Shown: positions 1-39,893 of the stretch, piece after piece
Numbering within the stretch: the first letter of the stretch is position 1
Layout of the letters: each line of letters begins with the position of its first letter
Origin: a virus
Strand: one strand, 5' to 3'
Length of the DNA stretch: 39,893 nucleotides
Virus record (IMG/VR): IMGVR_UViG_3300025892_000050
Span: 1 to 39,893 of that record
Notes under the pieces: generated by a model
What the model saw: only the letters and a program-made list of their open reading frames with translations
Databases searched by the model: none
What the model was told of the DNA's origin: nothing
Program-made: the position numbers and the translations under genes

Positions 1-445
1 ATAATAATCTACCTGTTGTAGCTCCAGCTGCAAGCTCATAAACAATACTACTTCCCCCGGGTGAAAAATTAGGCATTGGATTACCATCTGTAGTTGTGGC
101 TGCACCTGAAGCCAGTGCTAACACAAATTGAACATTATTGGCTTTATCATTTTTAAATTGTTCTTCTAAACCAATAACTACATTAAATCCTCTTCTATTT
201 CTTCTGACCAATGTAGCTGATAATGTTTTAATTGTTCCGACATCAGCTACTAAATTACCAGCACTATCAAAATCTATCATGTTTGATAATCCTGGAATAG
301 TTTCTATTAATTCTGGTGCTGCGGCTGGATTTCCATTTTTCATGTACCAACCACCAGGACCTGCAAATGTTTTTGCTTTTTCTTGTGCGGTCATCCACTT
401 TGGTTTTTCTGCTACTTTAGCTAAAAATGCTGCTGAATTTGGCAT
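1..445 (-). CDS. Putative virion structural protein, C-terminus cut by window edge
   Basis: I read this from the minus strand: an open frame starts with ATG at 443-445 and stays open to the left edge, about 148 codons. An AAAGGA ribosome site lies just upstream. The protein starts MPNSAAFLAKVAEKP, has a Gly/Pro-rich turn (FAGPGGWYMKNGNP) near residue 32, and a basic beta-like stretch (ATLVRRNRRGFNVVIGLEEQ) near residue 80. No enzyme motif is visible. A virion role is inferred from composition and from its place at the end of the leftward cluster. A plus-strand frame over the same bases is a shadow. Confidence 0.6.
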   Translation of the reverse strand, partial: MPNSAAFLAKVAEKPKWMTAQEKAKTFAGPGGWYMKNGNPAAAPELIETIPGLSNMIDFDSAGNLVADVGTIKTLSATLVRRNRRGFNVVIGLEEQFKNDKANNVQFVLALASGAATTTDGNPMPNFSPGGSSIVYELAAGATTGRLL

Positions 446-458
446 TTAAATATCCTTT

Positions 459-977
459 TTAAGATTGTTTATACTTCTTCATTTTTTTATACAATTTTTT
501 TCTTGTCATTTTAAGAGAAAGTCTTCCTACATAATCTGTAAACACCACGCCATTTAAATGATCTAATTCGTGTAAAAAGCCTCTTGCAAAATAATCAGAT
601 AATTCTATATTATTTATCAATCCAGTAGTTGTTTGATATTCCACATTAATAATTTTTGGTCTTCCTATATTTAGGAATAAATTTGGAAAACTCAAGCATC
701 CTTCTTTTTCATTTACTTTTGTATCGTCTATAATTTCTATAAGTCTAGGATTGAACATTACTTGAAATTTGTTATTTTCAATAAAAATACCAAATACACG
801 GTATGGAAATGATAATTGAATTCCTGAAACACCAAATGCTTCCGCTCCTTTAACGTAATTAAAGATAGTGTTGGCTAATTCAGTTGGGTCATAGGGAGGA
901 TTCTTAAAATCAAAAGGATTTGATACTTGTTTAAGATATTCTAAATTATCTTTTTCAGTGACTAAATTAAAATTCAT
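459..977 (-). CDS. def: Peptide deformylase
   Basis: This metalloenzyme removes the N-formyl group from nascent proteins. All three family motifs are visible in 172 residues: a degenerate motif 1 (GVSGIQL, residues 49-55), motif 2 EGCLS (92-96) whose Cys binds metal, and motif 3 HELDH (136-140) with both metal His and the catalytic Glu. The family's long C-terminal helix is short and Lys-rich here. The start ATG directly abuts the stop of the amidoligase gene, so the two are co-transcribed. Phage deformylases are known from marine cyanophages, where a role in protecting host proteins has been proposed. Motif 1 differs from the usual GxGLAAPQ, so substrate fit may be altered. Confidence 0.92.
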   Translation of the reverse strand: MNFNLVTEKDNLEYLKQVSNPFDFKNPPYDPTELANTIFNYVKGAEAFGVSGIQLSFPYRVFGIFIENNKFQVMFNPRLIEIIDDTKVNEKEGCLSFPNLFLNIGRPKIINVEYQTTTGLINNIELSDYFARGFLHELDHLNGVVFTDYVGRLSLKMTRKKLYKKMKKYKQS

Positions 978-1763
978 CTACACCTTTAAGTAATAAAGTG
1001 ACCAATAAAGTGAATTTTTCTTTTCAATACCTTTTGCATTGTGTGCATCTCTTAGAGTGGGTATTAAATTAAATAAAAATTTTGTATATCGTATTATTCT
1101 ATCTTCATATGACTTTAATGAATTATTTAAAAACATTAAGGGGTTACTATCAAATAATCTCCTAGGACCTCTCCATTCAAGTGTACCAATTGAATGTGTA
1201 TGAAACAGACCTCTTCTTTTATCATGATTTACATTTTTAATATTTTCAAAGTTGTTTTTCATTCGCTCATATTCTTTATACATGTATTCTGGATTTGCCC
1301 AAAATACATGCTCCATTTTTTCTCCATCAAACACTTTAAAGTTTTTATATTTTTGAGTTTCAATTAGATAAGCTAAACACATTGCAGAATTGTAAAATGA
1401 TTTCAATGAGTTTAATTTATCTTTTTTTAATTTAACATGCATATGCAAAGAGCATGTATTATTTGTAACGATTCTATTTTTATATAAATCAACAAAAAAA
1501 TTAATTGTTTTTAATATGTTTTTTGGTGTTACAATTAAAGGTTTAGTATTAATTTCAAATGGAACAATAGTTTCATAGTATTCATTACCATTATATTCAT
1601 AATATGAAAGTTCTTTCATATCATCATCTTCTTTTATACTACAATCTCCTGTGATAAAATACAATCCATATTCTTCTGCAAGTTTTTTAATTTTTATATA
1701 ATTTGATTCTAATGCAAAACCTTCTATTTCAAATCCAACGTCAAAATCAGATTGTAGAATCAT
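978..1763 (-). CDS. Amidoligase-fold (COOH-NH2 ligase) protein
   Basis: The 261-residue protein carries the motif series of the Amidoligase_2 / glutamine-synthetase-like COOH-NH2 ligase group: FEIEG (11-15), an acidic D-x-S-x-x-x-D segment (40-46), FEINTKPL (69-76), a His-rich SLHMHV strand (105-110) and TLEWRGPR (194-201). In this fold these acidic residues, His and Arg bind ATP, Mg and the acid substrate. Family members join amines to carboxylates of peptides or small metabolites; the substrate here is unknown. The gene overlaps gp46 by four bases and abuts def, so it sits in the replication operon rather than in a metabolic island. The family call is good; any specific reaction would be a guess. 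Confidence 0.75.
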   Translation of the reverse strand: MILQSDFDVGFEIEGFALESNYIKIKKLAEEYGLYFITGDCSIKEDDDMKELSYYEYNGNEYYETIVPFEINTKPLIVTPKNILKTINFFVDLYKNRIVTNNTCSLHMHVKLKKDKLNSLKSFYNSAMCLAYLIETQKYKNFKVFDGEKMEHVFWANPEYMYKEYERMKNNFENIKNVNHDKRRGLFHTHSIGTLEWRGPRRLFDSNPLMFLNNSLKSYEDRIIRYTKFLFNLIPTLRDAHNAKGIEKKNSLYWSLYYLKV

Positions 1764-3496
1764 AATATATTTTCCTTTATAATAGAAAATCCAGTTTTAC
1801 GCTCAACATGTAAATTTCTATCAAATTTATCTTGCAATCCATCTGTTCTATGTGAAATAACATAAACATTTGTGGAGTCAAGTTCATTTAATAAATCTAC
1901 AAGTTCTTGTTGGAGAAAAGCATCCGCTGCACCATCCATCACTTCATCTAAAATTAAAATATTTGTTTTCATTTTTGCTCTCTTTGTAGCAAGATTTCTC
2001 CATGAAAACATCATAGCCAAATCAACTCTTAGTTTTTCTCCTTCGCTAAGTGAAAAATATGAGAATTCATGACCTGAAAAATTTGTAATTTTTTCATTAA
2101 ATGAATTATCTAATTCAAAATTTAATTTTAATCCAAATCTTTTTAAATATAATTCCATATTTTTATTTAATAATCTCAAATACTTATTCATAATTGTAGC
2201 TTTAATACCGGTATCTTTTAGTAAAATACTACAATTTTTTTGTATCTCAGTTTCTTCATTGTAAAATTTTTCATTATACTTTAATTCATTAATAGTCTTT
2301 TCTATATCTAAAATTTCTTTTTCAGTTTTATTCACTTTTTCAACATCCAAAGTACTAGGATTTCTTAATATAGAAATTTTTTCATGATTGTTTTTAATTT
2401 TATTTTTTAATGAAAGAATTAAATTTTTTAATTCAACCTGCTTTTTTTTATTTGAATCAATATTTTTATTAATTGATATATAGTCTTCTTTTATATTTTT
2501 AAAGTCTGTTATTTTTTCAAGGAGTTGTTGAACACCTTCTTTCTTTTCTAGTATTTTTTCTTTTATTAATTCTATCTGTTTTTTTCTAAAATCTTCTTCT
2601 ATGTTTTGACAACAAGTTGGACAACTGGAATTTTCAAGAAAAAAGTCATATGTTTTCTTTTGAGTTTCAACACCAAACATTATTTTGTTTTTTATTTTTT
2701 CATACTTATTTAATTCTCTATCTACAGATAACAAATCATGTTCATCTTCTATATGAAGTGTTTCTAATTCTCTTTCTTTTTCCTCTATTTCTAATGTTAG
2801 ATTTTCATTTTCATTTTTAATCTCATTTATTAAGTTCTCATCAACTGTAGAAACATTTACATTAGAAAGTGCTTCTAAATGTTCTTTCTTAGAATTTAAT
2901 AATTCTTCTTTTAAGAAGAGTTGATTGAGAGTAGTTTGTAATTCTGATTTAGTTTCGGTAATTTCTAATTTCAGATTGTCTGCCATCTTGGTAAAGACAT
3001 GTAAATTTAAAATATCATCAACAACTAATCTCCTTTCATTTGGTTTTAATCGCATGAAAGGTATATAATTAGCAGACCCTAAAACTACAATCTGTTGAAA
3101 TGTTTGATATGTAAAATTTAAAATGTTTTTTTCAAACTCAGATTGTTGATCTTTTGCAGAAGCATCAATATCTAATTTTTGATCGTTTTTAAAAATTTCA
3201 AATATGTTTGGTTTTAATCCTCGTCTAATCAAATATCTTACATTATTTTTTACAAATTGTAATTCAACTAAACACTCTTTTCCATTAAACATATTAATAA
3301 GTTGCGGTTTGTTAATTTGTCTAAATGCTTTTCCAAAAAGAGAGAATGTAATTGTATCAAGTATAGCTGAAGATTTTCCAGAAAAATTTGAGCCTGTGAC
3401 AAGAGTTGATTTATAATTGACTAAATTAATTTCTGTTGGGGTTGTACCAAAGGAAAGAAAGTTCTGAAAACGAACTTTTTCAAAAATGATATGCAT
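1760..3496 (-). CDS. 46: gp46-like recombination exonuclease subunit (SbcC/Rad50 family)
   Basis: This is the ATPase subunit of the gp46/gp47 nuclease that resects DNA ends for T4-type recombination-dependent replication and host DNA breakdown. In 578 residues it shows Walker A (GSNFSGKS, 35-42), two long Lys/Glu-rich coiled-coil arms (about 170-280 and 300-415), a zinc-hook CPTC (292-295), the ABC signature FSLSEGEK (481-488), Walker B NILILDE (512-518) and a final VISHR switch. Length matches T4 gp46. Its partner gp47 lies upstream in the same orientation but is separated by guaC and a small gene. The ATG has no clear ribosome site and sits directly after a promoter -10 box. Confidence 0.95.
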   Translation of the reverse strand: MHIIFEKVRFQNFLSFGTTPTEINLVNYKSTLVTGSNFSGKSSAILDTITFSLFGKAFRQINKPQLINMFNGKECLVELQFVKNNVRYLIRRGLKPNIFEIFKNDQKLDIDASAKDQQSEFEKNILNFTYQTFQQIVVLGSANYIPFMRLKPNERRLVVDDILNLHVFTKMADNLKLEITETKSELQTTLNQLFLKEELLNSKKEHLEALSNVNVSTVDENLINEIKNENENLTLEIEEKERELETLHIEDEHDLLSVDRELNKYEKIKNKIMFGVETQKKTYDFFLENSSCPTCCQNIEEDFRKKQIELIKEKILEKKEGVQQLLEKITDFKNIKEDYISINKNIDSNKKKQVELKNLILSLKNKIKNNHEKISILRNPSTLDVEKVNKTEKEILDIEKTINELKYNEKFYNEETEIQKNCSILLKDTGIKATIMNKYLRLLNKNMELYLKRFGLKLNFELDNSFNEKITNFSGHEFSYFSLSEGEKLRVDLAMMFSWRNLATKRAKMKTNILILDEVMDGAADAFLQQELVDLLNELDSTNVYVISHRTDGLQDKFDRNLHVERKTGFSIIKENIL

Positions 3497-3525
3497 ATTA
3501 TATTACCAATGATTTAAAATGTCAA
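3497..3525 (-). promoter_or_regulatory. Sigma-70-like promoter abutting the gp46 start
   Basis: On the minus strand TTGACA (3520-3525) is followed after 17 bases by TATAAT (3497-3502), a full consensus match. The -10 box touches the ATG of gp46, so a transcript from here would start inside the gene. Confidence 0.6.
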
Positions 3526-3533
3526 GTCTTTTT

Positions 3534-4601
3534 TTAGGCAAAGACAGTATTATATTGATTACTTACTTTAACAAATGTTGTGCATTTTGTCAAGTGTTTT
3601 AATTGACTTGCTCCAACATAGGTACAAGCACTACGTAATCCGCCAAGAATTTCTTGAATGGTTTCAGATACTTCACCACGATAAGGAATTAAAACTTCTC
3701 TACCTTCAGAAGCTCGGTAATCTTTCAATCCACCAAAATGTTTTTCATTAGCTTTCTTGGAACTCATGCCATAGAACTCTATATATTTTTCATCATTTTT
3801 TTCTATAATAGTTCCGCCTCCCTCATCGTGACCGGCTAACATTCCACCTAACATAACAAAGTCTGCACCACCTGCAAATGCTTTAACTACATCACCAGGA
3901 CATGTACATCCTCCATCAGCAATAATCAATCCACCTAATCCATGTGCCGCATCAGCACATTCCATTACAGCAGATAGTTGTGGATATCCTACTCCAGTTT
4001 GTATGCGAGTAGTACAAGCAGAACCAGGACCAATACCCACTTTAACAATATCAACACCACTAAGAATCAATTGTTCTGCCATTTCACCAGTAACAACATT
4101 TCCAGCAATGATGAACAAAGGATTGTGTCTTCGGAATGTATCATCTGCTTTTTCATCATATATTCCTCTAAAATCAACTTCACGTATTTTTTTAACAAAA
4201 TCTACAAATCTTTCACTATATCCGTTAGCCACATCAATACAAACAAATTTTAAATTTTGACATATACTATAAACATCACAGAACTTACGAAAATCATGAT
4301 CTGTAATTCCAATACTCATTGCTGTGTGTTGACAATTTATTTTATTAGAAAAAAATTCAATAAGTTGTGAAGTGTCGTATGTTTTTTTAAGACATGTAAG
4401 CATTTTCATTTCACTAAGTTTTTTTGCCATTTCAATTGTACCAACACCATCCATATTAGCCGCTATAATGGGAACACCAGTCCATTTAATACTAGCATAA
4501 TTTCTTTCTAAAGAAACTTCATTGCGAGAAGATAGTGTTGACCTTTTAGGCCGAATAAGAACATCACTATAATCATACTTTACATCATTTTCAATTCGCA
4601 T
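3534..4601 (-). CDS. guaC: GMP reductase
   Basis: GuaC reduces GMP to IMP with NADPH, releasing ammonia. The 355 residues align closely from memory with bacterial Gua[12 protein letters not shown] near the N-terminus, PIIAANMD (44-51), [10 protein letters not shown] (121-130), the catalytic loop GPGSACTTR with Cys196 (191-199), [12 protein letters not shown]-like [28 protein letters not shown] and [15 protein letters not shown]. It lacks the CBS pair of IMP dehydrogenase, and the motif details favour GMP reductase over GuaB. A segment at about 143-161 is longer than in E. coli GuaC. Ribosome site AAGGA. It lies between gp47 and gp46, away from the purine operon, but would feed the same IMP pool. 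Confidence 0.93.
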
Positions 4602-4610
4602 ATATTTCCT

Positions 4611-4976
4611 TCATTTTTTCTCTTTCATTGACAAAAAATATTCAGTAATCAGTTGACTCAAATAAACATCAGGACTTATTTTTTTCCAAGAACTTATTGT
4701 ATTTAATACATTATGAAAATCTTCTTCTAATTCAAATTCTATCGCATTTGTTTTACGATTTATGGCTATTTTTTTTATACCCATTCCTTTAGCAAATCTT
4801 ACTGCCTTTTTATCATCAGAGAAATAATCAACCATAGTTTCATGAGTAACTGGGGTTATTTCTTTTTTAGGCGGTAATATAGAATTAGACTTCGGTCTTC
4901 TTCTTTGTGAATTAGGAGAAATAGCATTGGGTGCTAAAGATATCGTTTTAGGAGGATCTGTATTTTTGCGATTCAT
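4611..4976 (-). CDS. Small protein of unknown function between gp47 and guaC
   Basis: The 121-residue product has a Pro/Asn/Lys-rich, probably disordered first 45 residues, then a compact mixed alpha/beta part (VDYFSDDKKAVRFAKGMGI, then KKIAINRKTNAIEFELEED) and a helical tail ending MKEKK. I do not recognise the family. It overlaps gp47 by four bases (ATGA) and is followed after ten bases by guaC, so it is translationally linked to the replication operon. A small DNA- or nuclease-associated protein is possible, but nothing in the sequence proves it. Confidence 0.7.
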   Translation of the reverse strand: MNRKNTDPPKTISLAPNAISPNSQRRRPKSNSILPPKKEITPVTHETMVDYFSDDKKAVRFAKGMGIKKIAINRKTNAIEFELEEDFHNVLNTISSWKKISPDVYLSQLITEYFLSMKEKK

Positions 4977-6031
4977 ACTTCCTCTTCTTCAGCTTTTCTT
5001 AATAAATTTAATAGTTTATCTTCTAATCTATTTCCAAAAGAAATAGAATTTTCTTCAATATATTTTCTAACAGTATTTTGACATATTTCTTTTGTATTTT
5101 CTTCTTCAAAAGAATCATCAAGATCTTCATTATTAAATATATTTTCCTGTTCTATTATAATTACGTCAGCAGGATTATGTTGATGTAATCTTTTCATAAA
5201 AGTTTCAAATTTTAATTGACTACCTTTTTTATTACATATAACTTTTACATACGTATCTCTATATTTTTCAAAATCTATTTTATCAAATTTATTGTCATAC
5301 TTTATTGTATGAAACATTTGATAAGGATTTTCAATAAATTTTAATTCACCAGTTTCAAAATTTAACATATGAAATCCTCTCACATCACCATAGTCACCCC
5401 ATGTTAATTGATATGGATTTCCCAAATACATAATATTTCCTTTTTTACTGCGATGATGAAAATGACCAGAAAAAACATTTTTTACATTTTTAAAAATATT
5501 ACTATCAAATTCACCATCAGAATGTACGTGTCCTTTGTACATCTCAAAACCGTTAATCTCTAAATGACCAAAACAATATTCATGATTTTTTTCTAAAAGT
5601 TCAAATGCAATGTCTCTGTTTTCTTCATTTATCCACGGCATCAACAATACATCGTTTTCATTTATTCTTACTACTTCAGGTTCTTCGCATATATACACAT
5701 TCTCAAAATCATTTAATAATAATTTTAATGTGTTCACACGATTAGTATTTTTATAATATGCTGTATGATTACCAACAATACTATAAACTGTTTTTTCCAT
5801 ATTTAATAATTTTTGATAATATCTTTCTTTAACTTGATCTAATATATTAAAATCAATTGACTTTCTTTTATCAAAAGTATCACCAAGGTCTATAATATCT
5901 AAAACATCATATTCTTCTAATGCTGGAAAAAATACATCATCATAAAATTTAAAATAATAATCTAAAAACGTTTGTGAATTATTTCTTACACCAAAATGTT
6001 GGTCTGTAATTAATGCCACCCACTCATTCAT
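4973..6031 (-). CDS. 47: gp47-like recombination endonuclease subunit (SbcD/Mre11 family)
   Basis: This is the metallophosphoesterase partner of gp46. Its 352 residues show the phosphoesterase motifs in order: D-x-H in ITDQHFG (8-14), DLGDTFDKR (about 47-55), VGNHT (about 91), FGHLE near 150 and SGHFHHR near 188, all metal ligands. The acidic C-terminal region (about 310-350) is probably the gp46-binding end. It overlaps gp55 by eight bases, with GGAGG just before the start. Length is close to T4 gp47. Confidence 0.94.
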   Translation of the reverse strand: MNEWVALITDQHFGVRNNSQTFLDYYFKFYDDVFFPALEEYDVLDIIDLGDTFDKRKSIDFNILDQVKERYYQKLLNMEKTVYSIVGNHTAYYKNTNRVNTLKLLLNDFENVYICEEPEVVRINENDVLLMPWINEENRDIAFELLEKNHEYCFGHLEINGFEMYKGHVHSDGEFDSNIFKNVKNVFSGHFHHRSKKGNIMYLGNPYQLTWGDYGDVRGFHMLNFETGELKFIENPYQMFHTIKYDNKFDKIDFEKYRDTYVKVICNKKGSQLKFETFMKRLHQHNPADVIIIEQENIFNNEDLDDSFEEENTKEICQNTVRKYIEENSISFGNRLEDKLLNLLRKAEEEEV

Positions 6032-6683
6032 TTATTTCCTCCACCTTTTCAAACATATCTGTTAAATTTTTTCTTTCTTTTTTCTTACGTTGTCGATTTC
6101 TTTTCTTTTCCATTTTATCTTCATATTCATTTACATAATTGCGTGTATGGATTAACCAATCATCACTCATAATTTTACCATCATAAGTATCATCATATTC
6201 CGCTTGAAATGAACTGTCAATTAGTCCATCCATATTATGTAAAGATCTTAATTTAAAATAAATTTCTCTTTTTTCTTTTTCAATTCTTCTGACAAAAGCC
6301 CATGTAGCAACTTGTGTAAAATATGAAAACGGTTCTGAAGATTTGCGAGGGTCAAATGAAGATATGTAAAGAATACAATTTTCTATCGCATCACCAATCA
6401 TATCTTCACTGTGAGTTTGGCTATATTCAATAAAACCTTTTTTACGAATGAGATTTTTACATATTTTTAAGATACAACTTCCAATAAAATCATCAATAGG
6501 AATACGATGTAATAATTCTTTAACTTTCTGATTTAATATAACTTTGTCTGCAGCATCTCCATTAGCTTTTTCAATCATGTTATAATATTTCTTTTGCTTC
6601 GCTTTTACTTTTAATACAGTATCATATCTACTCAACAGATGTTCATAAAATTTTTTCTTATCTACAAAATTAGCTTTAGCCAT
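6024..6683 (-). CDS. 55: gp55-like late sigma factor
   Basis: T4 gp55 is a minimal sigma-family protein that directs host RNA polymerase to late TATAAATA boxes. The 219-residue product has the conserved core: a sigma-2-like segment (CKNLIRKKGF...HSEDMIGDAIENCILYISSFDP) followed by FSYFTQVATWAFVRRIEKEKRE, then a very basic tail rich in Arg/Lys (near 190-208). Synteny with gp47/gp46 and UvsW supports the call. An AGGAG ribosome site and a consensus host-type promoter (6734-6762) lie directly upstream, consistent with early or middle expression before late genes are switched on. Confidence 0.88.
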   Translation of the reverse strand: MAKANFVDKKKFYEHLLSRYDTVLKVKAKQKKYYNMIEKANGDAADKVILNQKVKELLHRIPIDDFIGSCILKICKNLIRKKGFIEYSQTHSEDMIGDAIENCILYISSFDPRKSSEPFSYFTQVATWAFVRRIEKEKREIYFKLRSLHNMDGLIDSSFQAEYDDTYDGKIMSDDWLIHTRNYVNEYEDKMEKKRNRQRKKKERKNLTDMFEKVEEINE

Positions 6684-6733
6684 TAGAAAATCTCCTTAAT
6701 TTGTTTTTTTTAATTCTTTTATCAAACAAATAT

Positions 6734-6762
6734 ATTATATCTTAAAATTGACAGAATGTCAA
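6734..6762 (-). promoter_or_regulatory. Sigma-70-like promoter for gp55-gp47 operon
   Basis: On the minus strand TTGACA (6757-6762), a 17-base spacer and TATAAT (6734-6739) form a perfect consensus. It lies about 50 bases before gp55, and its -35 box overlaps the UvsW stop codon. This would give gp55 and the nuclease genes their own host-type transcription. Confidence 0.75.
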
Positions 6763-8207
6763 GTCTTTAAATTAAATTCATAGTACTTAACATCAAAATC
6801 TTCTTCAATGTAATACTTGTATCTTTCTTCAAAGTGAGTAAAAACATAATTTTTCTTCGTTGTATATAATTTGTCCGCTATGTCATAGACGGTCGCAACA
6901 TTTTTAGAATCATGTTTTCGCAAAATTCTACCAACAGACTGTAGCACTCTAATTTTAGATTTTGTTGGTGAGGAAAATATTACATTATGTAATGCCGGTA
7001 TATTCACTCCTGTTGAAAATACACCGCTACTTGCTAAAATGATATTATCGGAATGGTTGTTTCTAACGTGTTGGCGAATGTTCTCACGTAATTCTGCCTT
7101 TGTTTCACCGCTCATGAAAAATATATTTTTATCTTCAATCTCTTCTGTGATTTGCTCATACAAAATAACTCCATGATTTTCAACATAATTAAACAAAATC
7201 AGAGTGTTGCCTTTCAAAGATTTTGCTAAATTAATAATAAAATCATTTCTTTTCTGGTGAGAGATCAAGTAGGCAATCTCTTCTTGATAGTTCATTTTTG
7301 GTGGAGAATTTTTATGATTTAATATCAAACATTTGATTTTTAAATCACTTAACATTTCATTATCAATCAACTCACTGGTGGTTATAATCTTCTTTGGTTC
7401 ACCAATTGCACCAATAAGTAACATCTCATGAATCTTTTCTCCAGTCAAAGTTCCGGTAAGTCCCACTCGGAAATCTGCATGATTACAGTAGTTTAGAATT
7501 TTCTGAAGTGTATTTCCAGTAGCTAAATGAGTTTCATCAATAACAACGGTGTCAAATTGGTCAAACCAATCTCGCTCAAGATTCTGCAGACTTTGCCAAG
7601 TTGAAATCATGATTGGTGAAGAAACTTCTTTAGTCCTACCTGCATATACCTCTTGAACAGATAATTTATCTATATTAATTGCATATTCCTCAAAATCAGA
7701 TCTCATCTGAGTTACAAGATTAACAGTAGGTACAATCATCAAAACCCTACGGTCTAACTCGTAGAATAAACGCATGAGCAAATATATAATAGCAGACTTA
7801 CCACTACCAGTAGGTGAGACTAAAATGGACCGTTGTTTCTGAACAGCATGAACAAATGCCTGAATCTGATAGTCTCTAACTTCAAATGGCATTTGTAAAT
7901 TTTCAATAAATTCTATAGCATTTTCTTCACTAAAATCTACAGGTTCTAAAGAAAATTCAGATTCAAATTCATATTCTTTAATCTTACAATAATTTTTTAA
8001 ACGGTGAATTAACCCATAAGGAATAGTTTTTGTTCGCATATTTACTAAGCGTATTTTACCATCCCATTTTTTAGCTTTAAATTTAGGATGATATCTTGCA
8101 CTTGGTATAAAATATGAGAAAACATCACTCAATTCATTCATTACGCTTGGAGAACAAATTAATCTACAATCACTATGATTTAAAAAATTTACATTTATTT
8201 TTTCCAT
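6759..8207 (-). CDS. uvsW: UvsW-like RNA-DNA / branched DNA helicase
   Basis: UvsW is a superfamily-2 helicase that unwinds R-loops and migrates branched DNA, shifting T4 from origin- to recombination-driven replication. The 482 residues have a T4-style N-terminal domain (1-100), Walker A SPTGSGKSA (131-139), TxxLVTQM, DETH box (224-227), TGTL near 250 (motif III) and motif VI QSVGRILRK near the C-terminus. The size matches T4 UvsW. The next gene upstream is uvsY, as in T4 relatives. Its stop overlaps the promoter of gp55. Confidence 0.95.
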   Translation of the reverse strand: MEKINVNFLNHSDCRLICSPSVMNELSDVFSYFIPSARYHPKFKAKKWDGKIRLVNMRTKTIPYGLIHRLKNYCKIKEYEFESEFSLEPVDFSEENAIEFIENLQMPFEVRDYQIQAFVHAVQKQRSILVSPTGSGKSAIIYLLMRLFYELDRRVLMIVPTVNLVTQMRSDFEEYAINIDKLSVQEVYAGRTKEVSSPIMISTWQSLQNLERDWFDQFDTVVIDETHLATGNTLQKILNYCNHADFRVGLTGTLTGEKIHEMLLIGAIGEPKKIITTSELIDNEMLSDLKIKCLILNHKNSPPKMNYQEEIAYLISHQKRNDFIINLAKSLKGNTLILFNYVENHGVILYEQITEEIEDKNIFFMSGETKAELRENIRQHVRNNHSDNIILASSGVFSTGVNIPALHNVIFSSPTKSKIRVLQSVGRILRKHDSKNVATVYDIADKLYTTKKNYVFTHFEERYKYYIEEDFDVKYYEFNLKT

Positions 8208-8214
8208 TATACTC

Positions 8215-8676
8215 TCAAATTATTCCATTTTTAATTTTATACAAATCTATAAATTTACTAAAATTCCATTTCCAATCTGTAATGAATTTCATACATGTTC
8301 TAATTTTTTCAATAGTTAATTCTTTCATTTTTATTTTAGTTTTAATATCAAGAATTCTACTATCAGAACGTACCATCATATCAATTTCAGGTTTAGTATA
8401 CGAAATTTGTAACGCTTCTAATTGATATTTCTCAATATCATCATCAGACATAGGTTTTTTTGAATAATATAATTTTAATACTTTTTCCATTTGTTCTTGT
8501 TTTTTTTGTAAACCATAAAGTTCTTTACAAGCTTCGTAATAGAAATCAGAGTATTTGTTGTACTTATTTTCAACGCTTAATGTAATCTCATCTAAATTAG
8601 ATAAATTCTTTGTAATATCTTCATATTTTGGATAGTCGTTGTTCCATTCGGAAGAAATCAATTCATGGGTAATCAT
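8215..8676 (-). CDS. uvsY: UvsY-like recombination mediator
   Basis: UvsY loads the UvsX recombinase onto gp32-coated single-stranded DNA. The 153-residue product is almost all helical, with a Lys-rich middle and a C-terminal segment (EIDMMVRSDSRILDIKTKIK, then an Ile/Trp-rich tail with a WKWNFSKFIDLYK ending) of the kind seen in UvsY of marine T4-like phages. The call rests on this plus adjacency to uvsW. I chose ATG 8674-8676 because TTTTTGGAGTTAAT precedes it; a longer frame to 8766 would overlap the tail gene by about 70 bases and lacks such a site. Confidence 0.75.
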   Translation of the reverse strand: MITHELISSEWNNDYPKYEDITKNLSNLDEITLSVENKYNKYSDFYYEACKELYGLQKKQEQMEKVLKLYYSKKPMSDDDIEKYQLEALQISYTKPEIDMMVRSDSRILDIKTKIKMKELTIEKIRTCMKFITDWKWNFSKFIDLYKIKNGII

Positions 8677-8695
8677 ATTAACTCCAAAAACAAAA

Positions 8696-9217
8696 TTATT
8701 TTTTGACAACTTCCCTTCTGTAAATTGTATAATTAAAAGAAGCTGAAGCAAGTAGTTCATTAGCATCCGCAGCCATCAAATTCAAACCAGTTAATGTATT
8801 GGGTATTACATTATAGAAATGAAATCTATATAAAGGTAGGTTATAACTATCATTAATAGTCAAAAATCCATAACTATCAACACCTTCAAATCTTTCTAAA
8901 TCTTTTCTATCATTAAAACTATCAGGAAATGAAATTGCTCTTATCCAATCATGTATTTCAAAATAATTAGCAAAATCTTCCTGCACTAAAAAATTAATAT
9001 TTAATTGATCAAAAGTAGCTGAATCGGCTCCATGATAAGTTGGATTTAGTATAGTTGGAACTATTGGATTGCTTATTGATAATCCAGGTAAATTCACCTC
9101 GTTTAACGTATATGTAACATTTGGGAGAATAGAAAATACCATCTCAAAACGATTTACTTGAGAAAAATTATTATCTAAATCCCCATTGTTAATACTTAGT
9201 AATGAAGGCGCTGACAT
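8696..9217 (-). CDS. Tail-tube-like / baseplate virion protein
   Basis: The 173-residue product resembles the gp19-type tail tube fold of T4-like phages: an N-terminal FEMVFSILPNV strand, VNLPGLSIS (about 42-50), then FLVQEDFANYFEIHDWIRAI (about 75-95) followed by FPDSFNDR. Marine myophages carry several such paralogues (tail tube, tube initiator, baseplate), so the exact position is open. A strong AGGAG site precedes the ATG. It is the first gene leftward from the divergent control region and has a T4-like late box (CATAAATA) upstream, which fits late expression of a virion component. Confidence 0.65.
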   Translation of the reverse strand: MSAPSLLSINNGDLDNNFSQVNRFEMVFSILPNVTYTLNEVNLPGLSISNPIVPTILNPTYHGADSATFDQLNINFLVQEDFANYFEIHDWIRAISFPDSFNDRKDLERFEGVDSYGFLTINDSYNLPLYRFHFYNVIPNTLTGLNLMAADANELLASASFNYTIYRREVVKK

Positions 9218-9254
9218 GAATTCTCCTAATTTATTTAATATTTTGAACTACTTA

Positions 9255-9262
9255 TATTTATG
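9255..9262 (-). promoter_or_regulatory. Possible late promoter box, leftward
   Basis: Minus-strand CATAAATA differs by one base from the T4 late consensus TATAAATA and lies about 38 bases before the tail-tube-like gene. Its strand and spacing fit gp55-dependent transcription. Confidence 0.4.
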
Positions 9263-9290
9263 TTTGAAAAAATACTTGATTTTTTCAAAC
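9262..9290. repeat. Perfect 12-bp inverted repeat in divergent control region
   Basis: GTTTGAAAAAAT (9262-9273), a five-base loop ACTTG, and its exact reverse complement (9279-9290). It lies between the leftward and rightward late-type boxes and overlaps a -35-like TTGATT (9276-9281). It could be an operator, or a hairpin insulating the two transcription units. Confidence 0.7.
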
Positions 9291-9311
9291 TTTTGTGGTA
9301 TTCTATAAATA
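9276..9311 (+). promoter_or_regulatory. Composite rightward promoter: -35/-10-like plus exact T4 late box
   Basis: TTGATT (9276-9281), a 17-base spacer and TATTCT (9299-9304) form a weak sigma-70-like promoter. An exact TATAAATA late consensus (9304-9311) overlaps its end. The first gene begins 44 bases further on. Confidence 0.5.
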
Positions 9312-9354
9312 GAATGTAAACTTAAATTAGCTTACTAAAATAAAATAAAGAAAT

Positions 9355-9606
9355 ATGAAACCATTTATTATACACGATTCCGATATAAAAGTCAATGTTA
9401 GTATTCGTTACTCTTCTAATTTAGAACAAAATGAAGTACAAATAATTTCAAAAAATAATGAATGTTTTATTTTTCCCGAAGAAATTGTAAAAAAAAATAT
9501 TAGCAAAAACACTTTAAAATTATTAAATGTAGATGATTTTGGAATTTTAAATAGTTTCTCTGTAATGAACACTTTTAACCAACACAAGAAAAAAAAATAT
9601 GAATAA
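9355..9606 (+). CDS. Small protein of unknown function
   Basis: The 83-residue product (start MKPFIIHDSDIKVNVSI) has alternating polar/hydrophobic residues suggesting a small beta-rich domain, with a Lys-rich tail (HKKKKYE). No known family is recognised. It is the first gene of the rightward unit, 44 bases after an exact T4 late box, and its end overlaps the next gene by eight bases, so the two are co-translated. Confidence 0.6.
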   Translation: MKPFIIHDSDIKVNVSIRYSSNLEQNEVQIISKNNECFIFPEEIVKKNISKNTLKLLNVDDFGILNSFSVMNTFNQHKKKKYE

Positions 9607-9931
9607 TTCTAAAATTTTTCAATTTTCTAAATCGGTAGCACCAATTAAATGGACTGGTGAATATGATGGAGTAAAAATAAAAGAAAAAATAGTTTATTCT
9701 GATGGTTCTGAATTAGAAATGCTACTTACTTTAAGTAATAATGATATAGATTCTATGGAAAATAAATTAAATGATTTATTTCATTTATATGAAGAGGACT
9801 ATGAAGATATAGATAAAGAAGATATTGATGATGAAAATGACAGTGTATATGTAATAGTGGAAGAAAATGGAAATTCATTTCCGATACATAAAGATGTATT
9901 GGATATATATATGGAAATGATGGAGACTTAA
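9599..9931 (+). CDS. Small acidic protein of unknown function
   Basis: The 110-residue product has a basic first half (FSKSVAPIKWTGEYDGVKIK) and a very acidic stretch (YEEDYEDIDKEDIDDENDS, about 72-91). It ends with a short segment (VYVIVEENGNSFPIHKDVLD). No family is recognised. The acidic run recalls phage proteins that mimic DNA or bind basic partners, but that is only a composition argument. It overlaps the gene before it and lies six bases from the one after it. Confidence 0.6.
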   Translation: MNNSKIFQFSKSVAPIKWTGEYDGVKIKEKIVYSDGSELEMLLTLSNNDIDSMENKLNDLFHLYEEDYEDIDKEDIDDENDSVYVIVEENGNSFPIHKDVLDIYMEMMET

Positions 9932-9937
9932 CAATAT

Positions 9938-10258
9938 ATGGGAACAAGTATGTCTGCGTTAGAAGAACTTAGAGATATTAAAAATTTATTACAAGAAATT
10001 AATTCAGGCGGAGAAACATATGTTGATTCTGCAGCGGATTATATTAATGCAAATATTATTTCTGAATTACAAAATAATCCTAATGTTAATATTTTTGAAA
10101 AGATTGATAAAGAAGGCGGAGTATATACGCAAGAAGAAGAAACTTGTATGATTATATTAGACCTACCAGAAAAATTAGTATTAGAATTATCAATGCGGGC
10201 TCATGCGAAAGAAACAACATTAATGAAATATATTGTACAGAAATTAAAGGAATGTTAA
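9938..10258 (+). CDS. Small protein with ribbon-helix-helix-like C-terminus
   Basis: The 106-residue product starts MGTSMSALEELRDIKNLL and ends with a strand-helix-helix pattern (MIILDLPEKLVLELSMRAHA then KETTLMKYIVQKLKEC). The same pattern, ILDLP/IDIP followed by two short helices, recurs in the adjacent 50-residue gene, so the two look like paralogues. This is the outline of an Arc/CopG ribbon-helix-helix DNA-binding unit, but no specific family is assigned. It could be a small regulator acting at the nearby divergent region. That is inference. Confidence 0.55.
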   Translation: MGTSMSALEELRDIKNLLQEINSGGETYVDSAADYINANIISELQNNPNVNIFEKIDKEGGVYTQEEETCMIILDLPEKLVLELSMRAHAKETTLMKYIVQKLKEC

Positions 10259-10259
10259 T

Positions 10260-10412
10260 ATGGAAGAACAGGATGAACTAGTGACTATTGATATACCTAC
10301 CGATACATTCATAGAATTAGCGTTAGAAGCACACAAAAGAGATATAAAATTAAATGATTTAATTGTTGAGATTTTAACGGATTATGCTAAAAAAGTTTTA
10401 AAAGATAAATAG
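10260..10412 (+). CDS. 50-residue ribbon-helix-helix-like protein
   Basis: An ATG at 10260 overlaps the end of the previous gene region (TTAATATGG) and opens 50 codons ending at TAG. The product begins MEEQDELVTIDIPTDTF and continues with a helix (IELALEAHKRDIKL), a second helix (NDLIVEILTDYAKK) and a Lys tail. The strand-helix-helix layout and size are typical of Arc/CopG/MetJ-type DNA-binding proteins. It matches the C-terminus of the upstream gene in pattern. Likely a DNA-binding regulator, at moderate certainty. Confidence 0.55.
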   Translation: MEEQDELVTIDIPTDTFIELALEAHKRDIKLNDLIVEILTDYAKKVLKDK

Positions 10413-10451
10413 ATATACACTCTATTAACTAACTTTTTTAACCATTTTAAA

Positions 10452-11093
10452 ATGTCCGAATTATCAAGAGAACAATTTTATGAGTGGTTATCTAAACATG
10501 AAGTTAAGATACTTGAAAAACAAAACGAACTAGATATCAAGTTAAGGTCTTTTGAAAGAGAAGTAACTGATATTAGTAAAAGAGTATTTGACGATGAACA
10601 TTTAAATCGTGAGTTTGAAACTTTTTTTTACAAAGTTATTCTTCCTAAAGTCGGGTCAATTATAGATAGAGAGAAGAATAATCATGAAAAATTGTTAGAT
10701 CATATTCATGATAAGATAGAAGAGTTGGATGGTAATACGGTTAAAAAATCAAATGTTTCAAAATATGTAGGTGCGATACTTGGAGTTGTTTTTGCCGGGG
10801 GTTTAGGTTCTGTTTGGAATTCGTTATATGATATGCAAACTAAACTGGATTCCGTGCCATTATTGAAAACCCAAGTGTCTGAAATGTTGGTTAACAATAG
10901 AGGTGTTGAAAAACAATTGTTTATCATGGAAGGCAATGTGGATTCTATGAAAGAATCTATGATTGTCATAGAAGACAAGATCATGAAAGTTTCCAGTAGA
11001 TTAAATACCGCAGAAAAAAGTATAGAAACAAATACTTTTAGCATTTCTGACGCATATTCCAAACTATCTAAAATTCTCCCTAAAAATCCCTAA
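10452..11093 (+). CDS. Membrane-anchored coiled-coil protein
   Basis: The 213-residue product has long charged helices (about 5-95), one clear membrane segment (VGAILGVVFAGGLGSVW, about 106-122) and a second coiled-coil part (about 128-205) with heptad-like spacing. No enzyme motif is present. Its TAA overlaps the ATG of the porin-like gene (TAATG), so it belongs to the same translationally coupled trio. Spanin-like, holin-associated or membrane-organising roles are possible, but none is shown. A GATAAATA sequence (10404-10411), one base off the late consensus, lies about 40 bases before it. The start has no clear ribosome site. Confidence 0.65.
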   Translation: MSELSREQFYEWLSKHEVKILEKQNELDIKLRSFEREVTDISKRVFDDEHLNREFETFFYKVILPKVGSIIDREKNNHEKLLDHIHDKIEELDGNTVKKSNVSKYVGAILGVVFAGGLGSVWNSLYDMQTKLDSVPLLKTQVSEMLVNNRGVEKQLFIMEGNVDSMKESMIVIEDKIMKVSSRLNTAEKSIETNTFSISDAYSKLSKILPKNP

Positions 11094-12241
11094 TGAAAAA
11101 AATTATACTCACACTAATCTTTTGTTTAGTGTACAGTTTATTGTACGCTGAATTGCGTTTAAATACACGTTCATGGTTAACTACTAGCTATGTAGAAACA
11201 TCAGAAAACAAAGTACCAGAAGAATATACAAATATAGAAGCTGGTTTACAACTAAATGTAGGTATAACAAAAAACTTACATTGGAATTCATTGTTTGCTT
11301 TTGAAACTGCATATGATGATGAAAGATACTTAGACTTTAACTATTCATTTGTACAAGCAGATTTTAAGAATAGAGATTTTGGTGGTGGATACCGAGTTGG
11401 TAGATTGAGTGTTCCTTTTGGATTTTGGAGTGATACAAAGTTTGCACCAGAAAGACCATTTGTTCTACAATATTATCCAACAAATATGGTATGGCAAAAT
11501 TCAAGAAAACTTTTAACATCAATTGATGGACATTCTTTATTTGGTAGATATCACATTGGAGGACTCTGTTTAGAGTTAGAATATTTAACTGGTAAAAATA
11601 CTGATTTAAGACCGAAAGAAGATTACGTACAAGATTTTGTTGGTATGGAACCAGTACAACAGAATGTTAATTATGGATATCAATTAGAAGCAAATTATCG
11701 TAGTTTTAGATATCGTCAAATAGAAAGTAGTATCACTGCTGACTTCTTTGTAACTCCAGAATTCTATAGTTTAAATCCATTTATACCAGATAGTCAAAAA
11801 ACATATAAAGAAGTTGATTTAAATTATATTTACAGATACAATGCTGCAGAATACTATTGGGATAATTATATTTTTACTGTAGAAAAAATAGATAGATTAA
11901 GACAAGCTGATGGAACTGCAAATGATTTAATGCAACAGTTTTACGGATTTAGATTACCTACATCCAAACAACAGTTTTGGAATACAATGGTTCAATATCG
12001 TACTTATAAATATAAATTATGGGCAAATTACGGATTTGATAACATAGAAGATACCGAAGAAGAAACTCATAGGGGGGCTGGTGTTTCTTATGACTATCTT
12101 GATAATTTGATTCTTAAAGGTCAGTATGGTAATTCTAACGGCACACATCAATTAACGTGGAAAGAAAACAGAAGAGCAATTACAAATAATCTAAAGGAAT
12201 ACTGGGATATCTATGCGGTCTCTATTACTTACGTTTTTTAA
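11093..12241 (+). CDS. Porin-like outer-membrane beta-barrel protein
   Basis: The 382-residue product begins with a Sec signal peptide (MKKIILTLIFCLVYSLLYA, cleavage about residue 19). The rest is made of short alternating strands rich in Tyr, Phe, Trp and Asn, with turns rich in Asp/Gly, and ends ITYVF. A terminal Phe is the classical outer-membrane insertion signal. Segments such as GGGYRVGRLSVPFGFWSD resemble Porin_O_P or phosphate-porin-type barrels, but I cannot prove the subfamily. It would sit in the host outer membrane after export. The next gene encodes a secreted PBP-like protein, suggesting an uptake module. It has no visible ribosome site and is coupled to the gene before it. Confidence 0.75.
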   Translation: MKKIILTLIFCLVYSLLYAELRLNTRSWLTTSYVETSENKVPEEYTNIEAGLQLNVGITKNLHWNSLFAFETAYDDERYLDFNYSFVQADFKNRDFGGGYRVGRLSVPFGFWSDTKFAPERPFVLQYYPTNMVWQNSRKLLTSIDGHSLFGRYHIGGLCLELEYLTGKNTDLRPKEDYVQDFVGMEPVQQNVNYGYQLEANYRSFRYRQIESSITADFFVTPEFYSLNPFIPDSQKTYKEVDLNYIYRYNAAEYYWDNYIFTVEKIDRLRQADGTANDLMQQFYGFRLPTSKQQFWNTMVQYRTYKYKLWANYGFDNIEDTEEETHRGAGVSYDYLDNLILKGQYGNSNGTHQLTWKENRRAITNNLKEYWDIYAVSITYVF

Positions 12242-12662
12242 TTTAGCAGTAGCTTTTTTATTAACAACTACAACTATACAAGCTCAAAATTCTATAGCCG
12301 TTCATCCTCAGAATAAACTAACACAAGTTGAGGGTGAAGAACTTATGTATTTTTTGGAAGGTAGAACAGATACTATTCAAGGTGTTCAAACAACTTTAGT
12401 CATTGTTTTATATGGTAAAGATTCAACTTTATTAGATTCGGTAGTACGTGAAATATCCGTTTTACCTCCACATCTTCTTAAAAGAAAAATAGAAGAAAAG
12501 ATTGCCAGAGGACAACTAGAACAAGTTGAAGTTAAAGCAACAACTATGGATTCATATCGTTATGTTTTGGGAAATAGAAATGCAATTGCACTTAGTAATG
12601 AAGATACAGCTGGACTAGCTGATATCATTGGACTAAAATTAATTCCTATACAGGTCAACTAA
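12213..12662 (+). CDS. Secreted PBP-like (PstS-like fragment) protein
   Basis: The 149-residue product has a Sec signal peptide (MRSLLLTFFNLAVAFLL..., cleavage after IQA at residue 24). The mature part starts SIAVHPQNKL and continues through EELMYFLEGRTDTIQG to RNAIALSN and GLKLIPI. This series recalls short one-lobe phosphate-binding-like (PBP_like) proteins, where VHPxN and the G(K/R) segment follow in the same order. It lacks the length of full PstS. The gene starts inside the last 29 bases of the porin-like gene, so both are expressed together. Phosphate capture in the periplasm is the leading guess; other small anions are possible. Confidence 0.55.
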   Translation: MRSLLLTFFNLAVAFLLTTTTIQAQNSIAVHPQNKLTQVEGEELMYFLEGRTDTIQGVQTTLVIVLYGKDSTLLDSVVREISVLPPHLLKRKIEEKIARGQLEQVEVKATTMDSYRYVLGNRNAIALSNEDTAGLADIIGLKLIPIQVN

Positions 12663-12678
12663 TAAACCTGCTAAATAT

Positions 12679-12686
12679 ATATAAAT
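12679..12686 (+). promoter_or_regulatory. Possible late promoter box
   Basis: TATAAATT, one base off the T4 late consensus, lies about 28 bases before a short acidic gene, in an AT-rich gap after the secreted protein gene. Position fits, but the local AT bias makes chance matches likely. Confidence 0.3.
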
Positions 12687-12713
12687 TATATTTTAACTTT
12701 AATCTAACAGAAC

Positions 12714-12878
12714 ATGAAGTCATTTAAACTATTTTTAGACCAAATCACAGAAGCCGCCAAGAAAAAGAAACCAGATTTTCTTGATATAGATAAAGATGGT
12801 GATAAAGAAGAATCTATGGAGAAAGCTGCAGATGACAAAGAAGAAGATAAAAAAGATGATGATAAAAAAGATAAATGA
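12714..12878 (+). CDS. 54-residue acidic/Lys protein with D-x-D-x-D-G loop
   Basis: An ATG at 12714 opens 54 codons ending in TGA. The start (MKSFKLFLDQITEAAKKKKP) is a basic helix. It is followed by DFLDIDKDGDKEESMEKA, a D-x-D-x-D-G calcium-loop-like motif common in short proteins of marine T4-like phages, then a tail almost entirely of Lys, Asp and Glu. It overlaps the next gene by four bases (ATGA). The function is unknown. Confidence 0.6.
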   Translation: MKSFKLFLDQITEAAKKKKPDFLDIDKDGDKEESMEKAADDKEEDKKDDDKKDK

Positions 12879-13087
12879 AACGATACAGTGAATTCTGGGA
12901 AGTTATCCTAGAGAAATCCTTATCTAAAAGTCAACAAAGACTAATGGGTATGGTATACGCCTATAAAAAAGGCCGAATGAAAGATGCTTCTGATGAAGTA
13001 AAAAAGATAGCTAAAGGTATGTCTATGAAAGATGCAAAGAAATTTGCATCTACTAAACATAAAGATTTGCCAGAGTATAAAAAATAA
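12875..13087 (+). CDS. DUF3008-like small protein
   Basis: The 70-residue product contains LSKSQQRLMGMVYAYKKGRM and later MSMKDAKKFASTKHKDLPE. I recognise these as the pattern of the DUF3008 family, a small basic protein of unknown role found in marine phages and bacteria. It is coupled to the preceding acidic gene by an ATGA overlap, which might indicate a charge-complementary pair, though that is inference. It ends the unit; a gap of about 130 bases before purE follows. Confidence 0.75.
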   Translation: MKRYSEFWEVILEKSLSKSQQRLMGMVYAYKKGRMKDASDEVKKIAKGMSMKDAKKFASTKHKDLPEYKK

Positions 13088-13150
13088 TACTTGACTTCTT
13101 ATAATTTATTAGCCGCTTAATTTATATAAAAAAATATCAATGTATTTTTT

Positions 13151-13204
13151 ATGAGATTGTAATTTTTTATAAATGTTAATCTTCTTTTATAGTTGAAGAT
13201 TTTT
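13151..13204 (+). promoter_or_regulatory. purE leader: late-like box and hairpin
   Basis: The 13088-13221 gap contains a TATAAATG box (13168-13175, one base off the late consensus) and a 7-bp hairpin AATCTTC (13178-13184) / GAAGATT (13195-13201) followed by T residues, just before the purE ribosome site. A 13-base sequence ATGAGATTGTAAT (13151-13163) recurs before purD. The hairpin could be a weak terminator or attenuator. No PurR box or purine riboswitch was recognised. Confidence 0.35.
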
Positions 13205-13221
13205 AATTGAAAGGAAATGAC

Positions 13222-13755
13222 ATGTTAAATCCGATTGTTAGTGTTGTTATGGGAAGTAAAAGTGATTGGGATATCATGAAACCCGCATGTGACACACTCC
13301 AAGAATATAATATTCCCCACGAAAAAAAAATTCTATCCGCACATAGAACACCTTTGAAAATGGCTACATATGCTAAAAATGCTATTCAAAATGGATTTAA
13401 AGTAATTATTGCCGGTGCTGGTGGAGCAGCACATTTACCAGGAATGTTTGCTGCATTAACTACAATTCCTGTAATCGGTGTTCCAGTAAGAACCTCTACT
13501 GCTGAAGGATTGGATAGTTTATTATCTATTGTGCAAATGCCAAGAGGTGTGCCTGTCGCAACAGTAGCGATTAACAATTCTAAAAATGCGGCTCTTTTAT
13601 CTCTTCAAATATTAGCACTAAACAATACTACACTTCATCAAAAATTAATTTCCGAAAGAGTAAAGCAAGAAAAAGATATAGACATTATTAATTCTGAATT
13701 TAATACTTATTATGAAGATGGAAATGTTACTGTAGTTGATAATAATATATTTTAA
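13222..13755 (+). CDS. purE: N5-carboxyaminoimidazole ribonucleotide mutase (PurE class I)
   Basis: PurE converts N5-CAIR to CAIR, the sixth step of IMP synthesis. The 177-residue protein shows the class I core: [12 protein letters not shown] near the N-terminus, [29 protein letters not shown] and [19 protein letters not shown]. These bind the substrate phosphate and imidazole. I chose ATG 13222 because AAGGA lies six bases before it; a TTG at 13207 gives a five-residue extension without support. It is the first gene of the purine operon. The C-terminal 20 residues are more divergent than the core. No PurK gene is visible, so substrate would come from the host. Confidence 0.95.
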
Positions 13756-13775
13756 TATACATATGAGATTGTAAT

Positions 13776-15143
13776 GTGAGAGTAAAAATTGTAGGAAATG
13801 GTGGCAGAGAATCTGCAATAAAATGGAAATTAACAAAACATTGTCATGAAATTGTAAATGATTTGCAAGAATTAACTGTCGTAGGTCCTGAAGGACCTAT
13901 TGCAGATGGTATTGCCGATAGACATGGTTTCATAAGAATAGTTGCGCCTAGTATGCTTGCGGCTAGATTAGAATCTAGTAAATTGTGGGCCAAACAGTTT
14001 ATGCAACGATGGGATATACCCACTGCAAGATGGATGACGTATACTAGAAATCCTGATGGTATGAATCAAGCGTTGCTTGACCTTGATATCATGCGTAATA
14101 ATCGTTCCCACAAAATTATAAGTATTAAACCACTAGATTTAGAAAATCCATATTATCCAGTAGTAATAAAAGAAGATGGACTTTGTGGAGGAAAGGGAGT
14201 AGTAATTGCAAGAACTCAAGAAGAAGCTTGGAGGAATATTCCACCTATCTTTATTAATAATATTTTTAAATCTTCTTCTAATAAAGTATTATTTGAAGAC
14301 TATGTATTTGGTTTTGAAGCAAGTTGTTTTGTCATGTCAGACGGAGATAGCTATAAAATATTACCATTTTGTAAAGATTATAAAAGAATAAATGATGGTG
14401 ATGAAGGACCAAATACAGGCGGAATGGGTGCTATTGCTCCACATCCACTTGTCACTGATAAAATGAAAAAAAGAATAGAAGATACTATTATAAAACCTAC
14501 ATTAAATGGAATGCGTTTAGAAGGTTGTAGATATAAAGGAATATTATATATAGGATTAATGATAAATGAAAATGGTCCTTTTGTCTTAGAATATAATGTT
14601 AGATTTGGAGACCCTGAATGTCAAGTACTAATGATGCTTATGAAAGATGACTTAGCTCCGTATTTAAAGGCAATTTCTGAAGGAACATTAGATAATTTAC
14701 CCGACCCAAAATTTCATGAAGGATATGCTATTACAGTTTCTTTATGTTCACAAGGATATCCTCAAAAATATGAACATGGTTATTGCATTGAAGGTTTAGA
14801 TAAAATTGATAATAGTGTTCAAGTATTTCACGCGGGAACCGTATTTGATGAACAATCTCAAAAATACAAAACAAATGGTGGAAGAGTATTAAATGTAACA
14901 ACATTTGAAAAAACACTTGACAAAGCTAGAGAAAACGTGTATAATGCAGTGAATAAAATCAATTTTGATAATATGATCTACAGAAAGGACATAGGCAAAA
15001 ATGAAAAAAGTGGCAATTCAAACAAAGCTTCGGAGTGGAATCAAAGACGTAGAAGGGGAAACAATACTGAACTCCGTAGGAAAAGATTTAAAAATCACTC
15101 ACATTTCCGTAGGGGAGATTTATTATCTAGAAATAGAGAATGA
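13776..15143 (+). CDS. purD: Glycinamide ribonucleotide synthetase with shortened N-domain and out-of-frame tail
   Basis: PurD joins phosphoribosylamine and glycine with ATP (step 2). The N-terminus VKIVGNGGRESAIKWK, an ATP-grasp core (KEDGLCGGKGVVIA, FEDYVFGFEASCFVMSDGDS, EGPNTGGMGAIAPHP, LEYNVRFGDPECQVLMM) and C-terminal GGRVLNV...YRKDIGK are clear. About 45 residues of the usual N-domain are missing between KWK and TVVGPEGP. The normal end is near DIGK, but the frame continues for about 45 Arg-rich residues inside purS. One extra A in the run at 14997-15001 would give DIGKK-stop. The start is GTG; an ATG at 13774 is followed at once by a stop. The tail is probably not functional. Confidence 0.88.
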   Translation: MRVKIVGNGGRESAIKWKLTKHCHEIVNDLQELTVVGPEGPIADGIADRHGFIRIVAPSMLAARLESSKLWAKQFMQRWDIPTARWMTYTRNPDGMNQALLDLDIMRNNRSHKIISIKPLDLENPYYPVVIKEDGLCGGKGVVIARTQEEAWRNIPPIFINNIFKSSSNKVLFEDYVFGFEASCFVMSDGDSYKILPFCKDYKRINDGDEGPNTGGMGAIAPHPLVTDKMKKRIEDTIIKPTLNGMRLEGCRYKGILYIGLMINENGPFVLEYNVRFGDPECQVLMMLMKDDLAPYLKAISEGTLDNLPDPKFHEGYAITVSLCSQGYPQKYEHGYCIEGLDKIDNSVQVFHAGTVFDEQSQKYKTNGGRVLNVTTFEKTLDKARENVYNAVNKINFDNMIYRKDIGKNEKSGNSNKASEWNQRRRRGNNTELRRKRFKNHSHFRRGDLLSRNRE

Positions 15144-15222
15144 TGCTGACGTTGATGATATTGCTAAAAAACTTTTTGTAAACGAATTACTCTATGATTA
15201 TGAAGTAAAATATGTTGACTAA
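15001..15222 (+). CDS. purS: Phosphoribosylformylglycinamidine synthase, PurS subunit
   Basis: The 73-residue protein has the PurS pattern: IQTKLRSGIKDVEGETILNS near the N-terminus, ISVGEIYYLEIEND in the middle and VNELLYDYEV near the end. PurS bridges PurL and PurQ and passes ammonia in the small-subunit FGAM synthase of Gram-positive and cyanobacterial type, unlike the single large PurL of enterobacteria. Its ATG lies within the purD frame and its end overlaps purL by 11 bases. The bicistronic overlap implies tight translational coupling. Confidence 0.9.
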   Translation: MKKVAIQTKLRSGIKDVEGETILNSVGKDLKITHISVGEIYYLEIENDADVDDIAKKLFVNELLYDYEVKYVD

Positions 15223-16804
15223 AGATGAACTAATTGAAATTGAAAAAAGATTAAATAGAAAACCGAATCATACAGAAGAATCCGTTTTTGATGCAATGTG
15301 GAGTGAACATTGCAGTTATAAAACAAGCAAGCCTCATTTACGTAGATTATACACAGATAACAAATATGTTTTTTCAAGTCCTGGTGAAAACGCTGGAGTA
15401 ATTAGTATTGGTGGCACTGATAAAGTCGCATTTAAAATGGAGTCACATAATCACCCAAGTTATATTGAACCATTTCAAGGTGCAGCAACCGGAGTTGGTG
15501 GTATTCTACGTGATATCTTTACAATGGGATTTAGACCTATTGCACTTACCAATAATTTATTTTTCGGAGACCCTGCATTTTCTGATGATAGTAAACGTGT
15601 TATGGATGGAGTGATTGCAGGATTAACACACTATGGAAATTGTGTAGGTGTACCCACTGTCAGTAGTAAAATAAAGTTTAATGAAAGATATGAAAAAAAT
15701 CCACTAGTAAATGCAATGGCAATTGGTCATACTAGAGAACGTATTATAAAAAGTGTAGCCAAAAATCCGGGAAGATTATTATATGTCGGTGCTAAGACAG
15801 GAAGAGATGGTATTGGCGGAGCAGTAATGGCAAGTGATAGTTTCACAGATGGTGTAGATTTACGCCCTACTGTACAAGTGGGAGATCCATATCTAGAAAA
15901 GTTGTTAATAGAAGCCTGTCTTGAACTAGCAAAAACAGAACATGTGATTGCCGCACAAGATATGGGAGCAGCAGGACTTACCAGTTCTTCTACTGAAATA
16001 GGTATAAAAGGAGGCTCTGCATTATTTAAAGGAACATGTGGTATAGAATTAAATCTAGATAAAGTTCCGTTAAGAGAAACAGGTATGGAAGCTTGGGAGA
16101 TTTTACTCAGTGAATCTCAGGAAAGAATGTTGTTTGTTTTGCACGATCGGGGAATAGAAGAAGCTAAAGCTATTTTTGATAAATGGGATTTGGATTGTGT
16201 AGAAATTGGTCATACAACAGAAGATGGAAATTTTACAGTGTATAAGGATGGTAATGTTTGTTGTAATTTTCCGCTTAGTGCTTTAGAATATCCAGAAATG
16301 GAAAGACCCTGGAAACCAATATTTGAAAGAGAAGAAGCACAGGAGAATTATTTTTATAGTTCAGAATTAATTCATTCTCAATATGATAGTGAAGTTCAAG
16401 GTAATACAATAAAGGGTATTAGAGATGATGTAGCTATTGTCAGAATACCTAGAAAAGATGCCAGAGGTAAAGATAAACAAATTGCAATTTATACTGATAG
16501 CTTTCCATATCAGAGTTATATTAATCCAGACCAAGGAGCAGAGAATTGTATAGTTTCAGTTTATGATAAATTAGTTTCTATTGGTGCTAAACCTATAGCA
16601 TTAACAAATTGTTTGAATTTCGGCAATCCTGAGAACCCTGAGATTATGTTTGAGTTTAAAGAAACTATAGATGCAATGGCTAGAATCTGTGAGAAACTGG
16701 ACTTTCCTGTTGTCAGCGGCAATGTGAGTTTCTATAATGAAACATCAGGACAAAATATATTACCTACTCCAGTATTTGGAGCAATTGGTTTAATGGAGGA
16801 TTAA
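15212..16804 (+). CDS. purL: Phosphoribosylformylglycinamidine synthase PurL, lacking C-terminal domain
   Basis: PurL makes FGAM from FGAR (step 4) in complex with PurS and PurQ. Recognisable segments are SEHCSYKTSKPH, ESHNHPSYIEPFQGAATGVG, DIFTMGFRPIALTN, AAQDMGAAGLTSSSTE, SESQERMLFV and the second half start (NCLNFGNPENPEIM, VSGNVSFYNET, PTPVFGAIGLMED). The protein ends there, at 530 residues. Small-type PurL (as in Bacillus) is about 740 residues and continues with a second AIRS C-domain of about 170-200 residues. The missing part is absent from the following bases, which start purQ through a TAATG overlap. So this looks like a clean domain-boundary truncation, and activity is uncertain. 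Confidence 0.9.
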   Translation: MLTKDELIEIEKRLNRKPNHTEESVFDAMWSEHCSYKTSKPHLRRLYTDNKYVFSSPGENAGVISIGGTDKVAFKMESHNHPSYIEPFQGAATGVGGILRDIFTMGFRPIALTNNLFFGDPAFSDDSKRVMDGVIAGLTHYGNCVGVPTVSSKIKFNERYEKNPLVNAMAIGHTRERIIKSVAKNPGRLLYVGAKTGRDGIGGAVMASDSFTDGVDLRPTVQVGDPYLEKLLIEACLELAKTEHVIAAQDMGAAGLTSSSTEIGIKGGSALFKGTCGIELNLDKVPLRETGMEAWEILLSESQERMLFVLHDRGIEEAKAIFDKWDLDCVEIGHTTEDGNFTVYKDGNVCCNFPLSALEYPEMERPWKPIFEREEAQENYFYSSELIHSQYDSEVQGNTIKGIRDDVAIVRIPRKDARGKDKQIAIYTDSFPYQSYINPDQGAENCIVSVYDKLVSIGAKPIALTNCLNFGNPENPEIMFEFKETIDAMARICEKLDFPVVSGNVSFYNETSGQNILPTPVFGAIGLMED

Positions 16805-17421
16805 TGTATAAGGTTGGAGTTGTTATATTTCCTGGTTCCAATTGTGAGCAAGAAACTATTAGATTTTTAAAGACTTATAAGGAATTCCAAGTATCTACAA
16901 TTTGGCACAAAGAAAGTTCTGTTCCAAAATTAGATATGTATGTTTTACCAGGTGGATTTAGTTATGGAGATTATTTACGTGCCGGTATTCTTGCAAGTTT
17001 AAGTCCAGCAATGAATGATATTGAAAAATATGCCAATGATGGTAGAAAAGTTTTAGGAATATGTAATGGATTTCAGATTCTATGTGAGAGAAAGATATTA
17101 ACCGGCACACTGAGAAAAAATAATACTTTAAAATTCATATGCAAAGAAGTTGAATTATATGATAATCATCTAAAAAACATTACTGTACCAATTGCACATG
17201 GAGACGGACAGTTTTATTGTAATAAAAATGATCATTTTAATTTTGAAGTAGCTTGGCGCTACAAACCACTCAATCCAAACGGAAGTCTACATGCTATAGC
17301 TGGCATATACAACAATAAAGGTAATGTTCTTGGATTAATGCCTCATCCAGAACGTGCTTTTGAAAGTCATCACAAAAGTAAAGATGGTTATATAATAATA
17401 GATAAATTCTTATTAAGGTAA
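16804..17421 (+). CDS. purQ: Phosphoribosylformylglycinamidine synthase, glutaminase subunit PurQ
   Basis: PurQ supplies ammonia from glutamine to PurL. The 205-residue class I amidotransferase shows VVIFPGSNCEQET near the start, LPGGFSYGDYLRAG (48-61), the nucleophile Cys87 in LGICNGFQ, IAHGDGQFYC near 130-139 and the His181/Glu183 pair in PHPERAFE. Length is slightly below the bacterial norm of about 225. Its ATG overlaps the purL stop (TAATG), so the two are translated together. All catalytic residues are present, in contrast to the shortened PurL. Confidence 0.94.
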   Translation: MYKVGVVIFPGSNCEQETIRFLKTYKEFQVSTIWHKESSVPKLDMYVLPGGFSYGDYLRAGILASLSPAMNDIEKYANDGRKVLGICNGFQILCERKILTGTLRKNNTLKFICKEVELYDNHLKNITVPIAHGDGQFYCNKNDHFNFEVAWRYKPLNPNGSLHAIAGIYNNKGNVLGLMPHPERAFESHHKSKDGYIIIDKFLLR

Positions 17422-17423
17422 TT

Positions 17424-18365
17424 ATGAATTATAAAGATGCTGGAGTTGATGTAAATTTGGCAAATAATCTTGTAGATAAAATAAAAACTTATTCAGACCA
17501 AATTGGTAAATTTTCAGCTACGTGTGTTCTTCCGCAATGGTCAAATGGTAGTCTTGTTATGAGTTGTGATGGGGTAGGTACAAAAGTATTACTTGCAAAA
17601 TATGCTAAAGAAGTTTATCAACGTCCAATGAATTCAATTGGAGAAGATTGTGTAGCTATGGTAATGAATGATATTTTATGTGAAAATGCAGAACCTCTTT
17701 TTTTTATGGATTATTTTGCAACAGGTGAGTTAAATGAATCTTTTTATCTGGAAGTAATAGCAGGTATAGATAGTGCTTGTAAAAATATAAATGTAAAATT
17801 AGTAGGAGGTGAAACTGCTGAATTACCAGAAATGTTTAAAACAAATAAAAACTTTGATGTTTGTGGATTTGGAGTAGGTACAAAATTAGATGAAAATACA
17901 AAGAAAATTAAAAAGAATGATATTTTAATTGGACTTTATAGTACCGGTCTTCATAGTAATGGTTTTAGTTTAATAAACAAATTACTAAAAGATGACTATA
18001 AAATTAAAATAACAGAAGAACTGTTAAATAATTTGTTAAAACCAACTAAAATATATAAAAATGATTTAGATGAATTTAGAAAAAAATTAGTAGATATTAA
18101 AGCAGTTGCTCACATTACTGGAGGTGGTTGGAATAATATTAATAGAAGTATTTCATCTAAACATTCTATAAACTGGAAATCAGAATCAAAAATTTATTTT
18201 GCACATGAAGAATTGTTTAGTTGGTTACAAGAAAAAACATCATTAACAAATGATGAAATGAGAAGCACATTTAATTGTGGTTTAGGAATGGTTTTAGTAG
18301 TTGATCCTAAAAATTTAAAATCTGTTAATTTAAATTATGAAGTTTTGGGTGTATTAGAAAGTTGA
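17424..18365 (+). CDS. purM: Phosphoribosylformylglycinamidine cyclo-ligase (AIR synthetase)
   Basis: PurM closes the imidazole ring of AIR (step 5). The 313-residue protein starts with the typical MNYKDAGVDVNLANNLV, then SCDGVGTKVLLA, IGEDCVAMVMND, FFMDYFATG, LVGGETAELPEMF, the LYSTGLHSNGFSL loop and AHITGGGWNNINR. The C-terminus (NCGLGMVLVVDP...VLGVLES) is about 20-30 residues shorter than bacterial homologues but includes the last core strand. It starts two bases after the purQ stop, with AAGG as ribosome site. It is the last gene of the purine operon; I saw no terminator after it. Confidence 0.94.
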   Translation: MNYKDAGVDVNLANNLVDKIKTYSDQIGKFSATCVLPQWSNGSLVMSCDGVGTKVLLAKYAKEVYQRPMNSIGEDCVAMVMNDILCENAEPLFFMDYFATGELNESFYLEVIAGIDSACKNINVKLVGGETAELPEMFKTNKNFDVCGFGVGTKLDENTKKIKKNDILIGLYSTGLHSNGFSLINKLLKDDYKIKITEELLNNLLKPTKIYKNDLDEFRKKLVDIKAVAHITGGGWNNINRSISSKHSINWKSESKIYFAHEELFSWLQEKTSLTNDEMRSTFNCGLGMVLVVDPKNLKSVNLNYEVLGVLES

Positions 18366-18384
18366 TTATTAAAAGGAAAATATC

Positions 18385-18897
18385 ATGAAAGTTTATTTGT
18401 GTGGTTATCGTAGTTACTTGCATTTTTTTTATGATTGGCTTGTAGATGCAGAAGAAAGCGGAAAAATTAGTAAAAGAACTTATGATATTCTTTTTAGTAT
18501 TAATGATAAATTGTGTACAGTTGTCAATTGGGTTTGGCAACGTACACGTTTTGATTATGTAAAAATAGATGGAGATGATATATATAGTTTAGATTATAAA
18601 CTTTCTCAGGTTATTCATCCAGCACTTGTTAAGTTAAGAAAGGATAATGTATATTCTGTTCCATTTGTATCAAGTGATGATGTACCTGAAGAATTAAAAT
18701 TAGAAGATGATTCTCCAGTTAATGACACTGATATAGAATTTTTAGAAAAAAGATGGCACTATGTTTTGGATGAAATGATTTATGCATTTGAAAAAGTGAA
18801 GGAAGATAACATTATATTATTAAGCACAGAAAAGAGAAAAAGAGTTGATAATGGACTTTTGTTGTTTGGTAAATACTATTGTAATTTATGGATTTAG
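18385..18897 (+). CDS. Conserved phage protein of unknown function
   Basis: The 170-residue product has MKVYLCGYRSYLHFFYDWL at the start, a middle SLDYKLSQVIHPALVKLR and a late WHYVLDEMIYAFE, ending with an NGLLLFGKYYCNLW segment. These Trp/Tyr-rich motifs recur in large phages, as far as I recall, but no function is known to me. AAGGA precedes the ATG. It follows purM by 19 bases and precedes the Fe-S genes, so it may be part of a longer transcript. Confidence 0.65.
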   Translation: MKVYLCGYRSYLHFFYDWLVDAEESGKISKRTYDILFSINDKLCTVVNWVWQRTRFDYVKIDGDDIYSLDYKLSQVIHPALVKLRKDNVYSVPFVSSDDVPEELKLEDDSPVNDTDIEFLEKRWHYVLDEMIYAFEKVKEDNIILLSTEKRKRVDNGLLLFGKYYCNLWI

Positions 18898-18924
18898 TGA
18901 TAACAATAAATCAAACAAGGAGGT

Positions 18925-19032
18925 ATGACAACTGAAGGATTGGATTCTGAAAAATATAAAGAAGAAAAAGAAAGTGCAGATAATTTTAATATAAAATATA
19001 ATGTAGTCAGATATGTTTTACATCATCGCTAA
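18925..19032 (+). CDS. Possible 35-residue peptide
   Basis: An ATG at 18925 opens 35 codons (MTTEGLDSEKYKEEKESADN, then a NIKYNVVRYVLHHR end). A very strong AGGAGG lies only one or two bases before the ATG, which is too close for an ideal ribosome site. It fills the gap before the IscA-like gene. The product is charged and has no recognised motif. Confidence 0.4.
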   Translation: MTTEGLDSEKYKEEKESADNFNIKYNVVRYVLHHR

Positions 19033-19041
19033 GAGGTAAAA

Positions 19042-19395
19042 TTGATTATTGGAGATAAAGATTTTACAATTTCTATTACAGAAAAAGCAAAAAATATATT
19101 TTATGAAGCAGATGAAAAATTTATAAGAGTTGGAGCAAATCCAGGAGGATGTTCGGGATGGAGATGGACACTTGAATCAACTAATGACCTCAAACTCAAT
19201 GATGTTACATTTGAAGGTGGTAGAATAATCATTGATAAAGAACTATTGACAAACGTTATAGGTTCTATTACTATAGATTATAAGGATGATAATTTAATTG
19301 AACAAGGGTTTGTTTTTTTAACTAATTCAGGACAATGTGGTTGTGGAGAATCTTTTCAACCGTTAAATTCTAATTTTAAATTAGGAATTGAATAA
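19042..19395 (+). CDS. iscA: IscA/ErpA/HesB-like Fe-S carrier
   Basis: A-type carriers hold and deliver Fe-S clusters. The 117-residue product has the fold markers ISITEKAKNIF near the start and the three conserved cysteines: Cys37 in PGGCSGWRW, then Cys99 and Cys101 in SGQCGCGESF. These correspond to the family's Cys35/99/101 pattern. The predicted start is TTG at 19042 with GAGGT just before it; no better ATG exists upstream in frame. The frame ends two bases before the IscU ATG. Together they form a scaffold plus carrier pair. The E. coli operon also holds iscS and chaperones, which are absent here. Confidence 0.92.
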   Translation: MIIGDKDFTISITEKAKNIFYEADEKFIRVGANPGGCSGWRWTLESTNDLKLNDVTFEGGRIIIDKELLTNVIGSITIDYKDDNLIEQGFVFLTNSGQCGCGESFQPLNSNFKLGIE

Positions 19396-19396
19396 T

Positions 19397-19774
19397 ATGT
19401 CATACAGCAAAGAAGTCTTGGACCATTATAATGACCCAAAAAATGTAGGAAGTTTTTCTAAAGATGATGAAAATATTGGTACAGGATTAGTAGGCGCACC
19501 TGAATGTGGTGATGTAATGAAACTACAAATCAAAGTAGAAAACGATAGAATAGTTGACGCTAAATTTAAAACATTTGGTTGTGGAAGTGCAATTGCTAGT
19601 TCCAGTTTAGCAACTGAATGGGTAAAAGGAAAAACAATAGATGAGGCACTTGAAATAAAAAATACTGAAATAGTTGAAGAACTCTCTCTACCTCCCGTTA
19701 AAATTCATTGTTCTGTTTTAGCAGAAGATGCTATTAAAGCCGCAATCAAAAATTATCGTGAAAGAGCCGTATGA
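19397..19774 (+). CDS. iscU: IscU/NifU-like Fe-S scaffold
   Basis: IscU is the scaffold on which [2Fe-2S] clusters are built by IscS. The 125-residue product keeps all ligands: Cys37 and Asp39 in PECGDVM, Cys62 in FGCGSAI, and His104/Cys105 in KIHCSVLAEDA. It also keeps the exact LPPVK motif (99-103) that HscA recognises, so it should work with host chaperones. I chose ATG 19397; a TTG nine bases upstream is less likely. It overlaps the next gene by four bases. The phage supplies no IscS, so sulfur would come from the host cysteine desulfurase. Confidence 0.93.
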   Translation: MSYSKEVLDHYNDPKNVGSFSKDDENIGTGLVGAPECGDVMKLQIKVENDRIVDAKFKTFGCGSAIASSSLATEWVKGKTIDEALEIKNTEIVEELSLPPVKIHCSVLAEDAIKAAIKNYRERAV

Positions 19775-20112
19775 TTATATACGTAGACATAGATGGAACC
19801 ATTTGTGAAGAAGTTAAAATGGCAGATGGTTCCAAAGACTATCCGAATCATAAGCCAATATATGAACGGATTATGTATTTAAATTCTTTATATGATGAAG
19901 GTCATGAGATACATTATTGGACTGCAAGAGGAGCCAGAAGTGGTATAGACTGGACTGAATTGACAAATAAACAAATAAAAGAATGGGGATGTAAGCACAC
20001 AAGTGTAACTGTTGGAGGAAAACCACACTTTGATATATATGTTTGTGACAAAAGTTTTAATGCCGATGCATGGTTTACACATCAAAAATTACATAAAAAA
20101 TTAAAAAAATAA
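19771..20112 (+). CDS. HAD-like phosphatase
   Basis: The 113-residue product starts with the HAD motif VDIDGTICE, nucleophile Asp6 and acid/base Asp8, followed by a TARG turn (motif II Thr in HYWTARGA) and a C-terminal KPHFDIYVCDKSFNADAW region with the motif III/IV Lys and Asp. It lacks a cap domain, as in the short phage HAD proteins. The substrate is unknown; sugar-phosphate, nucleotide or 5'-end processing are all possible. It is coupled to iscU by an ATGA-type overlap. A strong promoter follows its stop. Confidence 0.78.
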   Translation: MIIYVDIDGTICEEVKMADGSKDYPNHKPIYERIMYLNSLYDEGHEIHYWTARGARSGIDWTELTNKQIKEWGCKHTSVTVGGKPHFDIYVCDKSFNADAWFTHQKLHKKLKK

Positions 20113-20113
20113 C

Positions 20114-20141
20114 TTGACATTTCTTTCAAGTCTGATATACT
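20114..20141 (+). promoter_or_regulatory. Sigma-70-like promoter
   Basis: TTGACA (20114-20119), a 16-base spacer and TATACT (20136-20141) precede the gene at 20186 by about 45 bases. It follows the cTTGACAtt pattern seen at several other sites in the window. Confidence 0.7.
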
Positions 20142-20185
20142 TATTTCTATAGTTTGATTGACCCAACTCAAACCTTAGAGGTATC

Positions 20186-20551
20186 ATGGAAAATTTTGAA
20201 AATGCAATTGCCATTTATCTTCAAGCAATCATAGCAGACTATAAAGTATTTTCATCATGGGGAAGGAACCTGAGAGCAACCAGAACAGAAGCAGAAATCA
20301 GAAGTCAGATGATTGAAAAGTTTGAGAAAGGTATTGATATTACATATGGTAAGAAATATGCCAAAGTGACTACAACTATTGGTAATGGTCAAGAAACTGT
20401 TCATTCTTTTGTTGTATTGGAAGACGGTACTAAATTCAAAAGAGGTGACATTCTGATGGCAGCAAGTTGGGCAAGTCCTGCAAAAAATAAGGCAAGAGGA
20501 AATATTTTTGGTGAGTACAAAACAAAATGGACAGGTGCAGAGTACCTTTAA
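20186..20551 (+). CDS. Protein of unknown function
   Basis: The 121-residue product begins with a helix (MENFENAIAIYLQAIIADYK), an Arg-rich middle (GRNLRATRTEAEIRSQMIEK) and a beta-rich second half (YAKVTTTIGNGQETVHSFVV, then KFKRGDILMAASWASPAKN). No family is recognised. AGAGGT before the ATG and the strong promoter upstream suggest early expression. The second half could be a small OB- or SH3-like barrel, but that is a shape argument only. Confidence 0.65.
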   Translation: MENFENAIAIYLQAIIADYKVFSSWGRNLRATRTEAEIRSQMIEKFEKGIDITYGKKYAKVTTTIGNGQETVHSFVVLEDGTKFKRGDILMAASWASPAKNKARGNIFGEYKTKWTGAEYL

Positions 20552-20580
20552 TTTATTAACATAATTAATGAGATTATATA

Positions 20581-20751
20581 ATGTCAAACAAATCAAAAGC
20601 CGGTTCTAGTCAACATAATGCAGAATTAAAAGCCGGGCAAGTTAAGTTTTTAGAAACAGGCGGTGCTACTGAAAATATCAGACAATCATCTTCAATATGT
20701 TTTCGCAGAATTGAAATTATTGATGGTAAAAAATATAGAGTTTTTTCATGA
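20581..20751 (+). CDS. Small basic protein of unknown function
   Basis: The ATG at 20581 opens 56 codons: MSNKSKAGSSQHNAELKAGQ then VKFLETGGATENIRQSSS and a short beta segment (CFRRIEIIDGKKYRVFS). It overlaps the next gene by four bases (TCATGA), which supports it as a real coupled gene. No family is recognised. Confidence 0.55.
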   Translation: MSNKSKAGSSQHNAELKAGQVKFLETGGATENIRQSSSICFRRIEIIDGKKYRVFS

Positions 20752-21143
20752 AAGAATTAGTGGATCATCCAGAGCATTACAATTCTCATCCTTCTGGTGT
20801 GGAAGCAATTGTTATTGTTGAGAACATGTCATTTGGATTGGGTAATGCATTTAAGTATGTATATAGACACAAATATAAGAATGGTGTAGAAGATTTAAAA
20901 AAAGCTATCTGGTATTTGAAACGTGAAATAGATAATCCGATTTATGATCATAGACACCCGGATTATAGATATTTTGGAGTGTATGATGCATTTCTTGAAA
21001 TATTAAAACATGAAGAGGATGATACAGTAAGACAAGTACTTGATTATATATATTACTATTCTTATACAAATAAAAATTCTAAAGAATTAGAAAAGGCTAT
21101 TGATTTAATCAATCTTTTAATTTTAAAATATAATAAAATATAG
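20748..21143 (+). CDS. DUF3310-like protein
   Basis: The 131-residue product has the DUF3310 pattern: a DHPEHYNSHPSGVEAIVIVE start, then FGLGNAFKYVYRHKYKN and VEDLKKAIWYLKREID. Homologues are common in phages (sometimes labelled nucleotide kinase) and their biochemical role is unsettled. The tail beyond residue 70 is helical (AFLEILKHEEDDTVRQVLDY) and less conserved. It is coupled to the small gene upstream by ATGA. Confidence 0.8.
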   Translation: MKELVDHPEHYNSHPSGVEAIVIVENMSFGLGNAFKYVYRHKYKNGVEDLKKAIWYLKREIDNPIYDHRHPDYRYFGVYDAFLEILKHEEDDTVRQVLDYIYYYSYTNKNSKELEKAIDLINLLILKYNKI

Positions 21144-21187
21144 AACATTATATGCTAAATTATATAATTAATATTATGGAGTTTAAT

Positions 21188-21322
21188 ATGAGGACTTTGT
21201 TTGTTGTTTTTGCTATTTCTTTATTTGCGGCATCTTGCACACATAATCATTTTTGCTGGCCTGGCAATTATGAAAATGGTATGATGAAAAATACCCTATC
21301 ATGTGAACGTATTAATCATTAA
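21188..21322 (+). CDS. Small putative lipoprotein
   Basis: The ATG at 21188 opens 44 codons. The first 17 residues (MRTLFVVFAISLFAASC) form a lipoprotein signal with a lipobox AASC and Cys17 as the possible lipid site. The mature part is short (THNHFCWPGNYENGM...). A GGAG lies just upstream. It overlaps the next gene start. Phage lipoproteins of this size can act in superinfection exclusion or lysis, but neither is shown. Confidence 0.55.
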   Translation: MRTLFVVFAISLFAASCTHNHFCWPGNYENGMMKNTLSCERINH

Positions 21323-21851
21323 TATGAAAAACGAATATACTCACCTAAAAACAATTAAAAAAGTTATAGAACAGCATGAATATGATTATAAGTCTTTATA
21401 TATTCTTATGATTAATGATGTTGTCAATAAAGTTGATTTTAGGAGTATGAGTGAGTATATGCGTATCCTTGAATTAAAATGGAATAATGTTACACCTCCG
21501 CAAAGATTGATTAAATCAACATGTTACCACTTATTAATAGATTCTGCTACAAAATTAATAAACAATAAATTAGATAAAATATTTTGTAATCATGAACATC
21601 TTAATGTTGAAATATACAGTATTAATTATCATGATAAAAACTTAGCAGGAAATATTAATGTATATTTTAATTTAGAAAGAAAGGAAAATTTACTGAGGGA
21701 TTATTTTTCATTAGTAGATTTTGAAAATGCTTATTTGTCTACAGATGAAAAAATAGAAATTTTAAATAATAGATTATCAGCAGTAGAAGATAAGCTTGAA
21801 TTAGAACGTATAAGAAAAAAAATAGATAGTCATCCTGACACTTCTGAATGA
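21303..21851 (+). CDS. Protein of unknown function, mostly helical
   Basis: The frame begins with GTG at 21303 or ATG at 21324; the ATG gives MKNEYTHLKTIKKVIEQHEY. Neither has a clear ribosome site; the GTG overlaps the lipoprotein gene. The 175-182-residue product is helical and charged and ends with a coiled-coil-like stretch (KIEILNNRLSAVEDKLELER). No family is recognised. A terminator-like hairpin follows the stop at once. Confidence 0.55.
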   Translation: MNVLIINMKNEYTHLKTIKKVIEQHEYDYKSLYILMINDVVNKVDFRSMSEYMRILELKWNNVTPPQRLIKSTCYHLLIDSATKLINNKLDKIFCNHEHLNVEIYSINYHDKNLAGNINVYFNLERKENLLRDYFSLVDFENAYLSTDEKIEILNNRLSAVEDKLELERIRKKIDSHPDTSE

Positions 21852-21852
21852 A

Positions 21853-21880
21853 CGGATTTTTACAGAAATAATCCGATTTT
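21853..21880 (+). terminator. Probable intrinsic terminator
   Basis: CGGATT (21853-21858) pairs with AATCCG (21870-21875) over an 11-base loop, followed by ATTTT. It lies right after the stop of the preceding gene and just before a new promoter, as expected of a unit boundary. The stem is short. Confidence 0.5.
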
Positions 21881-21884
21881 CCCC

Positions 21885-21912
21885 TTGACATTTCTCCCGC
21901 ATCTGCTATGAT
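21885..21912 (+). promoter_or_regulatory. Sigma-70-like promoter
   Basis: TTGACA (21885-21890), a 16-base spacer and TATGAT (21907-21912), about 44 bases before the ATG at 21956. Confidence 0.7.
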
Positions 21913-21955
21913 CTGATCATTGAGTGAGTGATTCCTAATCCAAAAGGAGAACGTT

Positions 21956-22219
21956 ATGATGATTCGCAAAATCTCTCAAGACCAACATCAGCAGATGCAA
22001 GCACTCAAAGAAAAGTATGACCAATCTCATGGTTCACCATTTGATGTTGGTACATGTGATAGCTACTACTACCGACCAGAATCCCCAAATTATTGGGAAG
22101 GCGGCTCCAAAATCAGAGGAACTCAAATCTTTGAAGCAGATATGACCCCAGAGCAAATTGAAGCATACCATGCTGGTTATGCATACAATGAGTGGATGGG
22201 AGATAAAAAAGAATGGTAG
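21956..22219 (+). CDS. Small early-type protein of unknown function
   Basis: The 87-residue product starts MMIRKISQDQHQQMQALKEK and ends NEWMGDKKEW, with a Tyr/Pro-rich middle (CDSYYYRPESPNYWEGG) and a helical AYHAGYAYNEW end. No family is recognised. A strong GGAGA site precedes the ATG, and the gene has its own near-consensus promoter. Its base composition is less AT-rich than neighbouring genes, which may indicate a separate origin or strong expression. Confidence 0.65.
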   Translation: MMIRKISQDQHQQMQALKEKYDQSHGSPFDVGTCDSYYYRPESPNYWEGGSKIRGTQIFEADMTPEQIEAYHAGYAYNEWMGDKKEW

Positions 22220-22231
22220 TCATTTTTTTAC

Positions 22232-22260
22232 TTGACATTTTGATTATCCTAGTGTATACT
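22232..22260 (+). promoter_or_regulatory. Sigma-70-like promoter
   Basis: TTGACA (22232-22237), a 17-base spacer and TATACT (22255-22260), 43 bases before the ATG at 22304. It has the same cTTGACAtt form as the other early-type promoters. Confidence 0.75.
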
Positions 22261-22303
22261 ATCTTCTGTTGATTGATTAAATAACTTCTCAAGGAGAATC
22301 GTC

Positions 22304-22726
22304 ATGGCAAACGTAAATCTTTCCCAAGTTCACAATGCACTTTCCCAAAAACTGAGTGGCAAGGAACTCTCCATTGCACAAGAAGTTGTCAACAAGATTG
22401 TTAAAAAGAATGGTGCGCTACGTGCCTCAAAGCCAAAAGGTGAGAGTGGTGTAGACTCTCTTGCTAAATATGTATGGCGCATGGTAGCGTTTGTTTGTTT
22501 GCCTGGCCAAAATGCATGTATGCCTGTTACAGCGGATTTTGATTTGTATTCCTACATTGAATCAGAAAAGCCGCATCTCAAAGGCGTTGAAACTATTCGT
22601 TACGCAAGAATCAAGGACAACGATGAGAAAGTTCTTGCGCAAACTATAGAAGATGCTGTTTGTCATGCAATCCCTAAAAACGAATGGAGAAACATCCGTG
22701 CTTGGGGAAGAGCATTGGGATACTAA
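22304..22726 (+). CDS. Early-type protein of unknown function
   Basis: The 140-residue product has a helical start (ALSQKLSGKELSIAQEVVNK), a basic middle (ALRASKPKGESGVDSLAKY) and a Trp/Cys-containing second half (VWRMVAFVCLPGQNACM, RNIRAWGRALGY end). No family is recognised. It has its own promoter and a strong AAGGAGA site. Like the previous gene it is richer in G and C than its neighbours. This fits a small early protein acting on the host, but the role is open. Confidence 0.65.
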   Translation: MANVNLSQVHNALSQKLSGKELSIAQEVVNKIVKKNGALRASKPKGESGVDSLAKYVWRMVAFVCLPGQNACMPVTADFDLYSYIESEKPHLKGVETIRYARIKDNDEKVLAQTIEDAVCHAIPKNEWRNIRAWGRALGY

Positions 22727-22746
22727 TTCTAACAAACGGAGTTTTC

Positions 22747-22908
22747 ATGATATGGGGTGTAACGTTTTTACTCTCAGCACTTAAACTTATCGGGTTAATA
22801 ACAGCACCCTGGGTTTTAATCTTTCTACCAATGATTTTGACAAGTTCATTCATAATCTTTGGTTTAGCTTACATTGGTTTCAATAAATTAGAGGAAGAAG
22901 AAGAATGA
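22747..22908 (+). CDS. Small membrane protein (two segments)
   Basis: I chose ATG 22747 because CGGAG lies six bases before it; a longer frame from 22684 would overlap the previous gene. The 53-residue product has two hydrophobic segments (VTFLLSALKLIGLITAPWVL, then FLPMILTSSFIIFGLAYIGF) and an acidic tail (NKLEEEEE). It starts a run of three tiny membrane peptides. The function is unknown. Confidence 0.6.
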   Translation: MIWGVTFLLSALKLIGLITAPWVLIFLPMILTSSFIIFGLAYIGFNKLEEEEE

Positions 22909-22991
22909 AAGAATTTGATGTTATTGTGGCAATTACTGGATTTATTTTATTCAACACTGTTTTTGCAATTAGTATCGCAGGTATGATTTGA
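22905..22991 (+). CDS. 28-residue membrane peptide
   Basis: The ATG overlaps the previous stop (ATGA). The product, MKEFDVIVAITGFILFNTVF plus AISIAGMI, is a single membrane helix. The overlap pattern, shared with both neighbours, supports translation despite the small size. The function is unknown. Confidence 0.45.
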   Translation: MKEFDVIVAITGFILFNTVFAISIAGMI

Positions 22992-22992
22992 T

Positions 22993-23094
22993 ATGAAAGA
23001 TGGTAAAAATTTAGTACTCTGGTTATTTTTCATGATAGTAACTTTTACCGTATTAGCCATATTAGAAACAGTTCTTGAGGTTCCGGACATATGA
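22993..23094 (+). CDS. 33-residue membrane peptide
   Basis: The ATG lies one base after the previous stop. The product is MKDGKNLVLWLFFMIVTFTV then LAILETVLEVPDI, a single membrane helix. Its end overlaps the next gene start (ATGA). The function is unknown; it could act with the two neighbouring membrane peptides. Confidence 0.45.
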   Translation: MKDGKNLVLWLFFMIVTFTVLAILETVLEVPDI

Positions 23095-23420
23095 ATGCGC
23101 AAATGATTTTGAGAGATGAACTAAACTTTCTTGAAAATTTATATGAGCATAAAATAACTGATGATGTGTTGGATCAATTGTTTGGAACTAAACGGCTTAT
23201 CAAAGTTTCTATGTTTATTGAAACTCTTAAAAATTATTTGTCAAAAGGCACGGCTTCTATTTCAAGAGGTAATGTAGCAATTTATGATGACCTGCATGTT
23301 GTGGAACATCCAAATGGTGACTTAATAGGATATGTTTATAAAAGACCTTCATCTGGTCAGAGTACAATTAAACGTTCTCCATCAGATGTATTCTTTGACT
23401 ATTTTGATAATAGAGGATAA
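23091..23420 (+). CDS. Protein of unknown function
   Basis: The 109-residue product has a helical first half (MNAQMILRDELNFLENLYEH, RLIKVSMFIETLKNYLSKG) and a beta-rich second half with a Tyr/Arg-rich segment (DLIGYVYKRPSSGQSTIKR). No family is recognised. It overlaps the membrane peptide before it by four bases and is three bases from the next gene. Confidence 0.55.
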   Translation: MNAQMILRDELNFLENLYEHKITDDVLDQLFGTKRLIKVSMFIETLKNYLSKGTASISRGNVAIYDDLHVVEHPNGDLIGYVYKRPSSGQSTIKRSPSDVFFDYFDNRG

Positions 23421-23422
23421 TT

Positions 23423-23713
23423 ATGAAATCTAAATTTTATTTCTTCAGTGACCCTGCACATGGATGGTTGAGAGTTGACCGTGATACATTAACAGAACTT
23501 GGTTTGACTCAAAATGATTTTACAGAGTATTCATACATTGACATTCATTATATGTATTTGGAAGAAGATCATGATGCATCAAAGTTCATGACAGAATGGG
23601 CTAAGAAAATGCCATCAACCAGTAAGCTACAAATTGTTGAGAGAGTTTCTGAGAAAAAAGATTCGTTTGTTCGTAGGAAATACCAAAACTTTAGAATCAA
23701 AGAGGTTGCTTGA
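23423..23713 (+). CDS. Protein of unknown function
   Basis: The 96-residue product begins MKSKFYFFSDPAHGWLRVDR and ends with a basic stretch (RRKYQNFRIKEVA). The start, with an Asp-His pair and Trp, resembles small proteins of many large phages, but I cannot name a family. AGAGGAT precedes the ATG. Its stop overlaps the next gene by four bases. Confidence 0.6.
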   Translation: MKSKFYFFSDPAHGWLRVDRDTLTELGLTQNDFTEYSYIDIHYMYLEEDHDASKFMTEWAKKMPSTSKLQIVERVSEKKDSFVRRKYQNFRIKEVA

Positions 23714-23976
23714 AACTATTCGGAAAAGAACTTAAACTTTTTTTTGTGGAGAAACTATCTGAAAATTGGGCATGGGAAATAGAATTTTTAAAATGGACGG
23801 GTTCTTGGGGAAATTTTCTAGTTTATGAAAATTCAATATCATTGAGATTGAAGGGGGACCATAGAGGAATCTATTGGTCCTATCATATTCTCGGTTTTAA
23901 AATTATTGAACTGAATGTTTACGATACACGCCATGAAGAACAAATTTCTATTGTAAATAGAGGTTTAGACCATTAA
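23710..23976 (+). CDS. Protein of unknown function
   Basis: The 88-residue frame starts with TTG overlapping the previous stop (TTGA), with AAGAGG nearby. The product is rich in Trp and aromatic residues (WAWEIEFLKWTGSWGNFLVY) and mostly beta. No family is recognised. It is the last plus-strand gene. The 41-base gap to the leftward fibre region holds no clear hairpin terminator. Confidence 0.5.
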   Translation: MKLFGKELKLFFVEKLSENWAWEIEFLKWTGSWGNFLVYENSISLRLKGDHRGIYWSYHILGFKIIELNVYDTRHEEQISIVNRGLDH

Positions 23977-24017
23977 AACATCTATTGTTGCAGATTGTAG
24001 TTCATCTAAATTAATTT

Positions 24018-24668
24018 TTAATCTGTGTAATAAGTTAAGAAAAATCCAATATAGCTGACTTGCGTGACATGATTGCCATCGCCATAGGAATCTGCATATA
24101 AAGCATTTACCAATTGCCATTTATCTGCATGTGCTGCTGTTCCATTATATGTAAAACTTCCTACTGCATGAGCAAATACTGGAGAAGTCGCAGCAGAAAA
24201 AGGAAATCCATTTAATCTTAGTCCAGAACCTGATGTTCCACTATTTCCAGAATCACATCTACCCCACAAAGTAACTTGCCTACCAATTTTGATATAAAAT
24301 CCTTGTTTAGTTAGCCATGTAGAGTCATTGGTCGAAACATGGAAAACATTTGGAACCCAAGTACCCTCTTCATAATCATCCAGGGTAGTGTTTCCAAAAT
24401 TAATTCCATAGCTATTTGGAAATGTTAAATTTCCAGCAATATTCAAATTACCGTTTTTATCCAAGACAAACTTATCCGTATTTACAGTCATAGCATTACC
24501 AGTACCAGACTGTATAACTTCTAATGCTGCATTAGAACTTTGATAGTTTACTTTAAATCCAGTATTACTGGATTCAAAAAAGTTATTGCTATCAAAGCTA
24601 GATGTATCTATAATCTTTGTAAGACCACTTTTTGAATAAATTTGATCTAGATAAATTCTACTACTCAT
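24018..24668 (-). CDS. Tail fibre / receptor-contact protein
   Basis: The 216-residue product starts with MSSRIYLDQIYSK, followed by a short-strand middle with LDKNGNLNIAGNL and NFGNTTLDDYEEGTWVPN, a segment common in phage fibre and minor structural proteins. The C-terminal 110 residues are a Gly/Ser/Tyr-rich beta domain (LWGRCDSGNSGTSGSGLRL, GFPFSAATSPV) that probably contacts the receptor. It overlaps the upstream gene by four bases. It is the last gene of the leftward fibre operon. Confidence 0.72.
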   Translation of the reverse strand: MSSRIYLDQIYSKSGLTKIIDTSSFDSNNFFESSNTGFKVNYQSSNAALEVIQSGTGNAMTVNTDKFVLDKNGNLNIAGNLTFPNSYGINFGNTTLDDYEEGTWVPNVFHVSTNDSTWLTKQGFYIKIGRQVTLWGRCDSGNSGTSGSGLRLNGFPFSAATSPVFAHAVGSFTYNGTAAHADKWQLVNALYADSYGDGNHVTQVSYIGFFLTYYTD

Positions 24669-24925
24669 GGAGTAACTTCAGCTTGCTCTGCTACATGTTG
24701 TTGATATGCCGCTACAACATCTGCTGTATGTACGGCAGCAACAATTGCTTGAACTTTTGCATCACGATTAGAAACATCTTCTCCAGGTGGCACAACGTAT
24801 CTATGATAATTTTGTGAAATCACTTGACCATCTTCCAAGACCTGTACCGCTTCTCTGACTTGTACATGATTAAATTCTCCGACAACTTCTACTTTGTCTG
24901 TGATTGTTCTCTTCTCAAGTGCCAT
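24665..24925 (-). CDS. Small conserved virion-region protein
   Basis: The 86-residue product starts MALEKRTITDKVEVVGEFNH, has VQVREAVQVLEDGQVISQNY and ends in an Ala/Val-rich helix (AIVAAVHTADVVAAYQQHV). Similar short proteins sit between fibre genes of marine myophages, as I recall; their role is not known. AAAGGA precedes the ATG, and a GATAAATA (minus strand, 24965-24972), one base off the late consensus, lies about 40 bases upstream. Confidence 0.65.
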   Translation of the reverse strand: MALEKRTITDKVEVVGEFNHVQVREAVQVLEDGQVISQNYHRYVVPPGEDVSNRDAKVQAIVAAVHTADVVAAYQQHVAEQAEVTP

Positions 24926-24964
24926 TTATTTTTCCTTTATAAATGATATTAAAATTGTATACTA

Positions 24965-24972
24965 TATTTATC
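24965..24972 (-). promoter_or_regulatory. Possible late promoter box
   Basis: Minus-strand GATAAATA, one base off TATAAATA, at a plausible distance from the gene starting at 24925. The surroundings are AT-rich, so chance is possible. Confidence 0.3.
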
Positions 24973-24999
24973 TATTGTGCTTTAAGAGTTTTTGATATA

Positions 25000-25050
25000 T
25001 TAATTTCCTGTTTCTAATGCTTCAATTCTTGCGGTTAGTGCGTCAATCTC
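25000..25050 (-). pseudogene. Relict 3' end of a fibre gene
   Basis: On the minus strand, directly after the stop of the gene ending at 25054, codons read EIDALTARIEALETGN-stop. This is a heptad-like coiled-coil tail as found at the end of fibre or chaperone genes. No start codon is available in frame, since stops TAA and TGA lie just upstream. It looks like the remnant of a gene whose front was replaced by the present fibre module. Confidence 0.5.
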
Positions 25051-25053
25051 TCA

Positions 25054-26229
25054 TTAGCGGAAGATTGCTGCTTTAACATTAGAGTTATCAACTAAAGCAC
25101 CATTTGTATTATATGTGTATACCTTTACAGATCCTGTGCTTTCACTGTAAGTATAAGGCCCCTTATCTCCATTTCCACCACCAGCAACAGAAGAAGTAAC
25201 AGTAGAAAAATTTGCATCTGGCATCGCATTGGTGAAGTTTACTCCGTAATGTCCTGTTCCTAGATCTGTCAGGCTTGACACATTCCCACTTCCCAAAATT
25301 GAAACTGTTCCTGTTCCATTAAACCTTATCCAAGCTCTACACGCATATGCAGTACCAACTGAACCAAAACCTGAGTCAAATTTAAGATTCCCACTGTTAT
25401 CAATCCGCATTCTTTCACCATCAACACCGGAAAAAACATACCCAGTGAATCCAGTTTGATTCCCGTAAAATGTTAGTAACCCAGTAGAACCATTCCGACC
25501 AAATTCGTAAGACTGTGTAGCACTTGCACCATTTTCGACTCTAATTTGATTATCAGCAACATTTCTAATTGATAAAGTTTGACTTGGACTACTCGTCCCA
25601 ATCCCCACATTCCCACTGGAATCAACAACCAACGCATTGCTACCAATGGCTGCCGTTCCCGCATTCACCACAACACTTCCATTACTCTCACTTATCACAC
25701 TTCCACCATTGCTATCTACAATTGGAAGAACAGTTGAACTACTTGTAGCTGGTTCTCTACTAACAATCGCAACCACATCACCGTTCACTGGATTGAGTGT
25801 GAATGATATCACTTTTGTGTTAACGTTGATGCTGAAATCACTTGAAGCAAGTTTCACACCATTCAGGTAAACATCTGTACTGTCACCAGTCAAAGGATAT
25901 GGAAACGTGACTGTAGTCTCGTTGTTAGCAATTGTATGCTCATGGCGGCGCTCTGAGAAACGCACACCTTGTGTTAGATTTCTTCTACCTATGACAAAAA
26001 CGATGTCACCAGCAATTACATTACTTGCAAGTGTGATGGTCTTTCTATCTGCGCCAAGAGTGTAGTCATCAGAACCCAGTAAAACACCATTTTTATATAC
26101 ATCTAGGTAATTAGATTTACCTGATACAACAAACCCACTGGTGGCGATTGTGTTTGTTGTGCTTGTGATGTTGAATTCTTCTCTAAATTCGTTTGATTGT
26201 AGTGCTGGTTGTTTTCCTAAGTAGGCCAT
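25054..26229 (-). CDS. Tail fibre protein with C-terminal W-F-x-G-T-G domain
   Basis: The 391-residue product starts MAYLGKQPALQSNEFREEFN, with a repeated beta unit of the form LDVYKNGVLLGSDDYTL (about 42-58) and VYLNGVKLASSDFSI (about 121-135) that looks like a duplicated virion-proximal domain. The middle contains DSSGNVGIGTSSPSQTLSI, a common fibre linker. The C-terminal part (from about 295) is ACRAWIRFNGTG...VSSLTDLGTGHYGVNF...AMPDANF ending AAIFR, shared with two other genes here. Its ATG overlaps the stop of the gene before it (TAATG). Likely a receptor-binding fibre. Confidence 0.8.
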   Translation of the reverse strand: MAYLGKQPALQSNEFREEFNITSTTNTIATSGFVVSGKSNYLDVYKNGVLLGSDDYTLGADRKTITLASNVIAGDIVFVIGRRNLTQGVRFSERRHEHTIANNETTVTFPYPLTGDSTDVYLNGVKLASSDFSINVNTKVISFTLNPVNGDVVAIVSREPATSSSTVLPIVDSNGGSVISESNGSVVVNAGTAAIGSNALVVDSSGNVGIGTSSPSQTLSIRNVADNQIRVENGASATQSYEFGRNGSTGLLTFYGNQTGFTGYVFSGVDGERMRIDNSGNLKFDSGFGSVGTAYACRAWIRFNGTGTVSILGSGNVSSLTDLGTGHYGVNFTNAMPDANFSTVTSSVAGGGNGDKGPYTYSESTGSVKVYTYNTNGALVDNSNVKAAIFR

Positions 26230-26459
26230 TAACTAGTCTCTATGTTTATAGCCTTTAAATCTTCAACGGATGTAGCTGTATCACAAAGCATCGTGATGTC
26301 TCTGAGTTGTTGCTTCTCCGCTACAATTGCAGTTGTATCAGTTCCGGCTTCCTGCGCTCTCATATAGAGTATATCTTGAGCCTCTAACAAAGGCTTGCGT
26401 TCTTGTCGTAGCGATTCACGTTTGATCTCTCTGGCTTTATCTAAATTTATTGTAATCAT
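26229..26459 (-). CDS. Small fibre-associated protein
   Basis: The 76-residue product begins MITINLDKAREIKRESLRQE and is helical and charged (RKPLLEAQDILYMRAQEAGT, EKQQLRDITMLCDT). The layout, a short strand then an Arg-rich helix, recalls small tail-fibre-associated or assembly proteins of marine phages. It lies between two fibre-domain genes. The upstream linker (26462-26480) is an exact copy of one at 27040-27058 and holds its AAGGA site. The function is inferred from place only. Confidence 0.6.
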   Translation of the reverse strand: MITINLDKAREIKRESLRQERKPLLEAQDILYMRAQEAGTDTTAIVAEKQQLRDITMLCDTATSVEDLKAINIETS

Positions 26460-26461
26460 TG

Positions 26462-26480
26462 GGTTCCTTAGTTGTTAGCG
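26462..26480. repeat. 19-bp direct repeat, copy 1
   Basis: The plus-strand sequence GGTTCCTTAGTTGTTAGCG is identical to 27040-27058. On the minus strand it covers the last Arg codon and stop of a fibre gene and the AAGGA site of the next gene, so it is a duplicated gene-junction linker. Confidence 0.85.
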
Positions 26481-26825
26481 GAAGATTGCGACAGAAACAA
26501 ATGGCGAGTCTTGTAATGCTGTGCTGGTCTGAAGGGTAGTAATTCTCACCGAATCTGTGGCAACGTTAGCATCTCCATCGCTTGTCTGAACTACGATGAA
26601 AACTCCGTAGTCACTTACTCCATCATAGTGTCTACCACAAGCAGTAACGACATAATCATTATCCGGCATTGCATTCTCAAAGTTCACGGTATAGTCTCCT
26701 GTGCCGTTGTCGGTGATGCTGGAAACATGGAAGCTGGCCCGTATTGCTACCGTTCCCGTACCATTAAAATTCACCCACGCAGCAAGCTGATGTCCTGCAT
26801 CTGCAATTTCAACCGATCTGGTCAC
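26475..26825 (-). CDS. Short fibre-domain protein
   Basis: The 116-residue product is almost only the shared domain: LAAWVNFNGTGTVAIRASFH, then VSSITDNGTGDYTVNFENAM and a variable loop, ending VAIFR. It matches the C-terminus of the fibre at 25054 and the gene at 27053. It overlaps the gene before it by four bases (ATGA). A stand-alone fibre tip or a swapped-in domain are the likely readings. Confidence 0.72.
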   Translation of the reverse strand: MTRSVEIADAGHQLAAWVNFNGTGTVAIRASFHVSSITDNGTGDYTVNFENAMPDNDYVVTACGRHYDGVSDYGVFIVVQTSDGDANVATDSVRITTLQTSTALQDSPFVSVAIFR

Positions 26826-27037
26826 GCTCCCACCCCATCATAGCTATTAGTGAAATCGTAGTCCCAAGCATTGCGAAACTCCCGGTCTGCTGGCAGTTCG
26901 CTACTGTCGATGATCTTGTATTTGACACCCGTAGGGACATCTTTCGCACAGATCTGTTCTAACGTAAGCCCACAGTTCGGTGCTGGTACTAGCACACTGA
27001 TTGTACCTTCGGTATTTGGGAAAATTGCTAGTTTCAT
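26822..27037 (-). CDS. Small conserved fibre-region protein
   Basis: The 71-residue product starts MKLAIFPNTEGTISVLVPAP and continues with LTLEQICAKDVPTGVKYKII and ELPADREFRNAWDYDF. I recognise this as a recurrent short protein in phage tail regions, where its role is unknown. The AAGGA site lies in the 19-bp linker repeated elsewhere in this region. It overlaps the fibre-domain gene after it by four bases, so both are made together. Confidence 0.68.
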   Translation of the reverse strand: MKLAIFPNTEGTISVLVPAPNCGLTLEQICAKDVPTGVKYKIIDSSELPADREFRNAWDYDFTNSYDGVGA

Positions 27038-27039
27038 TT

Positions 27040-27058
27040 GGTTCCTTAGTTGTTAGCG
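27040..27058. repeat. 19-bp direct repeat, copy 2
   Basis: Exact copy of 26462-26480, again spanning the end of a fibre-domain gene and the ribosome site of the following gene on the minus strand. Confidence 0.85.
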
Positions 27059-27382
27059 AAATACTGCGGCTGAAATATCATCGAAATCAGTTCTCGCCCC
27101 ACTGAAGGCTTCACTGATAACAGTAAACGAGGTTGTTGTTTGGCCCGATGTTATAAAAGCGTGTAATTCATTGGTTGCTAATACTGAATAATTTGCGTCA
27201 GGCATTGCTGTTGTCATATTTACGGTATGGTCCCCTATTCCGTTATCAGTGATGCTAGAAACATTTCCAGAAGCGGATATTGCTGGTGTGCCTGTCCCGT
27301 CAAAGTGTACCCAGGCACGGCAACCAAATATAGGTGCATCATCACCGTTGGGCAAGTTCCCTATATTTCTTGCGTTACTCAT
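27053..27382 (-). CDS. Short fibre-domain protein
   Basis: I chose ATG 27380-27382, which overlaps the stop of the small gene upstream (ATGA), rather than a TTG at 27406. The 109-residue product begins MSNARNIGNLPNGDDAPIF and is then the shared domain: GCRAWVHFDGTGTPAISASG, VSSITDNGIGDHTVNMTTAM, PDANYSV and an AAVFR end. It is the third copy of this domain in the window. The loop between about 80 and 100 differs most from the other two and may face the receptor. Confidence 0.72.
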   Translation of the reverse strand: MSNARNIGNLPNGDDAPIFGCRAWVHFDGTGTPAISASGNVSSITDNGIGDHTVNMTTAMPDANYSVLATNELHAFITSGQTTTSFTVISEAFSGARTDFDDISAAVFR

Positions 27383-27522
27383 ACTGCATCCGGTGGTGTG
27401 GGCCAAACTACGTTGGTTAGTTGTCCGTTCTCATCTAGCGTTGCGTTCTTAATATCTACTTTATCATTAACAATGTCGTGCTGTGCGATGGTGTGTCCAG
27501 CGACCTTGATTGATCCAGCCAT
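27379..27522 (-). CDS. 47-residue chimeric remnant of fibre chaperone
   Basis: A minus-strand frame from ATG 27520-27522 to TGA 27379 encodes MAGSIKVAGHTIAQHDIVND and a tail LDENGQLTNVVWPTPPDAV. The tail matches the C-terminus of the tail-assembly chaperone genes at 30438, 38115 and 39016, while the front does not. It sits just after a FPDGTIIQ-type fibre gene, exactly where those chaperones sit. It is coupled to the next gene by an ATGA overlap. Most likely a recombinant left-over that is still translated. Confidence 0.6.
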   Translation of the reverse strand: MAGSIKVAGHTIAQHDIVNDKVDIKNATLDENGQLTNVVWPTPPDAV

Positions 27523-28097
27523 TACGACACCTCTTGAAGAAGTAAATAGCTTTTTGTGTTTGTCTGGGGACTTGAATAATAATTATTAATAAATGCTTTA
27601 GATGAATTAGCTGATGAATGGAACTTTGGTGTATACGTTAATGTTGTCCCTGCAGATTGCCCGTGATCATGCACATAAAATTGCATTGCACTATCGCTAA
27701 TGTAAGCAGTTGAATTTGTAAATGCTATAATATCTGTCACTGTTTGATCTAGACTCGTCACTGATTCTGTAATTTTAACAGACAATGCTGTACTGCTATC
27801 CTTTTTACCTGCACCACTTAAAAATAAATAGATAAAGAGCTTAGAATTTGTTTTCTTTAATGTAATAGTTTTACTAAATCCAGATATGCTTGTGGGGGTA
27901 TTGTTTGTAAATTCTTCATAAGTAACGTATTCAACATATTCTTGTTGAATTATAGTCCCATCAGGAAACGTCACGCTAGAGTCGAGCGTTGCGTTGCTGA
28001 TCGTGCCACCAGACCCAATGATAGAAACACCATCAACAGATACTGGTGATTTAAGGTCTACGATATTTGAGGAGTTGTATCTACCTATGTATGCCAT
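27522..28097 (-). CDS. Fibre protein of the FPxGxIIQ group
   Basis: I chose ATG 28095-28097 (MAYIGRYNSSNIV); a TTG nine bases upstream is less likely. The roughly 191-residue product has the group signature ISNATLDSSVTFPDGTIIQ (about 33-51), also found in the genes at 30815, 38483 and 39357. The following 130 residues form a Ser/Thr-rich beta domain (ITLKKTNSKLFIYLFLSGAG, IISD-like loops) ending YLLLQEVS. It probably builds a short fibre or adhesin tip. Its stop touches the ATG of the chimeric small gene. Confidence 0.72.
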   Translation of the reverse strand: MAYIGRYNSSNIVDLKSPVSVDGVSIIGSGGTISNATLDSSVTFPDGTIIQQEYVEYVTYEEFTNNTPTSISGFSKTITLKKTNSKLFIYLFLSGAGKKDSSTALSVKITESVTSLDQTVTDIIAFTNSTAYISDSAMQFYVHDHGQSAGTTLTYTPKFHSSANSSKAFINNYYSSPQTNTKSYLLLQEVS

Positions 28098-28098
28098 A

Positions 28099-28419
28099 TC
28101 ATGCAATCTCTAGATAACTTGCCGTCACATCCACTACATTGTTAGCATCTGCAGTTACAAGCAAACTATCACCTTCCATCAACACGATCTTGTTTTCAAT
28201 GAGGGCAAGAGAACTATTTACGGGAAGCGGTGCACCTGTGATATAACTGTATGTGTTTGCACCTTCAGCTATTTCAACTGTGATTTCATGGTCTGATGTA
28301 TCCTTGTTGGATGCAATCAATCCAATGATGACAACCTGAGCATTTGTTCCAACAGTCGGTACTAAAGTTGTTTGAGATGATTCTACGTGTACTGATTTTC
28401 TTTTAAATGCTTCTGCCAT
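28099..28419 (-). CDS. Conserved virion-region protein
   Basis: The 106-residue product (MAEAFKRKSVHVESSQTTLV start) is a beta-rich protein with PTVGTNAQVVIIGLIASNKD and VEIAEGANTYSYITGAPLPV, ending DVTASYLEIA. The pattern recalls small phage proteins of the head-tail or fibre region with a jelly-roll-like fold, but I cannot name a family. AGGAGG precedes the ATG, inside the end of the upstream gene. Confidence 0.62.
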   Translation of the reverse strand: MAEAFKRKSVHVESSQTTLVPTVGTNAQVVIIGLIASNKDTSDHEITVEIAEGANTYSYITGAPLPVNSSLALIENKIVLMEGDSLLVTADANNVVDVTASYLEIA

Positions 28420-28425
28420 TTATGC

Positions 28426-28743
28426 TCATCCTCCTAAAGCTATTGAAGCAACTGTTGGTGAAAGACCTGGAAATGATAGTGAACCGGTTGCTGTTATGTG
28501 ACTTGCTGTGATGTTTACGCTACCGTTAGATTCACTGATAATATTATTACCACTACTGTTTACAACTGGTGGTGCTGTAGTATTTATCAGAATACCTTCA
28601 CTACCATCACCAGTGTGCATTCTAAGTTCACCAGTAGACACACCAGCATCCGTAGTGATTGCAGTAAGCTCACCATTCTCAAAGTCAGTATAATTTATAT
28701 GTTCAAGGACTGTGCCTCTTAAAAGTTTAATACCGTTTGCCAT
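28426..28743 (-). CDS. Mtd-N-like fibre leader protein
   Basis: The 105-residue product begins MANGIKLLRGTVLEHINYTD, then ENGELTAITTDAGVSTGELR and MHTGDGSEG. This is the N-terminal unit of the major-tropism-determinant / phage fibre leader type, and also occurs at 31440 and 35687. The second half (VVNSSGNNIISESNGSVNIT) matches a segment in the fibre at 25054. So it looks like a short fibre or an attachment module. No clear ribosome site precedes the ATG; AATAAATA lies just upstream. Confidence 0.68.
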   Translation of the reverse strand: MANGIKLLRGTVLEHINYTDFENGELTAITTDAGVSTGELRMHTGDGSEGILINTTAPPVVNSSGNNIISESNGSVNITASHITATGSLSFPGLSPTVASIALGG

Positions 28744-28751
28744 AAGAGTAT

Positions 28752-28820
28752 TTATTCTGTTGGTGGTTCTACTGGTTCATCTGCTGGAAGTGGCTCGTTT
28801 AATTTAAGTGTTCCGCTCAT
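28752..28820 (-). CDS. Possible 22-residue peptide
   Basis: A minus-strand ATG at 28818-28820 opens MSGTLKLNEPLPADEPVEPP then TE and stop. An AGGA lies about 11 bases upstream. The Pro/Glu-rich peptide could be real or a fragment of a longer lost gene. Confidence 0.35.
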   Translation of the reverse strand: MSGTLKLNEPLPADEPVEPPTE

Positions 28821-28826
28821 TTAAAT

Positions 28827-29216
28827 TTATTCCTGTGATTCCCAAGTTTGTGTTTCTTCGTTCCAATTATATATTTGTTCATCATTCGGATATGGTATTG
28901 GTGATTCCCAAAGACAAGATAGTTCGTTTAATGTCCAACTAGGATATGGTTGTGGTGGAATAAAAGCATCTCTTGTTTCATCATAAGTGAATCCAACACC
29001 AGCATAATTTTTTCTGAATGCTTCGGATTGGTCTTCACTTAGTTCATTTGTTTCTGGATTGTAATGTACTCCACCTCTAGTATTATAAGATGTTCTTTTA
29101 TGTACCTTACCAAATCTTTCAGTATAGATTCGTTCCAAATCCACTACTTCTTCACTTGCACCTGTTCTAACTTTTGTTACTATGTTGTTATTATCTAATT
29201 CTGCGTAATATGCCAT
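28827..29216 (-). CDS. Conserved tail-region protein
   Basis: The 129-residue product starts MAYYAELDNNNIVTKVRTGA, has YNTRGGVHYNPETNELSED and RKNYAGVGFTYDETRDAF, then IPPQPYPSWTLNELSCLWE and a final WNEETQTWESQE. I recognise this as a widespread protein of marine phage tail regions (short-tail-fibre or unknown type); its role is unclear. The ATG has AAGGGA upstream. It lies between the glycine-rich adhesin gene and the Mtd-N-like gene. Confidence 0.75.
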   Translation of the reverse strand: MAYYAELDNNNIVTKVRTGASEEVVDLERIYTERFGKVHKRTSYNTRGGVHYNPETNELSEDQSEAFRKNYAGVGFTYDETRDAFIPPQPYPSWTLNELSCLWESPIPYPNDEQIYNWNEETQTWESQE

Positions 29217-29225
29217 TTTAATCCC

Positions 29226-30434
29226 TTACCATGAAATATCCCCATCACCATCTAAAAACTCATATGTCTTATAACCTGCTCTTGATGTATTTGGTGCCGG
29301 AGGTGTAGTTGTACCCGATACTGTTGTTGCTCCTCTACAAGTGTGTGATACATCTATGCTTACTAAATCTGGATATGTATCTGAGTAAGAAATGATTACT
29401 ATACCCTTTCCTCCAGGAGCAGCAGCATTGCCAGATCCGCCTGCATTGTAACCACCGCCACCACCTCCACCAGTGTTTACAGTTCCAGATACTGGATTTC
29501 CAGCACTTCCTGCTCCTCTTCCACCTCCACCATTTCCTCCAGTTCCTCCAGAATAAGAAGTACTAAGTGATCCTCCCCCACCTCCTCCTGAATAAGCTAC
29601 ACTGGACCCTGTGATTGAATTAATTTTACCATCTCCTCCATTACCTCCAGTTCCGCCTCCATTTGAACCTCCATGTTTTCCTTTTGCAGAAGCACCACCG
29701 CCACCGCCACCTCCATGATTGCCATTATAACCACTTCCTCCATCATATCCTTGTGTTTCTATACCAGACCCACCCAAACCTCCTCTAGAAGTTCCGCTAC
29801 CACCACCACCTCCAGAACCTCCAGATTGACCTATGCCTCCATAACCACCAGTAGACCCACCACCAACACCTCCGCCTACACTTCTTATACTAGAAAACAC
29901 AGAATCATTACTATTATTACTTAATACGTTATTAGTACCTCCAGCGCCTACTGTAACAATATAATTTGTAGATGTATAAACTGTTAGTTGATTTTCTGGT
30001 GTATGAGTAATTCCTCCTGTTGAGTCTACAGAAGAACGCATTCCTCCTCCACCACCGCCACCGCTGCCATTGCTCCAACCTCCACCACCGCCAGCTACAA
30101 CCAAATAGTCAACAAGAATATTTGAATTTACATTGGCTATGTTTACCCAGCTACTTCCAGTGTAAATTTTTAAATTATTATCACTGCTATCCAAATACAT
30201 ATCACCTTGTACTGGATTGCTGGGAGCAGCACTAGGTGTTAGACTAAGTTTAGAAAGATTGCTAACAGTACCTGAAGGACTAAGTATTTCATCACCACCA
30301 CTACTCTTCAAAGGATGTGTCAATCTAATGCCAGCATTTGCTGTTGATTCAGTAAGCTCATCAATCTTGAGTTTTACTGGACCTGTACCTGATTGTTCTG
30401 CGAAAAGTTTTCCGTTAATTTCTAGTGTTGGCAT
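29226..30434 (-). CDS. Glycine-rich tail adhesin
   Basis: The 402-residue product has a beta N-terminal part (MPTLEINGKLFAEQSGTGPV, then PVQGDMYLDSSDNNLKIYTG and SSWVNI, about 75-97) and a huge glycine-rich region (about 110-345) with many runs of four or more Gly, separated by Ser, Asn and Tyr loops. It ends GKGIVIISYSDTYPD and a short domain. The Gly-rich part matches the polyglycine sandwich type of phage adhesins such as T-even gp38, in which loops carry receptor specificity. Codon choice for Gly is mixed, so the repeats are not recent perfect copies. Confidence 0.82.
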   Translation of the reverse strand: MPTLEINGKLFAEQSGTGPVKLKIDELTESTANAGIRLTHPLKSSGGDEILSPSGTVSNLSKLSLTPSAAPSNPVQGDMYLDSSDNNLKIYTGSSWVNIANVNSNILVDYLVVAGGGGGWSNGSGGGGGGGMRSSVDSTGGITHTPENQLTVYTSTNYIVTVGAGGTNNVLSNNSNDSVFSSIRSVGGGVGGGSTGGYGGIGQSGGSGGGGGSGTSRGGLGGSGIETQGYDGGSGYNGNHGGGGGGGASAKGKHGGSNGGGTGGNGGDGKINSITGSSVAYSGGGGGGSLSTSYSGGTGGNGGGGRGAGSAGNPVSGTVNTGGGGGGGYNAGGSGNAAAPGGKGIVIISYSDTYPDLVSIDVSHTCRGATTVSGTTTPPAPNTSRAGYKTYEFLDGDGDISW

Positions 30435-30437
30435 ATT

Positions 30438-30818
30438 TTATTCTGGTTTCTCTGGCCAATTAATATTAATTAAATTACCATTTTCATCTAGTTGTGGTTC
30501 TGCTGTAACTGGCAAATCTCTAAGTGCTTGTCGGTATGCTTTCAAACTATCTATATTTAATCCTTTTTCTAATCCTCTAGTGATTTCCCAATCTGTTTTT
30601 GCTAGTTTGTTATTTCTTTCTTCTCGCATTAATCTAAGAGGTTCTGCTAATTTTAATTCTTCATATTTCAATAGAATTTCTTCTTGACTGGGTTGCTCTA
30701 GTTCAGTCTCATACCATTCAACTATATGATTATCTACAACCTGAAATAGTGCATTTTGTTTGTTTACTAATAAATCTACTGCTTCTCTGTATAACATTGC
30801 AGGACTTTTTAGATTCAT
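30438..30818 (-). CDS. Tail fibre assembly chaperone
   Basis: The 126-residue product has the Phage_tail_APC pattern: AEPLRLMREERNNKLAKTDW, then ITRGLEKGLNIDSLKAYRQA and LRDLPVTAEPQLDENGNLIN with WPEKPE at the end. These helices and the TDW motif guide fibre folding in tailed phages. The first half (REAVDLLVNKQNALFQVVDN) is unique to this copy. It overlaps the fibre gene before it by four bases (ATGA). Similar partners follow the genes at 38483 and 39357. Confidence 0.8.
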   Translation of the reverse strand: MNLKSPAMLYREAVDLLVNKQNALFQVVDNHIVEWYETELEQPSQEEILLKYEELKLAEPLRLMREERNNKLAKTDWEITRGLEKGLNIDSLKAYRQALRDLPVTAEPQLDENGNLININWPEKPE

Positions 30819-31438
30819 GCTGCAATCTCCATTAAAGTCATATTATGCATTTGTGTGCCATAACCCCAAGCATCCGCATCGTATACTGTACCTGCATATA
30901 CCACGTAATAAACTCTATATTCCAGTTCTTTACCTGCGGGTTGATTTGGTGAATGTAATCCAACACCGCCTAATGGTAATTCTCTCCAAGATGAATGACC
31001 GTGAAGTTTTAACCTTATTCTTAATGTATCTGCATAACTACTCCAAGTTCCTCCAGAGTCACGATATCTCCAGTGTACTGTATAATGTGCATCACCACTA
31101 TCATTTATTTGTGGAGATGATGCTGGAAAAAATGCTATTTTACTATTTGCTTTTTTTAAAATTATTGTTGCGTATATGTTATTAGAATAAAAACTGTTAC
31201 TACCACTTTGAACAGCAGGTGTAATTGGATTATCTACAACTTGAATCACATGCCCAGCAGGAAACGTAGCACTTGCTAATGAATTGTTGATGTTGACATC
31301 ATTGGTAAGTCCTACTGTACCACCATCATCTGATATGATTTGTGTTCCGTTTGTATGATATAATGTGTTTGCAATCAGAGATGTTGTATCACCAACTACT
31401 TCAGCTACTTTCGTACCTTTAATTAATAATTGAGCCAT
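30815..31438 (-). CDS. Fibre protein of the FPxGxIIQ group
   Basis: The 207-residue product starts MAQLLIKGTKVAEVVGDTTS, with NINNSLASATFPAGHVIQVV (about 48-67) as group signature. The rest is a beta domain with Asn/Ser loops (ILKKANSKIAFFPASSPQIN, SWRELPLGGVGLHSPNQPAG) ending MTLMEIAA. It is followed by its chaperone gene with an ATGA overlap. It likely forms a short fibre or spike tip. Confidence 0.75.
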   Translation of the reverse strand: MAQLLIKGTKVAEVVGDTTSLIANTLYHTNGTQIISDDGGTVGLTNDVNINNSLASATFPAGHVIQVVDNPITPAVQSGSNSFYSNNIYATIILKKANSKIAFFPASSPQINDSGDAHYTVHWRYRDSGGTWSSYADTLRIRLKLHGHSSWRELPLGGVGLHSPNQPAGKELEYRVYYVVYAGTVYDADAWGYGTQMHNMTLMEIAA

Positions 31439-31439
31439 A

Positions 31440-31739
31440 TTATATTATGTTGAGATTACCAGTAATATTGATTGTACCGTTTGCGCCAATGTTGATAGGA
31501 CCAACTAATGCTAGATTATATCCATCATGTATATTTAGCGTATAATCTATAGTAGATGGATTAGCTGCCGCTGCAACAAGTATCTTTCCACCAGCAGTAA
31601 AACCATCATGAACACGTACTTCACCAGTTGGTAAATCAGTAATACCTCCAGCAGTGATCAAAGTAACTTCACCTTTTTCACCGGTAAAAGTTTCATGTTC
31701 ATTGTGTGTTCCTCTTGATAATTTAACGATTTCTGGCAT
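31440..31739 (-). CDS. Mtd-N-like fibre leader protein
   Basis: The 99-residue product (MPEIVKLSRGTHNEHETFTG) carries GEKGEVTLITAGGITDLPTG and EVRVHDGFTAGGKI, the leader unit also at 28426 and 35687. The second half (YTLNIHDGYNLALVGPINIG, NGTINITGNLNII) is a short beta segment. It could be a stand-alone attachment module for a fibre. No clear ribosome site is visible. Confidence 0.66.
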   Translation of the reverse strand: MPEIVKLSRGTHNEHETFTGEKGEVTLITAGGITDLPTGEVRVHDGFTAGGKILVAAAANPSTIDYTLNIHDGYNLALVGPINIGANGTINITGNLNII

Positions 31740-31759
31740 ATTGTTTTTTAATTAAATTG

Positions 31760-34700
31760 TTATCTGGCATTACTGAATTTAATAGGTTGCTCGGCAAATG
31801 CTGCGTAAATAAATTTGTCATTAGCTCCGCCATTGCCATTCAATTCCGTACCGTTTTGTCTACACTTAAACCCATTACTTAAAAGATCTAAATAAAGTGT
31901 ATCTCCTCCAGAATCTCCAGCAGTATTTCCTCTTTTTCCTTCTGCATGACTTCTGTTTGCATATAATGGACTATGATTTGGATTATTAGTTATTCTGGAA
32001 TTATCATACATAACCCAACTATGATAGTCAGCATTAGAAGTACCAGTATAAAGTTTTACCATCAAAAAAGCAGGTTTAAATCCAGTGTAAATAAATGGAC
32101 CATCTGTAGAATTATTACCAGAAAAGCTTCCGAATGCGGAGAAGCCAGCTACGCTGTGCCAGCAGTAAGCGATAATATCGTCACTTAATCCGTTAATATG
32201 ATTTGAGTTTCCTAATGTAAATGTATTAGCAGAAAAACCAGACCAAAATGCTGAATTAGAAGCTTCTGAATTTGGTAATTCTAGGTGTAAATAGTGTATA
32301 TTGCTGGATAAACTTTTATGATAAACTAACCAATTAGCTGTGTCGTCTAAGTTTTTAGCAATTATTAAATCTGGAGCAGAACTAAGCCCATGTGGGACGG
32401 TAGCAGCACTACCCGTTCCGACATACTTCACAATACTAAAACCTGCTTTTGTATTAACGCTCATTCTAGTTGGGGTTATAGTACCAGCATCTAATTTAGC
32501 ATCTCCAGTAATAGTTCTTTCTACACCATCAACTACACCTTTATCATCTCCACTTGGAGCACCTCCTGCCTTCCAGCACCAGGCTACATTTGTTGTTCCT
32601 GTAACATTTCCTGAACTAGAAGAACTCAGGGCAAATCCATTACTATTTAAAACACAAATATTGGCATAATCTGTATTTTCTGCAACGGTGCTGTGACTTG
32701 ATAGATATGAATCAGGTCCTCGTATAACATCATGTATATTATGACCATATGAATTACTCCTAGATTTTATCCAAACAAAATCCGGTTGAAACTCAATACC
32801 AGTAACTGTTTTAGTACCGCCATTACCATCATAAGTTACTGCTTTAAAATGTTTTTCAGGGTCTTGTGCAGCAACATTGTTACGCTTAGTAACTTTTCCT
32901 GGTTGAGCAAGAAGTACAGTTTCATTTGTTTGTGTTAAAGGTTCCGTAGGTGGAGTGAAATCAGCAGTATAAAGTGCCACACCTTTTACAATTCTAAGGT
33001 CAGCGATAACTCCTTTCACACCATAAGTTGATCCTAAAGTTGAATTAGCTCCTATTTCTAAATAAGAATCTGTTGTGTATCCAGAATCTGTGCCACTTGC
33101 ATCTTGCACTCCATTTAAATATAATTTCCAATTACTTGATGCATCTTGCACTACAGCAACATGATACCATTTTCCTGGTGTTAATGAAGTAGCACCCACA
33201 AACGTATTTCCCGAACCATTTGATGTCCACATTGCAATTTTGTCTGAGTTAGATACAATTTGCCATCTATTTAAAAAATTACTACTCCAACCAGCAGTTG
33301 TTAATATGGGGTTATTTGTTCCTATACTAACATTAGATTTATACCAAAATTCAATTGTATAAGGTGAATTTGCTCCAGGAGTCCAATCAGAAGATTGTGC
33401 TAATTTAATATAATTTAATGAACTTGTATTATTAAAACTAAAACTTCCATAATCTCCACTCTTGTATGGTGAAGATGCTGAAACAGCAGCATTTCCAACA
33501 TATGTCAAACTTTTGCCAGTTTCATCTTGTGCATAAGAATCAATCAGCGACATCACACCAGCACTGGTCTTTGTGTGCCAGGGTTGTAATAATAATTTAG
33601 TGTTAGAATTTTTTGTAACTTTATTAGTAGGAACATCTGTAGGATTGGATATTGCAGTTTTTTCAAATTCAAAATCTGCAATATGACCTGCAAATCCAGC
33701 ATTAGCATCTCCACTAGAACCTATCCATAAGCTATCAGTAGAATTATAAATTGTTCCAGATATTGTATTGTTAGTAGGAGTCATAGATGCTCCATTAACA
33801 TATAAAGAAGTAGTACCTCCTGAATTTACAAAAACAAAATAATTCCAACTATTAGGAGTGATAGGTAAATTATCAAATTTACCACCATCTACCCAAGGGT
33901 CTTGAGGTGTAGAACTAGTTTTATACTGAAACCAAAATGTAGTATATCTATTTGATGCACTACCTTCAAAAAACGCTCTTATTTCTTTATTACTATTCCA
34001 TTTAGCAAATACATGTTGTGTCTGAATACTGTTATTGGTTCCATACATCCAAAATCTAAAGGTAAAATCTCCGTTAGATAAACTCCAATCCTCGTTGTCA
34101 CCCATATCTAATTTATCACCATTGCCATCTAACTTAAAACTTCCTCCATAGTAGTTGTCTTTGGCACGGAAAAATGCTGTATCAAAATCATTGCTACGTT
34201 GATACGGAGACCAGTCTGAGATTGAAGGAGAACTATTTATAGTAACAGTTTTGTTTGTTCCTGATGAATCTTCAAACCCTTTACTATCTACAGATAACAA
34301 AAACTTTGTATTAGTTATAGCTGTTAATTTGGCATTGGGTGCTGAAATATATCCATTACCATCTGGTGTATAAACTGCGGTACCTTTTACTATTCTAAAA
34401 TCAGCAATGTATCCACCTAAATCTTGACTATTACCAGAATATCCTCCAATACATAAGAAATTTGTATTAAATCCAGTGAGCGCATCTGTAATAGAGCCAG
34501 TACCAATATTATATTGTGTAGAACTTGGTTTACCATTACAATAAATTTTTATTGCTGTGCCATTTCTTTGTAAAACAATATGATTCCATTGATGTCTTTT
34601 AACATATAAATCTGTATGATTACCATTAAATACCCAAGATGATTTATTACCATAATCTGTTATAAGATAATCTGTATTAGATAATCGTATTTGCCAAGCA

Positions 34701-35677
34701 GTTCCATTAGTTGTACCACCTCCTTGCCATTGGGGATAAGATACTATTGTTTCATCAGAATCTCCGCCCATATGATACAACCAAAATTCAACTGTAAAAT
34801 CATTTGTTCCAAATTCTAAATCACTATGTACGGGAGTTCTTACCTGACTTGACGCAATATTTGAATCAAAATTTATACTCCATCCATCAGTAGTATACGG
34901 AGAAAACTTGCTGATTTGTGCATTACCATTGTAGGTAAGCATATGCTGATTTGGTTCATCAACAATATATTCTGCTGGCTGTAGATTTGCAGTATCTAAA
35001 TTTGCTGTACAAAGTGCCATTGCTCCAGCTGGTGGCTCATAAAAAAATCTACCATGCCCTGAAGCATCTGTATAAACTTTTGTTGGAACTCTATTGTTAG
35101 CAAATGTTGGGTCTTGGCCGAAATTAAATCTAGCATATCCATCGTTACCTCCATTACTGCAAACTAGATGTATATCTGCTGTACTATCAAAATTTATCCA
35201 ATTATTATATCCAAATGAATACGTATAACTTGCAGTGGCTAGATATATTGTAAATTCGTTTGCAATAAAATTGATTAATAATCCTACAACTTCTGTAGTA
35301 CTAGTATTCATAAATGGAAAATTTCCATTACTACTTCTGTATTGCCAAGTTACCCTGCCTCCTTGGTCTGCGCCTGCATTTATCTCAAAGTTTTGATTAG
35401 TGTTGCCATATATACCAAAATAATTGCTGTTTTGTGTAAATCCTATAGTAATCGCATCAGTCATTTGTGCAATTTCAAAATATATTTTACCCATAGTATG
35501 TACAAATGGTAATGTTGTAATGTATCTACCATCACTATTAAAAGGCGTATTTGTATATAAACGTAAATTGCCTTCAGTCATATCAAACATATTACTTGTA
35601 TCAGGTGCCAACGGATTCAAAGTTGCAAATGTGTTTGTCGGTGTGTCTTTTACTACGTCATCTCTTGTAAATGCCAT
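31760..35677 (-). CDS. Giant multi-domain adhesin (SPRY-like plus three LamG domains)
   Basis: The 1305-residue product has, in order, a SPRY-like N-terminal domain (about 30-205, with GKIYFEIAQMTDAITIGFTQ), three LamG/ConA-like domains marked by FTVEFWLYHMGG (about 293), FTFRFWMYG (about 535) and YTIEFWYKSN (about 770), each ending with GYIADFRIVKG- or GVIADLRIVKG-type segments. A C-terminal block (from about 960) has VTGIEFQPDFVWIKSRS and NVAWCWKAGG, then SAPDLIIAKN and FSAFGSFSGN. These are carbohydrate-binding-type folds. It is likely a long fibre or adhesin that binds surface glycans. AAGGA precedes the ATG. Confidence 0.82.
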   Translation of the reverse strand: MAFTRDDVVKDTPTNTFATLNPLAPDTSNMFDMTEGNLRLYTNTPFNSDGRYITTLPFVHTMGKIYFEIAQMTDAITIGFTQNSNYFGIYGNTNQNFEINAGADQGGRVTWQYRSSNGNFPFMNTSTTEVVGLLINFIANEFTIYLATASYTYSFGYNNWINFDSTADIHLVCSNGGNDGYARFNFGQDPTFANNRVPTKVYTDASGHGRFFYEPPAGAMALCTANLDTANLQPAEYIVDEPNQHMLTYNGNAQISKFSPYTTDGWSINFDSNIASSQVRTPVHSDLEFGTNDFTVEFWLYHMGGDSDETIVSYPQWQGGGTTNGTAWQIRLSNTDYLITDYGNKSSWVFNGNHTDLYVKRHQWNHIVLQRNGTAIKIYCNGKPSSTQYNIGTGSITDALTGFNTNFLCIGGYSGNSQDLGGYIADFRIVKGTAVYTPDGNGYISAPNAKLTAITNTKFLLSVDSKGFEDSSGTNKTVTINSSPSISDWSPYQRSNDFDTAFFRAKDNYYGGSFKLDGNGDKLDMGDNEDWSLSNGDFTFRFWMYGTNNSIQTQHVFAKWNSNKEIRAFFEGSASNRYTTFWFQYKTSSTPQDPWVDGGKFDNLPITPNSWNYFVFVNSGGTTSLYVNGASMTPTNNTISGTIYNSTDSLWIGSSGDANAGFAGHIADFEFEKTAISNPTDVPTNKVTKNSNTKLLLQPWHTKTSAGVMSLIDSYAQDETGKSLTYVGNAAVSASSPYKSGDYGSFSFNNTSSLNYIKLAQSSDWTPGANSPYTIEFWYKSNVSIGTNNPILTTAGWSSNFLNRWQIVSNSDKIAMWTSNGSGNTFVGATSLTPGKWYHVAVVQDASSNWKLYLNGVQDASGTDSGYTTDSYLEIGANSTLGSTYGVKGVIADLRIVKGVALYTADFTPPTEPLTQTNETVLLAQPGKVTKRNNVAAQDPEKHFKAVTYDGNGGTKTVTGIEFQPDFVWIKSRSNSYGHNIHDVIRGPDSYLSSHSTVAENTDYANICVLNSNGFALSSSSSGNVTGTTNVAWCWKAGGAPSGDDKGVVDGVERTITGDAKLDAGTITPTRMSVNTKAGFSIVKYVGTGSAATVPHGLSSAPDLIIAKNLDDTANWLVYHKSLSSNIHYLHLELPNSEASNSAFWSGFSANTFTLGNSNHINGLSDDIIAYCWHSVAGFSAFGSFSGNNSTDGPFIYTGFKPAFLMVKLYTGTSNADYHSWVMYDNSRITNNPNHSPLYANRSHAEGKRGNTAGDSGGDTLYLDLLSNGFKCRQNGTELNGNGGANDKFIYAAFAEQPIKFSNAR

Positions 35678-35686
35678 TCTTATTCC

Positions 35687-37522
35687 TTAATTTGCTGCCC
35701 AATCGTTTGCTGTTGTATGTGTTCCATCAATCGGAGCTATATCTTTTACTGTTTGCACCGCATTACCATTGAATACTAAATTTTCTGGTGAAAAGTCTAA
35801 GTGGAAACCATTCACACCGTAACCACTTCCTGAATATTGTTTCGGAACCCACATGCCATCTACAGTTTGTCCGAAATTACTAGGAGTTAATTTTTGTCCA
35901 TCAATAAAATAAACATCTGCAATATAACCATTGTACTTTAAGTCTACACCTGCTCCGGCATTTCTTGCTCCTACATAATGTACTCTTGGACGATTAGTTG
36001 ATGGTTGACTAAAACCTCCACCTATTTCATTTGCCACAGATATATTATTGACATAAACATTTAATAATTGTGTTGTCCAATTTACTGACAATACTATATG
36101 ATACCAAGTATTAGTATCTCTATACACTGCTGTAGTTGAATGATTATAATAATTTCCACTATTTCCCACTTGGTATTCTAGAGTATCACTTCCTGTAAAA
36201 CGTAAAACATCTCTGTTAGATGTATCTTGATAAGAACCAAAAATTGCATATTGTCCTAATGCACTTCGTTTTACCCATGCGCTGAAAGTAAAAACATTTG
36301 CATCTGTAGCTGTTCCGAGCGTATCATCTAAATAACTACTTCCATCAAACCGTAAACTGTTTAAAACTTCAGAAGTTCTAACAATATTCACTGTTCTACT
36401 TGTGATTTGCTCTCCTAAGTTTTGAGCATCACCACTTGTGCTTTTTGCTTGTACTGTAAAATTACTTGTGGTATATTCCGTAACTGATTCTGTCAATCCA
36501 GTAATCACACCTGTTGTGCTGTCTATGCTCAAACCAGTTGGTAAGTTTACTGCACCATAAGTTACTGTATCTCCATCTGGGTCTGTACTTGTTGGTAAAG
36601 TTACCTCAACGCCTTGGTCACGATAAATTCCGTATATAGTTGCCAATGTTGTGCTATCTGTTAAACTCCATGTAGGTTTTGTATCAACATAAATTGCATT
36701 TTCAAAAATTGCACTTAATCCACCTGCTTTTGTTATTTTTAAATCATATGGTTCTTTAGTAAAGTCAAATTGAAATGTATTTGCGACTGCTGTTAATTGT
36801 GTAGCTGTATTGAATGTAACTGTCAGAGGAGTTATTTCTGAATTATCATTTCCTATGAAAATTACAGTTGAACCTTGATCAAAATTGTTTCCAGAAATCA
36901 CAAAACTTGTTGTGTTGTTTCCAAAGTCGGGAAATTGTGGGGAAACACTTGTTACTTCTGGAGGCATGTCTCCAATTTTAGACCATACTGCAGGAACTAT
37001 AGATTCAGAATATATTTCATATTGCTGCAATGTTGTGTTGTAACGAATCATGCCTGCGGTTGGTGTTGCAGGTCTTTGTGCTGTTGTACCTTTGGGTACT
37101 ATTATTGCACCAGTATCATTGCTCAAATCAATTGATACATTTTTGATTGTAACTTTTGTGTTTGTTTCTTCTACAATTGGAGTAAGTTCATCACTCTTGA
37201 AGATTCCTACATTGTTTGCTGGTATGACTAGTTGGTCAGTACCTTTCTGTAGAATTAAATCTCTTGTGTTGATTGTACCTAAGTCAACAATGGTTCTTGC
37301 TTCTCTTAGATGAGAAATACGTCCACCTTCAAGCACTGTTTGTGTGAGTGCCATATTTCCAACAGGTATACCACCAAGGAAATTTTCGTTGTGTATTCTT
37401 AATTCTCCTGTACATACACCATTCGCAGTAGTTACGGCTGTGATTTCACCATTGTAAAAAATGCTGCTGTTTGCTGTATGTTGTGGTCTTGTACCACGTA
37501 GAAGTCTTATACCTTGTGACAT
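35687..37522 (-). CDS. Multi-domain fibre with Mtd-N leader, Ig-like and LamG domains
   Basis: The 611-residue product begins with the leader MSQGIRLLRGTRPQHTANSS and NGEITAVTTANGVCTGELRI. It then has a linker with KGTTAQRPATPTAGMIRYNT (about 140-160), a TIG-like domain (about 190-270, VTSVSPQFPDFGNNTTSFVI), a putative Ig/cadherin-like unit (about 290-375, STDPDGDTVTYGAVNLPTGL) and a C-terminal LamG domain (about 395-590, FTFSAWVKRSALGQYAIFGS, YNGYIADVYFIDGQKLTPS). A glycan-binding virion fibre is likely. It lies just before the giant adhesin in transcription order. Confidence 0.8.
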   Translation of the reverse strand: MSQGIRLLRGTRPQHTANSSIFYNGEITAVTTANGVCTGELRIHNENFLGGIPVGNMALTQTVLEGGRISHLREARTIVDLGTINTRDLILQKGTDQLVIPANNVGIFKSDELTPIVEETNTKVTIKNVSIDLSNDTGAIIVPKGTTAQRPATPTAGMIRYNTTLQQYEIYSESIVPAVWSKIGDMPPEVTSVSPQFPDFGNNTTSFVISGNNFDQGSTVIFIGNDNSEITPLTVTFNTATQLTAVANTFQFDFTKEPYDLKITKAGGLSAIFENAIYVDTKPTWSLTDSTTLATIYGIYRDQGVEVTLPTSTDPDGDTVTYGAVNLPTGLSIDSTTGVITGLTESVTEYTTSNFTVQAKSTSGDAQNLGEQITSRTVNIVRTSEVLNSLRFDGSSYLDDTLGTATDANVFTFSAWVKRSALGQYAIFGSYQDTSNRDVLRFTGSDTLEYQVGNSGNYYNHSTTAVYRDTNTWYHIVLSVNWTTQLLNVYVNNISVANEIGGGFSQPSTNRPRVHYVGARNAGAGVDLKYNGYIADVYFIDGQKLTPSNFGQTVDGMWVPKQYSGSGYGVNGFHLDFSPENLVFNGNAVQTVKDIAPIDGTHTTANDWAAN

Positions 37523-37540
37523 TTATATTTTAAATTAAAG

Positions 37541-38113
37541 TTAACCTACAAAATGACCAGAAAAATGATTAACATTAGAAATGTTTGTTCTCACAGTATT
37601 CAAAACATATATTTCCATAGTATCTCCATTATTTAAATAATATGTTATAGATGTAGTATTTGCCGGTTCTTGATTACTGTAAACAGATTGTAAATGTTGT
37701 AAATAACCCGCTATACCTCCGTTCACTCTAAATTGTATAAGAGTCCTATCTCCACCTGAAGTTCCGACAAGTGTTGTTGTAAAATGATAGAATCCTGAAA
37801 TTGGTGCAGTAAATAATCCCGTAGTACCAGAATAACTATTTGTATTATCATATTCAACTAAATTAAAAACAAATATAGCGTTACCACCAAAAGAAGCGGT
37901 ATCTGTTCTTTTTGCAAAAAATGCAGGAACATTAGGTTTACTTTCCAATCCAGTAGAACTCATTCCCCATAACTTAGTTACATCATTATTATAAATGTTA
38001 AAATCATCACCAACTGTTTTTAAATTAAAGTTTTGTGTATCGCCCTTAAATTTAAGTTGCTGAGTATTACTTGTAAATTCTATACCAGTTAGACCATTTA
38101 TTTTAACTGACAT
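37541..38113 (-). CDS. C1q-like domain fibre protein
   Basis: The 190-residue product has a short N-terminal part (NGLTGIEFTSNTQQLKFKGD) and a C-terminal C1q/TNF-like domain (about 58-190): PAFFAKRTDTASFGGNAIFV, LVEYDNTNSYSGTTGLFTAP, ISGFYHFTTTLVGTS and NHFSGHFVG at the end. This is the trimeric jelly-roll signature also found in phage fibre tips. A trimeric receptor-binding head is likely. GGAG precedes the ATG, within the end of the preceding chaperone gene. Confidence 0.82.
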   Translation of the reverse strand: MSVKINGLTGIEFTSNTQQLKFKGDTQNFNLKTVGDDFNIYNNDVTKLWGMSSTGLESKPNVPAFFAKRTDTASFGGNAIFVFNLVEYDNTNSYSGTTGLFTAPISGFYHFTTTLVGTSGGDRTLIQFRVNGGIAGYLQHLQSVYSNQEPANTTSITYYLNNGDTMEIYVLNTVRTNISNVNHFSGHFVG

Positions 38114-38114
38114 C

Positions 38115-38486
38115 TTACTCCGGTGGTGTAGGCCAAATTACGTTTGTCAATTCTCCATTCTCATTCAATTGTGGTTCTGCTGTTGCAGGCAAGTCTCTTA
38201 ATTGTTGTAAGTATGTTTGCCATTCCATTGGGACTTCTGTACCTTGACTGTATGCTCTGATTGTAATCCAATCATATTTCGCTAATAATCTGTCACGTTC
38301 TAATCTTAACAGGCGTAATGGTTCTGCTGCTTCTAGTTCTGCTATTTTGGCTTGAATCTCTTCTCTAGTTGGAATAATTTCATTTAACCATATTATGTTG
38401 TCATAATCATCTATTGTGTTTGTAGGTGATGGAAATATACTCCATTGACCATCATAATATTCATTTAAAACTGTAAATAAATTCAT
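38115..38486 (-). CDS. Tail fibre assembly chaperone
   Basis: The 123-residue product has LEAAEPLRLLRLERDRLLAK and YDWITIRAYSQGTEVPMEWQ, then LRDLPATAEPQLNENGELTN and VIWPTPPE. It is the same chaperone family as at 30438 and 39016, with TYL in place of the other spacer. The first 45 residues are unique and probably read the partner fibre. It overlaps the fibre gene at 38483 by four bases, as in the other pairs. Confidence 0.8.
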   Translation of the reverse strand: MNLFTVLNEYYDGQWSIFPSPTNTIDDYDNIIWLNEIIPTREEIQAKIAELEAAEPLRLLRLERDRLLAKYDWITIRAYSQGTEVPMEWQTYLQQLRDLPATAEPQLNENGELTNVIWPTPPE

Positions 38487-39016
38487 CGTGGCATTACCTC
38501 ATAAACTACTATTGAAGAAATATGTTGTTGATTTCTAGCATCTTCGGATGCGTTAGGATTGAAATAATTAAACGGTCTTTCATTTGAACTGTTTGCAGTT
38601 TTCCATCCAAAATATATTGATGTAGTTCCGACTGGTGGTGTTGACCAATAACCTGATCCTATAATTATTGTTGTTTGTTGTGTTGAACTCCATGAACCAT
38701 CATATTGATATCCACAACCAAACTGCCATGTTGAGTTTAGTTTCATTCCAACTCCACAATTTCCAGAACTATATCCTGAACCATAAACTGTACAAGTTGC
38801 AAATATATCAGTGTCACTTCTTAATTTCGTAAAATTATTACCAAACAATGTTGCTTCTGATGACGCGGATATTGAAGACCGTGTTCCATTTTGTATAACA
38901 AAAGATTGTATTATATGCCCAGCAGGAAACTTAACATTATTTGTTAATGCCCCATTGTTCAACAATATATTGTCGTTTAAATCTTTTATTTCTATTACTT
39001 TTAAAGCACTTGGCAT
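38483..39016 (-). CDS. Fibre protein of the FPxGxIIQ group
   Basis: The 177-residue product starts MPSALKVIEIKDLNDNILLN, with NGALTNNVKFPAGHIIQSFV (about 20-39) as the group signature. The C-terminal part is rich in Gly/Ser/Tyr (CTVYGSGYSSGNCGVGMKLN, GCGYQYDGSWSSTQQ) and ends SSIVVYEVMPR. Two aromatic/Cys-rich loops could be receptor contacts. It pairs with the chaperone gene after it. Confidence 0.75.
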   Translation of the reverse strand: MPSALKVIEIKDLNDNILLNNGALTNNVKFPAGHIIQSFVIQNGTRSSISASSEATLFGNNFTKLRSDTDIFATCTVYGSGYSSGNCGVGMKLNSTWQFGCGYQYDGSWSSTQQTTIIIGSGYWSTPPVGTTSIYFGWKTANSSNERPFNYFNPNASEDARNQQHISSIVVYEVMPR

Positions 39017-39360
39017 TAACTATTCTCTGGTGGTGTAGGCCATTCTACATTTGTTAGATTTCCAAATTCATTTAATTGCGGTTCTGCTGTTGCTGGTAAA
39101 TCTCTAAGTGCTTGTCTATAGGTTTTCCATTCAGCAAGGTCCATATCTTGCTCTAATCCTTTTGTAATAATCCAATCTGTTTCTTTTAATAAATGATTAC
39201 GATGCTTCCGTATTATTTGAACTAACAAATCTTGAAAACTAAATGACGGTTCACCATCCAGATAATCAATTGTTCTGTCATCATAAACTTTTGCTCTAGT
39301 AGATGGGCTTATATCGTGAATCGCCATTTTTAAATCTAAGTCTGTGATTGGCCCCATCAT
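39016..39360 (-). CDS. Tail fibre assembly chaperone
   Basis: The 114-residue product has LVQIIRKHRNHLLKETDWII, then KGLEQDMDLAEWKTYRQALR and DLPATAEPQLNEFGNLTNVE with WPTPPENS. It belongs to the same family as 30438 and 38115. It overlaps the fibre gene before it by four bases and touches the ATG of the next fibre gene by TAATG. Its first 45 residues are not shared. Confidence 0.8.
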   Translation of the reverse strand: MMGPITDLDLKMAIHDISPSTRAKVYDDRTIDYLDGEPSFSFQDLLVQIIRKHRNHLLKETDWIITKGLEQDMDLAEWKTYRQALRDLPATAEPQLNEFGNLTNVEWPTPPENS

Positions 39361-39845
39361 GCTTTTATCTCGTACATAATTGCTCTAATTCTTTCAACTG
39401 TGACATATGACGTACCACCCGATGCTGGTTCTGCGTAAATATCGTATGAAGGTGTAGTGTCTGGAGGTGATTCATCTAAGTATGTTAATTGCAAATCCCA
39501 TCTAGCAGTATAAGCGATTCCACATTCAGCAGTTGCTAGGTTCGTAGTTTCTCCTTGTCTTCGGAGGAAATACCGTCCATATGAATTACTGTTCTGATAA
39601 ACAAAAAACATAGTCATAATATGTATTAAAACATAATTACCACTATTTATTGTTAGCTGATCAGTTAATTGGCCTTTGATAGCACCAGTAGTAGTGTTTG
39701 TATCATGACCAGACACCGTTACATTTTTTGCCTGTAAAATAGTACCAGCAGGAAACGTAACATTCTCAGTCAACGCACCATCACTCATCAACACTTGATT
39801 ATTTAATAGACGAATTTCGTCCGTTTTTAATATACTTTCTGCCAT
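39357..39845 (-). CDS. Fibre protein of the FPxGxIIQ group
   Basis: The 162-residue product starts MAESILKTDEIRLLNNQVLM, with SDGALTENVTFPAGTILQAK (about 20-39) as signature. The rest is a beta domain with a basic loop (YGRYFLRRQGETTNLATAEC) and ends ERIRAIMYEIKA. It pairs with the chaperone after it by an ATGA overlap. Its ATG lies one base after the stop of the partial gene at the right edge. Confidence 0.75.
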   Translation of the reverse strand: MAESILKTDEIRLLNNQVLMSDGALTENVTFPAGTILQAKNVTVSGHDTNTTTGAIKGQLTDQLTINSGNYVLIHIMTMFFVYQNSNSYGRYFLRRQGETTNLATAECGIAYTARWDLQLTYLDESPPDTTPSYDIYAEPASGGTSYVTVERIRAIMYEIKA

Positions 39846-39846
39846 A

Positions 39847-39893
39847 TTACACTATTGTCCAAGTTGAACCAACTGGTATAACTACAGTTGCAT
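39847..39893 (-). CDS. Fibre gene 3' end, cut by window edge
   Basis: On the minus strand the frame entering at the right edge reads ATVVIPVGSTWTIV-stop. This ending (VIPVGSTWTIV) is a typical final strand of phage fibre proteins, so it is probably the C-terminus of the next upstream fibre gene. Only about 14 residues lie in the window. Confidence 0.55.
   Translation of the reverse strand, partial: ATVVIPVGSTWTIV

Follow-up and report, generated by a model that had tools for sequence, protein, structure and literature searches.

The fibre tip locus lies at positions 25,054 to 27,382 of the window, the whole 39,893-nucleotide stretch of viral DNA that was analysed. All of its genes are on the minus strand (Table 1). 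Gene A has an ATG start at 27382, which overlaps the stop of gene 27379 by 4 nt, and gene C uses a GTG start codon. Elsewhere the window has several T4-like phage genes (UvsY-like, SbcC/SbcD-like, a helicase and a late sigma factor). It also carries purine synthesis genes at 13776-18365, encoding phosphoribosylglycinamide synthetase, AIR-synthase-like proteins and a glutamine amidotransferase.

Table 1. Genes, linkers and domain copy at the fibre tip locus
Feature	Position	Strand	Description
Gene 27379	27379..27522	-	47 aa; truncated chimeric fibre-assembly gene
Gene A	27053..27382	-	109 aa; standalone fibre tip, MSNARNIGNLPNGDDAP + domain, end AVFR
19-bp linker, copy 1	27040..27058	-	Arg codon + TAA + AAGGA ribosome site of gene B
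Gene B	26822..27037	-	71 aa; probable fibre-binding half of a split tail-fibre chaperone
Gene C	26475..26825	-	116 aa; standalone fibre tip between B and D, VTRSVEIADAGHQ + domain, end AIFR
19-bp linker, copy 2	26462..26480	-	Arg codon + TAA + AAGGA ribosome site of gene D
Gene D	26229..26459	-	76 aa; probable trimerising half of the split chaperone
Gene E	25054..26229	-	391 aa; longer fibre protein with a C-terminal domain copy
Domain of gene E	25054..25341		residues about 296-391

The tip domain

The initial annotation described three domain copies that end in IFR or VFR, and this reading holds, with AIFR in gene E (25054), AIFR in gene C (26475) and AVFR in gene A (27053). The shared motif that it reported is also present, but its spacing is W-x-x-F-x-G-T-G (WIRFNGTG, WVNFNGTG and WVHFDGTG) instead of W-x-F-x-G-T-G, and the domain fills most of genes A and C rather than all of them. 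The three copies match the tail fibre family PHROG_11355 with E values of 8.5e-15 (gene E), 5.3e-19 (gene C) and 7.5e-16 (gene A); a Pfam scan of the three gave no family above its cut-off. This match makes them similar to the tail fibre proteins of PHROG_11355 and PHROG_3484, but genes A and C are short genes of their own, a common form of the domain.

A domain profile was run over 207 sequences (206 loci and the window) and gave 339 hits, corresponding to 254 distinct copies. The loci were gathered with B, D and domain queries, so the counts describe that sample with close relatives included, and insertions can split domain hits (more than one hit in 36 ORFs). The domain is at the very C-terminus in 233 of the 254 distinct copies, with IFR (105) and VFR (63) as the commonest endings. 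Short separate genes account for 124 of the 254; the domain is preceded by 60-150 residues in 52 and by more in 48. The remaining copies either run off the locus (9) or are non-C-terminal or without a stop (21). Tandem standalone tip-domain genes occur in other phages (L132, L145, L157, L173, L192 and L193), and some of these runs are joined by similar short linkers.

The first half of the domain is conserved, with a mean entropy of 1.25 bits, and the second half is hypervariable (3.02 bits). The structure model is all-beta, with a mean pLDDT of only 74. The predicted beta-sandwich resembles the H-type-lectin-like tips of tailspikes and fibres, with Z scores of 9.1 for the phiAB6 tailspike tip, 7.3 for the Pam1 tailspike, 6.2 for AP22 gp53, 5.6 for R-pyocins and 6.3 for the H-type lectin SLL-2. 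Unlike these tips, the domain in the window has a short gene of its own and a hypervariable second half, and its sequence gave nothing credible against solved structures (best E 0.028 over the searches with the domain, B, D and B-D). The best matches among predicted viral proteins are phage proteins, many of them nameless, and a cyanophage protein. A word search of papers found no mention of the motif. The fold comparison suggests that the repeated domain may be a lectin-like receptor-binding tip.

Genes B and D

Genes B and D are probably the two halves of a tail-fibre chaperone. They form one ORF in 19 other cases, in which B is the first half of the fused ORF. Gene D matches PHROG_4912 (tail fiber assembly, E 2.7e-5) and PHROG_20196 (E 2.2e-16), and scores 16.6 bits against the Pfam family Phage_tail_APC (PF16778), below the cut-off of 26.6. 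Two of five fused B-D proteins scanned also match PF16778, with a maximum of 18.5 bits. In 143 of the 154 distinct B-D pairs, B is preceded by a domain gene, and the order tip-B-D is also found in the isolate Prochlorococcus phage P-SCSP-R27W.

The model of a fused B-D protein has a pLDDT of 90, with a strand-containing front and a helical rear. This layout is similar to that of Pam3 gp24-gp25 as given in passages of PMC9608196, where the N-terminal front of the chaperone gp25 binds the fibre and its helical C-terminal rear trimerises. In contrast to gp25, B and D of the window are separate genes with a tip gene between them. A fold search of solved structures with the fused B-D model gave no convincing match; neither gp25, Mu Tfa nor any other tail-fibre chaperone chain is among the matches listed, though such a listing does not speak against a chaperone fold. 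Since no solved structure matched convincingly and D scores below the Pfam cut-off, the chaperone role is argued from weak PHROG matches, gene order and domain layout.

The window also has three different Phage_tail_APC chaperone genes above the Pfam cut-off (30438-30818, 38115-38486 and 39016-39360), each behind a different fibre-like gene. The region is therefore an array of fibre-chaperone units.

The 19-bp linker

The linker CGCTAACAACTAAGGAACC is present in two exact copies, as the initial annotation had stated, and the window has no third site at up to 3 mismatches (0 expected from 100 shuffles). Its earlier description as a stop region with a ribosome site is also correct. Each copy consists of the last codon CGC, TAA, a spacer and AAGGA, followed by the ATG of the next gene. 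The repeat was said to link all three domain copies. It follows genes A and C, but the domain of gene E lacks it and has only CGCTAA in common with it.

The exact 19-mer occurs in two stretches of viral contigs, which are L001, the nearest relative of the window, and the unrelated L002, a phage contig in which it lies amid unrelated genes. The closest linker outside the window to that of gene C is in L025, behind a tip gene that has the same leader type as gene C (VEIADAGHQ) and follows D. Part of the resemblance between linkers comes from the conservation of ribosome sites alone: tip-B junctions that are unrelated already agree at about 55%. The linker is a conserved junction, made of the usual tip-gene ending (Arg-stop) and the ribosome site of the next gene. 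A candidate RNA element was rejected because an Rfam search at the linker gave no match. In L010, L025, L031, L041 and L210, a conserved TTCAACGGACACTAAATGAG (or a close form of it) is found behind the tip gene, overlapping the next start codon.

Position of the tip gene

Among 154 distinct B-D pairs, 124 are adjacent and 19 are fused in one ORF, together 143 of 154. Of the rest, 8 have another gap of more than 60 nt and 3 have a domain gene between B and D; 14 further B matches have no D within 900 nt. Many of the adjacent pairs have a 4-base start/stop overlap. The tip gene separates B from D in the window, in its relative L001 and in L146, which is unrelated to them, so only two lineages show this arrangement. 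The suggestion that whole tip genes are gained or lost is supported, since most relatives have none at this place.

Gene C starts at the GTGA that begins D in relatives such as L066, and it ends with the linker directly ahead of the ATG of D. L146 is an independent second case. It has the layout tip-linker-B-tip-linker-D with near-identical linkers of its own, and its B and D sequences differ from those of the window. The leader type VEIADAGHQ was found in 8 viral contigs, L001 and 7 others. In the window and L001 the tip with this leader separates B from D, and in all 7 other contigs it comes directly after D, so the position of the cassette varies between phages. A search for a tip ending right before D through CGCTAA gave 6 stretches, of which only L001 is real; the other 5 are B-D pairs in which the CGCTAA ending B is out of frame, and they were rejected. 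The CGTTAA version of the search gave 0 stretches.

In L215 and L018, other tip genes are followed by a stub of the start of B (ATGAAACTAGCA, first 12 bases), a pattern that a joint move of the tip, the linker and the start of B would leave. These stubs and the differing positions suggest that tip genes relocate, and no donor was found.

Exchange between relatives

L001 is 99.67% identical to the window over 9,324 bp (17,744-27,067). At the place of gene A it has another tip allele with another linker, and the 27040 linker copy is absent. The first codons of its B gene differ from the window up to about 26981-27000. The end of gene 27379 is identical to the end of a full-length tail assembly chaperone gene in the relative L001/L013 and its front differs, which gives a breakpoint near 27443; beyond about this position the window and its relative are unrelated, as far as L013 reaches. 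Tips are therefore exchanged between near-identical phages, in agreement with the earlier proposal of tip swapping. The accompanying claim of a crossover hot spot at the 19-mer is not supported by the same breakpoints. None of those found is at a 19-mer, and that of L001 lies inside B and not in the linker.

Across the sampled loci, 143 junctions were compared in pairs after dropping copies that do not start near profile position 1 or that lack B within 40 nt. In pairs with B at least 85% identical, the second half of the tip is at the unrelated level in 67 of 71 (0.50; shuffled 0.48), and linker agreement is 0.70 versus 0.55 in unrelated pairs. The first half of the domain was aligned ungapped in this comparison, so its likeness is understated.

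The window record and a 74-kb relative, both of them fragments, gave no match to RVT_1 (diversity-generating retroelement), Resolvase, Phage_integrase or HNH_3. A diversity-generating retroelement, an invertase and an integrase were rejected as candidates in these two records because of the missing matches.

Origin of the extra tip gene

The explanation that we favor, and consider reasonably likely, is that this is a tip locus of a T4-like marine phage with lectin-like tips and a split chaperone (B and D), to which an extra tip gene brought its own linker. The extra gene would have arrived together with the linker that follows it, and its point of entry would have been the 4-base overlap of start and stop at the B/D boundary; this would most likely be the reason that the linkers are identical at both junctions. 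The tip bodies may later have diverged, or ordinary recombination may have swapped them between phages, acting in the conserved sequence on either side: the domain's first half at one end, and the linker and the start of B at the other. Traveling as the stop of the tip and the ribosome site of the next gene, the linker would leave any downstream gene translatable. B and D would be made as separate genes here, and elsewhere they overlap or are fused. The separate tip proteins would then join the fibres.

It is possible, with a distinctly lower probability, that the 19-mer is no more than a translation signal under conservation, in which selection on the Arg-stop ending of the domain and on a strong ribosome site has made the junctions converge without shared history of the copies. 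The form ...TTCCGCTAAC...AAGGA...ATG is seen again at many tip-B junctions of relatives, and the exact 19-mer among the unrelated genes of L002 also fits convergence. However, of 15,000 linker pairs sampled across contigs, just 14 are as alike as the pair of the window and just 1 is as alike as that of L146, and the other 21 tail-region gene starts of the window match the linker at 11 of 19 positions at best. Since its identity within the genome exceeds the norm of the family, the linker probably moved along with the tip gene.

Identical linkers at both junctions would also result if the upstream tip gene had been duplicated locally in tandem, together with its linker, and had then diverged. 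In the conserved half, the two tip genes of L146 share 102 of 135 nt, and L086 has the whole tip-B-D block twice. The standalone tips of the window agree at only 86 of 135 nt in this half, however, and 18 of their 31 identical residues are on different codons. Their N-terminal leaders also differ in type, and each type is found elsewhere; the VEIADAGHQ leader after D in 7 other contigs disfavors a local origin of gene C. We therefore regard this duplication as unlikely. The recent duplication of domains that the initial annotation proposed was rejected on codon differences, since more than half of the identical residues among the three copies are on different codons; their conserved halves agree at only 82-86 of 135 nt, and identity is confined to the linker.

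Two further mechanisms are both very improbable. The linker could be a dedicated site at which a site-specific recombinase swaps or inverts tip genes, as the exact repeat at two tip-gene junctions and the adjoining allele replacement might suggest, but neither Resolvase nor Phage_integrase was matched in the two fragment records, the breakpoints found are away from the 19-mer, and linkers differ between close relatives. Alternatively, a homing endonuclease could cut at the B/D overlap, and repair of the cut could copy tip genes into it. L160 does have an ORF for an HNH_3 endonuclease (E 5e-14) between its B and D homologues, at about 3300-3850, but this is a single case, and neither the window record nor the 74-kb relative has an HNH_3 match.

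Relation to known systems and biological meaning

The kind of system is known, but its arrangement at this locus is unusual. Hypervariable tail-fibre islands are known in marine phages, T4-like phages included, and the window has this feature in common with the host recognition cluster and metaviromic islands (PMC7029224, PMC3909814). Exchanged fibre-chaperone modules are also already known (PMC10579305). The linkers and the tips inside a split chaperone are not described in the passages of PMC7029224 and PMC3909814 on these islands, and a limited search of the open-access literature found no case of a split chaperone that encloses a tip gene and has a repeated linker.

The host bacteria of a phage are determined by its tail-fibre tips. 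The tip domain described here is widespread, has a fixed half and a hypervariable half, and is often encoded by a separate small gene; the probable chaperone beside it occurs as a single gene, as a pair of genes, or as a pair that a tip gene separates. A more speculative reading is that tip genes with start/stop overlaps and a stop/ribosome-site linker are portable cassettes. Tips could then be stacked, and one phage might fold several of them because the chaperone is split into separate tip-binding and trimerising proteins. If this is true, host range can evolve by the gain or exchange of a unit of about 360 bp. The locus offers testable boundaries for tip exchange in uncultivated marine phages and hints at how such phages gather and exchange their host-recognition tips.

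Follow-up and report, generated by a model that had tools for sequence, protein, structure and literature searches.

Fibre bodies and chaperone N-terminal halves are replaced together at tail-fibre slots of a marine phage

The window analysed here, a DNA stretch of 39,893 nucleotides, comes from a marine virus of bacteria that carries several tail-fibre genes, most of them with a dedicated folding-helper gene directly after. How did these pairs arise, and does the helper change when the fibre changes? A sequence-only reading of the locus had suggested duplication, partner-specific folding and loss.

Fibre and chaperone genes of the window

We found that the three fibre/chaperone pairs of that reading, F1/C1, F2/C2 and F3/C3, are real and lie where it had placed them (Table 1). 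Within each pair the two genes overlap by the 4 nt ATGA; the same overlap had been claimed for fibre gene 4 and the 47-residue frame after it, where the genes instead meet at TAATG, with an overlap of 1 nt. The fibre motif FPAGxIIQ is present in a looser form than described: FPAGTILQ, FPAGHIIQ, FPAGHVIQ and FPDGTIIQ.

Table 1. Positions of the fibre, chaperone and neighbouring features in the window
Feature	Position	Strand	Remarks
Fibre gene 1 (F1)	39357..39845	-	162 aa
Adaptor of fibre 1 (from codon 1 to FPAG)	39745..39845	-	kept in near-isogenic relative
Exchange unit 1 (body of fibre 1 and N-half of chaperone 1, ending at E60/T61)	39183..39744	-	
Chaperone 1 (C1)	39016..39360	-	114 aa; PF16778
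Fibre gene 2 (F2)	38483..39016	-	177 aa; in near-isogenic relative, adaptor conserved to 38906 and body replaced
Exchange unit 2 (fibre 2 body + chaperone 2 N-half)	38333..38905	-	
Chaperone 2 (C2)	38115..38486	-	123 aa; PF16778; relative has another N-half up to about E52
Fibre gene 3 (F3)	30815..31438	-	207 aa; same in near-isogenic relative
Chaperone 3 (C3)	30438..30818	-	126 aa; PF16778
phrog_7759 partner	28827..29216	-	comes after Gly-rich fibre 29226-30434
Conserved gene, left border of slot 4	28099..28419	-	
Fibre gene 4	27522..28097	-	191 aa; no intact chaperone after; adaptor conserved as far as about 27958
Emptied cassette: 47-aa chimera of a fibre adaptor and a chaperone tail	27379..27522	-	
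Fibre-derived part of 47-aa frame	27453..27522	-	
Chaperone-derived part of 47-aa frame	27379..27449	-	
Fibre-like gene MSNARN, right border of slot 4	27053..27382	-	PHROG tail fiber protein; ATGA overlap with 47-aa frame
76-aa stand-alone protein, related to APC helical domain	26229..26459	-	phrog_20196, E 2e-16

The assignment of the helpers to the APC type held. C1, C2 and C3 score 54.9, 56.2 and 44.6 bits against Phage_tail_APC (PF16778), above its curated cut-off of 26.6 bits, and with E values of 1e-11 to 3e-15 this resemblance is not due to chance. They also match tail fiber assembly proteins of PHROG (phrog_4912, phrog_8746), and each follows directly after a fibre gene. The family model covers only the C-half, however: the N-halves of C1-C3, which change with the fibre, fall outside it. 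Against the Tfa-type profile Caudo_TAP (PF02413) the best score was 17.8 bits, below the cut-off of 22.1, and the 76-aa stand-alone protein remained below the PF16778 cut-off (16.6 bits, E 0.007).

For chaperone 2, AlphaFold2 (pLDDT 88.5) predicted an N part (residues 1-39), a long helix (41-80) and a further helix (87-97). Taken with the sequence pattern, this prediction points to a Tfa-type layout, a variable N domain followed by a conserved helical C domain. A Foldseek search with the chaperone model returned no significant match in the PDB, including the solved Tfa chaperones (Mu Tfa, 5YVQ; Pam3 gp25); its matches in BFVD are annotated as tail assembly chaperones. The model of fibre 3 (pLDDT 56.6) was too poor for interpretation.

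Joint replacement of fibre body and chaperone N-half

A near-isogenic relative is found in IMG/VR sample 3300024264 on contigs _000210 and _000021, over which its slot 4 is split and which we took as one genome. Most blocks shared with the window are 99.5-99.8% identical, and one is 97.9% identical. In the relative, slots 1 and 2 nevertheless hold unrelated sequence; slot 3 (F3/C3) is the same as in the window. In both replaced slots the block starts at the fibre's FPAG codons and reaches into the chaperone's first long helix: body and N-half are exchanged jointly, and adaptor and C-half are retained. At slot 1, positions 39893-39745 are 98.7% identical to contig _000210 and then diverge abruptly, with identity restarting at 39182; the body (z=2.4) and the chaperone N-half (z=0.8) of this unit are unrelated to their counterparts. 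The same is true of unit 2 (body z=1.0, N-half z=0.5), after which the C-half of chaperone 2 is 100% kept. The right breakpoints thus lie inside the chaperone genes, at T61 of C1 and at about A53 of C2. At slot 4, the fibre body differs from the Gly-rich body of the relative.

The sequence-only reading had held that the first part of each chaperone differs as if matched to its own fibre, and had asked for a check of co-variation across phages. Among 75 dereplicated cassettes, the similarity of fibre bodies followed that of chaperone N-halves (Mantel r=0.489, p=0.001; partial 0.483) and barely followed that of the adaptors (r=0.07). Both the Mantel test and the block replacement therefore gave a positive answer, and because body and N-half co-vary and swap jointly, the lack of co-variation that the reading had named as its refutation did not occur. 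The matching is supported without being universal. For the closest body relatives of F2, F3 and F1, the chaperone N-half ranks 1st, 1st and 4th of 72, and one lineage (L020, L028, L032, L035, L056 and L057) combines near-constant N-halves with unrelated bodies, indicating that strict one-to-one matching is not required everywhere.

More distant phages gave a similar picture. In L013, L121 and L154 the bodies (0.95-0.99) and chaperone N-halves (1.00) are nearly or fully alike, yet the adaptors (0.11-0.23) and C-halves (0.49-0.53) are not, and the blocks of DNA identity begin at FPAG and end about 184-206 nt inside the chaperone. This pattern suggests transfer of the unit between unrelated adaptors. 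L154 and L015 likewise combine the F3 body with other adaptors. At the orthologous slot of 11 phages, the DNA identity of body (0.56 vs 0.55 in the shuffled background) and chaperone N-half (0.54 vs 0.52) is at background level, and conservation is seen in the adaptor (median 0.81) and the chaperone tail (0.87).

Could these differences be assembly chimeras of co-occurring strains? Window and relative both consist of metagenome contigs, and assemblies often break at hypervariable genes. However, a separate contig (L143) carries slots 1 and 2 of the window with 100% identity over 3,088 bp, and the complete genomes of the cultured phages Melnitz-2 and Melnitz-3 (flanks 99.5%) show a like joint exchange, with fibre bodies and partner genes exchanged at three slots; we regard an artefact as very improbable. 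Sharp variation boundaries with a repeated boundary sequence would also fit site-specific switching, in which an invertible segment or a diversity-generating retroelement varies the fibres. This reading, to which we give even slightly less weight, is at odds with several observations: the longest inverted repeats between 20 and 39.9 kb measure 20-35 nt, with 71-85% complementarity, the relative's replaced bodies are absent from elsewhere in the window and the window's from the relative's contigs, and the replacement is unrelated sequence of different length rather than scattered substitution. An invertible segment was rejected, as 20-39.9 kb contains no suitable inverted repeats, and the features of the invertible fibre cassettes of Mu and P1, inverted repeats plus inverted alternative segments, were not found within the 39.9-kb partial genome.

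The duplication suggested earlier would mean that a fibre-chaperone pair was copied in tandem in this genome, with subsequent divergence and loss of the N-half from fibre 4's chaperone. The adaptors of F1 and F2 are indeed related (z 11.6), and the chaperone C-halves of the window are strongly alike (z 36-38). However, the bodies (z < 2) and the chaperone N-halves (z -0.8 to 1.0) of the window's cassettes are mutually unrelated and have their relatives in other phages, and the 47-aa frame begins as a fibre, not as a chaperone. Body similarity within a locus (0.07) hardly differs from that between loci (0.06). Tandem duplication as the origin of all pairs is thus not supported as proposed; it is already largely refuted and, in our judgement, improbable. 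Apart from the F1/F2 adaptors and the chaperone C-halves, nothing looks like a shared part.

The 47-residue frame is an emptied cassette

The 47-residue frame had been read as the decayed chaperone of fibre 4, keeping only the C-terminus. A chaperone tail is present: an intact chaperone in the near-isogenic phage L092 has a 3' end identical to the last ~23 codons of the frame. Residues 1-22 (MAGSIKVAGHTIAQHDIVNDKV), in contrast, match the N-terminus of the L017 and L036 fibre genes at 73% (E 7e-7), and the first ~23 residues are a fibre adaptor found in the same slot of relatives. The underlying DNA of this part matches L036:2413-2483 (78% over 72 nt) and L089 (76% over 74 nt), in both cases at a fibre-gene start in the same slot. 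We therefore rejected the decayed-chaperone assignment. Loss, as had been proposed, is supported, but what was lost is the exchange block: the frame is of chimeric origin, a fused, emptied cassette that consists of adaptor and chaperone tail. Such a slot missing its exchangeable block could have formed by deletion or by misaligned replacement, with adaptor and tail joined at a short shared sequence, CAACGCTAGA (NATLD of a fibre, PTLDE of a chaperone).

Searches with the frame against Pfam and PHROG gave no family at E<=1; of the chaperone C-terminal end it retains only 16-18 residues. In addition, tblastn with the frame and with its first 30 residues found no match in 50,697 phage records, nor did a degenerate DNA pattern for its start in IMG/VR. 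A search of IMG/VR for the exact junction 32-mer found it in no other contig, and the junction thus rests on one assembly. This absence of a second copy also bears on whether the frame is not a scar but a working small gene, such as a short leader that couples translation to MSNARN, the next gene downstream. The frame is open, with TAATG at its start and ATGA at its end, and other decayed slots also have short frames running onto the MSNARN start (11 codons in L089, 17 codons in L115). However, two of three such frames would stop near that start anyway, and chance easily leaves short frames open; we consider a working gene unlikely.

A probable array of exchangeable fibre units

Together, these results make it highly probable that the locus is a multi-slot, plug-in adhesin array in which fibre body and chaperone N-half are exchanged as one block. 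Each slot would retain the fibre adaptor, the N-terminus up to FPAG, which presumably docks on the virion, and the helical chaperone C-half, which may trimerise as in Pam3 gp25. The DNA between them would encode the distal fibre body and the N-half that grips this body during folding, and would be replaced in one piece via recombination within conserved sequence, with the left join at the FPAG codons and the right join between the first chaperone helix and the DLP...LDENGxLTNVxWP region. Because the block moves as one piece, a swapped fibre would bring its own folding partner. We infer the chaperone function, the binding of the fibre by the N-half and the recombination route. Fibre 4, which lacks an intact chaperone, does not fit this array readily; it could be chaperone-independent, as reported for Alteromonas phage A5 (PMC10579305).

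Matched exchange of fibre and chaperone is already known. In Pam3 gp25, a variable N domain grips the fibre and conserved C helices trimerise (PMC9608196); Pam3 gp24/gp25 and phage Mu Tfa share with our pairs the variable N part, the conserved helical C part and the position directly after the fibre gene, but no sequence or fold match was detected between them and the window's chaperones. In R-type syringacins, localized recombination replaces receptor-binding body and chaperone jointly, anchored on the left by the conserved N-terminus of the fibre (PMC6331570). Their right breakpoint has no set position and falls downstream of the chaperone; in the window it falls within the chaperone gene, and exchange touches several slots of a single genome. 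A fibre with its cognate chaperone is also common to distant phages via recombination in Alteromonas phages A5/V22 (PMC10579305); that chaperone is of a different type, with beta-hairpin tentacles, and the whole module is shared, unlike the half-gene unit of the window. In the Melnitz phages of Methylophilales (PMC9004378), marine and T4-like, bodies and partner genes are exchanged at three slots between Melnitz-2 and -3, but there the entire partner gene changes, and the authors observed identical host ranges on three OM43 strains. New here are the breakpoint within the chaperone gene, the use of several slots and the empty-cassette scar.

We put at about even the chance that the chaperone gene has been split in evolution, with the C-half belonging to the slot and the N-half to the fibre, and that conserved DNA inside both genes provides the fixed joining ends of one plug-in unit serving several slots per genome in marine T4-like phages; slots emptied down to adaptor and chaperone tail would be a by-product. 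As a caution, short frames beside fibres can be emptied cassettes and not genes. Near-identical genomes provide a natural experiment on which chaperone part travels with which fibre part, and chaperone specificity thereby becomes directly testable with half-gene chimeras. Exchange of this kind would explain how a phage with many slots could change one adhesin and leave folding unbroken.

The fibre array and its cassettes

The window, a linear IMG/VR virus record of 39.9 kb, has a gene content typical of T4-like marine myophages. Its UvsW-like helicase is nearest to those of cyanophages (~42-45% identity); the one of Pelagibacter phage Mosig is 43% identical. On the minus strand, 24.0-39.9 kb is taken up by an array of fibre-like genes. 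We found three fibre/chaperone pairs (F1/C1, F2/C2 and F3/C3, in slots 1-3) where the sequence-only reading had placed them, each with an ATGA overlap, and C1, C2 and C3 all exceeded the Pfam cut-off for Phage_tail_APC. We divided each fibre into an adaptor (the N-terminus up to FPAG) and a body, and each chaperone into an N-half and a C-half. The C-halves of C1-C3 were strongly similar to one another (z 36-38); the N-halves had no mutual similarity (z -0.8 to 1.0). The bodies of the four window fibres were mutually unrelated (z < 2), and only F1 and F2 had related adaptors (z 11.6).

The Gly-rich fibre and the phrog_7759 protein that follows it are possibly a second fibre/partner type. In the cultured Melnitz phages, a similar partner also accompanies Gly-rich fibres and travels with them. 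A separate locus, L121, has an array larger than that of the window, with seven chaperone-like matches in 12.2 kb.

Features of the window
Feature	Coordinates	Remarks
F1/C1	39845-39016	slot 1
F2/C2	39016-38115	slot 2
C1q-domain fibre	37541-38113	no chaperone; between slot 2 chaperone and LamG protein
LamG/DUF7483 protein	31760-35677	1305 aa
F3/C3	31438-30438	slot 3
Gly-rich fibre	29226-30434	PF21722
phrog_7759 protein	28827-29216	
~110-aa gene	28099-28419	
Fibre 4	28097-27522	
47-aa frame	27522-27379	fibre start, 27522-27453; chaperone end, 27449-27379
MSNARN	27382-27053	fibre-like gene
76-aa protein	26229-26459	kin of APC helical domain, without N-half and tail; conserved beside a 71-aa gene in L017 and L036
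Putative purine-synthesis run	13207-18365, 19042-19774	by eye; PurE-, PurD-, PurL-, PurQ- and PurM-like, plus two Fe-S assembly-like genes

Joint exchange of fibre bodies and chaperone N-halves

Sample 3300024264 holds a near-isogenic phage, which we assumed to be one genome comprising contigs _000210 (window 39893-27958, with interruptions) and _000021 (L092; 27067-20825 at 99.5%). Its non-swapped blocks were mostly 98.6-99.8% identical to the window. In slot 1, identity ran up to the FPAG codons (39745), was then lost, and returned at 39182 within C1 (T61, in 'TDWIITKGLEQ'). Identity in slot 2 ended after FPAGHI (38906) and returned, with no mismatch, at ~38332, which is A53 of C2 ('AAEPLRLLR'). 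Slot 3 was unchanged. The swapped bodies and N-halves were unrelated in sequence (z 0.5-2.4) and differed in length, and the 3' swap borders fell within the chaperone's first long helix, which spans residues 41-80 in our model of C2 (pLDDT 88.5). The window version of slots 1 and 2 was present at 100% in a separate contig, L143.

The LamG/DUF7483 protein also differed from the near-isogenic phage in its middle (~34115-32905), with ends 98-99.8% identical; this is domain swapping within one long adhesin.

We then divided 75 dereplicated cassettes in the same way, drawn from 80 loci found via a chaperone profile, 60 via the neighbouring 71-aa gene, and others via the window fibres. Body and chaperone N-half varied together (Mantel r=0.489, with p at 0.001, the lowest value that 1,000 permutations allow), and still did so when adaptor and C-half were controlled for (partial r=0.483). 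Body and adaptor were nearly independent (r=0.068), and adaptor and C-half were associated (r=0.425). Because the cassette sequences are kin to one another, the Mantel p-value is a guide; it is the base-level swaps that bear the co-variation argument. N-half similarity was 0.33 or higher in every one of the 13 pairs whose bodies had a similarity of 0.35 or higher. The clearest case was L013/L121/L154 (N-half 1.00, body 0.95-0.99), with unrelated adaptors and diverged C-halves: DNA identity starts at or just before FPAG and stops ~184-206 nt into the chaperone. In the orthologous slot of 11 phages, both flanks were conserved and body and N-half DNA was at shuffled background. For the closest body relatives of F1, F2 and F3 within this cassette set, the N-half ranked 4th, 1st and 1st of 72. 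The proposal that each chaperone's front is matched to its own fibre is supported by the body/N-half correlation and the joint swaps in slots 1 and 2, but not by six loci (L020, L028, L032, L035, L056 and L057) that have the N-half in common and not the bodies. In this lineage, near-constant N-halves (e.g. MTTIANALTSLGITEWVLRGEPT) accompany unrelated fibre bodies.

An emptied cassette

Relatives usually have a fibre and a chaperone in the slot flanked by the ~110-aa gene and MSNARN; in L036, a fibre beginning MAGSIKVAGHELVSHDIANDKL and its chaperone ending QLDENGQLTNVTWPSL precede MSNARN. The window's 47-aa frame had been read as keeping only a chaperone C-terminus. We found that this holds for its second part, identical to L092, and that its first part is instead a fibre start (a 72-nt DNA match to L036 at 78% identity). 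The junction reads CAACGCTAGA, and a similar stretch is present in this phage's fibre adaptors (fibre 4: CAACGCTCGA); the frame is therefore likely the product of a short-homology joint. Such a joint could reflect either a deletion inside a single ancestor or a misaligned replacement that imported fibre 4's body. The same slot is decayed in other ways elsewhere: in L089, L094 and L095, an intact MAGSIKV fibre precedes an ATGA start with ~30 nt of chaperone tail, L115 retains the tail in a 17-codon frame, and L099, L100 and L109 lack a cassette. The TTG-started N-extension of MSNARN ('MAHTTGCSM') is the chaperone 3' end in another reading frame.

Parallels and division of labour

Melnitz-2 and Melnitz-3, complete genomes of Methylophilales phages isolated on the same host strain, have long flanks that are 98.6-100% identical; fibre bodies and partner genes are swapped jointly at three slots, and one fibre/APC pair stays unchanged. 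In these phages the entire partner gene changes, whereas in the window the exchange border lies inside the chaperone gene. The four Melnitz isolates are reported to have identical host ranges on three OM43 strains (PMC9004378). In R-type syringacins, receptor-binding body and chaperone are replaced jointly, with the conserved fibre N-terminus as anchor, and these two genes confer retargeting (PMC6331570). Distant marine phages have a fibre plus chaperone in common (PMC10579305), and host recognition clusters of pelagimyophages form hypervariable islands (PMC7029224). In the part of the literature covered, we found no description of a right breakpoint within the chaperone gene, of such exchange at several slots of one genome, or of an emptied cassette.

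The Pam3 chaperone has two domains with separate roles: the N domain, which is not conserved, grips the distal part of the fibre, and the C domain, helical and conserved, trimerises (PMC9608196). The pattern that we observed fits this division of labour: the chaperone half that grips would travel together with the fibre part that is gripped. The exchange unit would then be what the Pam3 arrangement predicts, with binding and folding as we infer them from that phage.
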